Shown here: positions 1 through 64,000 of the stretch, piece after piece
How the letters are laid out: each line of letters starts with the position of its first letter
Position numbering within the stretch: the stretch's first letter is position 1
Assembly (NCBI GenBank): GCA_963402885.1
Contig: OY727095.1
Coordinates: 21,767,001-21,831,000, forward strand
Length of the DNA: 64,000 nt
Direction: 5' to 3'
Origin: Antedon bifida
Taxonomy: Eukaryota; Echinodermata; Crinoidea; Comatulida; Antedonidae
Program-made: the position numbers and the translations under genes
Notes under the pieces: model-generated
What the model saw: only the letters and a program-made list of their open reading frames with translations
Told to the model about the DNA's origin: nothing
Database searches by the model: none

Positions 1-3946
<3,946 letters not shown>

Positions 3947-3957
3947 CTCAAGGAATT

Positions 3958-5442
3958 GTTTGTTTTAAAAAAAGAAACGTTACAGAGAATCCCAGATCAA
4001 GTTCAGATACAATGAACATTGTAGGGAACATACTGTAAGAACATGACAGAAACAAGATATTTAGACAAGTAGAAAAAGAAACATTATAATTGAGTTTGTT
4101 ATTGTTATCAGTTATTGAAATAAGATTATTGGCATGTATTTATTTTGTCTGTATGGTATTTATATTTTTGTAATATTTTGTTTGGTTGGAATTCACTGAA
4201 TCTTTTACAGTAATTTATTAATAACAGTACCTGTGATTTTACATTACCATTGACCATTGAAATTGACAGTAATTTTAATGTAGTTTTACAGTTATTTATC
4301 AACATTACTCTTGATTCTACATTATGGTAGACCACTTCCTTTGAAATCAACAGTAATTTTACTGTAGTTTTACAGTAATTTATTTATGGCCGGTACCCGT
4401 GATTTTACGTTATTGATGACAAACAGACTTTCAGATTAACAGTAATATACTGTAGTAATTTATTAGAAACAGTACCTGTGATTTTACGTTATAGTTGACA
4501 TCCGACTTTCAAGGTAACAGTAATTTACTGTAGTTTTAGAGTAATTTATTTTCAACAGTACCTGTGATTCTACATTACGGTAGACAACCGACTTTATGAC
4601 CAACAATTTACTGTAGTTTTACAGTAATTTATTTTCAACAGTACCTGTAATTCTACATTACGGTAAATTACTGGCGTCCAGATTGCCAGTAATTTACCGT
4701 TTTTTTATAAGAATTTTTTTAACAGTGTAGGCCCTATATATCTTGTACTGGGGAAGGGTTAGTGTGTGTTGCATGAGAGAAAGCTCTGCAATTTTATTTC
4801 TGACTATTTTAGTTTTTGTGTCAGGATCAGCTGGAGAGAGAACCTCACAAACATATTGCTAACTCATTGAGTTGAACCAAACATGACACTACTAAATAAC
4901 ACTTAAAACTGGGTCGATGAAATAAAACATATACAGGTATACCTTAAATTAAATATGTCATTGTTTCATTAATTTGCCTTTGGATTTATATAAATTAAAA
5001 CATAAATTAAATAAGTTCTTTGTATGTTTTCTCTTTATTGTGAATAACGTTTGAATGTATTTTTTCTTGTTATTTGTAAGAGGCTATATAACTTGATTCG
5101 GCTGTTGAGAAAAAAAAAACAATACTGTATTACATGAAATGTAAAATAAAACATGATATGATTTAACTGTTGATGGCCTATAACATAACATGTTAGGGCC
5201 TATATAGTGTAAAATACGATATAATTTACAGACACATAATAAAAGCTATAGGCTAACTACAGCAGCAGTTTTTTGTTTGTTTTTCTCAAACACAGTGAAA
5301 TACAAAACAATTGGCACAATGACACAAACAATAGAAGCCTCAACAAGCCTGACACACCCAACCCAACATATTGACTAACACCCCTATAAATAATAATGGA
5401 ATAGTCCTATATTCAATACATGCCGAAAACTCAGGTTGATCC
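3958..5442 (-). repeat. Segment X in copy A: partial inverted-repeat element
   Basis: The stretch is the reverse complement of 37766-39447, apart from about 197 bp present only in copy B near 38253-38449. Its right end, the last 250 bp or so up to 5442, is one terminal inverted repeat of the element described at 37766-40519. The left repeat is missing here, where X is joined to a carboxypeptidase exon. No coding capacity was found. The orientation relative to its neighbours is opposite to copy B, as expected if the interior flipped between the inverted repeats. Confidence 0.85.
4195..4715. repeat. Minisatellite, about 83-bp unit, six diverged copies
   Basis: A phrase of the type CAGTACCTGTGATTYTACRTT recurs at about 4225, 4305, 4389, 4470, 4556 and 4639, each followed by a CAGTAATTTACTGTAGTTTTACAG phrase that is itself nearly palindromic. 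The inverted counterpart is 38690-39210. The repeats are diverged and non-coding. Confidence 0.85.
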
Positions 5443-6436
5443 GCTTTATTTGCCTGTCGTGTTTATATATTATATTCATGAAATGTATTATTTGAAACTC
5501 GTACTTACTTTTTTAATACCTTATTCATTTGTTTTATTATTGATTGAAAGAAAGAAAATAAATGTTTACGTTGAATTGTTGAATTTATAGTCAACAACTA
5601 TTTGAAATTGAAGCCACATGGTCGACTCATGGTCGACGATATCGCCCATGCTGGAAAATAATTTGAGTAAATAATTACATTTTATGAAGAAAAATAGTAG
5701 AAATTCATATAATATTGAACATTTCTACTTTCCAAAATGTGTCAAATAAGTATTTAATGATAATTTATGCATTTCGGATCTTCTAAATTTTATTTTTTTC
5801 ATTTATTTGATTTTTTAAATTAAATTGGTTTTATTACTAACCCTATTTTAAATGGTACGTTCCATGCGGCACTAACGCGCATGCGTAGCTTCGGTTAAAA
5901 AGCAACTTTGGACTGTACCATTTTGTAGAAAGGTAATTTTATAAATGTAATTTATTTTGCTTATTATTATTGTCGTTTAAAATTGTTTTATGTATTGTAT
6001 GTAAATAAAATAATTTGGTTGTGTTTCAGGGAACAATATAAAATTTGCTATAATGTTAAACAGATGGTTGTGGTGTTGAACAAACAGTATCCTTTCTATT
6101 TTCTAGTGGACCAAATAAAATTTCTTATATCTTCTACTACTAGTACTAACTACCCTAGTGACAACCCGTCAACCGATTCAGTTCCAAACCAATACAATCA
6201 TTCACGAAAACATCACCTCAAGAGGAATATTTGTTGCCACAGACACTTACCTTTATTTTAGTGATGTTAATAAAGAGGCTGCAGTGAGGGTTGCCTAGGT
6301 ATAGTACTAGGATTTAGCAGCTATTGTCGAATTATATCTATTGTGTAAGTGGTTGAATTGCATTTGTTCAGTAGTAGTAGTACTAGTACATTGCATTGTT
6401 GTGAACACATAATAAATACACACTATTGCTTAACAA

Positions 6437-6549
6437 TCTCTTTCGGTTTTTGGGTAGCCCTGAAAAGGGCTGTTTGGTTTGAGATTGTTTGCGGTTTGTG
6501 GTAGCCCTGAAAAGGGCTGTTTGGTTTGAGGTAGCCCTGAAAAGGGCTG
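6437..6549 (-). terminator. Three histone-type 3' stem-loops with a U7-like purine element
   Basis: On the minus strand, downstream of the RAG1-like stop codon, AGCCCTTTTCAGGGCT occurs three times (6533-6548, 6503-6518, 6456-6471). Each copy is followed by ACC and preceded by CAAAC. This is a 6-bp stem with a UUUC loop and the ACC tail of replication-dependent histone mRNA hairpins; the usual outer GC pair is AU here. After the last hairpin comes CCGAAAGAGATTG (6434-6446), resembling the histone downstream element that pairs with U7 snRNA, at the usual short distance. No AATAAA is seen on this strand between stop and hairpins. Copy B has the same array. That it processes RAG1-like transcripts is inference. 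Confidence 0.75.
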
Positions 6550-6878
6550 TTTGGTTTGAGTTTTTTTTTTTTTTTCTTTAGGGTTTGGCTGCCAACATGG
6601 ATGGCGATGTCTTCACCCAATGTTCCTTCATTGCACTGGTCAGAATACCAAGGTCATCGTTGAATCCACGGATGTTGGGTGTTAAGCTGAGCGTGCATGC
6701 TCTCCCCTCCCTGCTCTCCATGGAATCCCAATCCGAACTTCCATCTTCTTATCCATTCAGACACATGTTCTTCCAGAATGTGCATCTTGGGAGGCTCTGT
6801 TTCTTGAAAGTGTTTCCGAAAGAACTGCACATAATCTTCAATGTCTGATTCTTCAGAGACAAAAAAAAAAATGTAATA

Positions 6879-7090
6879 GATAGACAGACAGGCTAGATAG
6901 ACAGACAGGCTAGATAGACAGACAGGCTAGATAGACAGGCTAGACAGACAGACAGGCTAGACAGGTTAGACAGGCTAGACAGGTTAGACAGACAGGCTAG
7001 ACAGGTTAGACAGACAGGCTATCAGGCTAGACAGACAGACAGGCTAGAGATACAGGCCAGACAGATAGGCTAGAGAGACAGGCCAGACAT
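6879..7090. repeat. Microsatellite (GACAGACAGGCTA-like) in a RAG1-like intron
   Basis: About 210 bp of irregular AGACAGACAGGCTAGAT repeats lie in the intron between the last two coding exons of the RAG1-like gene. The tract is repeated at 41964-42175 in copy B. Confidence 0.95.
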
Positions 7091-8221
7091 CCAGGCAAAT
7101 TTAACTCAATATATTTACAAAAATATTGTTGGTGCTGAAAGAAACTCATCGAAGAATTTAGTGGAGCAGCTGAAGTTGAGATTTTAGTAGAAAAATAATA
7201 AGTATTGATTTTACCAAGCTTCAATATCATCTCCTCTGTGAAAAATGAGGCACAATTGTATTGCCTGTGGCAGTTCCCAAACAAATTAAATAATCTTCCA
7301 TATTTTGTTGTGACACTGACAACATTCTCTTTAATTTCTGGGCTGAGTTCTATTGCAGTCTTGCATATTTTTGTCATAAGTGTTTTGATATTTTCAGGCT
7401 GAAAGTAAATAATTCAATGATAAAATGAATAGTATAGTATAAAAGTCAAATGACAATGACATTACTATAATTATATAACATAAATGAAATACCTTGCAGC
7501 ACTTATGAATATGGTTACCGACAAACGATTTGCCGTGATATGCCTGTCTGTTAACCCTGAAGGATTTCAGCACATCATCAAGTTTTGCCACCAAAGGCCC
7601 TTTTCTCACTTCAGGTAAGTCTTTAGAAATATGGACTGCTTCAGCTCTCTAAAACCAATAAATATATTGTTAGAAAATAAAATAATTCTAAGGAAAAATG
7701 CCACCTGTATAGAAATGTTTTCTAATTGTCTGATTTAAACTTACAACTTGTGCCTCTTGTGCCTCTTGGCTTTGAATCTCGCTAATTATACTCTCAGTTG
7801 TTCCACTGGTGTCACCCAATAGCATAAAGACACTTAAGTAATCTTTAAGTTGGTCTATTCCATTGCGTATGTCTTCTGCCTTGTTTTCTAGGTCTTTGAT
7901 TTGATTTGACATGGCAACGTGCTTTAAGAATGTGGGGATATTGGTAGGAGTTTCGAGACTGTTTTGAAGCAATGCACTATCAGTAGACTTTAAAATGATG
8001 TCGTCCAGTTGCTGGCAAGCTGACTCCAGACTGTTGAAGTTTTTTAAATATAAGCCTAGGCTTATATGTAAGCCAGGAGGACATACCTATTTAAAAAAGT
8101 GAGGGAGCAAAATAATTACCTTGTTTTATGAAATTTAAGAGTCATGCAAGCTTTTAGAAAATAATGTTTTAATACCTACATGGTCAATGGGAACTTGTAT
8201 CAAAGGGCGGGCAATTACATT

Positions 8222-8721
8222 AGGGAGGTTTCGCAACCTTACGAATACGATAACGAAAACGGATACGTCACACATTTGTGAAACTTTTGAGCTGATCCCC
8301 AATTCATATTCGTAAAGCGTATTCGTGTTGACGAATATCACCAGTCATATTCGTAACTACAAAACGAGTATAGTTTTTGATCTATTTTTGCACATTCTGA
8401 ATTTGAATCAGGAACGATTCATGCTTATAATATAATTATAGATTTATTGAAAGTAATTTACTAAAGTAAAGTAAAGTAAATTTTGAGTCAGTCAGTTTTT
8501 AAAGTCCTCACTCGCTTTGATGTTACGCTAGGCCTTAGGCAGCCAAGCACCAAGCAACACGTACACGCGCTTCGCTCAAATTTACCGCAGTCATATTTTG
8601 GACGGCGCTCTCAATATTTCGTTGCCATGCGAAACAGATTTTTACTGGCTTACGAAAACGAATACGTGTGCGTGACGTATCCGTTTTCGTTATCGTATTC
8701 GTAAGATTGCGAAACCTCTCT
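8222..8721. mobile_element. MITE, 500 bp, with about 50-bp terminal inverted repeats (copy A only)
   Basis: Left end 8222-8271 and right end 8672-8721 are inverted repeats starting AGRGAGGTTTCGCAA and running about 50 bp with two or three mismatches. The empty site in copy B reads ACATTATTGTAG; in copy A ATT is found on both sides (8219-8221 and 8722-8724), giving a 3-bp duplication (ATT or TTA). A 3-bp TTA-like target fits Harbinger-type elements. No open frame is convincing. It lies in exon DNA of the RAG1-like gene and disrupts it. Confidence 0.9.
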
Positions 8722-11699
8722 ATTATTGTAGTTCTTTGCTTTTGAAATATTACCACCAGCCTCTCTGAACCTGTCCAAGTATTTCTTCAGAGTGTCCAAT
8801 GTCCTTGGGAGTTGGGATTTGTGTTTTTTGGTTACATGGCACCACAAGCAGTAATGTCGTCCTTTAAAACAAAATTTAATACACATTTGCTTTCAAATAT
8901 CCATCATTTATTAATTGCTAATAATTGCAGTACTGTACCTGTAATACATATATTGTTTGTTTACCGTTTGCACCCGTTAGGCCATATATACGAGCCAAAT
9001 ACTCGTAGTCACCGAATACGAACACTTTGACTTGTTTTCCCCTATTAAGAAAATGAAGCCAGTTAATAATTTGTCTTAATTTACACAAATATATTTGTAC
9101 AATTTTGTGCAATATTTTAATTTTACACATAAATGGTATATTTACCTTAATGTGGAATTTTGCAGCTCTTCGAGTTGAGGCAAGATATCCTTGAGGCCAG
9201 TTCTTAAATTAAAACTGGAATCGGTGGCCTCAAAGCAATTGATGATGATTGTATTATTTTGGGCATTGGGGCGTGGTACATGGCAAAGCTGAAGCATCTG
9301 CTTGAAATTTCCACCACCCTTGTCCCCTCCGATCTTTACCCACATCTCATCTGATGGGATGTGGCCATCGTGCCATGTTAGAAGATTTAATCTGTAAAAG
9401 GTATTGATATTTATTTGATTCATTTTTTAAAATTCAGTAATTAAATTAAATCTGTTAATGAAAGCAAATAAAAAACCTACTTTTCTAGTTCATCATATTG
9501 CTGGCAGATTTTTTTGTTGAGACTTGCAACAGAAACACATGCAGTTTTTTGGATGATTGTATCCCCTGTGTCATTGCAGGAATGTGCCATAGGGACGTAT
9601 TCAGAAATGATGTTGTCGTTAATGATGATGTTTTTTTGGTGCCTCATTTTTGCCTCGCATTCTGTGCTGACACCATATTTTTTTAGCCAGCTTTAAAAAA
9701 AAAATAAAATATTAAAAACTATAATGTTGAGGGTGTTCGATTCAGATACTGCAGAATGTTGATTTGTTATTTACCATTTCAGTTCTCTGTTTTTTTTCCA
9801 TGTTAGGCCAAGATTTGTTTTTAAAGATAGCAAATCACCAGTTGGAAGACGTATCGGACTTTTAAATTGAGAAAACTCATCATCTCTTTGAGCTTCTGAA
9901 TCTCCTCCACTTACTGCCGACCGTACATCATCGATGAATTTACTTCTGTTGTGAACAGTTCTCCAGCCTGCATCAGATGAGCTTTTTCGTGGTATCGGCA
10001 TCGCCATTGTTTTTAGTTTCTGGTTTTTGAAAAAAGGTAATACATTTCTATAGTTGGTGTTATTTTTAGTAATAAAATTAAGTAAACTTGTTAGTTTTTA
10101 TTGAATTTAAGTTTTAAGTTTTTTGTAATAATTAACAATTTGATTATACAGTAATAACCATTAAAAAAGTACCTTTCCTTTAACACTAAACTCAGTTGTG
10201 TTGTTGTTCGACTGTTTCAATTTTGCTTTTAGGATGTGTAGACCAACTTCCTCCATCAGTGGCGTTACTGGAGTACCAAGTGGATGGTTTAATATGTCAT
10301 CTATTTGGTTCGTTTGTTGTAATTGATCACGAGGAGTGACTGGCGTTGATGTTAAGTTAGTTGGCGATGATAGATAACAGTGGTCTGGCAGGCATACATG
10401 GTCACTGATACATTTACATTTCACTACAGTACGACATCTTTTACATACAACAGGAACAGACAGATAACATTCAGCAAAGATTGACTGAACATCGTTAATA
10501 CATGAAAAATGCACAGGTACATTACATACAGAACATTGGACAGTATCACAATCCATATACAACGGTTGAATGCAGGACTTGCACATAACGTGATGGCAAG
10601 ATGTAACCACAGGAAAAGACGAAACAAGTTTACAAATACCACATTTAAAATTATCAAGTGAACTTGAAACATGAAAGGAGCCAGAAATTGGCTGAAGAAA
10701 CGGAGGCTTTAAGTTTTTAAAATGTGTTTCCACTGCAACGGTAGTTGCATGTTTTATTTTATAGCTTTCAGTTGCTAAACCTCTTTTCTTCTTCTTCGGT
10801 CTACCGCCACTTTTCTGTGTCTCAAATTGGGCACATGTACTACAGTCGCCTGTTCTATGATGGGGTTGCCACTGGGTTACATTGCATGGTTTGTTTTTTT
10901 GCAAATATCCCATGCACAGCAGACAGAAATACTTGGGGTGAACACCATCAATATCTTGCAAAATGTTGATGTTTAAAGCAGTTGAAAATTGTGGTTGAAA
11001 GTTGGAACAAGCAAACTGCCTGATTTCCTTGGCTCCTTGTCTGGAGGCATAAAGTTTTAGCCTGTTCCCACATATACGACACAAGTAATTTAGATTTATA
11101 ACATGCTTTTCCATATTCAATTTTAATAAAAGAATGACGTTTTACACAGTGAGGCCTATACTAATATTAATATATTACTAGTATTATTTTGTTAAAGTAC
11201 AGGAAATAGTCTTCAACATCGACCTGAAATAAGAAAAAAATTAGAATAGGCTCAACATCAAGAGTGCATTTTAAGTTTTATTTGATAATAAATAAATAGT
11301 ATCTTAGAATTGAATAATGACAAAAAACTCTGAAAATTTAATTATTACAGAAATTATATGCCTTGTATATTAATTAATGTTTTTATAATGATACTTTTGG
11401 TAATTTGATATGCCTATACTAAAATCGTTTTTTATAATTGTTTTTGCTCACTAAAAATTTTGAAAATTTCACTAAGTATGTATTATTATATTAAAAGTAA
11501 ACATATATTTAAAAAAAATAAAATTATGAATTCTTACCGTAGTTATACGACTTTTAATTGTCTTTTTCGTCGGCGCGATTGTTTGTTTATCGTTGCCAAG
11601 TAACGAAACTACGAAGGTATGTTTACGCCCTCTATTGATGAGTGACGTAACCAGGAAGTATCGAATTTCAGGCTTTTGCATAGCGAGCGAACATACGTG

Positions 11700-11876
11700 G
11701 GTACCGCACCACCACCACCACACAACAACACACACACGCGGGCTCAGCTGCTGCATTTGACCACCACACCACGGCGGGCGGCAATTGTGTTTGAGTCGTC
11801 CACAACAACACATCAAACAAGAAGTCTAGGCCTATTCCCAATCACGCACCGCGTACCCTGGAACATGACGAATTGG
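11700..11876 (+). promoter_or_regulatory. OGG1 promoter/5' leader segment (copy A), shared with 37586-37765
   Basis: This CA-rich 177-bp segment leads into the OGG1 start codon and is repeated almost exactly at 46281-46457 and, as an isolated piece, at 37586-37765 (3 bp longer by one extra CCA). It also separates OGG1 from the divergent RAG1-like gene, whose 5' exon reads left from about 11650, so it may act as a shared promoter. The end of similarity at 11699/11700 marks a boundary between the RAG1-like block and OGG1 flank. No TATA box was recognised. TGACGT near 11643 resembles a CRE half-site. Confidence 0.55.
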
Positions 11877-11944
11877 AAGAGGCTCACGTGTACATTACAA
11901 GAATTACGCCTGGATGTTGCTTTAGTTTGTGGTCAGAGTTTCAG
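11865..11944 (+). CDS. OGG1: OGG1 (8-oxoguanine DNA glycosylase), first coding exon, copy A
   Basis: The ATG at 11865 opens a 27-residue exon whose end reads QELRLDVALVCGQSFR, the conserved N-terminal signature of OGG1 (ELRLD then GQSFR). It ends at a GTATGA donor after 11944, within the Arg codon, which matches my recollection of where vertebrate OGG1 exon 1 ends. OGG1 removes oxidised guanine from DNA in base-excision repair. No later OGG1 exon could be found to the right, where transposon relics fill the sequence. The gene is therefore either broken or has a first intron reaching beyond the duplicated block. Confidence 0.75.
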
Positions 11945-13002
11945 GTATGAAGGTCCAAGGATCAACGGGGCATAGGAAGCCCACACTATCTTTACAGATG
12001 TAGGGCCTAGGCTAGACCTGACCGGGATGAATTTAGTATGGAACGCCAAGCTTGCTTGCATTGTTTATATATTGTATGCATTGTTTAGATGGTGACCTCC
12101 GTGGCTTATTCCATTAATAGGGGTACATTGCTTAACCGATTTTCTAATCAATTTCTAATCAACTTTCTAGGCTAGTCTACAATTTCTGGACATTGTCATT
12201 TTTAAGCATTTCATATTTTTCAAAAAAATTTGCGCTGCGCACTCGCTTTTGCGCACTTTGACCGTACGCAGCTTAGAAATACCTTTTGCACTTGATTATC
12301 GTTCTTTATACTTTTTATGATGTATTTCTTTCATTTTTGATAAATTAGGAATGTAAAATAATGACACACTTGCACATCAAACTTTAAAAATTGTGCGCTT
12401 GAAAATGGGTTATTTTATTTCAACCACATCCAACAGCGAAAAATCGGCAATTACAGGATGCCTTAAAGATGAACTTGAGTTGAGTATATGATTTTGAGTT
12501 TCTGATATTAAAATTACATAATAATTAATATTCTTAACAAAATGGGTGCTTTAATTTTTTGTGTATGTTTGACAAAAATGTTAAAAAAATAGAATTTAAA
12601 AATCTTATTCTATGCCCCACCCACTGCAGATATTCACCGAAGCGTGAAAATGACCATGACGTCATCTCAGTTTCGCGCATGCAGTCTGTAAATCAATTTG
12701 AGCCTTTAGCAAATGGAGATGAGGAAGAAAATATGGAAACTGAGGATTTGAGGGAGAAGCAAAATAGATTACAAAATACTGACTGGTAAATTGAATTTTA
12801 ACTTTTTTTATACTGTACTGACGTAGGCTACGTGACTCTATCTAGGTTATCTGATTCTAGCATATAAATATAGTCTATAGTAGTATAGGGTGACTACAAA
12901 ATGTCACGGGTCAATGATTTTCCGCTCGAGTTGCTTCTGGTAGACAAGCAAACTCTGAGTACAGCGTGGTCAGTGTGTTTACTGTGTGTTTACGTATAGA
13001 CA
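11945..13002. other. OGG1 intron / start of ISL2EU-like relic, copy A
   Basis: The sequence is mostly AT-rich and non-coding. At 12680-12785 there is a possible small exon on the plus strand, acidic, ending at a GTAAAT donor, preceded by a TGACGTCA site at 12658-12665. Joining it to the exon at 13003 is not in frame by the sites I can see, so it may be a 5' leader exon. Confidence 0.4.
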
Positions 13003-14320
13003 ATGGCAGTCGGCACCGCTAGTTCGTCGTTGCCAAACATTGTTTTATCAACAATAACTGATAATTTATCTACAACTGAACGTCGAAGATATCTTCAGAA
13101 AATATCAGGTATTGGAAAAGACCCATATTTGATTGATAAAGATGAATTTTCGCACGAAATCGACAGTCTGCCGGACCTCACAGCGATGGATATCATGGCA
13201 TACTTAATCGCTACGCCAAGCCCATACACAGCTGAAAATTTTCAAGCCTACAAATCTACAGAGGCTTACAATCAATTTGCTAATGGATTTCTGTCGGATA
13301 TGGGCATTTTTTGTCCCCCACACAGACCAGATTTTAAAGTTGTTAGAGGAGATGTAAGTAATATTGAATTTACTTTGTTGTAGTAGGTCTTCCGCCTCCT
13401 CCTAGTTAGTAACTAGGAGGAGGCTAGTAATTATTAGCAGTAGTAGCCTACAGCCTATGCCTTGTGTAAGACTGGGCCTAGCTAGATAGAAGGGATACAA
13501 TTCTACTACTTATTTATTTAATAATTTTATTAAGTTATAACCTTTTTTGGAGAAAAGCCTATGCCCTTTTTTATGTATGTAAAACCATTATTTTATGGTA
13601 CAACCATGAAGTTATTTTAATTTATATCCGGACCATGGATGGATAAGCATGGTTAATTACTGATAAGCAGGAAACCGACTAATTGAAATAAACAATTATT
13701 AATAGTACTGTATAATTAATAAACACAATGCAATCTTTTATAATGTCTGTAAAGGAATAATATTATTTGTTGTTAATATTATTTTATTGACTATTGTTTT
13801 TCATTTTTCAAGGTGTTGCACTCACAGTCGGTTTCTAAGAAACCGTTATCACCTTGGGTTATCTGCAGTGAGTAAAGCTTATTGGATGGAACCAAACCGA
13901 AAGTATGTGGTGGAAAAACCAGTGGCTTCAATTGACGTTTCATCAGCAAAGGCCAAAAAAAGAAAACTAGATGAGTCGATTGATGAGGGCACCCCAGATC
14001 CACCAGTTTCAACTACTACAACATCAGTGGAAACACGCACAACGGCTTTCCATGTCATGAATGACCCAGGGCTTGCATTCCTTGTCGAGCAGCTGGCACT
14101 GATTGCACCAAAATCTGTAGTCCTGAGTACTTTGCCTAAATACTGTGAGGCATTTGTTCCAGTAGAGGTTGAGGAAAAGTTTCCACCTGTTATGAGCAAG
14201 CTGTATGATGCAGAGGCGCTGATGCTTTCGTATCCTGAGCTGTACTGTCTGTTGTCATGTACTCAATTGGTAATGTTGAACTTAAAATTGAGTACTTTTG
14301 ACGGACACCACCGATGACCC
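13003..14320 (+). pseudogene. SWIM/YqaJ-type accessory gene of an ISL2EU-like transposon, internally deleted (copy A)
   Basis: Exon 1 (13003-13353, ending GAT|GTAAGT) encodes 117 residues, including the phrase PSPYTAENFQAYKSTEAYNQF. I associate this pattern with the accessory proteins carrying SWIM and YqaJ-nuclease domains in ISL2EU-like transposons. Exon 2 begins at 13813 and adds VLHSQSVSKKPLSPWVI, the lead-in to the SWIM zinc finger. The sequence then jumps to a later part of the protein in another frame (from about 13875), so the zinc-finger Cys/His residues are absent. The reading ends at about 14260 by colliding with the opposite-strand transposase, so the YqaJ nuclease is also absent. 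Copy B has the same defects. Confidence 0.6.
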
Positions 14321-15320
14321 TCTCCACATGAATTCGTAAATGAGCAATTTTTCTTATGGTTTCCACCTCAAGAGCAGACAGCTGTTGTTTTCCCTTCTTA
14401 AAAGCAGGAATCTTTGCTTCGCAACCATAAAACCCAGCATCATCTTTTATGTCAAAACCTCGGTCGGCAAGGATGACATCCCCAGGTAGCAGATAATCAA
14501 AAAAATCTGACGTCAATGTTATGGTCTTATCTGTACCTCTGCCTCCCCATGCTGCAGACAAATATGAAATTTACCTGCATGGAGTGCAGCCAATTAAAAA
14601 CTTTACTGTATTGTGGTGCTTGTAGCTGAAAAACAGTTGTGCCCTCGCTTCAAGACTTGAGGGCCGCTCGCAAAAAACCTCAAAACAGTCAATTATTACT
14701 GCTACCTTCGACTCCAATGCAATTCGAAATTGCATTGGCATGGTTTTCCACAACACCTCCCTTTCTGGCCATACAATAAGCTCTTGTTCAGCATAGACAT
14801 GGCATCCAGTCCCGTATTAAAAACTCGACACTGTTGAGTCACTTATATGAAATCGGTACGCAATGTCCTGATTTCTAAGGTTCAGTCTAAGTTTGAACAG
14901 TACAATTAGTAACTGCTGGAATCGACTTACTGATGTTCTACTCGGGAATCTTTTTTTAACTAGTTCAAAAACCAACATCAATACTGCAAATGAAGGCAAC
15001 CCTGTGTAGAAATGAGTTCGCTCATTGTCATTTTTAAAAGTTAACTCTGTTATTGGCGACTCCTGTAAGAAGGCCTGTGACTGGGCCTGTAAGACATCTA
15101 TGTCAGCACAACACATAGTAGAGTTTGGTGTTGATATGTCAACACAGACACATATGTTTTCTACAGGAGAAACATCTTCCATATTAGCCTCACCTAATTG
15201 GAGATCTAACAAAACTTCCACAGCAATACATTTCTTTTTTTTTTCAGTTCTTTTTTGTGACCTTTCGTATCGCTCCTTATCACGTTTTGCGGTGTGATCA
15301 TCCAGGTCCAGCCTGCCCAT
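14255..15320 (-). pseudogene. DDE_Tnp_4 transposase of an ISL2EU-like element (copy A)
   Basis: Minus-strand fragments in order: 15320-14817, with a helix-turn-helix of HTH_Tnp_4 type (LRLNLRNQDIAYRFHISDST); 14756-14571, with the first catalytic Asp in VIIDCFEVF; 14561-14255, with the second Asp in VILADRGF and the Glu in RIHVERVIGG. These motifs are diagnostic of the Harbinger/ISL2EU-like DDE_Tnp_4 fold. The frame breaks after STVSSF and again between the two catalytic fragments, and the same breaks occur in copy B, so the element died before the duplication. The C-terminus is cut at the junction with the SWIM/YqaJ-type gene. The genes converge, as in ISL2EU transposons. Confidence 0.75.
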
Positions 15321-16138
15321 GTCTTGAGTTGGAGCCCAACATTAGCGAACGTATGTACACTACGTTGCCCCTCGCGGTACTCGTTCCACAATGTTGTAAG
15401 TCTCTCGTTTGCCACCTTGCTGCCTGTTCGTGTTCTTCTCAATTCATCTCTGTATATCATCTCTACATTGGTCGATACTGTCGAATTTCTTGGATGGTTA
15501 CTAAATGTGAACATAAGCCGATTTAAAAAGGCATGTTTAACCGATTTATCATGCACGTCCGATCAGTGTGACAGCGCCCTCCATTTCTCCAATATGCGCC
15601 GGGCCCATGTGTGGATCGAGGCTAAGAATCAAACTTTTCAAACGACAAATTACAGTTAATTATCAAACTTAAATAGTAGTATATGAACTGGAACTAAATA
15701 ATTTGATTTAACTTACCACGTAGACAACGCTGGTCGAGTCCTTCTTACAACAGAGCATATTTTATACTTATAGATACAATAAACCGTGTTAATCAAAACC
15801 CGAAAAGTAAGGTTGTGAAGGAGCAGCATACGCAAAGTAAACATACGTAACCAAGTAACTTTGCGCGCCTTTTCAATGGCACATGATTACGCAACTTCAA
15901 CTATTATCATGATTTGACAAGTGCCTGAAACTTTATTTTTCCTGGTTGAAATGAAATCATTAATAGCAATTACTTTAAAAAAATATTATACTGTATACTG
16001 AGATGAAGTGAGGTCATGTCAATTTTTTTTAAATAAGTATGTAAGTATGCTTTGTATTGGAATAGGTTTGTGCACGCTGCATAAGTCCTTTGTACGCTGA
16101 ACAAAGATTTCTGTGCAATCTATAATACATGTGACCTT

Positions 16139-16373
16139 TGAATAGTTCTCACTAAAGCAACTCTTGTTTCTTCTTCGTTCCTAGCACCTCCAAATTGGAA
16201 TTCATACTTGTCCTGCCGCAGCTCTCCATACTGCATCAAGTCGTTTAGTATGTTTTCATTTAACAGCCTAGCTCTATCAGCTTTTTCCACCATGCCTTTG
16301 TGATTGTCATCTATGTGCTGCTTCTTATCTTCTGCTAAGGTTTGTGTTCTTTCTGCATCAATTTGTTTGTTTC
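16139..16373 (-). pseudogene. Small charged coiled-coil-like ORF, copy A first repeat (stop-interrupted)
   Basis: Minus-strand reading contains KQIDAERTQTLAEDKKQHID and GELRQDKYEF, nearly the same peptide as at 17286-17513. The base at 16374 makes a TGA where copy B has CGA, so the longer 106-residue frame seen in copy B (50700-51020) is truncated here. The family is not recognised. The composition (K, E, D, Q, with hydrophobic residues at intervals) suggests a helical protein. It may be a degraded exon of the neighbouring transposon. Confidence 0.4.
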
Positions 16374-17285
16374 ACAAACAAGCATTCTGGCCTTTGAAAG
16401 TAATCTTCCTTAAATCTGATTTTTTTGAAAGCCATTCCAACGTCTTATTGCATCACTATCTTACTTTCCACACAACTCAAACTGTTTCGGAGTTCGGAGC
16501 TGTAATGGTCAGTAATCCAAATACTCTCTCACCACTAATATTATTACTTGTACATGTTCTTTTAACTCATAGCTGGTGGTGTTGTTTACCTTTCTAGAGG
16601 GGCTTATCTCTCCCAGTGGCTCTTTGCACTAATGTTGTTAATCTTTTCCATAAAAAACACAGGGGAGCGAAGGGATCTGTTCAACCTGGTAGGATGCGTC
16701 TCACTGTCCGGTTCGTTGTGGAACATGTATGGCAGATATCTACAGTGTACCTAGTATATACCTGGTATAACGGTAAGCTGAACCACTATCAGGAGGGATT
16801 GAGATTGTGTCAACATGTATTTCCTAATTAAGACTACTGTCTTGAATGAATGTGTCTCGAGGATACAGATGTTTTAGAAATTTCTCGATCTTTTTTGTTT
16901 TTATTGCGACGTCACACGATATGTGTTGGTGCGCCGGGGGATGGATCGAGGCTAAGAATCAAACATTTCTTTTAACGACAAATTACAGTTAATTATCTAT
17001 CTTAAATAGTAGTATATGATGTGGAACTAAATAATTTGACTTAACTTACCACATGGACGATGTTGGTCGAGTCCTTCTTACAGCAGAGCATATTTAGCAG
17101 TGATATAATAAAACTTGTTCATCAAAACGCGAAAAGTAAGGTTGTGAAGGAGCATACGCAAAGTAAACATACGTAACTTTGCGCGCCTTTTCAGTGTCAC
17201 ATGATTTTTTTTTTAATATGTATGTATGCAAGTGTTAAAAATAAGAAAAAGAAACATTAATTTGTTAGTATTTTTATAGCCGTCA

Positions 17286-17513
17286 TTAGTTTCTTTCTTC
17301 TTTGTTGCTAGCACCTCCAAATTCGAATTCATACTTGTCCTGCCGCAGCTCTCCATACTGCATCAAGTCGTTTAGCGTGTTTTCATTTAACAACCTAGCT
17401 CTATCAGCTTTTTCCACCATGCCTTTGCGATTGTCATCTATGTGCTGCTTCTTATCTTCTGCTAAGGTTTGTGGTCTTTCTGCATCAATTTGTTTGATTC
17501 GCAAACCAAGCAT
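17286..17513 (-). CDS. Small charged helical ORF, copy A second repeat
   Basis: This 75-residue open frame starts at an ATG and ends GGASNKEERN. It is a diverged duplicate of the ORF at 16139-16373. The two repeats share most residues, so the peptide reading has been kept through some divergence. No known domain is recognised and expression is unproven. Confidence 0.35.
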   Translation of the reverse strand: MLGLRIKQIDAERPQTLAEDKKQHIDDNRKGMVEKADRARLLNENTLNDLMQYGELRQDKYEFEFGGASNKEERN

Positions 17514-18021
17514 TCAGGCCTTTGAAAGTAATTCTTCCTTATCTGATTTTTTTGAAAGCCATTCCGACGTCTTATTGCATTTATGCATTATGTTACTTTT
17601 CACATACTGAAACTGGCATTCGAAGCTCACTTTATGTAATGGTCAGTAATCCAAATACTCTCTCTGTCTTGAATGTGTCTCGAGGATACAGATGTTTTAG
17701 AAATTTCTCTATCTTTTTTCTTTTTGTTCCGACTTCACACGATGCGCCGGGCCCATTTCCCACGCCTTTCTGTTATGAAAGATGGTTGCACAAGATGACA
17801 TGTCGGTTGCCTGAAAGCAAACTGTGTTATCCTTTTTAAACTGTCGTGATATTATTACAACTAAATTTCTAATGCGATGATATTCCTATAATGATCATCA
17901 ATACCTGTAAATCTATTTACAGTATTTCCCGCCAGGAAGTTGATTCTAATTAAGAAAGGTTGCACAAGATGATTCTATATCAGATTGCACCTGTATACTA
18001 ATGATGATGAAATGCCTAACA

Positions 18022-18460
18022 TCAATATCTGAAGAACCTCTCCATTTGGCAAGTCTTTACATGCAGCAAAGGCATCTTATGGCTCATAAACATGAGTGAC
18101 CCCCACCAATGATTATTGGTAATAGTAACCAAGAATTTCCTCATTTCATGGTGGTTTTTTAATTTAAAAGTGTAATATCTGCATTTGCTATTAATTGTTT
18201 CTGTGAGCTCGTCTTCTCTCAGCTTAAAGCCAGCAGCGCCAAACTGCTTCTGCTCCTGTAGGATGGTTGATGTGGTTTTTTGTTTTTGGACACAATGGCT
18301 TCTTATTTGCCAATTCGCCATTTCCTTTTCAGTAAAAATAACTGACATCAGTGCTTTTAGCAATAAACTTGGCTTTTTTGTCTTTCTTAGAAGGCTTTCG
18401 TATGCGCTAACCTCCATGGTGATAGCAATGTGTAATGTAGACCACCTATGGTCTTTGGAA
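18022..18460 (-). CDS. BEN-domain-like fragment, copy A
   Basis: About 150 residues on the minus strand. The stretch LLLKALMSVIFTEKEMANWQ followed by a charged linker and ETINSKCRYY resembles the BEN domain pattern (LL..vFt.eEla ... I..KCR), a DNA-binding or protein-contact module common in chromatin proteins and some DNA viruses and transposons. The BEN identity rests on pattern alone. The ORF's upstream end differs in copy B, which has about 393 bp more at that point, including an acceptor just before an ATG. This is therefore probably an internal exon. Confidence 0.35.
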
Positions 18461-18499
18461 CACAAATTGAACAGTCTTGTACAGAAGTCAGAGGTCACT

Positions 18500-19836
18500 C
18501 TTTATTTTTTTTAAATGAATTGTTAATTACCCAATGTGTTTAACCTGATGTTATAGCTAACACTGTTAGATTATTAATTGATGTTAACCAGCCTCTTCTA
18601 TCTGTTGTTTGAATACATCTGAGTCCCAGTGATTTTTTCCAAAAATGATAACATTCCTAAAAAAAAAATCCATATGCTGATTAACAATTTACAAGGAATT
18701 TCTTCAAGCAAAAGAGCAAGTGAATAAGGATGTTGCATGGCAACAATGCTTATGAGCAACTGAAATCTAACCTCGCACTAAGGCAACTTATGAGGAGATA
18801 TGTGTAAAAATATTGTACACTGGAAATAAACTTAAATTACACAATAATAAGTGTTACTGTACAACAACATAATAACTGAATGCAACAGAGCAGATGAGAT
18901 TGGATGAGAAAGTTTATAAACGTCTATTGAAATCCAGACTGAGTAGTTCACAAATATGCAAGGGTTATGACGAGATTGAGTTGAAATTAATCCAGACATG
19001 TCATGAAAAAGAAGTGGATAAAATGGATTGTGAAAGAAAGAAATCAAAAAGTGACTACCATACAGATGGTATATGATAATATATATATACTGGAAGAATG
19101 TTAGCTGGAAGTTATCTCTTTCGGACTCCCCAGAAGCATTTGAATAACAGATATTTAGTGGTCAATCGTGTTAAATAACATGCCTCGAAAGTCAAGTCAA
19201 AATCATTGTTTAGCTATAACATCAGAGTGACTTAATTTTGGTAAAGTATGATAACACACAAAACAACAGGTTAGTGACAACAGTTTTACCAAAATATAAA
19301 CAGAAAGAAATGGAATAGAAAAAGAAACAAATATACCATACTCTTTTAAAAGGTTTCAAAAGACCTTTTTATGTTTATCAATATGGAAATTCAGATGAAA
19401 CATAAAGTGTGCAAAAATTATCCAAATGAGTGATTAAAAATTATTTTTATTATATTTGAATACACCATTTCTCAAAAATATCCTATTTTACATTTTACAA
19501 ATATCATATCTCGTGGGCTCATGATTTACAAATAAAAAAAAGTTATATTTAATTTAATGACTAAACAACTTTTCCCTGTTCTTCTGTACTTTCTCTTTTT
19601 TGGACCCATTTATTATATTCATAGCTGAGCTTGGTATTTGGCGATAGTTTGATTTGCACATGTGGTTCAGTCCTACCTACTGTACACAGAGAAAATTGTA
19701 TTGTATTTCCGCTGCTTGTGACTTTATTTTCAAAGCACAGTCATGTAGTTCTTTCTGCAGTTTTTCAGCCACTTTTGATTGGATGCAGTAAAAAAAAGTG
19801 AATCCGTTTGCAGATGCAGCATCTATCTAGTTGCTC
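18500..19836. other. No gene recognised (copy A)
   Basis: AT-rich sequence with short open frames only. The 60-residue plus-strand frame at 18894-19076 is lysine-rich and shows no known motif. The same stretch is 53405-54786 in copy B. Confidence 0.6.
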
Positions 19837-20285
19837 ATTCATAGGGCCTGTTTCTGCTGCAACTGCTTAAAATATGGTATAAAAATACAGTATAAAATAC
19901 GGTATATTCTATACCATATTTTTTAGTAACCCGTTTCTGCTAAAAAAATACTTGGGTGATCATGTTAAAATTCATCCTTTTACCTAAACTGTACATGAGC
20001 CGGAAGTCTGTGTTTGACCCAAGTATACTGAGCGTGCACACTGTAACTCCACTCTCGTGGAATTTCCCACTCAAATCTCGATCTCCACATATTTTCCGCT
20101 TTCCACTTAGTTATTTTTTTGCAATGTTGTACGGCTTTCGCAGGCTCTTCAGCTTTGAGTTTACTTGTTTTAGAGACCTATTCCGTAATTCTGCTTTATT
20201 TTTAGTTTTACACCTCACTTTCTACTACTTTGTACCTGGTTCTGATCCATTAGGTAATGAGGGGCAGCTACTGTATGGCCCGATC
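19837..20285. repeat. About 450-bp segment present only in copy A
   Basis: Copy B passes directly from the equivalent of 19836 to that of 20286. The extra DNA begins with AGGGCCTGTTTCTGCTGC and imperfect TACGGTAT/ATACCATA repeats. It ends in a stretch (20103-20200) that is a diverged duplicate of 20347-20440. Either copy B lost it by recombination between those duplicates or copy A gained it. Confidence 0.8.
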
Positions 20286-20866
20286 TTCTAATATTCTGTC
20301 CAAAACCTCGTAATGGGGACAAGCAATTCTGTCCCTCCCAGACTCCGAGTTATTTTTTTTGCCATGTTGTACTGCTTTCGCAGGCTCTTAGCTTTGAGTT
20401 TACTTGCTTTGGAGACAAGTCTATTCAATAATCCTGCTTTATTTTGTTAGAAATGTCTTTATAAAGGTGGTTGTCCCTTTTATTGCCTTTTAGTTGTCCG
20501 GAAATTTTAACTTCCCCTCACAAATTTATAGTAAATACCATAACGTCTTCGCTCCACATTTTCGCCGAATAAACCTATATACTATACATAAAATCAAATC
20601 ACAACACGATGTTGACTTCATGTCACAGGTAAAAAAATATAGGGCTTTTTTTATTGGCAGCAGAAAAGGGTACAGAAAATACGGTAAAGATTTGTAAATA
20701 CTGTATTTTATCCACAAATTTGGTGGGGAAAATATGTATACAAAATACGGTATTTTTTTGTGACCGCCATTTCCGCTTCCAGAAATATACCGTATATATA
20801 TACGCTATTAAAAAAATACCGTATTAAATACGGTAGTTACTTGGCATTAGAAACTGGGATTTGAAC
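19845..20866. mobile_element. Possible MITE with GTTTCT ends and TACGGTAT inner repeats
   Basis: The left end (GGGCCTGTTTCTGCTGCAAC) and the complement of the right end (TCCCAGTTTCTAATGCCAAG) are loosely inverted. Both are followed by repeated TACGGTAT or ATACCGTA words. The match is imperfect and no target duplication was confirmed. In copy B only the right portion (54787-55366) remains. Confidence 0.3.
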
Positions 20867-22040
20867 TCAAGTCAATGGCTAATGAATACATCGATGTGTC
20901 ATAGCTTTTAGCATCATCCTCGTATGTCTCTCCATTGCCTGTCTCTTCTTTCCTCTGTTATATCGATTTCAAATTATTTTAAAAATTGATGATACTAATA
21001 CTAATAGCCTCTAAAAACTGCTTCATCATTTTATTGAAAAGACTAAATTCAGTTTTGCTTGGGTTACTGTAAAGATTGATTGTCTCTGTGATCTTTCAAT
21101 GACAATTTTCTGGAAAGACCCAATTCCATCAAAGCTAACATCTTTCACTGAACAAGTCTTTGCATTTCCGTTCTGACAGTTTTTATTACGGTCAGAATTT
21201 ATTAGATGTTGAATTCATGCAGATCAACCACAATTGGTGTAACGAAAAAACCAATGTGTTCTGTTGAACACATCCATCATTTCCTGATGACTGGAGGATC
21301 AACTTCTACGACTGGAGGATCAACTCCGACGACTGGAGGATCAACTCCAACGACTGGAGGATCAACTCCGACGACTGGAGGATAATAATAAGTAGATAAT
21401 AAGAAGTCCTCAATCGTATCATTCGTCTTCTGGGATTGTTCATAAATTGTTATTTAATAATAAGAAATGTTCAAATAAATTGTGAATGTTTTATTTTTTT
21501 TCCATTTTCCACTACCGAGTCTACCATCAGTTGCCTTTATGCTGTATGCAGTTACCTCTGTTCCACTCTTTATTAGCTTGCAGTAAGTCTATAAAAATAT
21601 TAAAGTTCTCGCCTAACAGTTAACCTCCTAGAAGAAAACACAACCTCTAAAACTTCCTGGTCTAGGCAAATTTTCTTAAAACATTCTGTTAATGCAATAC
21701 ATTCCAGGTCATTTACTCTCTTCCTTGTAAATTCACCTGCCGCGTGACAACAGCAACATTCCTACAGCATATGCCTACAATTGCCACAATGGCACCATTC
21801 GGTTGTATCCAACCTGCTAGGCCTTGGTGGCTACAGCTTAGCCTGTTGTTGATGTTCTTTTTTTAAAGTACTATCTGCAGAACGAACAGTGTACGGTTCA
21901 AATGCATAATCATTTCCTACTCTGTAACACAGGGTCATATCGCCACAGCTTCTTTCTGCTTCACCACGCGCTTATAATAAATGAAACTTTTATTGTTTAA
22001 GGGACAAACAATTATATTTCATATTTTTTTAACCCTTTAA
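20867..22040. other. No gene recognised apart from the 21-bp repeat
   Basis: Mostly AT-rich DNA. Near 21845-21930 a minus-strand frame (GDMTLCYRVGNDYAFEPYTV) may be the last exon of the gene fragment at 22047-22361. Copy B carries only its end, because the duplication stops at 21913. Confidence 0.4.
21288..21383. repeat. 21-bp tandem repeat, five copies (copy A)
   Basis: GACTGGAGGATCAACTCCGAC repeats five times with few changes. The period is a multiple of three and one frame reads T-T-G-G-S-T-P, like a mucin-type repeat, but no open gene surrounds it. Copy B has the same array at 55788-55882. Confidence 0.95.
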
Positions 22041-22046
22041 CATTGT

Positions 22047-22361
22047 TTACAGTTTATAAAATATATGGTTAAAAAATTGTGTACTTATTGGGACTAAAAC
22101 CCTATTGTTGCCGGAGCATGAAAGCAGCTCATAGCCACCACCTTCTGTAAGCTTTGGAAAAACCTCCATCATTACTTCCTTCAGCTTGGATGGTGACATA
22201 TTAGAATGCTTGATTGACATAACCTTTTCACCAAGATCAGCATCTGCCAACGCATGCTTTTCGGCCATGGTTGGCGCATGTTCCATTTCAGGATTTGCCA
22301 AACAGATTACCTTTGGTCCATGAGGTGTCACCATAACTTTGTGCTTTTCTTTTTTTACCAA
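22047..22361 (-). CDS. Unrecognised exon-like ORF ending FPKLTEGGGYELLSC
   Basis: A 104-residue minus-strand frame. Its end (EVFPKLTEGGGYELLSCSG) resembles a module I recall from many uncharacterised invertebrate proteins, sometimes upstream of HECT-like regions, with a pattern like fPkL..gGGyeLl. A GTACAC donor could follow at about 22095. It is probably one exon of a larger repetitive-family gene. The function is unknown. Confidence 0.3.
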   Translation of the reverse strand: MVKKEKHKVMVTPHGPKVICLANPEMEHAPTMAEKHALADADLGEKVMSIKHSNMSPSKLKEVMMEVFPKLTEGGGYELLSCSGNNRVLVPISTQFFNHIFYKL

Positions 22362-23792
22362 AACCTTGGTTTTTTGTTTCCCGATTGCCTATTATTGCAG
22401 ATAACAGGGTGCCTAGGAAAAATACGAGTATTTACTATCAAAGTGAAATAAACATACATGCTAGGTCTAATGTTAATTGCAATATCTGTGCATTAGGTTG
22501 TCCAAAGTCAATTTTGCATGTGACAAACAGTATGGTTGGTCTCAATGGATTTAAAGCTATAGAGACCTGTACCACTCTCTCCTTTCCTGACACACCCTAC
22601 ATCTTTGTGTAATTGTAATTATTTATTCTGTCTAAGTTTGACTGGTGACATGTTCATCCCATCCGCTTAGACCGTGGTGCCTTTCTCTTTAATCTGCTTG
22701 CCAGTTTCCATTGTTACGGTGGTGGTGATCATTTCTTCATTCTCTTTAAGGAAGTTGTGTAAAATTAAATTTCTAAATCAGTTTTCTGCAATTCTGGTCT
22801 TCCAGACCTTCACAGAAATTTTCGAAGTTTTAATTACAACTCTTTATTTCAAGTTTTAATTACAATTCTTTATTTCAAGTTTTAATTCCAACTCCTACAT
22901 TTTCATAAAAATCTAGATTATAAAGTACACCTTCTCCCTGTAATCTTAAGGCAGATGATGACTAGTGCCACTTTTATTTTACTCACATCTTCTTCAAGTC
23001 GGATACTTCTAGCATGAATTTCCTCTATCCTTTCCTGTGACATTCCACACTTGATTTGTCATTGCTGTGTGAAAAGTTTATTGTTGGCAATTCTGTAAAT
23101 GTTGTTATTGGGATGCTGGTGGTTCGGCTAATTTGATGGCTTGTTCAGAGCCTAAACCTGTCCATTTGTGTTGCTGCATCCTTTTTTTCCTGTTGTAACA
23201 TACAACAATCACAACATGTCCATCTATGATCCGAATTTGGCTGTATGCCCCGGACTCTCCATTCTGGTATCCCCACCTAAAAAGAACATTTGTCATTACT
23301 GTAGTTTTAGATATTCTTAAAGTTTCCAAACATTCACAATACTTGGCTGCAGATATTGTTCTTGATGGCGATAATATGTCCGTTCCGATATTGCACATAC
23401 CCTACATCTTTGTGTAATTGTAACACAGGTCCCTGTTAGTGGCAAGCAGTGCATGTACCAAACAAACCTAGCAGCTGAGATTCGAAGACAATGTACTTTC
23501 GTTTGTCTACAGGACCCATGGATTTAGATGTATCACTGTCACCAGGGGCGGATTCTTTCGGGTCTCATCATTCGGAATATAATATAAAGTCATTCTATAG
23601 TAATTGTTAAATGTCTGAAAGAAATGAATATACATATATATTTGGAGAAATGAAAAAAAATAATTGCAAAGAATGGTGAAATTAAACCCGATAATTTAAT
23701 AATTATATTGCATTATTTTTGAATGGCAGTCACATATAGTGCAGTCATTTAATTTTGTTTGTAAATGGAATGTCCAAAGCTTATTATAAAAC
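22362..23792. other. Low-content region with short repeats
   Basis: A minus-strand frame at 23105-23398 is not recognised. A 26-bp unit (TTTTAATTACAACTCTTTATTTCAAG) is repeated near 22830-22890. The phrase CCTACATCTTTGTGTAATTGTAA occurs at about 22596 and 23400. GTTACGGTGGTGGTGATC near 22712 recurs with changes at 24190. This suggests fragments of one dispersed repeat family. Confidence 0.4.
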
Positions 23793-23990
23793 TTAACTTA
23801 ATGTTATTATACATACCTCTACAGACATTGACGTTGTCGACTCTATCCGCTTGACATTTTTATATTCGGTTACCAAAACGATACTCGCTTGTATCTTTTG
23901 GTCCATGACCAGCTCTATGGACGTGTGGGTTCCCCACAAAGATAGACCCACCGTGTTTGTCCCATCTGTTAGTTGGATGTCAATTATCAA
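23793..23990 (-). CDS. OB-fold-like exon fragment
   Basis: The minus-strand frame reads DIQLTDGTNTVGLSLWGT and then a strand-rich stretch ending ESTTSMSVEV. The arrangement (LxDgT..v.lslWG, then v.v.eyk..kriesTt.s) resembles single-stranded DNA-binding OB folds of RPA/SSB type. It is only one exon long and has no identified partners nearby. Confidence 0.3.
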   Translation of the reverse strand: MIIDIQLTDGTNTVGLSLWGTHTSIELVMDQKIQASIVLVTEYKNVKRIESTTSMSVEVCIITLS

Positions 23991-24599
23991 TGTTATTGAT
24001 TATAAATTGAAGTGGTATAATAAACACAATCTTCATGGTAGACCATGCAAGCGATTGATTTTGCACAACCAAACTGATTCACGGTCTTGTTGAATGGCAT
24101 TCCAGTGGATAGTCTGTGCAACGTCATTGCTACTCTCTATTCTGCAGAAAATGTGGAACCGTTGTTGTTGGATCAATATAGTTTCCATTTTTACGGTGGT
24201 GGTGATCTTTCTTTCATTCTCTTTAAGGAACCTTTGAGAATAAAAACCTTACTTTGTTAGAAGGTGAAGATTGCAGTTCAACTGGTTAATTTCAGTCTCC
24301 CACCTCTCTTCTTTGATCGTAGTATTGTTTAAATAGAGTTTCATTTGGTGGCAAATGACCAGTCATTAGCGTTAGTTGATTAATGCAGGTATTACTAACC
24401 GGATACCAACTGTGCTGCATTTCTATATCATGTGGGAGATTTCTTTCTTTTTACCTCTTGCCATCGGACGTGCTGGACACTCCAACTTTAATTACATTTC
24501 AACTTTATATATTTTTACATTTTTATATTATATATGGTATACTAAAAGAGTACTAAATTTAAAGTACAAGCTTCTGGGGTATTGTCCTGGCTATGCACC
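23991..24599. other. No gene recognised
   Basis: Only short frames are present. A phrase shared with about 22712 (ACGGTGGTGGTGATC) lies at 24190-24205. Confidence 0.5.
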
Positions 24600-25370
24600 T
24601 ACCACAATGTCTAATCCAGCTTTCAATGTCTGCACTCATTCGGGGCCTGTCTCTTGCCAACGCCAGCGCTCGCTCAACACCAAGATGACCTAATTCGTTG
24701 TGAAGTCCCTGTATAGCTGGATTGGTTGTACATCTGTATAAAATAGCATTACGAAGTTGAAGCTTTCCAAACTCTCTAAGAATAAGTCATTCATCGGGTA
24801 ACCCTATCGAGGAGTCTGGTTTCTTACCCATTTTGACATAATTTATGACTTGGTTGATGATTGGATCTTTCTGCTGTATGTTCGTCCAATCAATATATAA
24901 GTGGAATAGTGTCGGATGAATTGACAGATGGAGTGTTGATGGATACACCATATTGTAGGAAAAGAGCGCTCATCATACAGTATCACGAGAACACAGCTTT
25001 ACCTTTTAACCTAGCCTCAAGATTCTTGTTGTTCTTCATACTGTCGGTTGGGTTTGATGTCATGAGGTCTGCAGGACAGAGCATTGGCGTCAATGTTTAA
25101 TTTACCTGGTTTGTAGTGAATAGAAAGTACATATGTGAGAGGGTTACTATCAGTCATCACTCGTGTACCACAGGCCATGTATAGGTAATCTTTAAATTTA
25201 TCTGTAACCGCCCACTTTAAAGCGAGAAATTCAAGTTACACTTTGTCCACAACAATCTTATGAATAAATCGACCACGTACATAAGACCAAGATCCAAATG
25301 AAATGATCCAGTGACGCACGAGACATCTTGTTGTGTATTGTGATGGCTTCCAACTCAACCCATGCCTGCA
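24590..25370 (-). mobile_element. Ty3/gypsy retrotransposon pol relic (RNase H and integrase zinc finger)
   Basis: On the minus strand, 25370-25040 reads as RNase H C-terminal sequence (LEFLALKWAVTDKFKDYLY, then VMTDSNPLTYVLS and HYKPGKLNIDANALS). 24775-24600 reads as the integrase HHCC finger (GLHNELGHLGVERALALARD ... WIRHCGRCIA). These are hallmarks of Ty3/gypsy pol. Stops, a frame change and missing residues between blocks show it is dead. No LTRs were recognised. Confidence 0.85.
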
Positions 25371-26114
25371 GAATATACGATAGTATAGTAACATTAATAA
25401 ATATCGACCGCGTATCTATATGATTATGCAATTTTAATTACCGTTTCGTACTAACGTCGTACCGCAAACGTGTATATATTGGGCTAAAATAACTGATGGT
25501 AGAATTCTTCACTTCGGGGGGAAACCCCTATTAAGGGGAAAATTTGTTGGTTCTTAAAAGTGTCCCCTTAATAGATGTTCTACTTAAACATGGTCGGTAG
25601 AGAATCATTGTAAACGTGAAAATGTAGTAAAGCATTCAATTGACTTGGAATATGAGTGATGTGGGTCAAAGGGTAAAATATTACGTAATAAAGACAACCA
25701 TCCTTACCTATCCTCATCTAATACAAACATCCTCATATCACAACAAATATTGTTTTGTGAAAATAGCAATCACATCAAATAAATAGGAAAGGTATATTGC
25801 ATTAAAGACCAGTGTAATACAGATCAAACCAGAAATCCCCCTCCCCGAAAAGAAGAACGCAACATTTTTTGTCGGGAATTCCGTTTATAAATTTATTATT
25901 AAAATCAAATCAGAACACGTACAGACTTTGTTTTATAAAAATGTACATAACACACACGTTATTTATTCATATCATACAATTTAGACAAGATGGTTCATAA
26001 AAAATATTTAGAAATGTAGCTAGGAAACTATAATAATATACTTTGGAAATATATAATATTGACATACATCTTATGTTAAGGTACAAATATAATACAATTT
26101 TTAAAAACTATTTG
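25371..26114. other. No gene recognised; 3' flank of the carboxypeptidase gene
   Basis: AT-rich DNA between the retrotransposon relic and the carboxypeptidase stop codon. No clear AATAAA signal was assigned for the minus-strand gene. Confidence 0.4.
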
Positions 26115-26561
26115 TTATGGTACCTCTCGTCGACTGAGTACAAAGTTTAGAGGCGTCACCGAGTTTTCTACTACTTCAACCACGAAACCTTTGCTGAAAT
26201 ATCCTTCCGCCGATACTGTTATTGTGTAGGTACCTGGTAACAATAAACGCCAATATTCACCGTCTTTTGCTAAAGAAAAAGTATATAGATATTAAATCAT
26301 AGATAATATAAATATGGTTCATTTTAACATATTCTTATTCATACGTAACAACATGGAAATGTTGAATGTTTAAAATGGTTGATCAAAATATATGGGTAAA
26401 TTATTTCTAACCATTCACCAATGGTGGCGAATTTAAACAAAATCTGTTTCAATTAAAGCAAAAATCAATTCAACTTACTTGAGGTGACGTCATGATTGAT
26501 TCCTGGTCCTCCTACATGTACTACCGCTCCTTTGATAGGCATATCGTCAGTGCTTGCTGAA

Positions 26562-27896
26562 CTGAACTGAACTTTTATTGTATCTCTTTTAAATCAGAGG
26601 CACAGTCTCAATGAGATGTGCAACAAGTTTACAGTGAAAAATAAAACATACACACTTAAATATAAATACAAAACAAGAAATTAGACATAAGAACAACTTA
26701 AAAAAAAAAAAAATTTTAAGAAAACTGAAAAAGATTAAATACTAAGAAAATGATTAAATTAAGTTTGAGAAGGAATTGTATTATATATATCATTTCGTGT
26801 GTTCCAAGCCATGGTCAGAAAAATTTTACAATGTTTGTCGAAAATATTACTTGCTAATTCGTATACATCATGGGTCAATTGATTTGGTGTAATTTTAAAT
26901 TCATTATGGATTTCAAGATCATCGAAGAATAAGTGGTATTTAAGATCTAGAGAGCTAGTAGTAAATAATTCCCAGAACATGGATAGATTATTGTTGTTTA
27001 GCTCATCTTTAAGGTTTATGAGTATTGGTTGTCTAACATACTCAAGTCGTTTGCATTGAAATACGAAATGATATACAGTTTCCTTTTCATTACAATTACA
27101 CAATAAACATATACCTGCATTTTGAGGTGACCATGCTTCTTTTCTGCCTTCAAGTGGTAGTGAATTGGAGCGAATTTTAAATTTTAGGTTTGAAGCATGG
27201 TAGTTACACTTATCTAATAAGTATTTTTCTAGTTTTGGTTCATTTTTATACCTTATATAATTACTTAGTGATGGTTTATTCTTAGCATTCTCAAGCCATT
27301 TCATCTTATCTCTTATAATGTTTTTTTCTTTGAAACCTTTAAGCCAATTATTAGCATATTCTAAGTTAAAATGTTTTTGTATATCACAGTTGATTAAAAT
27401 AGATTTTATATTATGTAGCCAATTCCAATTTAAAGTGTTTTCAAGTGCAAAGAGCGCTCTTAGCAGAACTTTTGGTAAACGACCTTCGTCCATGTTTTTC
27501 AATCTTTTGAAGTAGGATATTCCTCTATCCGATAGTATGGACTCAATCGATTGCCATCCGAGTTCACCATAAAGGGCTTCCTTTGCAACATACCTTGGTG
27601 CTTTTAAAAGATATTTAGCCATTTGATATTGCATATTTTCAATTTTTTGGATAGATGTTTTGCTTTCACAAAACCAAATACTGCATGCATAGGTTATACT
27701 TGGTATTCCAATGCCTTTCCAAAGTATATTACCATACATAATTCTATTGAAATCATTTTGTTCATTTATGATTGATTTTATATATGCAATAATTCTGTTT
27801 CCTTTTTTAATCGTTTCATCTATGTGGCATGTATCTTTTAAATGTCTTGATATGTGCATGCCTAGGTATTTATACGTGTTGGCTTCGTCTATAAAT
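26562..27896 (-). mobile_element. 5'-truncated LINE (RT C-terminus) inside a carboxypeptidase exon
   Basis: One open frame (stop near 26759) covers the end of a LINE reverse transcriptase. It starts with the KYLGMHIS motif that follows the RT palm, continues through a long helical region, and carries a zinc knuckle (CLLCNCNEKETVYHFVFQC). A 3' UTR of about 200 bp follows, ending in GTTCA repeats. The exon sequence IHMGVKG lies directly upstream and STDDMPIKGAVVHV directly downstream, so the insertion splits the transthyretin-like exon. The open frame implies a young copy. No target duplication was identified. The clade is probably CR1/L2-like by its tail, not proven. Confidence 0.85.
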
Positions 27897-30051
27897 ACCC
27901 TTTACTCCCATATGAATCTGAAATGTTAAAAATAAATATGTACATAATATTACATACTTTTTATTTTAGTGTATGTGATATCACATGTGCCAGAAAGGAA
28001 TACACACACCGCTATCATCATCATCATCATGATGATCTTTAACCGTAGCAGTAATATACAGTAATATAAAGTTACTTTGTTGTAACCAAGTCCGACTGAT
28101 GACATCATGAACCCCTAATGAATGGTAAAAAATTAACCGTGGAAATGTTCCACTACAATTTACTTACCTGGTACATGTACTGAATGAGCGCATCTTTGTT
28201 GTCAACCCATTCCTTTTCTAATCCCGATTCTGACGAGAATTTAATGCAATCTAACTCGAGCGTTATATCAAAACAATTCGTGTGCAGATAATCATAATCT
28301 TGAAGGCCCTTAAAGGAAATACACAAAATAAATATTGTTTATCATCATGGTTTTGTTTGTTGAATTACCTAAAATTGTGTCCGGTATTACTACATTGGCT
28401 CTCACCAAAACTAACGTTACAAGAAGACGTATTGAGATGATGCTATGCCAAAATCTTGACATCGTTGTACCAATGTACATCCGGGTGTAGGCCTACACCA
28501 CATTTTTTGATAAAACTGAGGAAAAAGTAAACTAAACCACTAAACCGCCAAGTTTGCCATGATGTCATGAGTAGGATTCCCATCAGAATCGACTTTGTTC
28601 TTTATGCCTAATTATCTATCTGAACAGTTTGTAGAACCACGTCAGAGTTGGGCAAACATCATCTCCCTGACGTGAAACTAGTCTGTTACTAGGCCTAGTT
28701 CATATTAGTAGGAAACACTAGGCCTAGTTCATATATTAGTAGGCCTAACCATTATCATATTTAATGTGCTTAAGGAGGTTACAACATTATTATATGTTTA
28801 AATAATAAGAACTCACCTCCTTTGACCGTATACCAACTCGCACCATTGGTTATACCATCTTCAAATGTACGACTGTATATTGAGCATGCGCGTGTTCTAG
28901 TTGACATAGTAGCGTGAAATTGCGAATATGTTCGTGCAAGATGTCTAAAGAGAGAGTCGTCTGGACTCATTGTATAAGATGGTCGCCCGTTAAAGGATCT
29001 TACGTCATCAAATGGATAATTTGCTACCAAATCGCCATCGTGCATGTTGGCAGATAGCACAAAAGGGTATTTCTCAACCCATTCAATGTAAGCTTGTACT
29101 TCGGGTTCAGGCTGTTGAAAAATAGTAAAAACAAATAGTTATACATTTCTAAGTTCAAAACATTTGCTACATTAAACATAACTTGTGTGGCACTGATAAT
29201 TAACACAAAGCATAAACAGTAACTTCAAACAGGATAATTACACAATCAAACGTTATGTAATGTGCTGATAAATGAACACGATGATGTCATATCACTACCA
29301 TATTTGGGCACATCACAGTTTTTGTTTTTGTTAAACTGGTTTGATAGTGTAGACAGAGCTTAAAATCATAACATCATAACAACGTCCGTTCCCAATTACA
29401 TGCATGTCAACTATTGCGATAATTTTCCAAATTCAATAAGATAGATAGTAGAGAAAGCTTGATAATAACTAGGCCTAAGGGTCCGTTCAGGCTTAGTTAT
29501 TTACCCGGGTAGCAAGCTGGTTTCACGGGCACAGTTATCGCTAACTTTGGTGGGTAGGAAACCAACTTAACCTGGCAAAACAACTAAGCCGAAACGAGTC
29601 CTAAGTTGCGTGTGCTTGCATACAAATCATTAAAAAAACAAAATTAATTTACCACATAATTCGTCGTATCTTTGCCGTACCCCAGATGATGATTTTTGCC
29701 ACCAATAATTTCATTTCGATACATAATTGTATTTAGCCGCGGAAAGTTCCTGTTTAAATCAACAGAATGCAAATTCTCACGACCATAGGCATCAATAACC
29801 ATATCCTGAAATTAAAACATTAAATATCATAGACAATATTTAATAATTTAGTCGACCTTGAGAGTTATGATTTTGGTGCAAACGTTAGGTACAAAAAGTT
29901 CTTATTCTGGCTTAGTTTCAATCTAGTCCACTGATGCATGGTATAGTTACATGAACAAGTCGCTATACCATTTTATTTCTTGCAAACAGATTTAATATAT
30001 TTGTCATGGGGATTGGTTTTAAAGTACCTAACATCGAGATCACTCATCATC

Positions 30052-34008
<3,957 letters not shown>

Positions 34009-34061
34009 AACAAGGAGTCCTTCCCGTGGAATACGCCCACCGTTCAAACGTATTGTGTTAC

Positions 34062-34698
34062 CTTACAGGAGAAGGAACTGATTGGTTAATTTTATTGATT
34101 TTATGTATTTCGGCACATGTGGCCAAGGATTACCAATAGTAAATCACTCTCCTATCAATACCTATGAACCAGTTCACCGGGGTGATCATCTACTCGTCTC
34201 GAATAATGAATTCTTTAATGTTCACACGGACAAACTGTATAGCCTAACACTGGACCAACGATTTAAAGTCATTATCCGAGAGAGGACTTGTTCCACCACC
34301 CTAATTAGGAGCGAGTAGGCCTCGAACACATGCCGATATTGTTGGCTCTTTAGGTACGGCGCCCTGCCTTAATCAATCGCTCATCCATTGGACTCGCTTA
34401 AATAACTATATAAGCATTAGGATTTGTAGGCCTTCATAGCATTGATTGAAACTGCGAGTAGCTAAAAGTATATACTTATTTATTTAATATAAGAGGGCCT
34501 ATACGCACAGTAATATTAGGAAGATCATACTGCGATATTTTATCATTCCAAAGTGTAGGATTACATTTTATTAAAATCATAAATAGGCCTATGTTAACTA
34601 TTAGATTCTTACTATAGTTAATAAACAATTTATATGAAACTATTAAAAAATATGATAAGATATTTTATAGGCCTATAAGAAAAATCAGTTTTACTTAC
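34062..34698. other. Intron 1 of the carboxypeptidase gene
   Basis: Copy B only. It holds a stretch (34300-34390) with TCGAACACATGCCG and GCTCATCCATTGGACTCG phrases that could be a SINE remnant. No tRNA-like box pair was convincing. Confidence 0.3.
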
Positions 34699-34765
34699 CA
34701 CGTGCAAAAGATATTTCCAGAAAAACAAAAGCAAGAGTGAAAATCGCAGATAGTTTAGAGGCCAT

Positions 34766-37585
34766 ATTATTGACGTGTGAGCTCTTTTACCTCAAGTGTA
34801 TTTTTGAGGAAATCACAAGTTTATGACCAAGTTTCCACACCACAGAATAGATAACACGTGTGAATTCCAATTGAACACTCCTCTAATTTCTATTCCTTCC
34901 AAGAATAATCCTGGGAACAACTTGTATTCTGATGCAAAAATAACCTACTAACTTCCCGTGGTCGCCGGTAATGTAGGACCTCACGACAATGTTGTACAAT
35001 ATCCTGTGTTGGGTATTGGGTATTAGTGAAAAGGAAAACGACAGGAGGTGATCTCACTACGCGCGCGATGACGTAATCAATCATTGTTATTATTAAAAAT
35101 CGGATCTCACCTAATTGTTTCGCTTACAATTGTTATGGGCGGTATTAAAATCAGGGGGGTAACTGTGATTTGGTGTCAATAGCGGGTTTGGATAGAAAGA
35201 AACAATATACAATGGCATAATCCACTGACAAAACAAGGTCAACATGTGTACGATTTTGTAAGAAATATTTCATAACCATTTTTTTTATACCTCTCTGATT
35301 CACCCAAGGCAATCTAACAACTTGCCTTGATTAAAAGATATAAAATGATATAAAACACGATAAAGTAAGTTAAAAAAACGGACTATAAAATCTCTGATCT
35401 TGTTAAATTTCCTTCTTTTTGTGGGTCGCCATTTTTATGTTCTTTGTTTTTGACCCAGTTTCACATTTTGACGACGCAGCCTTTAATACACATAAATACA
35501 GCATAATTATGTCTATCAATTTTACCAGTACTTTCCCAAATGTACACGGCATATAAAACCCTAAACTTAGGCCTCTTTTTTTCTAAACATGTCATTTTTT
35601 TTAGTAACCGTATATACGGAGTAAACGAACATTTCATGTCACTTAAAATAGGACTAAAACAAAAATAGTATGAAACAATTATTTTCTACAACATAGGTCT
35701 CCACTTTGTTATCTACCTTGATACGATAACATTCTTTACTGTAGGCAGGGAAAAGTGAACTTTCATTCTTTCCTGCTGTAGATCATTTATAATCTAAACA
35801 TTGTCATTGGGTTTCTGGAGCCTAAGGTAAAAATTAAAAAATACGGAGTTTTGACTTAATATTAGAAAAAGATAAATATTTTGGCACATATGACGTTTCA
35901 TACGTATACTACTTGAGCTTGTAAACTCAGACGAACAGCTATGATATTTTGTTTTGTTTTTATAAGCTTTTTCGACTTATTGATGTTTTGCATGAGATTT
36001 TAATGTTTTTAAGTGTTTTTTATTATTGTACAAATGGTATATGTAATTTACTCTCAATTCAATGTTTTATATTGCAATGAGTAGAACGAATGAAACCCGC
36101 AAATCGAAAAGCCTCGAAATAACTACATACTTGGGACAAGTTTATTGTAGGCCTATACATACATTGCATTACAGTATGTACATTACACAACAATGATACA
36201 ATTATTTCAATACCACCTTTCCACTGATGTTATTGGATGAAGATAAAGAGCATGGCAAATCATTAAAAATACTGAACTAACTGTTTTTTAATGAACGAGG
36301 CCTACCTTCTATAATAACATGGTCGTCACTACGGTTTACAGACGAAACGGCCGCCAACTGAAACGGCCGCCAATTGAAACGCAATTAAATGTATGAAACG
36401 CCGCGTGTGCCGTTTGTCATACAAAACGACGTGTGGTTTAATACAATTGTTTTACTTTTTTTTCAGATTGAAATGACTTTAGACGTATGTGACTTAATAA
36501 ATATTAACAGATAGATGTTTTTTGATTATTTATGTATTATTATGTTTATCGTATAATAATGAATATTGTGTAAACATAATTGAGTTTTTTATATATTTTT
36601 TAAATGTAGGCCTATACAGTAAAAGTGTAAGGAAAAGAATTGGAATTGGACAAAATAAATGATAAATAATTACTATTATTATATTAAAATCTAAATTCTT
36701 CCTAGTACTAATACTGTAGTAAACCTATATAGTTAAGTTCAATAAATGTTTAAATATCCTTATTATTAAATTTTATTCTTTTTTTAAGAATTAGTTTTTT
36801 AAGATACATTACTTTTTTTTATTTACCGGTAACACTATATCAAACAATTGTAGCGGTTTCGTTGCGGAATGTCATCATGTTCGCAATTAAATCATATAAC
36901 ATATAATTAATAACAATTACGTTAGATAAAAAGACAACTTAGGGCGTTGACATCACAAACTCAACACAATCGATTCAACGCAACAATAGCGACTTTAATT
37001 ACAAACAATACACACACAGACACTAGCAAATGCTAAACAATACGCAACACGATTTTATTCAAAATACAAACGAGGACATTTTATTCAGATTATTGTTATT
37101 TTAAATTGTTTACAATTAATGGTGGTCAAGGCTTTAATATTAAAAACAGATCATTATTTTTATTTCACATTACATTAAATATTATATTACAATTAGTAAC
37201 CTGATTTATTTATGTATTATGAATCAAAACGAACTTTATAATTAATTTCATATATGTACAATAAAATAGATTTCAATAATCATTATTAATAATAATAATA
37301 ATAAAATAATCAGATTGCTTAAATAAGTTAGTTTGCATACAGTAGATAGTAATTATAGAGAATTGAAAACTTGAAAACTGCGTCCATCTTCTTGCAACCA
37401 CGCCGTAAAATCATTCTTTCAAAACTGGCGCGATTGCATGCTGACAGACACTGTAAAATGTTTTTCAGTCATAATTATTGTAAACCGTATTCATGTCAAT
37501 AGATATAGATATCAACCATTAAAAAGCTTGAAGACATTCGGTGATTAGGCACAAAACTGCAAGTTACATATTCCTCCCTACTAGA
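34766..37585. other. Intergenic region between the carboxypeptidase and OGG1-like 5' ends
   Basis: About 2.8 kb of AT-rich unique DNA between two divergent gene starts. At 36345-36385 GAAACGGCCGCCAA is repeated in tandem. No open frame longer than about 64 codons shows a known motif. The carboxypeptidase promoter should lie just right of 34765, but no TATA box was assigned. Confidence 0.5.
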
Positions 37586-37765
37586 GGTACCGCACCACCA
37601 CCACCACCACACAACAACACACACACGCGGGCTCAGCTGCTGCATTTGACCACCACACCACGGCGGGCGGCAATTGTGTTTGAGTCGTCCACAACAACAC
37701 ATCAAACAAGAAGTCTAGGCCTATTCCCAATCACGCACCGCGTACCCTGGAACATGACGAATTGG
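37586..37765 (+). repeat. Third, truncated copy of the OGG1 leader and start codon
   Basis: The 180-bp stretch matches 11700-11876 and 46281-46457. It ends after ATGACGAATTGG, four codons into OGG1, where the X element begins (GGATCAACCTGAG). With 46281 onward it forms direct repeats flanking 37766-46280, the block that holds the X element and the RAG1-like gene. It may be the original OGG1 5' end left behind by the insertion. Confidence 0.8.
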
Positions 37766-38689
37766 GGATCAACCTGAGTTTTCGGCATGTATTGAATATA
37801 GGACTATTCCATTATTATTTATAGGGGTGTTAGTCAATATGTTGGGTGTGCCAGGCTTGTTGAGGCTTCTATTGTTCGTGTCATTGTGCCAATTGTTTTG
37901 TATTTCACTGTGTTTGAGAAAAACAAACAAAAAACTGCTGCTGTAGTTAGCCTATAGCTTTTATTATGTGTCTGTAAATTATATCGTATTTTACACTATA
38001 TAGGCCCTAACATGTTATGTTATAGGCCATCAACAGTTAAATCATGTCATGTTTTATTTTACATTTCATGTAATACAGTATTGTTTTTTTTTTCTCAACA
38101 GCCGAATCAAGTTATATAGCCTCTTACAAATAACAAGAAAAAATACATTCAAACGTTATTCACAATAAAGAGAAAACATACAAAGAACTTATTTATTTAT
38201 TTATGTTTTAATTTATATAAATCCAAAGGCAAATTAATGAAACAATGACAATGATGTGGGTATCAGTGGCTGGATCTCAATAGAGATACAAAAAAAAACG
38301 AAAAGCTAAATCAAAACGATAAAGTAAAACAGCTAGAAAAACAATATATATAAATACATCCATGTTTGTTTTTTTCACAACCGTTTATGACTTTAAAACA
38401 TTCAGTACACTAAAGGCATAAGATTAAGCAAAACATACATTGTGTAACATATTTAATTTAAGGTATACCTGTATATGTTTTATTTCATCGACCCAGTTTT
38501 AAGTGTTATTTAGTAGTGTCATGTTTGGTTCAACTCAATGAGTTAGCAATATGTTTGTGAGGTTCTCTCTCCAGCTGATCCTGACACAAAAACTAAAATA
38601 GTCAGAAATAAAATTGCAGAGCTTTCTCTCATGCAACACACACTAACCCTTCCCCAGTACAAGATATATAGGGCCTACACTGTTAAAAA

Positions 38690-39210
38690 AATTCTTATAA
38701 AAAAACGGTAAATTACTGGCAATCTGGACGCCAGTAATTTACCGTAATGTAGAATTACAGGTACTGTTGAAAATAAATTACTGTAAAACTACAGTAAATT
38801 GTTGGTCATAAAGTCGGTTGTCTACCGTAATGTAGAATCACAGGTACTGTTGAAAATAAATTACTCTAAAACTACAGTAAATTACTGTTAACTTGAAAGT
38901 CGGATGTCAACTATAACGTAAAATCACAGGTACTGTTTCTAATAAATTACTACAGTATATTACTGTTAATCTGAAAGTCTGTTTGTCATCAATAACGTAA
39001 AATCACGGGTACCGGCCATAAATAAATTACTGTAAAACTACAGTAAAATTACTGTTGATTTCAAAGGAAGTGGTCTACCATAATGTAGAATCAAGAGTAA
39101 TGTTGATAAATAACTGTAAAACTACATTAAAATTACTGTCAATTTCAATGGTCAATGGTAATGTAAAATCACAGGTACTGTTATTAATAAATTACTGTAA
39201 AAGATTCAGT
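38690..39210. repeat. 83-bp minisatellite, inverted relative to 4195-4715
   Basis: Reverse complement of the copy A array, about six diverged units inside the X element. Confidence 0.8.
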
Positions 39211-39447
39211 GAATTCCAACCAAACAAAATATTACAAAAATATAAATACCATACAGACAAAATAAATACATGCCAATAATCTTATTTCAATAACTTATAA
39301 CAATAACAAACTCAATTATAATGTTTCTTTTTCTACTTGTCTAAATATCTTGTTTCTGTCATGTTCTTACAGTATGTTCCCTACAATGTTCATTGTATCT
39401 GAACTTGATCTGGGATTCTCTGTAACGTTTCTTTTTTTAAAATAAAC

Positions 39448-40263
39448 AACATTTTTTATAAATCTCTGCCTACAGTATATTACATAGATGTTTTCAATCT
39501 TCAAAGTACGTCTTCTATTAAAATTTGTTTATCACCTATTTCAATATAAAATATTTAAGTAATTGATATTGATATTTACAATCAATCGAAAATCTTTAAA
39601 AAACCAATCTATTAAAATTAGACCTACCATCTATGCTTGATCATTAAATAATTAATGTGGATGTTACAATCATCAAAATATGCCTTATATTAAAATGACC
39701 ATCAAATAAATGGAAGGTTTATTCCAGAGTACAGGACCTGGATGTGGTAGATGGACACTAAACAGTAAACCACAGTAAGAATTTTGTTGATCCAATAACA
39801 GGAGTCCACACTCAAAACATAGAATCCTACTGGAATCGTGAAAAATTAAAGTTAAAAAGAATGGGTGTAAATGGGAATGGTTACCGGAATACCTTGACGA
39901 ATTTATGTGGCGAGAAAGATATGGCATAATATAAATTAAACAGATTAAGTAAGTTAAAATAGTATATGTTCCTTGTGCCTTATTAAATAATGTTAAAGTT
40001 CTTGTGCCTTATATTTGAATAAAGTTTGAAGAATGTATTTTTCGATCTATCGATTTTTTTCTTGTTGTTTGTAGAGGCTATTTGATTCAACTGTTGAGAA
40101 AAAAACAAACATGGATGTATTTATATAAATTAAAATATAAATTGGATATTTTATATAAATTAAAACATAAATTAAATACGATTAAAATGTATGTATATGA
40201 ATCTTTTTCTTGATCTTTTCTTGTTATTTGTAGAGGCTACTTGATTTAACTGTTGATTAAAAA
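39448..40263. other. Interior of X element found only in copy B
   Basis: AT-rich DNA with repeated phrases like TTTCTTGTTATTTGTAGAGGC (about 40060 and 40221) and ATATAAATTAAAAYATAAATT. No gene is seen. Confidence 0.5.
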
Positions 40264-41513
40264 AACATGTTAGGGCCTATATAGTGTAAAATACGATATA
40301 ATTTACAGACACATAATAAAAGCTATAGGCTAACTACAGCAGCAGTTTTTTGTTTGTTTTTCTCAAACACAGTGAAATACAAAACAATTGGCACAATGAC
40401 ACAAACAATAGAAGCCTCAACAAGCCTGACACACCCAACCCAACATATTGACTAACACCCCTATAAATAATAATGGAATAGTCCTATATTCAATACATGC
40501 CGAAAACTCAGGTTGATCCGCTTTATTTGCCTGTCGTGTCTATATATTATATTCATGAAATGTATTATTTGAAACTCGCACTTACTTTTTTAATACCTTA
40601 TTCATTTGTTTTATTATTGATTGAAAGAAAGAAAATAAATGTTTACGTTGAATTGTTGAATTTATAGTCAACAACTATTTGAAATTGAAGCCACATGGTC
40701 GACTCATGGTCGACGATATCGCCCATGCTGGAAAATAATTTGAGTAAATAATTACATTTTATGAAGAAAAATAGTAGAAATTCATATAATATTGAACATT
40801 TCTACTTTCCAAAATGTGTCAAATAAGTATTTAATGATAATTTATGCATTTCGGATCTTCTAAATTTTATTTTTTTCATTTATTTGATTTTTTAAATTAA
40901 ATTGGTTTTATTACTAACCCTATTTTAAATGGTACGTTCCATGCGGCACTAACGCGCATGCGTAGCTTCGGTTAAAAAGCAACTTTGGACTGTACCATTT
41001 TGTAGAAAGGTAATTTTATAAATGTAATTTATTTTGCTTATTATTATTGTCGTTTAAAATTGTTTTATGTATTGTATGTAAATAAAATAATTTGGTTGTG
41101 TTTCAGGAAACAATATATAATTTGCTATAATGTTAAACAGATGGTTGTGGTGTTGAACAAACAGTATCCTTTCTATTTTCTAGTGGACCAAATAAAATTT
41201 CTTATATCTTCTACTACTAGTACTAACTACCCTAGTGACAACCCGTCAACCGATTCAGTTCCAAACCAATACAATCATTCACGAAAACATCACCTCAAGA
41301 GGAATATTTGTTGCCACAGACACTTACCTTTATTTTAGTGATGTTAATAAAGAGGCTGCAGTGAGGGTTGCCTAGGTATAGTACTAGGATTTAGCAGCTA
41401 TTGTCGAATTATATCTATTGTGTAAGTGGTTGAATTGCATTTGTTCAGTAGTAGTAGTACTAGTACATTGCATTGTTGTGAACACATAATAAATACACAC
41501 TATTGCTTAACAA

Positions 41514-41626
41514 TCTCTTTCGGTTTTTGGGTAGCCCTGAAAAGGGCTGTTTGGTTTGAGATTGTTTGCGGTTTGTGGTAGCCCTGAAAAGGGCTGTTTG
41601 GTTTGAGGTAGCCCTGAAAAGGGCTG
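41514..41626 (-). terminator. Three histone-type 3' stem-loops and U7-like site after the RAG1-like stop (copy B)
   Basis: The hairpins AGCCCTTTTCAGGGCT lie on the minus strand at 41610-41625, 41580-41595 and 41533-41548, followed by the purine-rich CCGAAAGAG at about 41515-41523. The intact gene's stop codon (41656-41658) is only about 30 nt before the first hairpin, separated by an A-rich run, so the array sits where a 3' UTR processing site should be. Structure and spacing match histone 3' ends. Use by this gene is inferred. Confidence 0.75.
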
Positions 41627-41655
41627 TTTGGTTTGAGTTTTTTTTTTTTTTTTCT

Positions 41656-44600
41656 TTAGGGTTTGGCTGCCAACATGGATGGCGATGTCTTCACCCAATG
41701 TTCCTTCATTGCACTGGTCAGAATACCAAGGTTATCGTTGAATCCACGGATGTTGGACTTGAGGGTGTTAAGCTGAGCGTGCATGCTCTCCCCTCCCTGC
41801 TCTCCATGGAATCCCAATCCGAACTTCCATCTTCTTATCCATTCAGACACATGTTCTTCCAGAATGTGCATCTTGGGAAGCTCTGTTTCTTGAAAGTGTT
41901 TCCGAAAGAACTGCACATAATCTTCAATGTCTGATTCTTCAGAGACAAAAAAAAAATGTAATAGATAGACAGACAGGCTAGATAGACAGACAGGCTAGAT
42001 AGACAGACAGGCTAGATAGACAGGCTAGACAGACAGACAGGCTAGACAGGTTAGACAGGCTAGACAGGTTAGACAGACAGGCTAGACAGGTTAGACAGAC
42101 AGGCTATCAGGCTAGACAGACAGACAGGCTAGAGATACAGGCCAGACAGATAGGCTAGAGAGACAGGCCAGACATCCAGGCAAATTTAACTCAATATATT
42201 TACAAAAATATTGTTGGTGCTGAAAGAAACTCATCAAAGAATTTAGTGGAGCAGCTGAAGTTGATATTTTAGTAGAAAAATAATAAGTATTGATTTTACC
42301 AAGCTTCAATATCATCTCCTCTGTGAAAAATGAGGCACAATTGTATTGCCTGTGGCAGTTCCCAAACAAATTAAATAATCTTCCATATTTTGTTGTGACA
42401 CTGACAACATTCTCTTTAATTTCTGGGCTGAGTTCTATTGCAGTCTTGCATATTTTTGTCATAAGTGTTTTGATATTTTCAGGCTGAAAGTAAATAATTC
42501 AATGATAAAATGAATAGTATAGTATAAAAGTCAAATGACAATGACATTACTATAATTATATAACATAAATGAAATACCTTGCAGCACTTATGAATATGGT
42601 TACCGACAAACGATTTGCCGTGATATGCCTGTCTGTTAACCCTGAAGGATTTCAGCACATCATCAAGTTTTGCCACCAAAGGCCCTTTTCTCACTTCAGG
42701 TAAGTCTTTAGAAATATGGACTGCTTCAGCTCTCTAAAACCAATAAATATATTGTTAGAAAATAAAATAATTCTAAGGAAAAATGCCACCTGTATAGAAA
42801 TGTTTTCTAATTGTCTGATTTAAACTTACAACTTGTGCCTCTTGTGCCTCTTGGCTTTGAATCTCGCTAATTATACTCTCAGTTGTTCCACTGGTGTCAC
42901 CCAATAGCATAAAGACACTTAAGTAATCTTTAAGTTGGTCTATTCCATTGCGTATGTCTTCTGCCTTGTTTTCTAGGTCTTTCATTTGATTTGACATGGC
43001 AACGTGCTTTAAGAATGTGGGGATATTGGTAGGAGTTTCGAGACTGTTTTGAAGCAATGCACTATCAGTAGACTTTAAAATGATGTCGTCCAGTTGCTGG
43101 CAAGCTGACTCCAGACTGTTGAAGTTTTTTAAATATAAGCCTAGGCTTATATGTAAGCCAGGAGGACATACCTATTTAAAAAGTGAGGGAGCAAAATAAT
43201 TACCTTGTTTTATGAAATTTAAGAGTCATGCAAGCTTTTAGAAAATAATGTTTTAATACCTACATGGTCAATGGGAACTTGTATCAAAGAGCTGGCAATT
43301 ACATTATTGTAGTTCTTTGCTTTTGAAATATTACCACCAGCCTCTCTGAACCTGTCCAAGTCTTTCTTCAGAGTGTCCAATGTCGTTGGGAGTTGGGATT
43401 TGTGTTTTTTGGTTACATGGCACCACAAGCAGTAATGTCGTCCTTTAAAACAAAATTTAATACACATTTGCTTTCAAATATCCATCATTTATTAATTGCT
43501 AATAATTGCAGTACTGTACCTGTAATACATATATTGTTTGTTTACCGTTTGCACCCGTTAGGCCATATATACGAGCCAAATACTCGTAGTCACCGAATAC
43601 GAACACTTTGACTTGTTTTCCCCTATTAAGAAAATGAAGCCAGTTAATAATTTGTCTTAATTTACACAAATATATTTGTACAATTTTGTGCAATATTTTA
43701 ATTTTACAGATAAATGGTATATTTACCTTAATGTGGAATTTTGCAGCTCTTCGAGTTGAGGCAAGATATCCTTGAGGCCAGTTCTTAAATTAAAACTGGA
43801 ATCGGTGGCCTCAAAGCAATTGATGATGATTGTATTATTTTGGGCATTGGGGCGTGGTACATGGCAAAGCTGAAGCATCTGCTTGAAATTTCCACCACCC
43901 TTGTCCCCTCCGATCTTTACCCACATCTCATCTGATGGGATGTGGCCATCGTGCCATGTTAGAAGATTTAATCTGTAAAAGGTATTGATATTTATTTGAT
44001 TCATTTTTTAAAATTCAGTAATTAAATTAAATCTGTTAATGAAAGCAAATAAAAAACCTACTTTTCTAGTTCATCATATTGCTGGCAGATTTTTTTGTTG
44101 AGACTTGCAACAGAAACACATGCAGTTTTTTGGATGATTGTATCCCCTGTGTCATTGCAGGAATGTGCCATAGGGACGTATTCAGAAATGATGTTGTCGT
44201 TAATGATGATGTTTTTTTGGTGCCTCATTTTTGCCTCGCATTCTGTGCTGACACCATATTTTTTTAGCCAGCTTTAAAAAAAAAATAAAATATTAAAAAC
44301 TATAATGTTGAGGGTGTTCGATTCAGATACTGCAGAATGTTGATTTGTTATTTACCATTTCAGTTCTCTGTTTTTTTTCCATGTTAGGCCAAGATTTGTT
44401 TTTAAAGATAGCAAATCACCAGTTGGAAGACGTATCGGACTTTTAAATTGAGAAAACTCATCATCTCTTTGAGCTTCTGAATCTCCTCCACTTACTGCCC
44501 ACCGTACATCATCGATGAATTTACTTCTGTTGTGAACAGTTCTCCAGCCTGCATCAGATGAGCTTTTTCGTGGTATCGGCATCGCCATTGTTTTTAGTTT

Positions 44601-45695
44601 CTGGTTTTTGAAAAAAGGTAATACATTTCTATAGTTGGTGTTATTTTTAGTAATAAAATTAAGTAAACTTGTTAGTTTTTATTGAATTTAAGTTTTAAGT
44701 TTTTTGTAATAATTAACAATTTGATTATACAGTAATAACCATTAAAAAAGTACCTTTCCTTTAACACTAAACTCAGTTGTGTTGTTGTTCGACTGTTTCA
44801 ATTTTGCTTTTAGGATGTGTAGACCAACTTCCTCCATCAGTGGCGTTACTGGAGTACCAAGTGGATGGTTTAATATGTCATCTATTTGGTTCGTTTGTTG
44901 TAATTGATCACGAGGAGTGACTGGCGTTGATGTTAAGTTAGTTGGCGATGATAGATAACAGTGGTCTGGCATGCATACATGGTCACTGATACATTTACAT
45001 TTCACTACAGTACGACATCTTTTACATACAACAGGAACAGACAGATAACATTCAGCAAAGATTGACTGAACATCGTTAATACATGAAAAATGCACAGGTA
45101 CATTACATACAGAACATTGGACAGTATCACAATCCATATACAACGGTTGAATGCAGGACTTGCACATAACGTGATGGCAAGATGTAACCACAGGAAAAGA
45201 CGAAACAAGTTTACAAATACCACATTTAAAATTATCAAGTGAACTTGAAGCATGAAAGGAGCCAGAAATTGGCTGAAGAAACGGAGGCTTTAAGTTTTTA
45301 AAATGTGTTTCCACTGCAACGGTAGTTGCATGTTTTATTTTATAGCTTTCAGTTGCTAAACCTCTTTTCTTCTTCTTCGGTCTACCGCCACTTTTCTGTG
45401 TCTCAAATTGGGCACATGTACTACAGTCGCCTGTTCTATGATGGGGTTGCCACTGGGTTACATTGCATGGTTTGTTTTTTTGCAAATATCCCATGCACAG
45501 CAGACAGAAATACTTGGGGTGAACACCATCAATATCTTGCAAAATGTTGATGTTTAAAGCAGTTGAAAATTGTGGTTGAAAGTTGGAACAAGCAAACTGC
45601 CTGATTTCCTTGGCTCCTTGTCTGGAGGCATGAGGTTTTAGCCTGTTCCCACATATACGACACAAGTAATTTAGATTTATAACATGCTTTTCCAT
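41656..45695 (-). CDS. RAG1-like transposase, intact ten-exon gene (copy B)
   Basis: Coding exons: 44754-45695, 44356-44600, 44062-44271, 43727-43972, 43546-43622, 43264-43442, 42830-43171, 42578-42733, 42300-42483, 41656-41936; all phases agree, giving about 953 aa. Residues 10-110 carry the RAG1 zinc-binding signature (LCRICGN ... DIDGVHPKYFC ... WQPH). About 165-210 is a RING finger (CGIC ... SCHHVMCKSC ... CSVC). The RNase-H-like core has D489 (VKIGGDKGGG), D559 (FGDYEYL), CLWC at 578-581, PPGLHISLG near 636, H884-x4-H889 and E910 (GEQGGESMHA). In mouse RAG1 the second Asp lies 19 residues before the first zinc Cys, as here, and the Glu 20 after the last zinc His, against 21 here. It resembles the N-RAG-TP type of RAG-related transposons. 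No RAG2-like gene is seen. It could be a live transposase or a domesticated gene. Confidence 0.9.
41964..42175. repeat. Microsatellite (GACAGACAGGCTA-like), copy B
   Basis: Same intronic tract as 6879-7090. Confidence 0.95.
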
Positions 45696-46445
45696 ATTCA
45701 ATTTTAATAAAAGAATGACGTTTTACACAGTGAGGCCTATACTAATATTAATATATTACTAGTATTATTTTGTTAAAGTACAGGAAATAGTCTTCTACAT
45801 CGACCTGAAATAAAAAAAAAATTAGAATAGGCTCAACATCAAGAGTGCATTTTAAGTTTTATTTGATAATAAATAAATAGTATCTTAGAATTGAATAATG
45901 ACAAAAAACTCTGAAAATTTAATTATTACAGAAATTATATGCCTTGTATATTAATTAATGTTTTTATAATGATACTTTTGGTAATTTGATATGCCTATAC
46001 TAAAATCGTTTTTTATAATTGTTTTTGCTCACTAAAAATTTTGAAAATTTCACTAAGTATGTATTATTATATTAAAAGTAAACATATATTTAAAAAAAAT
46101 AAAATTATGAATTCTTACCGTAGTTATACGACTTTTAATTGTCTTTTTCGTCGGCGCGATTGTTTGTTTATCGTTGCCAAGTAACGAAACTACGAAGGTA
46201 TGTTTACGCCCTCTATTGATGAGTGACGTAACCAGGAAGTATCGAATTTCAGGCTTTTGCATAGCGAGCGAACATACGTGGGTACCGCACCACCACCACC
46301 ACACAACAACACACACACGCGGGCTCAGCTGCTGCATTTGACCACCACACCACGGCGGGCGGCAATTGTGTTTGAGTCGTCCACAACAACACATCAAACA
46401 AGAAGTCTAGGCCTATTCCCAATCACGCACCGCGTACCCTGGAAC

Positions 46446-46525
46446 ATGACGAATTGGAAGAGGCTCACGTGTACATTACAAGAATTACGCCTGGATGTTG
46501 CTTTAGTTTGTGGTCAGAGTTTCAG
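46446..46525 (+). CDS. OGG1: OGG1 first coding exon, copy B
   Basis: Identical in reading to 11865-11944: 27 residues ending ELRLD...GQSFR, then a GTATGA donor within the Arg codon. The leader (46281-46457) and exon are uninterrupted here and continue beyond the four codons retained at 37754-37765. No further OGG1 exon is visible up to 64000. Confidence 0.75.
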
Positions 46526-47582
46526 GTATGAAGGTCCAAGGATCAACGGGGCATAGGAAGCCCACACTATCTTTACAGATGTAGGGCCTAGGCTAGACCT
46601 GACCGGGATGAATTTAGTATGGAACGCCAAGCTTGCTTGCATTGTTTATATATTGTATGCATTGTTTAGATGGTGACCTCCGTGGCTTATTCCATTAATA
46701 GGGGTACATTGCTTAACCGATTTTCTAATCAATTTCTAATCAACTTTCTAGGCTAGTCTACAATTTCTGGACATTGTCATTTTTAAGCATTTCATATTTT
46801 ACAAAAAAATTTGCGCTGCGCACTCGCTTTTGCGCACTTTGACCGTACGCAGCTTAGAAATACCTTTTGCACTTGATTATCGTTCTTTATACTTTTTATG
46901 ATGTATTTCTTTCATTTTTGATAAATTAGGAATGTAAAATAATGACACACTTGCACATCAAACTTTAAAAATTGTGCGCTTGAAAATGGGTTATTTTATT
47001 TCAACCACATCCAACAGCGAAAAATCGGCAATTACAGGATGCCTTAAAGATGAACTTGAGTTGAGTATATGATTTTGAGTTTCTGATATTAAAATTACAT
47101 AATAATTAATATTCTTAACAAAATGGGTGCTTTTATTTTTTGTGTATGTTTGACAAAAATGTTAAAAAAATAGAATTTAAAATATTATTCTATGCCCCAC
47201 CCACTGCCGATATTCACCGAAGCGTGAAAATGACCATGACGTCATCTCAGTTTCGCGCATGCAGTCTGTAAATCAATTTGAGCCTTTAGCAAATGGAGAT
47301 GAGGAAGAAAATATGGAAACTGAGGATTTGAGGGAGAAGCAAAATAGATTACAAAATACTGACTGGTAAATTGAATTTTAACTTTTTTTATACTGTACTG
47401 ACGTAGGCTACGTGACTCTATCTAGGTTATCTGATTCTAGCATATAAATATAGTCTATAGTACTATAGGGTGACTACAAAATGTCACGGGTCAATGATTT
47501 TCCGCTCGAGTTGCTTCTGGTAGACAAGCAAACTCTGAGTACAGCGTGGTCAGTGTGTTTACTGTGTGTTTACGTATAGACA
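46526..47582. other. OGG1 intron / start of ISL2EU-like relic, copy B
   Basis: Counterpart of 11945-13002 with a few single-base differences and a 1-bp shift near 47180. The small possible leader exon ends at about 47366. Confidence 0.4.
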
Positions 47583-48900
47583 ATGGCAGTCGGCACCGCT
47601 AGTTCGTCGTTGCCAAACATTGTTTTATCAACAATAACTGATAATTTATCTACAACTGAACGTCGAAGATATCTTCAGAAAATATCAGGTATTGGAAAAG
47701 ACCCATATTTGATTGATAAAGATGAATTTTCGCACGAAATCGACAGTCTGCCGGACCTCACAGCGATGGATATCATGGCATACTTAATCGCTACGCCAAG
47801 CCCATACACAGCTGAAAATTTTCAAGCCTACAAATCTACAGAGGCTTACAATCAATTTGCTAATGGATTTCTGTCGGATATGGGCATTTTTTGTCCCCCA
47901 CACAGACCAGATTTTAAAGTTGTTAGAGGAGATGTAAGTAATATTGAATTTACTTTGTTGTAGTAGGTCTTCCGCCTCCTCCTAGTTAGTAACTAGGAGG
48001 AGGCTAGTAATTATTAGCAGTAGTAGCCTACAGCCTATGCCTTGTGTAAGACTGGGCCTAGCTAGATAGAAGGGATACAATTCTACTACTTATTTATTTA
48101 ATAATTTTATTAAGTTATAACCTTTTTTGGAGAAAAGCCTATGCCCTTTTTTATGTATGTAAAACCATTATTTTATGGTACAACCATGAAGTTATTTTAA
48201 TTTATATCCGGACCATGGATGGATAAGCATGGTTAATTACTGATAAGCAGGAAACCGACTAATTGAAATAAACAATTATTAATAGTACTGTATAATTAAT
48301 AAACACAATGCAATCTTTTATAATGTCTGTAAAGGAATAATATTATTTGTTGTTAATATTATTTTATTGACTATTGTTTTTCATTTTTCAAGGTGTTGCA
48401 CTCACAGTCGGTTTCTAAGAAACCGTTATCACCTTGGGTTATCTGCAGTGAGTAAAGCTTATTGGATGGAACCAAACCGAAAGTATGTGGTGGCAAAACC
48501 AGTGGCTTCAATTGACGTTTCATCAGCAAAGGCCAAAAAAAGAAAACTAGATGAGTCGATTGATGAGAGCACCCCAGATCCACCAGTTTCAACTACTACA
48601 ACATCAGTGGAAACACGCACAACGGCTTTCCATGTCATGAATGACCCAGGGCTTGCATTCCTTGTCGAGCAGCTGGCACTGATTGCACCAAAATCTGTAG
48701 TCCTGAGTACTTTGCCTAAATACTGTGAGGCATTTGTTCCAGTAGAGGTTGAGGAAAAGTTTCCACCTGTTATGAGCAAGCTGTATGATGCAGAGGCGCT
48801 GATGCTTTCGTATCCTGAGCTGTACTGTCTGTTGTCATGTACTCAATTGGTAATGTTGAACTTAAAATTGAGTACTTTTGACGGACACCACCGATGACCC
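47583..48900 (+). pseudogene. SWIM/YqaJ-type accessory gene, internally deleted (copy B)
   Basis: Exon 1 is 47583-47933 and exon 2 starts at 48393. It has the same missing zinc finger and missing nuclease as 13003-14320, so both losses predate the duplication. Residue changes against copy A include E to A and G to S in the later part, as expected without strong constraint. Confidence 0.6.
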
Positions 48901-49900
48901 TCTCCACATGAATTCGTAAATGAGCAATTTTTCTTATGGTTTCCACCTCAAGAGCAGACAGCTGTTGTTTTCCCTTCTTAAAAGCAGGAATCTTTGCTTC
49001 GCAACCATAAAACCCAGCATCATCTTTTATGTCAAAACCTCGGTCGGCAAGGATGACATCCCCAGGTAGCAGATAATCAAAAAAATCTGACGTCAATGTT
49101 ATGGTCTTATCTGTACCTCTGCCTCCCCATGCTGCAGACAAATATGAAATTTACCTGCATGGAGTGCAGCCAATTAAAAACTTTACTGTATTGTGGTGCT
49201 TGTAGCTGAAAAACAGTTGTGCCCTCGCTTCAAGACTTGAGGGCCGCTCGCAAAAAACCTCAAAACAGTCAATTATTACTGCTACCTTCGACTCCAATGC
49301 AATTCGAAATTGCATTGGCATGGTTTTCCACAACACCTCCCTTTCTGGCCATACAATAAGCTCTTGTTCAGCATAGACATGGCATCCAGTCCCGTATTAA
49401 AAACTCGACACTGTTGAGTCACTTATATGAAATCGGTACGCAATGTCCTGATTTCTAAGGTTCAGTCTAAGTTTGAACAGTACAATTAGTAACTGCTGGA
49501 ATCGACTTACTGATGTTCTACTCGGGAATCTTTTTTTAACTAGTTCAAAAACCAACATCAATACTGCAAATGAAGGCAACCCTGTGTAGAAATGAGTTCG
49601 CTCATTGTCATTTTTAAAAGTTAACTCTGTTATTGGCGACTCCTGTAACAAGGCCTGTGACTGGGCCTGTAAGACATCTATGTCAGCACAACACATAGTA
49701 GAGTTTGGTGTTGATATGTCAACACAGACACATATGTTTTCTACAGGAGAAACATCTTCCATATTAGCCTCACCTAATTGGAGATCTAACAAAACTTCCA
49801 CAGCAATACATTTCTTTTTTTTTTCAGTTCTTTTTTGTGACCTTTCGTATCGCTCCTTATCACGTTTTGCGGTGTGATCATCCAGGTCCAGCCTGCCCAT
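48835..49900 (-). pseudogene. DDE_Tnp_4 transposase of an ISL2EU-like element (copy B)
   Basis: Same fragments and frame breaks as 14255-15320: HTH at 49397-49900, first Asp fragment at 49151-49336, second Asp and Glu at 48835-49141. The DDE residues persist but the frame does not. Confidence 0.75.
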
Positions 49901-50699
49901 GTCTTGAGTTGGAGCCCAACATTAGCGAACGTATGTACACTACGTTGCCCCTCGCGGTACTCGTTCCACAATGTTGTAAGTCTCTCGTTTGCCACCTTGC
50001 TGCCTGTTCGTGTTCTTCTCAATTCATCTCTGTATATCATCTCTACATTGATCGATACTGTCGAATTTCTTGGATGGTTACTAAATGTGAACATAAGCCG
50101 ATTTAAAAAGGCATGTTTAACCGATTTATCATGCACGTCCGATCAGTGTGACAGCGCCCTCCATTTCTCCAATATGCGCCGGGCCCATGTGTGGATCGAG
50201 GCTAAGAATCAAACTTTTCAAACGACAAATTACAGTTAATTATCAAACTTAAATAGTAGTATATGAACTGGAACTAAATAATTTGATTTAACTTACCACG
50301 TAGACAACGCTGGTCGAGTCCTTCTTACAACAGAGCATATTTTATACTTATAGATACAATAAACCGTGTTAATCAAAACCCGAAAAGTAAGGTTGTGAAG
50401 GAGCAGCATACGCAAAGTAAACATACGTAACCAAGTAACTTTGCGCGCCTTTTCAATGGCACATGATTACGCAACTTCAACTATTATCATGATTTGACAA
50501 GTGCCTGAAACTTTATTTTTCCTGGTTGAAATGAAATCATTAATAGCAATTACTTAAAAAAAATATTATACTGTATACTGAGATGAAGTGAGGTCATGTC
50601 AATTTTTTTTAAATAAGTATGTAAGTATGCTTTGTATTGGAATAGGTTTGTGCACGCTGCATAAGTCCTTTGTACGCTGGACAAAGATTTCTGTGCAAT

Positions 50700-51020
50700 C
50701 TATAATACATGTGACCTTTGAATAGTTCTCACTAAAGCAACTCTTGTTTCTTCTTCGTTCCTAGCACCTCCAAATTGGAATTCATACTTGTCCTGCCGCA
50801 GCTCTCCATACTGCATCAAGTCGTTTAGTATGTTTTCATTTAACAGCCTAGCTCTATCAGCTTTTTCCACCATGCCTTTGTGATTGTCATCTATGTGCTG
50901 CTTCTTATCTTCTGCTAAGGTTTGTGTTCTTTCTGCATCAATTTGTTTGTTTCGCAAACAAGCATTCTGGCCTTTGAAAGTAATCTTCCTTAAATCTGAT
51001 TTTTTTGAAAGCCATTCCAA
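50700..51020 (-). CDS. Small charged helical ORF, copy B first repeat (open)
   Basis: A 106-residue frame from an ATG (MEWLSKKSDLRKITFKGQ) through KQIDAERTQTLAEDKKQHID to LVRTIQRSHVL. The copy A equivalent has a TGA at 16374. It is unrecognised, and its duplicate is 51866-52093. Confidence 0.35.
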   Translation of the reverse strand: MEWLSKKSDLRKITFKGQNACLRNKQIDAERTQTLAEDKKQHIDDNHKGMVEKADRARLLNENILNDLMQYGELRQDKYEFQFGGARNEEETRVALVRTIQRSHVL

Positions 51021-51865
51021 CGTCTTATTGCATCACTATCTTACTTTCCACACAACTCAAACTGTTTCGGAGTTCGGAGCTGTAATGGTCAGTAATCCAA
51101 ATACTCTCTCACCACTAATATTATTACTTGTACATGTTCTTTTAACTCATAGCTGGTGGTGTTGTTTACCTTTCTAGAGGGGCTTATCTCTCCCAGTGGC
51201 TCTTTGCACTAATGTTGTTAATCTTTTCCATAAAAAACACAGGGGAGCGAAGGGATCTGTTCAACCTGGTAGGATGCGTCTCACTGTCCGGTTCGTTGTG
51301 GAACATGTATGGCAGATATCTACAGTGTACCTAGTATATACCTGGTATAACGGTAAGCTGAACCACTATCAGGAGGGATTGAGATTGTGTCAACATGTAT
51401 TTCCTAATTAAGACTACTGTCTTGAATGAATGTGTCTCGAGGATACAGATGTTTTAGAAATTTCTCGATCTTTTTTGTTTTTATTGCGACGTCACACGAT
51501 ATGTGTTGGTGCGCCGGGGGATGGATCGAGGCTAAGAATCAAACATTTCTTTTAACGACAAATTACAGTTAATTATCTATCTTAAATAGTAGTATATGAT
51601 GTGGAACTAAATAATTTGACTTAACTTACCACATGGACGATGTTGGTCGAGTCCTTCTTACAGCAGAGCATATTTAGCAGTGATATAATAAAACTTGTTC
51701 ATCAAAACGCGAAAAGTAAGGTTGTGAAGGAGCATACGCAAAGTAAACATACGTAACTTTGCGCGCCTTTTCAGTGTCACATGATTTTTTTTTTAATATG
51801 TATGTATGCAAGTGTTAAAAATAAGAAAAAGAAACATTAATTTGTTAGTATTTTTATAGCCGTCA

Positions 51866-52093
51866 TTAGTTTCTTTCTTCTTTGTTGCTAGCACCTCCAA
51901 ATTCGAATTCATACTTGTCCTGCCGCAGCTCTCCATACTGCATCAAGTCGTTTAGCGTGTTTTCATTTAACAACCTAGCTCTATCAGCTTTTTCCACCAT
52001 GCCTTTGCGATTGTCATCTATGTGCTGCTTCTTATCTTCTGCTAAGGTTTGTGGTCTTTCTGCATCAATTTGTTTGATTCGCAAACCAAGCAT
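51866..52093 (-). CDS. Small charged helical ORF, copy B second repeat
   Basis: Same 75-residue frame as 17286-17513 in copy A. The family is not recognised. Confidence 0.35.
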   Translation of the reverse strand: MLGLRIKQIDAERPQTLAEDKKQHIDDNRKGMVEKADRARLLNENTLNDLMQYGELRQDKYEFEFGGASNKEERN

Positions 52094-52583
52094 TCAGGCC
52101 TTTGAAAGTAATTCTTCCTTATCTGATTTTTTTGAAAGCCATTCCGACGTCTTATTGCATTTATGCATTATGTTACTTTTCACATACTGAAACTGGCATT
52201 CGAAGCTCACTTTATGTAATGGTCAGTAATCCAAATACTCTCTCTGTCTTGAATGTGTCTCGAGGATACAGATGTTTTAGAAATTTCTCTATCTTTTTTC
52301 TTTTTGTTCCGACTTCACACGATGCGCCGGGCCCATTTCCCACGCCTTTCTGTTATGAAAGATGGTTGCACAAGATGACATGTCGGTTGCCTGAAAGCAA
52401 ACTGTGTTATCCTTTTTAAACTGTCGTGATATTATTACAACTAAATTTCTAATGCGATGATATTCCTATAATGATCATCAATACAGGAAGCCGCCAGGAA
52501 GTTGATTCTAATTAAGAAAGGTTGCACAAGATGATTCTATATCAGATTGCACCTGTATACTAATGATGATGAAATGCCTAACA

Positions 52584-53027
52584 TCAATATCTGAAGAACC
52601 TCTCCATTTGGCAAGTCTTTACATGCAGCAAAGGCATCTTATGGCTCATAAACATGAGTGACCCCCACCAATGATTATTGGTAATAGTAACCAAGAATTT
52701 CCTCATTTCATGGTGGTTTTTTAATTTAAAAGTGTAATATCTGCATTTGCTATTAATTGTTTCTGTGAGCTCGTCTTCTCTCAGCTTAAAGCCAGCAGCG
52801 CCAAACTGCTTCTGCTCCTGTAGGATGGTTGATGTGGTTTTTTGATTTTGGACACAATGGCTTCTTATTTGCCAATTCGCCATTTCCTTTTCAGTAAAAA
52901 TAACTGACATCAGTGCTTTTAGCAATAAACTTGGCTTTTTTGTCTTTCTTAGAAGGCTTTCGTATGCGCTAACCTCCATGGTGATAGCAATGTGTAATGT
53001 AGACCACCTATGGTGATGATTGAACAT
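52584..53027 (-). CDS. BEN-domain-like exon, copy B
   Basis: Counterpart of 18022-18460. In copy B a TTTTTAG acceptor lies immediately before ATGTTCAATCATCACC (near 53027), and an upstream ATGAAG|GTAACA donor lies near 53050. This supports an exon whose 5' part differs from copy A. The BEN assignment rests on a loose pattern (SLLLKALMSVIFTEKEMANW, later INSKCR). Confidence 0.35.
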   Translation of the reverse strand: MFNHHHRWSTLHIAITMEVSAYESLLRKTKKPSLLLKALMSVIFTEKEMANWQIRSHCVQNQKTTSTILQEQKQFGAAGFKLREDELTETINSKCRYYTFKLKNHHEMRKFLVTITNNHWWGSLMFMSHKMPLLHVKTCQMERFFRY

Positions 53028-53405
53028 CTAAAAATTCTTGTGTTACCTTCATATTCCATAGCGTTAGCTGACCCCTCATGATTTACATTGCGCTCCAACT
53101 GATGCTATAGTTTCTTCACCATTTCTTCTATCGAACTCGACTTCCTTTGAAGCCATGTTTGCTTGCTTGTTTGCATAATATTTTTCTGAAGAATTTATTA
53201 CAATGTTAAATGTTTGTTTTATTTGTTCTGATTTGGTATAACTTTTTTGACAATACAGTACAAAGATTGACTTGCTTAAAAATAACAAAAAGTTAAAATA
53301 CTTCTTAAATTTATGTACATCTTAACAACATGCACATTGAAAGCAATATACACAAAAATAAAATTTTAGATTGTAATCTTATAAAATTTCAATCAAGATA
53401 ATTTC
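53015..53405. repeat. About 393 bp present only in copy B
   Basis: At this point copy A passes directly from CACCTATGG to TCTTTGGAACACAAATTGAAC. The extra DNA holds a 70-residue minus-strand frame (53076-53288) containing MASKEVEFDRRNGEETIASV, not recognised. It may be an intron or exon piece of the BEN-like gene lost in copy A. Confidence 0.7.
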
Positions 53406-56400
53406 TGAACACAAATTGAACAGTCTTGTACAGAAGTCAGAGGTCACTCTTTATTTTTTTTTAATGAATTGTTACTTACCCAATGTGTTTAACCTGATGT
53501 TATAGCTAACACTGTTAGATTATTAATTGATGTTAACCAGCCTCTTCTATCTGTTGTTTGAATACATCTGAGTCCCAGTGATTTTTTCCAAAAATGATAA
53601 CATTCCTAAAAAAAAAATCCATATGCTGATTAACAATTTACAAGGAATTTCTTCAAGCAAAAGAGCAAGTGAATAAGGATGTTGCATGGCAACAATGCTT
53701 ATGAGCAACTGAAATCTAACCTCGCACTAAGGCAACTTATGAGGAGATATGTGTAAAAATATTGTACACTGGAAATAAACTTAAATTACACAATAATAAG
53801 TGTTACTGTACAACAACATAATAACTGAATGCAACAGAGCAGATGAGATTGGATGAGAAAGTTTATAAACGTCTATTGAAATCCAGACTGAGTAGTTCAC
53901 AAATATGCAAGGGTTATGACGAGATTGAGTTGAAATTAATCCAGACATGTCATGAAAAAGAAGTGGATAAAATGGATTGTGAAAGAAAGAAATCAAAAAG
54001 TGACTACCATACAGATGGTATATGATAATATATATATACTGGAAGAATGTTAGCTGGAAGTTATCTCTTTCGGACTCCCCAGAAGCATTTGAATAACAGA
54101 TATTTAGTGGTCAATCGTGTTAAATAACATGCCTCGAAAGTCAAGTCAAAATCATTGTTTAGCTATAACATCAGAGTGACTTAATTTTGGTAAAGTATGA
54201 TAACACACAAAACAACAGGTTAGTGACAACAGTTTTACCAAAATATAAACAGAAAGAAATGGAATAGAAAAAGAAACAAATATACCATACTCTTTTAAAA
54301 GGTTTCAAAAGACCTTTTTATGTTTATCAATATGGAAATTCAGATGAAACATAAAGTGTGCAAAAATTATCCAAATGAGTGATTAAAAATTATTTTTATT
54401 ATATTTGAATACACCATTTCTCAAAAATATCCTATTTTACATTTTACAAATATCATATCTCGTGGGCTCATGATTTACAAATAAAAAAAAGTTATATTTA
54501 ATTTAATGACTAAACAACTTTTTCCTGTTCTTCTGTACTTTCTCTTTTTTGGACCCATTTATTATATTCATAGCTGAGCTTGGTATTTGGCGATAGTTTG
54601 ATTTGCACATGTGGTTCAGTCCTACCTACTGTACACAGAGAAAATTGTATTGTATTTCCGCTGCTTGTGACTTTATTTTCAAAGCACAGTCATGTAGTTC
54701 TTTCTGCAGTTTTTCAGCCACTTTTGATTGGATGCAGTAAAAAAAAGTGAATCCGTTTGCAGATGCAGCATCTATCTAGTTGCTCTTCTAATATTCTGTC
54801 CAAAACCTCGTAATGGGGACAAGCAATTCTGTCCCTCCCAGACTCCGAGTTATTTTTTTTGCCATGTTGTACTGCTTTCGCAGGCTCTTAGCTTTGAGTT
54901 TACTTGCTTTGGAGACAAGTCTATTCAATAATCCTGCTTTATTTTGTTAGAAATGTCTTTATAAAGGTGGTTGTCCCTTTTATTGCCTTTTAGTTGTCCG
55001 GAAATTTTAACTTCCCCTCACAAATTTATAGTAAATACCATAACGTCTTCGCTCCACATTTTCGCCGAATAAACCTATATACTATACATAAAATCAAATC
55101 ACAACACGATGTTGACCTCATGTCACAGGTAAAAAAATATAGGGCATTTTTTATTGGCAGCAGAAAAGGGTACAGAAAATACGGTAAAGATTTGTAAATA
55201 CTGTATTTTATCCACAAATTTGGTGGGGAAAATATGTATACAAAATACGGTATTTTTTTGTGACCGCCATTTCCGCTTCCAGAAATATACCGTATATATA
55301 TACGCTATTAAAAAAATACCGTATTAAATACGGTAGTTACTTGGCATTAGAAACTGGGATTTGAACTCAAGTCAATGGCTAATGAATACATCGATGTGTC
55401 ATAGCTTTTAGCATCATCCTCGTATGTCTCTCCATTGCCTGTCTCTTCTTTCCTCTGTTATATCGATTTCAAATTATTTTAAAAATTGATGATACTAATA
55501 CTAATAGCCTCTAAAAACTGCTTCATCATTTTATTGAAAAGACTAAATTCAGTTTTGCTTGGGTTACTGTAAAGATTGATTGTCTCTGTGATCTTTCAAT
55601 GACAATTTTCTGGAAAGACCCAATTCCATCAAAGCTAACATCTTTCACTGAACAAGTCTTTGCATTTCCGTTCTGACAGTTTTTATTACGGTCAGAATTT
55701 ATTAGATGTTGAATTCATGCAGATCAACCACAATTGGTGTAACGAAAAAACCAATGTGTTCTGTTGAACACATCCATCATTTCCTGATGACTGGAGGATC
55801 AACTTCTACGACTGGAGGATCAACTCCGACGACTGGAGGATCAACTCCAACGACTGGAGGATCAACTCCGACGACTGGAGGATAATAATAAGTAGATAAT
55901 AAGAAGTCCTCAATCGTATCATTCGTCTTCTGGGATTGTTCATAAATTGTTATTTAATAATAAGAAATGTTCAAATAAATTGTGAATGTTTTATTTTTTT
56001 TTCCATTTTCCACTACCGAGTCTACCATCAGTTGCCTTTATGCTGTATGCAGTTACCTCTGTTCCACTCTTTATTAGCTTGCAGTAAGTCTATAAAAATA
56101 TTAAAGTTCTCGCCTAACAGTTAACCTCCTAGAAGAAAACACAACCTCTAAAACTTCCTGGTCTAGGCAAATTTTCTTAAAACATTCTGTTAATGCAATA
56201 CATTCCAGGTCATTTACTCTCTTCCTTGTAAATTCACCTGCCGCGTGACAACAGCAACATTCCTACAGCATATGCCTACAATTGCCACAATGGCACCATT
56301 CGGTTGTATCCAACCTGCTAGGCCTTGGTGGCTACAGCTTAGCCTGTTGTTGATGTTCTTTTTTTAAAGTACTATCTGCAGAACGAACAGTGTACGGTTC

Positions 56401-56414
56401 AAATGCATAATCAT
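53406..56414. other. No gene recognised, copy B (pairs with 18460-21913)
   Basis: AT-rich DNA with the 21-bp repeat at 55788-55882 and TACGGTAT words near 55180-55340. No supported gene. Confidence 0.5.
55788..55882. repeat. 21-bp tandem repeat, five copies (copy B)
   Basis: Same array as 21288-21383 with no unit gained or lost. Confidence 0.95.
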
Positions 56415-56524
56415 AGTAGTAAAATACACTGGTACAGCCCCCGTAGAGGGCGTTTGAGGGGATGACATTAGTTAATCCTATTATAATTAATACAATGGTA
56501 AACAATGGTAAGAAAGTAAGACAT

Positions 56525-56905
56525 ACATGCATTTGTTTGATCAATTCCGATATGTACTTAAGAAGTGCCGACATGTACTTAACCATCTTCCGGAAATGTT
56601 AACAATGGAGCTTCGCAATGAATGAATAGTGTATCGTCAAACAAGATGTTAGTTTCACCATTTTTCAAAAAAGTAATGTTAAAGTGGCGGTAATTTTAAA
56701 AGATTTAAACAAAAGGTGTGTTAGTATAATTTACAGTGGCGGTCTTTATATGCATTTGTTTGATCAATTCCGATATGTACTTAAGAAGTGCCGACATGTA
56801 CTTAACCATCTTCCGGAAATGTTCACAATGGAGCTTCGCAATGAATGAATAGTGTATCGTCAAACAAGATGTTAGTTTCACCATTTTTCAAAAAAAAAAT
56901 ACAAC

Positions 56906-56937
<32 letters not shown>

Positions 56938-57050
56938 GCTCAATGGAGCTTCGCAATGAATGATTGGTGTAACGTGAAGCAAGATGTTAAGTTTCACTAT
57001 TTTTCAAAAAATACAACAATAATAATAATAATAATAATAATATTAATATG
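56525..57050. repeat. Tandem 226-bp duplication with (AAT)n tracts
   Basis: A unit beginning ATGCATTTGTTTGATCAATT occurs at 56525-56671 and 56751-56893. A third partial copy (AATGGAGCTTCGCAATGAAT) lies at 56942-57010. (AAT)n microsatellites follow the second and third. No coding frame was recognised. Confidence 0.9.
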
Positions 57051-57276
57051 CTTTATTTAATCACGGATACTTAACTCAACTAAAAGTTGTTTTTCAGTAA
57101 GACCGTGCTCAAAGGAAAACACCAATAATAATAAATGTAAAAAGCAGATATCAAATCAAATAATAAAACAATTACAGAAGCAAAAAACAAAAGCAGATAA
57201 TAAAACAATTACAATGAAATAAAATGAAACAAGGATATGGCAATGACAATTGTCTTTTTCAAATTAAATAACATCT

Positions 57277-57340
57277 CCAAGCTACAAGAATGACAATTAC
57301 GATTGGTTAGAACAGTTCCCGTAATTTCAATGTAATCTTT
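57277..57340 (+). pseudogene. Relic of a PC4 gene 3' end
   Basis: This stretch repeats the last 14 codons, stop and downstream bases of the PC4-domain gene (57898-57965), ending in the same NDNYDWLEQFP. A second PC4 gene copy therefore once lay to the left, pointing to tandem duplication within this element. Confidence 0.75.
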
Positions 57341-57418
57341 CATCAGTACCAGTTTTACAACGCACTAAACTCACTTCTACATTCTTGATTAAGAGAATTT
57401 AGTACAGTTTTCATCAGT

Positions 57419-57946
57419 ATGAACTTCTACAAACCAGCAGCTGATTACATCGATTCTAAATTAGCTGATAAGGCTAAGGCTACTATGCAGCGAGTTATGA
57501 GGTCTAGCAAGAGACAGAGAGTAGAAGATGAACCAAATACAAGCGCTTCTTTTCAACAAGATTGTCGACCGGTGGTAAAGAATCACTTTTTTAAGAATGA
57601 TAGTCGAATTACAGTTACAGCTACTAAACGTATTAAACTTAATGAAACGAGGCACGTCGTTGCTCAACGTTGGGGAGATGATATGTACGTATGTATCCGA
57701 GAATACTATCAATCAGAACCAGATGGTAAATTTAAACCTGGGAAGAAAGGTATTAATTTAACATTGATGCAGTGGAGAGATCTAATGGAGCAAAAGGACA
57801 TGGTCGATGAAATGTTTTTAGAATTGGATGGATTTGACGATTGTGGAAACGGTGTAGACATGAATGACAATGGAATGCCAGAAACACAAATGACCAAAAA
57901 AAGCTACAAGAATGACAATTACGATTGGTTAGAACAGTTCCCGTAA
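57419..57946 (+). CDS. PC4 (p15) single-stranded-DNA-binding domain protein
   Basis: A single-exon 175-residue ORF from a true ATG. Residues 1-75 are basic and low in structure (SSKRQRVEDE). Residues 78-130 hold a PC4 domain (QRWGDDMYVCIREYY, then FKPGKKGINLTLMQWRDLM), with the basic strand and the KPGKKGI turn typical of the family. The tail is acidic and asparagine-rich. PC4 proteins bind single-stranded DNA and act in transcription or replication. Lack of introns and the neighbouring integrase suggest a mobile or viral-type gene rather than the host coactivator. Confidence 0.85.
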   Translation: MNFYKPAADYIDSKLADKAKATMQRVMRSSKRQRVEDEPNTSASFQQDCRPVVKNHFFKNDSRITVTATKRIKLNETRHVVAQRWGDDMYVCIREYYQSEPDGKFKPGKKGINLTLMQWRDLMEQKDMVDEMFLELDGFDDCGNGVDMNDNGMPETQMTKKSYKNDNYDWLEQFP

Positions 57947-58380
57947 TTACAATGTAATCTTTTGGAAAACGGAACGGATTGATGATCTTGAATTGAACAA
58001 TTTTGGAAATGGGAGTACCCACTTTGAATGTGCATTTAAACATTTTAACCTGCGTGTTATTTTTTTGGTGTGGTTTTTTCAGTACTAAATAACATGCTAG
58101 TGTATTTGTAAAAGTAATTTAAAAAATTTAAATTTATCATTTGAATTAATTTGTTATTTCTTCATTTCTATATATAAAACTATTTTTTTTCTCTATTTAA
58201 TTGTTATTATGTATTTTGAATTTTATGTTTTTTAAAGTGTATTGCGTGTTTTGCAATAGAATGTGTATTGAAATAAATTTTGTTTTTTTAACAACAACAA
58301 CGAAAATGAAATTTGATCTTTGCGTATTATTTAAGTATTTGAATTATTTTTATAATTTTTCATTTGGATGATTGAGGGTA
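57947..58380. promoter_or_regulatory. Intergenic stretch with a recurring module before the integrase
   Basis: About 90 bp ending near 58340 (AATAGAATGTGTATTGAAATAAATTTTG ... AAATTTGATCTTTGCGT) recurs at about 59702-59790 and, inverted, at 61440-61560. Two of the three copies lead into the start of the integrase frame, so it probably carries the integrase promoter and/or a preceding polyadenylation signal. Confidence 0.5.
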
Positions 58381-58743
58381 ATGAGTATGAGAAATTGAGA
58401 AATGTGTATTACGACCCTAAACACCCCGGTAGTTTTGGTGGTGTGGATCGACTTTATCAAATTGTAAAAGACGATTGAAATATTACCAAGAAACAAGTTC
58501 AGGAATGGCTGAGCAATCAAGATACATATACTTTACACAGATCTATTCAACGTAATTTCCAACGAAACCGAGTACTTGTAATGACAATTGATGAACAATG
58601 GGAAATGGATTTGGTTGACTTGACTTCATTAAAACGTTACAATAAGCAAAATACATTTCTTATAACATGCATAGATGTCTTATCTAAATATGCGTGGGTT
58701 ATACCGATAAAGAACAAGTCTTCAGATACCATATTAAAAGCTT
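58381..58743 (+). pseudogene. Polinton/adintovirus-type integrase, first tandem copy (broken)
   Basis: The frame reads VYYDPKHPGSFGGVDRLY, then the QDTYTLH zinc-region linker, DEQWEMDLVDL with a catalytic Asp, and CIDVLSKYAWV with the second. A TGA at about 58470 interrupts it, a 2-nt loss near the start codon breaks the N-terminus, and the sequence ends before the catalytic Glu. It belongs to the retroviral-like integrases found in Polinton and adintovirus elements (the F54H12.3 type of transposon-derived protein). Confidence 0.75.
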
Positions 58744-59218
58744 GAGAAATGTGTATTATGACCCTAAACACCCCGGTAGTTTTGGTGGTGTGGATCGACT
58801 TTATCAAAATGTAAAAGACGATTTAAATATTACCAAGAAACAAGTTCAGGAATGGCTGAGCAATCAAGATACATATACTTTACACAGATCTATTCAACGT
58901 AATTTCCAACGAAACCGAGTACTTGTAACGACAATTGATGAACAATGGGAAATGGATTTGGTTGACTTGACTTCATTAAAACGTTACAATAAGCAAAATA
59001 TTTCATTAGGTCAAACACGATTGTTTAGATTTCGCCATGGTGCTACACGTGGAATGAGACACAAAAGAAGTATTGAACCAGTAAATGTTGATCTTAAACA
59101 CGGTAGCTTACTATTGATGAATTATCCAACTAACGAGTATTGGTACCATTCGCTGCCTAAAAAACCATCCATCAAACTACCAAGAATAAATCTGACATTT
59201 AGAGATATTAAAAGATGA
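58742..59218 (+). pseudogene. Chimera: integrase fragment fused to an AlkB-like dioxygenase C-terminus
   Basis: A second integrase copy, offset by 348 bp from the first, lacks the TGA and reads open to KRYNKQN. It then switches in frame to ISLGQTRLFRFRHG, HGSLLLMNYPTNEYWYHSLP and LPRINLTFRDI. That is the AlkB (ALKBH2/3-type) 2-oxoglutarate/Fe(II) core end, with the last iron-binding His and the 2-oxoglutarate-binding Arg. The HxD iron pair is missing. The fusion looks like a deletion joining two genes of the element, not a designed enzyme. The open frame has no upstream ATG of its own. Confidence 0.75.
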
Positions 59219-60418
59219 GAAAAGGTCAGGATTACTTTAGAACGCAAATCTTATTAGCAACAATTCATGAACAATTGTTCTAAATGTAATAGTTACATGT
59301 ATTTGTGTTTTATCAAAATGTAATGGTTACCTAGCATACATTATTATTGGCGGCTGTCAAAAAAACTATTTTTAACAATTCATTTCTTGTATCTTCCTTT
59401 TTTTATTTATTGTAAAAAATTTTGAAATAATTAGTAGCATGGTACAAGGAATCGGCCCGGGAAAAAATAACAACAACTAATTTAATTCTTCTTTTTCTGT
59501 TGAATTATTATTATTATGTTTGTGATGTGTATTGCAATAGATTTGTTTAATGAAATAAGTTAATTATGTTTTGACTTAATTTATGTCAGTGTAAATTTGT
59601 AAAAGTAGTTTTCCTATTTTAATTCATGGTAAATTTATTTCTTGACTTAATTTAATTTGTTTTCTGTTCTGTTGAAGTATTATTATTATGTTTTGTAAAG
59701 TGTAGTGCAATAGAATGTGTATTGAAATAAATTTTGTTTTTTAACAGCAACAATAAAAATGAAATTTGATCTTTGCGTGTTATTTAACTCCTGTATGATG
59801 TTTTTCTAATTTATTTATACCAAAAAAAAAAAAACAAGTTTTTGAATTTGTTAAATGTAATTGCAAAAACACAAATGAATGTGATTAAAAAATATTCTGT
59901 TTACTTTTTTTTTTTATTTGAAACAGTAGTATTTTTTACAGTAGTTATATTTTATATATAATAAGTGATATTACAAAAAATAAACATACAAAATGTATAA
60001 AGCATAGACTTATTAAATTTAAATACAATTTCTTTATTTCAAAATGAATTTCATTTTCTACGTGTTTTCAATTTTAAATCTTTTAAGAAAGACACAATAC
60101 GTACTGCTAAAAAAAAAAACGCACACAAAAGAAGACAAATTTGAGACGCACGGTATGTAACGACACTTTCAATAAGAAGGCATATTATAAATGTATTTTT
60201 ACCAAATTTATAAAGTAAATGGTTATTATTGAGAAATATACATTTTAGATAAATGATAACACATCTAAAATTAATTAGAGAGATCAATACAATATTGTGT
60301 TCATGATAATTTGTTTTGATGACTAGAGGAAACATCTGAAGAAATTCAACGAAAAACAAGCGTTAACACCATACCAGTCACTAAGAATGCTACTACTCTG
60401 AAAAAAACATCTCCCTTC
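59219..60418. other. AT-rich spacer with poly-A/T runs
   Basis: It contains the second copy of the 90-bp module (59702-59790) and a minus-strand frame at 60051-60359 with hydrophobic residues but no recognised motif. Confidence 0.5.
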
Positions 60419-60916
60419 CTACACAGAAACAAATTCTGAACGAAAATAAAAAATAAAAAAAAAAAAAATTAGTAAACGAAACACGCGCATTACAAATAAA
60501 ATGAATAATTTAAGAATATTAGTTAAACTACGCACGAACAAAAAACGAAACATACTAACCGATTCATCGTCATTACAAAGTTCAAATAACGAAAACTTTT
60601 CCTTGAAAAATCCACAAGAGACACGTTTTACATTTTCTAACTGCAATTCAGTGTCACATTGTGTCGCAACACATGTACATACAACGAGTCCTGTCACAAG
60701 TCTGCCGACATTTATTTTTCTATCGCTCATCATTTGTTCTAATACATAATACAGCGCTTCCGAAGAAATATCTTTACACAATTCTAACACATTAAAATTG
60801 TTTTCCAACTCTTTACAAGCACGAATAGTACTCTGGAGGATGGGTGAATCCAAAACAACTAACCCCGTCAATTTATATTCAATGTATGCTAAAACCACTT
60901 CCTCTAAATCAACCAT
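60419..60916 (-). CDS. Bcl-2-like protein (viral/transposon type)
   Basis: From the ATG at 60916 the minus-strand frame starts with a BH4-like helix (LEEVVLAYIEYKLTG). It continues through a helical stretch (TIRACKELENNF) to a BH1-like motif (SDRKINVGRLVTGLVVCTCV), in which the usual NWGR is NVGR. Bcl-2 family proteins control apoptosis at mitochondrial membranes, and adintovirus genomes are reported to carry such genes. No BH2 motif was seen. The last 50 residues are hydrophobic and phenylalanine-rich and may be a membrane tail or read-through. An earlier non-ATG extension is open to 60955. The call rests on motif order. Confidence 0.55.
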   Translation of the reverse strand: MVDLEEVVLAYIEYKLTGLVVLDSPILQSTIRACKELENNFNVLELCKDISSEALYYVLEQMMSDRKINVGRLVTGLVVCTCVATQCDTELQLENVKRVSCGFFKEKFSLFELCNDDESVSMFRFLFVRSLTNILKLFILFVMRVFRLLIFFFFIFYFRSEFVSV

Positions 60917-61329
60917 AACGCTCGACAAACAATTGATAATGGATGTAATGGTCAAGAAAGTTACAACTTAAAACATTTATTTTTGTTTTTTAAAAAGAAG
61001 TTGTAACATAGAAACTAATTTTGTCAGGAAATGTATTTTTATCATTTATGTGGTTTATTTGTGTTTAGAAAGTTACAACATTAACATTTAATTTGGTCAA
61101 AAATGTGAATATACGGAGCCGATTGTAATTTTTAATCCTTAGTATAGTGAGAGATTTTATAAACAAAAAAAGAGCGAACGGAAATTAATGATTGCAGATT
61201 AGACATATAGAAATGGATTGAAATTGGAAATCCACATGATCAAAGAAAAGAAACCCATTGTTTCGACAGAAGCTAATGACATTTACAAAGGATGACACAG
61301 TTTGAATAGAGTAATTACCGTATAACATA

Positions 61330-61405
61330 ATTAAATTTTACACCACCAATACTACCGGGGTGTTTAGGATCGTAATATACTTTTCTTAAGTACTCATCCA
61401 TACTC
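61330..61405 (-). pseudogene. Inverted integrase 5' end fragment
   Basis: The minus strand reads MSMDEYLRKVYYDPKHPGSI and then diverges. This is the undamaged N-terminus of the integrase described at 58381-58743, preceded (61440-61560) by the same 90-bp module. It shows the original start codon context and an inversion within the element. Confidence 0.75.
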
Positions 61406-61699
61406 ATTACCCTCAATCACCCAAATGGAAACTTAATAAATAAATCAAATACTTAAATAACACGCAAAGATCAAATTTCATTTTCGTTGTTGCTTTTAAA
61501 AGAAAAAAACACAACCTTTATTTTAACACACATTCTATTTCAATATATTTTACAACCATAATAATAATAAACTTTACCGAAAAGAAATAAGAATTATAAA
61601 AATATATAACATTTATTTAAAAAAAAAAAGTGTTAAGATAATATTTAAATTTGTACAAATTACAATTGGTTAAGAATCTTATTAAAAAGTTCTGAATCA

Positions 61700-62660
61700 T
61701 TTGTAATCAACTTTATGGCTTTATCGAACGCAAGATAAATTTGTTAAGAAGTTTGTTTCATAAAAATATTTGTGTAGATAAATTTGTTACATGAAAATAA
61801 ATTTTTCAAAATACTTGTTACATAAAAATAAATTTGTAAAGAAATTCGTTACATAAATTTATTTTTTACAAGAAGTTTGTAACAGAAAATTATTTTGCTA
61901 AGAATTAGTTGCATCAATTGATTTTATCAACCGTATGTAACATAAAGAATTATTTTGTTGAAAAAAATATTTTGTCATTCAGTCCATTTGTTCAATAGGC
62001 CTAGTTCGTTTAAGTTTTTAAGAATTATTTGTGTAATATTCTTGTATACAAGAGAATTTATTTTTAACCTTTGTAATTATTTTGTAAATATCATTTATGC
62101 AATATTTTTGTGTGTAAATATTTGAATTTATTTATACTTTTTGTATGGAAATAATTATACTAATATTAAATATCATTATTTGTTTATAAATTTAATTGTG
62201 ATTATAGATTTATTCTTTATAAGTATGTCGATTAATTTCAGAATCAAAAACTTGTTACATAAGAAAAAAAAAATGGTCATGAAATTCGTTAAATAAAAAA
62301 TAATTTATCAAGAATCTTTTTACATAAATTTTATTTTATCATTAAATTTGTTACATAAAAATAATTTGTCAAGAATCTTTTTGCATAAAATTTATTTTGT
62401 CATTAAGTTTGTTACATAAAAAAAAAAAAAAATTGTTTCATGAATCTTGTTACATTTTTTTAATTTTTTGTTTTCAACTACTTATATGAAAATTCAAGTT
62501 AAGAACGCAGTATAATGACAATGACTGGGCGTTTAGTAACACCTTTCACCGCGGTGATTAGCGGACAGACTTCCTCCGGTAACTCGGTATTTGTTAACAA
62601 TCTTTTAGAAAATAATTACTTTAAAAAGATAAAACAAGTCGTTTGATGATATGACAAAGT
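61700..62660. repeat. AT-rich degenerate tandem repeat (TTGTTACATAAAAATAA-like)
   Basis: A unit of roughly 30-40 bp built around TTGTTACATAAAAATAAATTTGT recurs irregularly. The array forms the left arm of the palindrome and resembles subterminal repeats of linear mobile elements. Confidence 0.7.
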
Positions 62661-64000
62661 GTTATGGCGAATATCAAACTTAGTAAATTTAATAAGTTCT
62701 TGCGCTGTGCGCTTACGTCCTAGTGAAGCTTAAATACAGCCCAATTCACAGGCCTAGTTTTAAAATACGTTTGATAGGCATATATAGGCCCTTGAAATTG
62801 GGCTGTATTTAAGCTTCACTAGGACGTAAGCGCACAGCGCAAGAACTTATTAAATTTACTATGGTTGCATACACACTAATTTGAATATGCAGTGATGAGC
62901 AAAAAACAAATGTTAAAATTTATTATTTATAACTTGATAAAATGCCTGCAGCATCATCTTCTTTTACATTAGCACATTTCATCCAACATTTTAAATAATG
63001 GGAGAGCTCATTCAGCCATTCCCTGATGGACATATCTTTAACTCTGTTTGAATTTCTAAATTTAAATCTGTAGGTCTCTGCGGACTCTACTATGACACGC
63101 ATGTAAACACAAACAGTATTTACTTCTCAAACTAAGTTTGATATTCGCCATAACACTTTGTCATATCATCAAACGACTTGTTTTATTTTTTTAAAGTAAT
63201 TATTTTCTAAAAGATTGTTAACAAATACCGAGTTACCGGAGGAAGTCTGTCCGCTAATCACCGCGGTGAAAGGTGTTACTAAACGCCCAGTCATTGTCAT
63301 TATACTGCGTTCTTAACTTGAATTTTCATATAAGTAGTTGAAAACAAAAAATTAAAAAAATGTAACAAGATTCATGAAACAATTTTTTTTTTATGTAACA
63401 AACTTAATGACAAAATAAATTTTATGCAAAAAGATTCTTGACAAATTATTTTTATGTAACAAATTTAATGATAAAATAAAATTTATGTAAAAAGATTCTT
63501 GATAAATTATTTTTTATTTAACGAATTTCATGACCATTTTTTTTTTCTTATGTAACAAGTTTTTGATTCTGAAATTAATCGACATACTTATAAAGAATAA
63601 ATCTATAATCACAATTAAATTTATAAACAAATAATGATATTTAATATTAGTATAATTATTTCCATACAAAAAGTATAAATAAATTCAAATATTTACACAC
63701 AAAAATATTGCATAAATGATATTTACAAAATAATTACAAAGGTTAAAAATAAATTCTCTTGTATACAAGAATATTACACAAATAATTCTTAAAAACTTAA
63801 ACGAACTAGGCCTATTGAACAAATGGACTGAATGACAAAATATTTTTTTCAACAAAATAATTCTTTATGTTACATACGGTTGATAAAATCAATTGATGCA
63901 ACTAATTCTTAGCAAAATAATTTTCTGTTACAAACTTCTTGTAAAAAATAAATTTATGTAACGAATTTCTTTACAAATTTATTTTTATGTAACAAGTATT
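61811..64000. repeat. Large palindrome, arms about 870 bp, continuing past the window
   Basis: The left arm (about 61811-62681) is the reverse complement of 63128-64000. For example, CGTTTAGTAACACCTTTCAC near 62530 mirrors 63270-63290. The centre lies near 62909. The right arm ends at the window edge, so the true arms may be longer. The asymmetrical spacer (62682-63127) holds a nested inverted repeat and about 270 bp of unique DNA. Confidence 0.9.
62682..62859. mobile_element. Nested 178-bp inverted repeat (foldback MITE-like)
   Basis: 62682-62743 and 62794-62859 are near-perfect reverse complements (around AAGTTCTTGCGCTGTGCGCT and GCTTAAATACAGCCCA), with about 50 bp between. It lies off-centre in the spacer of the larger palindrome, so it is a separate insertion. 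No target duplication was confirmed. Confidence 0.75.

Follow-up and report, generated by a model that had tools for sequence, protein, structure and literature searches.

Replication-dependent histone genes are typically intronless, and in animals the histone 3' hairpin signal is, to our knowledge, reserved for histone mRNAs. Chapaev transposases are distant cousins of the antibody-gene cutter RAG1. They have been equated with the DUF1280 domain (PMC3985635), and two Chapaev subgroups are already described with a Chapa N-terminal domain and a RING (PMC4411706). The D, C(2)C, H(3-4)H, and E motifs are given as common to the whole CMCT clade (PMC12730594), and N-RAG-TP is presented in one review as made up entirely of RAG1 N-terminal-like sequence (PMC8355894).

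Here we analyze a 64,000-nucleotide stretch of the Antedon bifida genome (the window), which holds an intact-looking gene predicted to encode a DDE transposase of the Chapaev type (CMC clade) whose N terminus carries a RAG1-like zinc region and a RING. On the coding strand, its stop codon is followed by three histone-type 3' stem-loops in tandem and a putative downstream element of the histone type. Together with similar 3' ends on Tc1-type genes, this arrangement points to probable use of the histone mRNA 3'-end pathway by transposons in this genome.

Gene model and family assignment

The gene occupies positions 45695 to 41656 of the minus strand and comprises 10 exons and nine GT-AG introns of concordant phase (Table 1). 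Splicing of the model gives an open reading frame of 953 codons plus a stop, bearing out the ten in-phase exons that a first-pass annotation of the window had proposed. The catalytic residues claimed there (D489, D559, C578/C581, H884/H889, and E910) were each found at the position given. The minus-strand orientation is absent from that annotation.

Table 1. Features of the transposase gene, its 3' region, and the second copy in the window
Feature	Position	Strand	Remarks
Exon 1: RAG1-type N-terminal zinc region (Chapa domain) and RING	44754..45695	-	
Exon 2	44356..44600	-	
Exon 3	44062..44271	-	
Exon 4: first catalytic Asp (D489), DUF1280 core	43727..43972	-	
Exon 5: second Asp (D559)	43546..43622	-	
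Exon 6: CxxC 578/581	43264..43442	-	
Exon 7	42830..43171	-	
Exon 8: RQAYHG motif	42578..42733	-	
Exon 9	42300..42483	-	
Exon 10: HxxxxH 884/889, Glu 910, stop codon	41656..41936	-	
Histone-type 3' stem-loop 1, stem begins 30 nt past stop	41601..41630	-	RF00032 19.6 bits (gathering 34)
Histone-type 3' stem-loop 2	41556..41600	-	RF00032 24.7 bits (gathering 34)
Histone-type 3' stem-loop 3 with downstream element	41509..41553	-	RF00032 30.5 bits, E 3.7e-7 (gathering 34)
AAAGAGA box, where host histone genes have the histone downstream element	41514..41520	-	
241-bp stretch with stem-loops, missing from the relative at C8:20.962 Mb	41403..41643	-	
AATAAA poly(A) signal, downstream of stem-loops	41329..41334	-	
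Second, broken copy of the gene	6675..11114 (approx.)	-	500-bp inverted-repeat insertion in exon 6; 8-bp deletion in exon 10
Three stem-loops of the second copy	6453..6549	-	

Thirty-two proteins match the transposase at E<=0.001, and a predicted Antedon mediterranea protein aligns across 100% of the length with 47% identity (E 2.6e-276); these protein matches and the full-length counterpart in A. mediterranea argue that the gene is not a product of chance. In an alignment of 26 of the 32 homologues, D489, D559, and H884 are invariant (26/26 each), C578, C581, and H889 are each kept in 25/26, and Glu 910 is kept in 24/26.

The core is matched by the Pfam model DUF1280 (E 6.3e-16, 59.1 bits against a cut-off of 25) and the N terminus by PF12560, the RAG1-type N-terminal zinc region (E 8.7e-7, 29.2 bits, cut-off 23.3). 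For the RING, the Pfam model falls under its cut-off (18.8 versus 27.9), yet RING structures match, and a family profile aligns with residues 147-419 of RAG1 in the PDB (E 3.6e-23), the RING lying within the aligned part. What the first pass described at the N terminus, a RAG1-type zinc region and a RING, is supported. DUF1280 was detected in all 26 homologues scanned and PF12560 in 6 of them. The gene resembles Chapaev (CMC/CMCT) elements with Chapa and RING in its DUF1280 core, its RAG1-like N-terminal zinc domain, its RING, and the order D-D-C(2)C-H(4)H-E, and it is unlike them in the three histone-type stem-loops past its stop codon.

Histone-type 3' end

The stem-loops lie just beyond the coordinates of the first-pass annotation, which does not mention them. 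A 6-bp stem, a UUUC loop, and an AC(C) flank near the stop are all present, and the flank, the loop, and the AAAGAGATT box are as in host histone genes. The distance from stop to stem likewise agrees with host histone 3' ends, which have 28-32 nt in seven of nine cases (50 and 90 nt in the others). The gene is unlike replication-dependent histone genes (RF00032 stem-loop plus downstream element) in that it would code for a transposase, has nine introns and tandem stem-loops, and shows an A-U closing pair and a downstream AATAAA. The introns were counted against a histone-pathway reading, and the AATAAA, about 175 nt past the stem-loops, means that ordinary polyadenylation is possible.

All of the Chapaev stem-loops score below the RF00032 cut-off of 34, and a scan of the whole window at the Rfam cut-off listed none. 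Fifteen stem-loops are 100% paired, with two of the six pairs changed on both sides; since these two changes are always found together, they may represent one event. In a shuffle test, two of five measures were not above the shuffles (both-side pair changes, 360/500; pair types, 500/500). When 41510-41660 is folded to minimum energy, the third hairpin is present, but stem-loops 1 and 2 pair with one another.

A genome census was made with exact patterns (RGYYYTTTTCARRRCYAC and its two halves), which miss variants such as that of locus L052 described below; the reversed-pattern control gave 0, and AGTTCTTTTCAGAACTAC occurs at 25 sites. Every copy of the gene that keeps its last exon has the motif (18/18), seventeen with three stem-loops and one with two, the latter placed 327 and 374 nt from the stop. 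Among the matches listed, strict patterns found no stem-loop behind other, noncluster Chapaev last exons (0/50 testable, with 5 more on C16 only partly testable), so the stem-loop is no trait of the family.

Tc1 and BEN-domain genes with the same kind of 3' end

One family of Tc1/mariner (DDE_3) transposons, an unrelated transposase superfamily, has the same kind of 3' end in the A. bifida genome. The Tc1 C terminus was located at 14 loci, and among the matches listed at least 10 of these have a stem-loop on their own strand, about 20-35 nt beyond where the coding region stops, one of the ten being the query's own locus, which was picked for its stem-loops; the other four lacked one by exact patterns among the matches listed. 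At locus L051, an unbroken DDE end and stop are followed after 21 nt by a stem-loop of 40.1 bits, above the Rfam cut-off of 34, and then by AAAGAGATTT. At L050, a broken Tc1 gene and its stop are followed after 25 nt by three stem-loops of 30.0, 20.8, and 16.7 bits. At L052, the end of a convergent BEN-domain gene that adjoins a Tc1 gene is followed after 27 nt by a stem-loop of 39.0 bits, likewise above the Rfam cut-off. Two of the Tc1 loci lie at C8:15.133-15.137 Mb and C10:16.936-16.941 Mb. At one Tc1 locus, both convergent genes (Tc1 and BEN-domain) are followed by a stem-loop on their sense strand. A weak U6 snRNA match over the last L050 stem-loop (18.5 bits, E 0.064) was taken as chance. 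By title and abstract opening, none of the open-licence papers listed reports histone stem-loops on transposase genes.

Proposed mechanism and its alternatives

It appears likely from these comparisons that the Chapaev-type transposase gene acquired a histone-type 3' end and uses the host histone 3'-end pathway, as the Tc1-type family would. Both kinds of transposon would then depend on the replication-dependent pathway of stem-loop binding protein and U7 snRNP, and the transposase message would end at the stem-loop without poly(A). Such a message may be produced chiefly during S phase, the time at which replicated DNA allows cut-and-paste elements to increase in number. The module of about 240 bp would have joined the Chapaev gene beside its stop codon, before the block that holds it was amplified through segmental duplication. 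A Tc1 source for the module looked favored by BLAST (63.9 bits for L050 versus 49.1 for the best histone gene). When the comparison is limited to the last stem-loop with its flanks, the best histone module does as well as Tc1 (46.0 versus 45.5), so the source may be either a Tc1-type element or a histone gene.

We also lean toward the broader reading that DNA transposons of two unrelated superfamilies, Chapaev and Tc1/mariner, along with the adjoining BEN-domain gene, took over the host histone 3'-end signal, which would make their transposase mRNAs poly(A)-free, replication-coupled, non-histone members of a class described as histone-only in animals. If transposases do share this ending, it would form a direct molecular link between mobile elements and S phase, would account for the way in which cut-and-paste elements multiply by timing their jumps, and would give SLBP and U7 a new class of substrate.

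It could be argued that the stem-loops take no part in forming an mRNA 3' end and are either histone-gene relics or hairpins acting at the DNA level, for instance as sites bound by the transposase or as pieces of terminal repeats. The 241-bp stretch is missing from a relative as well as from other Chapaev families and lies behind copies in neutral decay, and tandem hairpins could serve DNA binding. However, the sense strand of the stem-loop follows the gene in every positive case, and at one Tc1 locus this is true of both convergent genes; the stop-to-stem spacing is close to that of histone genes; stem pairs change in concert, with the loop, flank, and downstream box preserved; and 30 nt is too short for a histone coding region. 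We consider this explanation rather unlikely.

Copies of the gene

The genome-wide count that the first pass had proposed returned 20 full-length copies of exon 1, of which 19 lie in a single 650-kb block on C8 and one on C22, a small contig. Where flanks were read, the copies look segmentally duplicated. Chapaev elements are expected to have 5'-CA..TG-3' terminal inverted repeats and short target-site duplications; no convincing pair of terminal inverted repeats was found flanking the gene, and the copies read have common flanks. Amplification within larger duplicated units also sets the gene apart from described Chapaev elements, and neither terminal repeats nor target-site duplications were found. 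Window position 56414 was considered as a common element end and dropped, as six other compared units run on past it with one common sequence; the gene's own unit thus carries something different there.

Confinement of the copies to one block and one contig, their common flanks, and the lack of convincing terminal repeats around the gene would fit a domesticated host gene family that expanded locally, rather than a transposon. Substitutions among 13 copies nevertheless look neutral, with 4 silent, 34 replacement, and 1 stop against a random expectation of 21%, 74%, and 5%, and counts so near random give no sign of selection keeping the protein. Five of the 13 distinct copies examined are visibly broken (four more were seen in their 5' half only), and related Chapaev families, some scoring equally, are spread over many contigs. 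Domestication is therefore improbable. The suggestion that the enzyme could still be active is likewise weak, the copies lying in one amplified block without detectable purifying selection. A second, broken copy in the window, absent from the first-pass annotation, is listed in Table 1.

Relationship to RAG1

The DDE core had been called RAG1-like. The part of that claim that stands is the motif arrangement, with C(2)C and H(4)H between the second D and the last E in RAG1-style order and spacing; the core itself is DUF1280 and the RAG1 model is unmatched. For the 953-aa protein, Pfam reported no RAG1 core (PF12940) at E<=1, and a whole-genome PF12940 search, run without a positive control, was empty. 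With hhalign against a profile of 29 RAG1 sequences, the 69-column H..H..E end alone aligned (P 0.003, probability 10%). Stretches of the family profile at RAG1 710-742 and 930-1002 are collinear and unsupported, with scores of -2.2 to 0.8 bits. A RAG1 core was rejected, as Pfam, the whole-genome PF12940 search, and hhalign gave no convincing match. As in RAG1 and RAG1L (ProtoRAG, TransibSU), the gene has the N-terminal zinc region, the RING, and the order and spacing of motifs; it differs in the unmatched core model and in the absence of a RAG2-like domain from the ten other window ORFs scanned. Set beside N-RAG-TP as the review describes it, the A. bifida gene has the N-terminal region, but together with a full transposase core.

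A true RAG1 core, which would make this a gene for a RAG1-like (RAGL/N-RAG-TP) recombinase as proposed in the first pass, is highly improbable, for although the N-terminal region and RING, the D, CxxC, HxxxxH, and E motifs in RAG1 order and at almost the same distances, the C-terminal hhalign P value, and the collinear stretches speak for it, the core model goes unlisted while DUF1280 matches strongly, none of the 32 homologues is named RAG1, the hhalign probability is low, the shared motifs are attributed to the whole CMCT clade (PMC12730594), and the scanned ORFs lack a RAG2-like domain. For the origins of RAG1, the predicted Chapaev-type transposase would add one further Chapaev with a full N-terminal region and no new principle. 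The mouse RAG1 positions used for comparison in the first pass (D708, C727, C730, H937, H942, and E962) are correct on PDB chain numbering.

Identity of the transposase

The first-pass annotation had read the ten-exon gene as encoding a RAG1-like enzyme with an N-terminal zinc region, a RING, and a DDE core. The gene lies on the minus strand, and its exons are in phase and joined across GT-AG introns into a 953-amino-acid protein, in which D489, D559, C578/C581, H884/H889, and E910 all lie where they had been placed. The N-terminal zinc region also stood, as it is matched by the Pfam model RAG1_imp_bd (E 8.7e-7) and, through a profile built from 26 homologues, by residues 147 to 419 of PDB RAG1 (E 3.6e-23), but the RAG1 core did not: no RAG1 core model was among the Pfam matches at E <= 1, and hhalign against 29 RAG1 sequences aligned the last part alone, the HxxxxH..E region (P 0.003, probability 10%), with nothing obtained from a forced global alignment. 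Further collinear stretches of the same profile at RAG1 710-742 and 930-1002 (-2.2 to 0.8 bits) contain the CxxC and HxxxxH..E residues; by themselves, these stretches prove nothing.

A protein search at E <= 0.001 gave 32 matches. Antedon mediterranea, a feather star, supplied the best of them (47% identity across the entire length), and the others, some unnamed, come from sea stars, sea urchins, a sea cucumber, a brittle star, an acorn worm, amphioxus, and Hydra. This range of taxa makes an echinoderm host probable, perhaps a crinoid. Pfam identifies DUF1280 in the protein (E 6.3e-16) and in all 26 homologues scanned, six of which also carry RAG1_imp_bd. The link between Chapaev and RAG1 is already made in published work: PMC3985635 describes DUF1280 as Chapaev transposases in one clade with RAG1, PMC4411706 places Chapaev in the Transib superfamily and a RAG1-like N-terminal domain with RING in two Chapaev subgroups, and PMC12730594 gives C(2)C and H(3-4)H as common to the whole CMCT clade and RAG1. 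From the DUF1280 match and these published links, it therefore follows that the protein is a Chapaev transposase.

A histone-type 3' end

Sequence downstream of the transposase genes argues strongly for a histone-type 3'-end signal. Past the Chapaev stop codon, A-rich sequence is followed by three units of CTCAAACCAAAC-AGCCCTTTTCAGGGCT-ACC, the third of which precedes CAAAAACCGAAAGAGATT; a host histone gene (L034) has CTCAAACCAAAC-GGCTCTTTTCAGAGCC-ACCCAAATATACAAAAGAGATT. Stop and stem are 30 nt apart; of nine host histone 3' ends, seven have 28 to 32 nt here and the other two 50 and 90 nt. The Rfam histone stem-loop model RF00032 (cmscan) scored the three Chapaev stem-loops at 30.5, 24.7, and 19.6 bits against a gathering cut-off of 34, and a scan of the whole window at that cut-off gave no match; nine stem-loops in eight host histone loci scored 39.9 to 44.5 bits. 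When window positions 41510 to 41660 are folded (z -5.5), the third hairpin forms and the first two stem-loops pair with each other. It is unlikely, in our estimate, that the stem-loops are relics of histone genes or DNA-level hairpins with no role at an mRNA 3' end.

Covariation was assessed across 15 stem-loops (six AGCCC-type from two transposons, one GGCTC-type from Tc1, and eight from histone genes). Every cell pairs, and in two of the six base pairs both partners have changed (G-C to A-U in one, U-A to C-G in the other). Three measures exceeded all 500 shuffles, namely the paired cells, the cells changed on both sides, and the covariation score; the remaining two of five showed no excess over them. 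Because the two pair changes always co-occur, they may represent one event.

A genome-wide count of the AGCCC motif, allowing one mismatch, gave 61 sites (reversed control, 0): 53 downstream of the 18 Chapaev copies that keep the last exon and eight elsewhere. Three sites are present in 17 of these copies; in the other, which has two, an insertion places them 327 and 374 nt away from the stop.

It is probable, as we read these sequences, that Chapaev and Tc1-type genes recruit the host histone 3'-end pathway, use of which would time the transposase message to S phase. As AATAAA remains about 175 nt downstream of the Chapaev stem-loops, both a stem-loop and a poly(A) 3' end would be possible for this gene, and its nine introns and this spare signal speak against exclusive use of the histone pathway.

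The same ending in other genes

One AGCCC site outside the Chapaev block belongs to a broken Tc1/mariner-type transposase (L050; DDE_3 E 0.0013, under the Pfam cut-off): after the gene end come 25 nt, three AGCCC stem-loops (30.0, 20.8, and 16.7 bits), and an AGAGATTTGAT box. The 64-residue C terminus of this transposase gave 15 matches at 14 loci, and at 10 of the 14, query locus included, a same-strand stem-loop lies about 20 to 35 nt past the coding end, the stop codon being assumed except in two loci read; at C9:14.12 Mb, the distance is 33 nt from an alignment that stops early. Given 214 genomic sites of the stem-loop patterns (121 plus 93), our own arithmetic puts a chance site within 50 nt on one strand at about 2 in 100,000 per locus.

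At a second Tc1 locus (L051), an uninterrupted DDE end (DDE_3 E 5.8e-13) runs into a stop, and 21 nt beyond it lies a canonical stem-loop of 40.1 bits. Counting by hand from the first Asp of DND puts the Glu 34 residues on, and an automated count from the second gives 32; the frame is open through 356 codons, so no intron is needed there. A BEN-domain gene (L052; PF10523, E 3.7e-7), convergent with this Tc1 gene about 720 bp away, has a stem-loop of 39.0 bits 27 nt past its end. A chimeric Tc1-family query had 2561 protein matches, with DDE_3 in the 120 matches listed.

Copies and origin of the stem-loop module

A search with exon 1 found 20 full-length matches of 99 to 100% identity, plus three partial ones. 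Of the 20, 19 fall within C8 21.556-22.206 Mb, in both orientations, and one is on the small contig C22. Thirteen of these 20 were examined at sequence level. For eight, a 200-kb region and the window supplied wide flanks; the other five (L002, L004, L005, L006, and L008) come with 1.5 kb to either side. L001 and L007 correspond to the two copies in the window, and L003 duplicates one of the eight. Because common sequence, with many insertions and breaks, extends far outside the gene, the copies of this block are best explained by segmental duplication rather than transposition. L004 lacks one stretch, L006 diverges at 46457, and L008 has an insertion.

All ten exons are free of indels in four copies, the window gene among them; five copies are broken, and the remaining four are covered in their 5' half alone. 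In the second window copy, exon 6 holds a 500-bp insertion and there is also an 8-bp deletion; L008 shares that insertion (its edge was read). Of the other three broken copies, one has both a one-base gap and a stop, another has a one-base gap, and the last is truncated. The 39 distinct substitutions comprise 4 silent, 34 replacement, and 1 stop (random expectation, 21%, 74%, and 5%).

Elsewhere, 55 last-exon matches on C1, C5, C6, and C8-C16 are assigned by sequence to other Chapaev families; seven with equal scores on C5, C9, C10, C11, C12, and C15 seem to be another, recently transposed family. A relative on C8, with a TGA within its last exon, joins from just past the stop directly to window position 41402 and so lacks the 241-bp stretch 41403-41643 that holds the stem-loops, possibly by deletion there. 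No stem-loop was found downstream of 50 non-cluster last exons among the matches listed, a count by eye with exact patterns, which miss variant stem-loops, and leaving out five last exons on C16. Both observations make it most likely that one Chapaev lineage gained the module late, before block amplification. The Chapaev module and L050 share the stem and triple arrangement. Its source may be either a Tc1-type element or a histone gene: the last Chapaev stem-loop with flanks scores about the same against a histone module (46.0) and L050 (45.5), which takes away the support for a Tc1 source.

Other features

Coordinates of genes, loci, and minor features
Feature	Position	Strand	Remarks
Chapaev gene	window 45695-41656	minus	ten exons
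Second Chapaev copy	window ~6675-11114	minus	broken
L050	C8:19216451-19217250		Tc1 end
Weak U6 snRNA match	L050:4-54	minus	18.5 bits, E 0.064; overlaps last stem-loop and its downstream part
L051	C8:15134681-15135080		Tc1 end
L052	C8:15133621-15134020	opposite to L051	BEN-domain gene
Tc1 loci with stem-loop	C7:18.64; C8:15.13, 19.22 (query), 21.44; C9:14.12; C10:16.735, 16.940; C12:13.10, 22.62; C14:9.83 Mb		
Tc1 loci without stem-loop	C10:16.770, 16.811, 16.937; C8:19.334 Mb		partial or with stop
Opposed stem-loop pair	C10:16.939 Mb		like that of L051 and L052
Chapaev relative	C8:20961912-20962293		
Inverted-repeat element, ~500 bp	window 8222-8722		ends GGGAGGTTTCGCAA.., 4-bp ATTA duplication; in exon 6 of second copy; edge also in copy at C8:21.746 Mb
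Fold-back-like element	window 37766-40519		~257-bp inverted repeats; interior inverted in other window unit
Dispersed repeat	window 40523-40662		adjoins fold-back-like element
DDE_Tnp_4 and HTH_Tnp_4 pieces	window 48770-49921	minus	inside repeated unit; presumably Harbinger-like
M14 zinc carboxypeptidase exons	window 163-594 and 28779-29138 (both by Pfam), 30214-30645	minus	in duplicated units; translations of first and third identical
Reverse transcriptase piece	window 26759-27901	minus	zf-RVT under its cut-off
Divergent region	window 56415-64000		differs from six other units compared
PC4 match	window 57389-57946		ORF
2OG-Fe(II) oxygenase match	window 58688-59218		ORF

The divergent region is possibly a large virus-like transposon; part of its oxygenase-matching ORF may, judged by eye, be integrase-like. 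Another histone-like stem, the dispersed AGTTCTTTTCAGAACTAC hairpin, occurs at 25 sites (e.g., C1:17591605 and C13:5370123).
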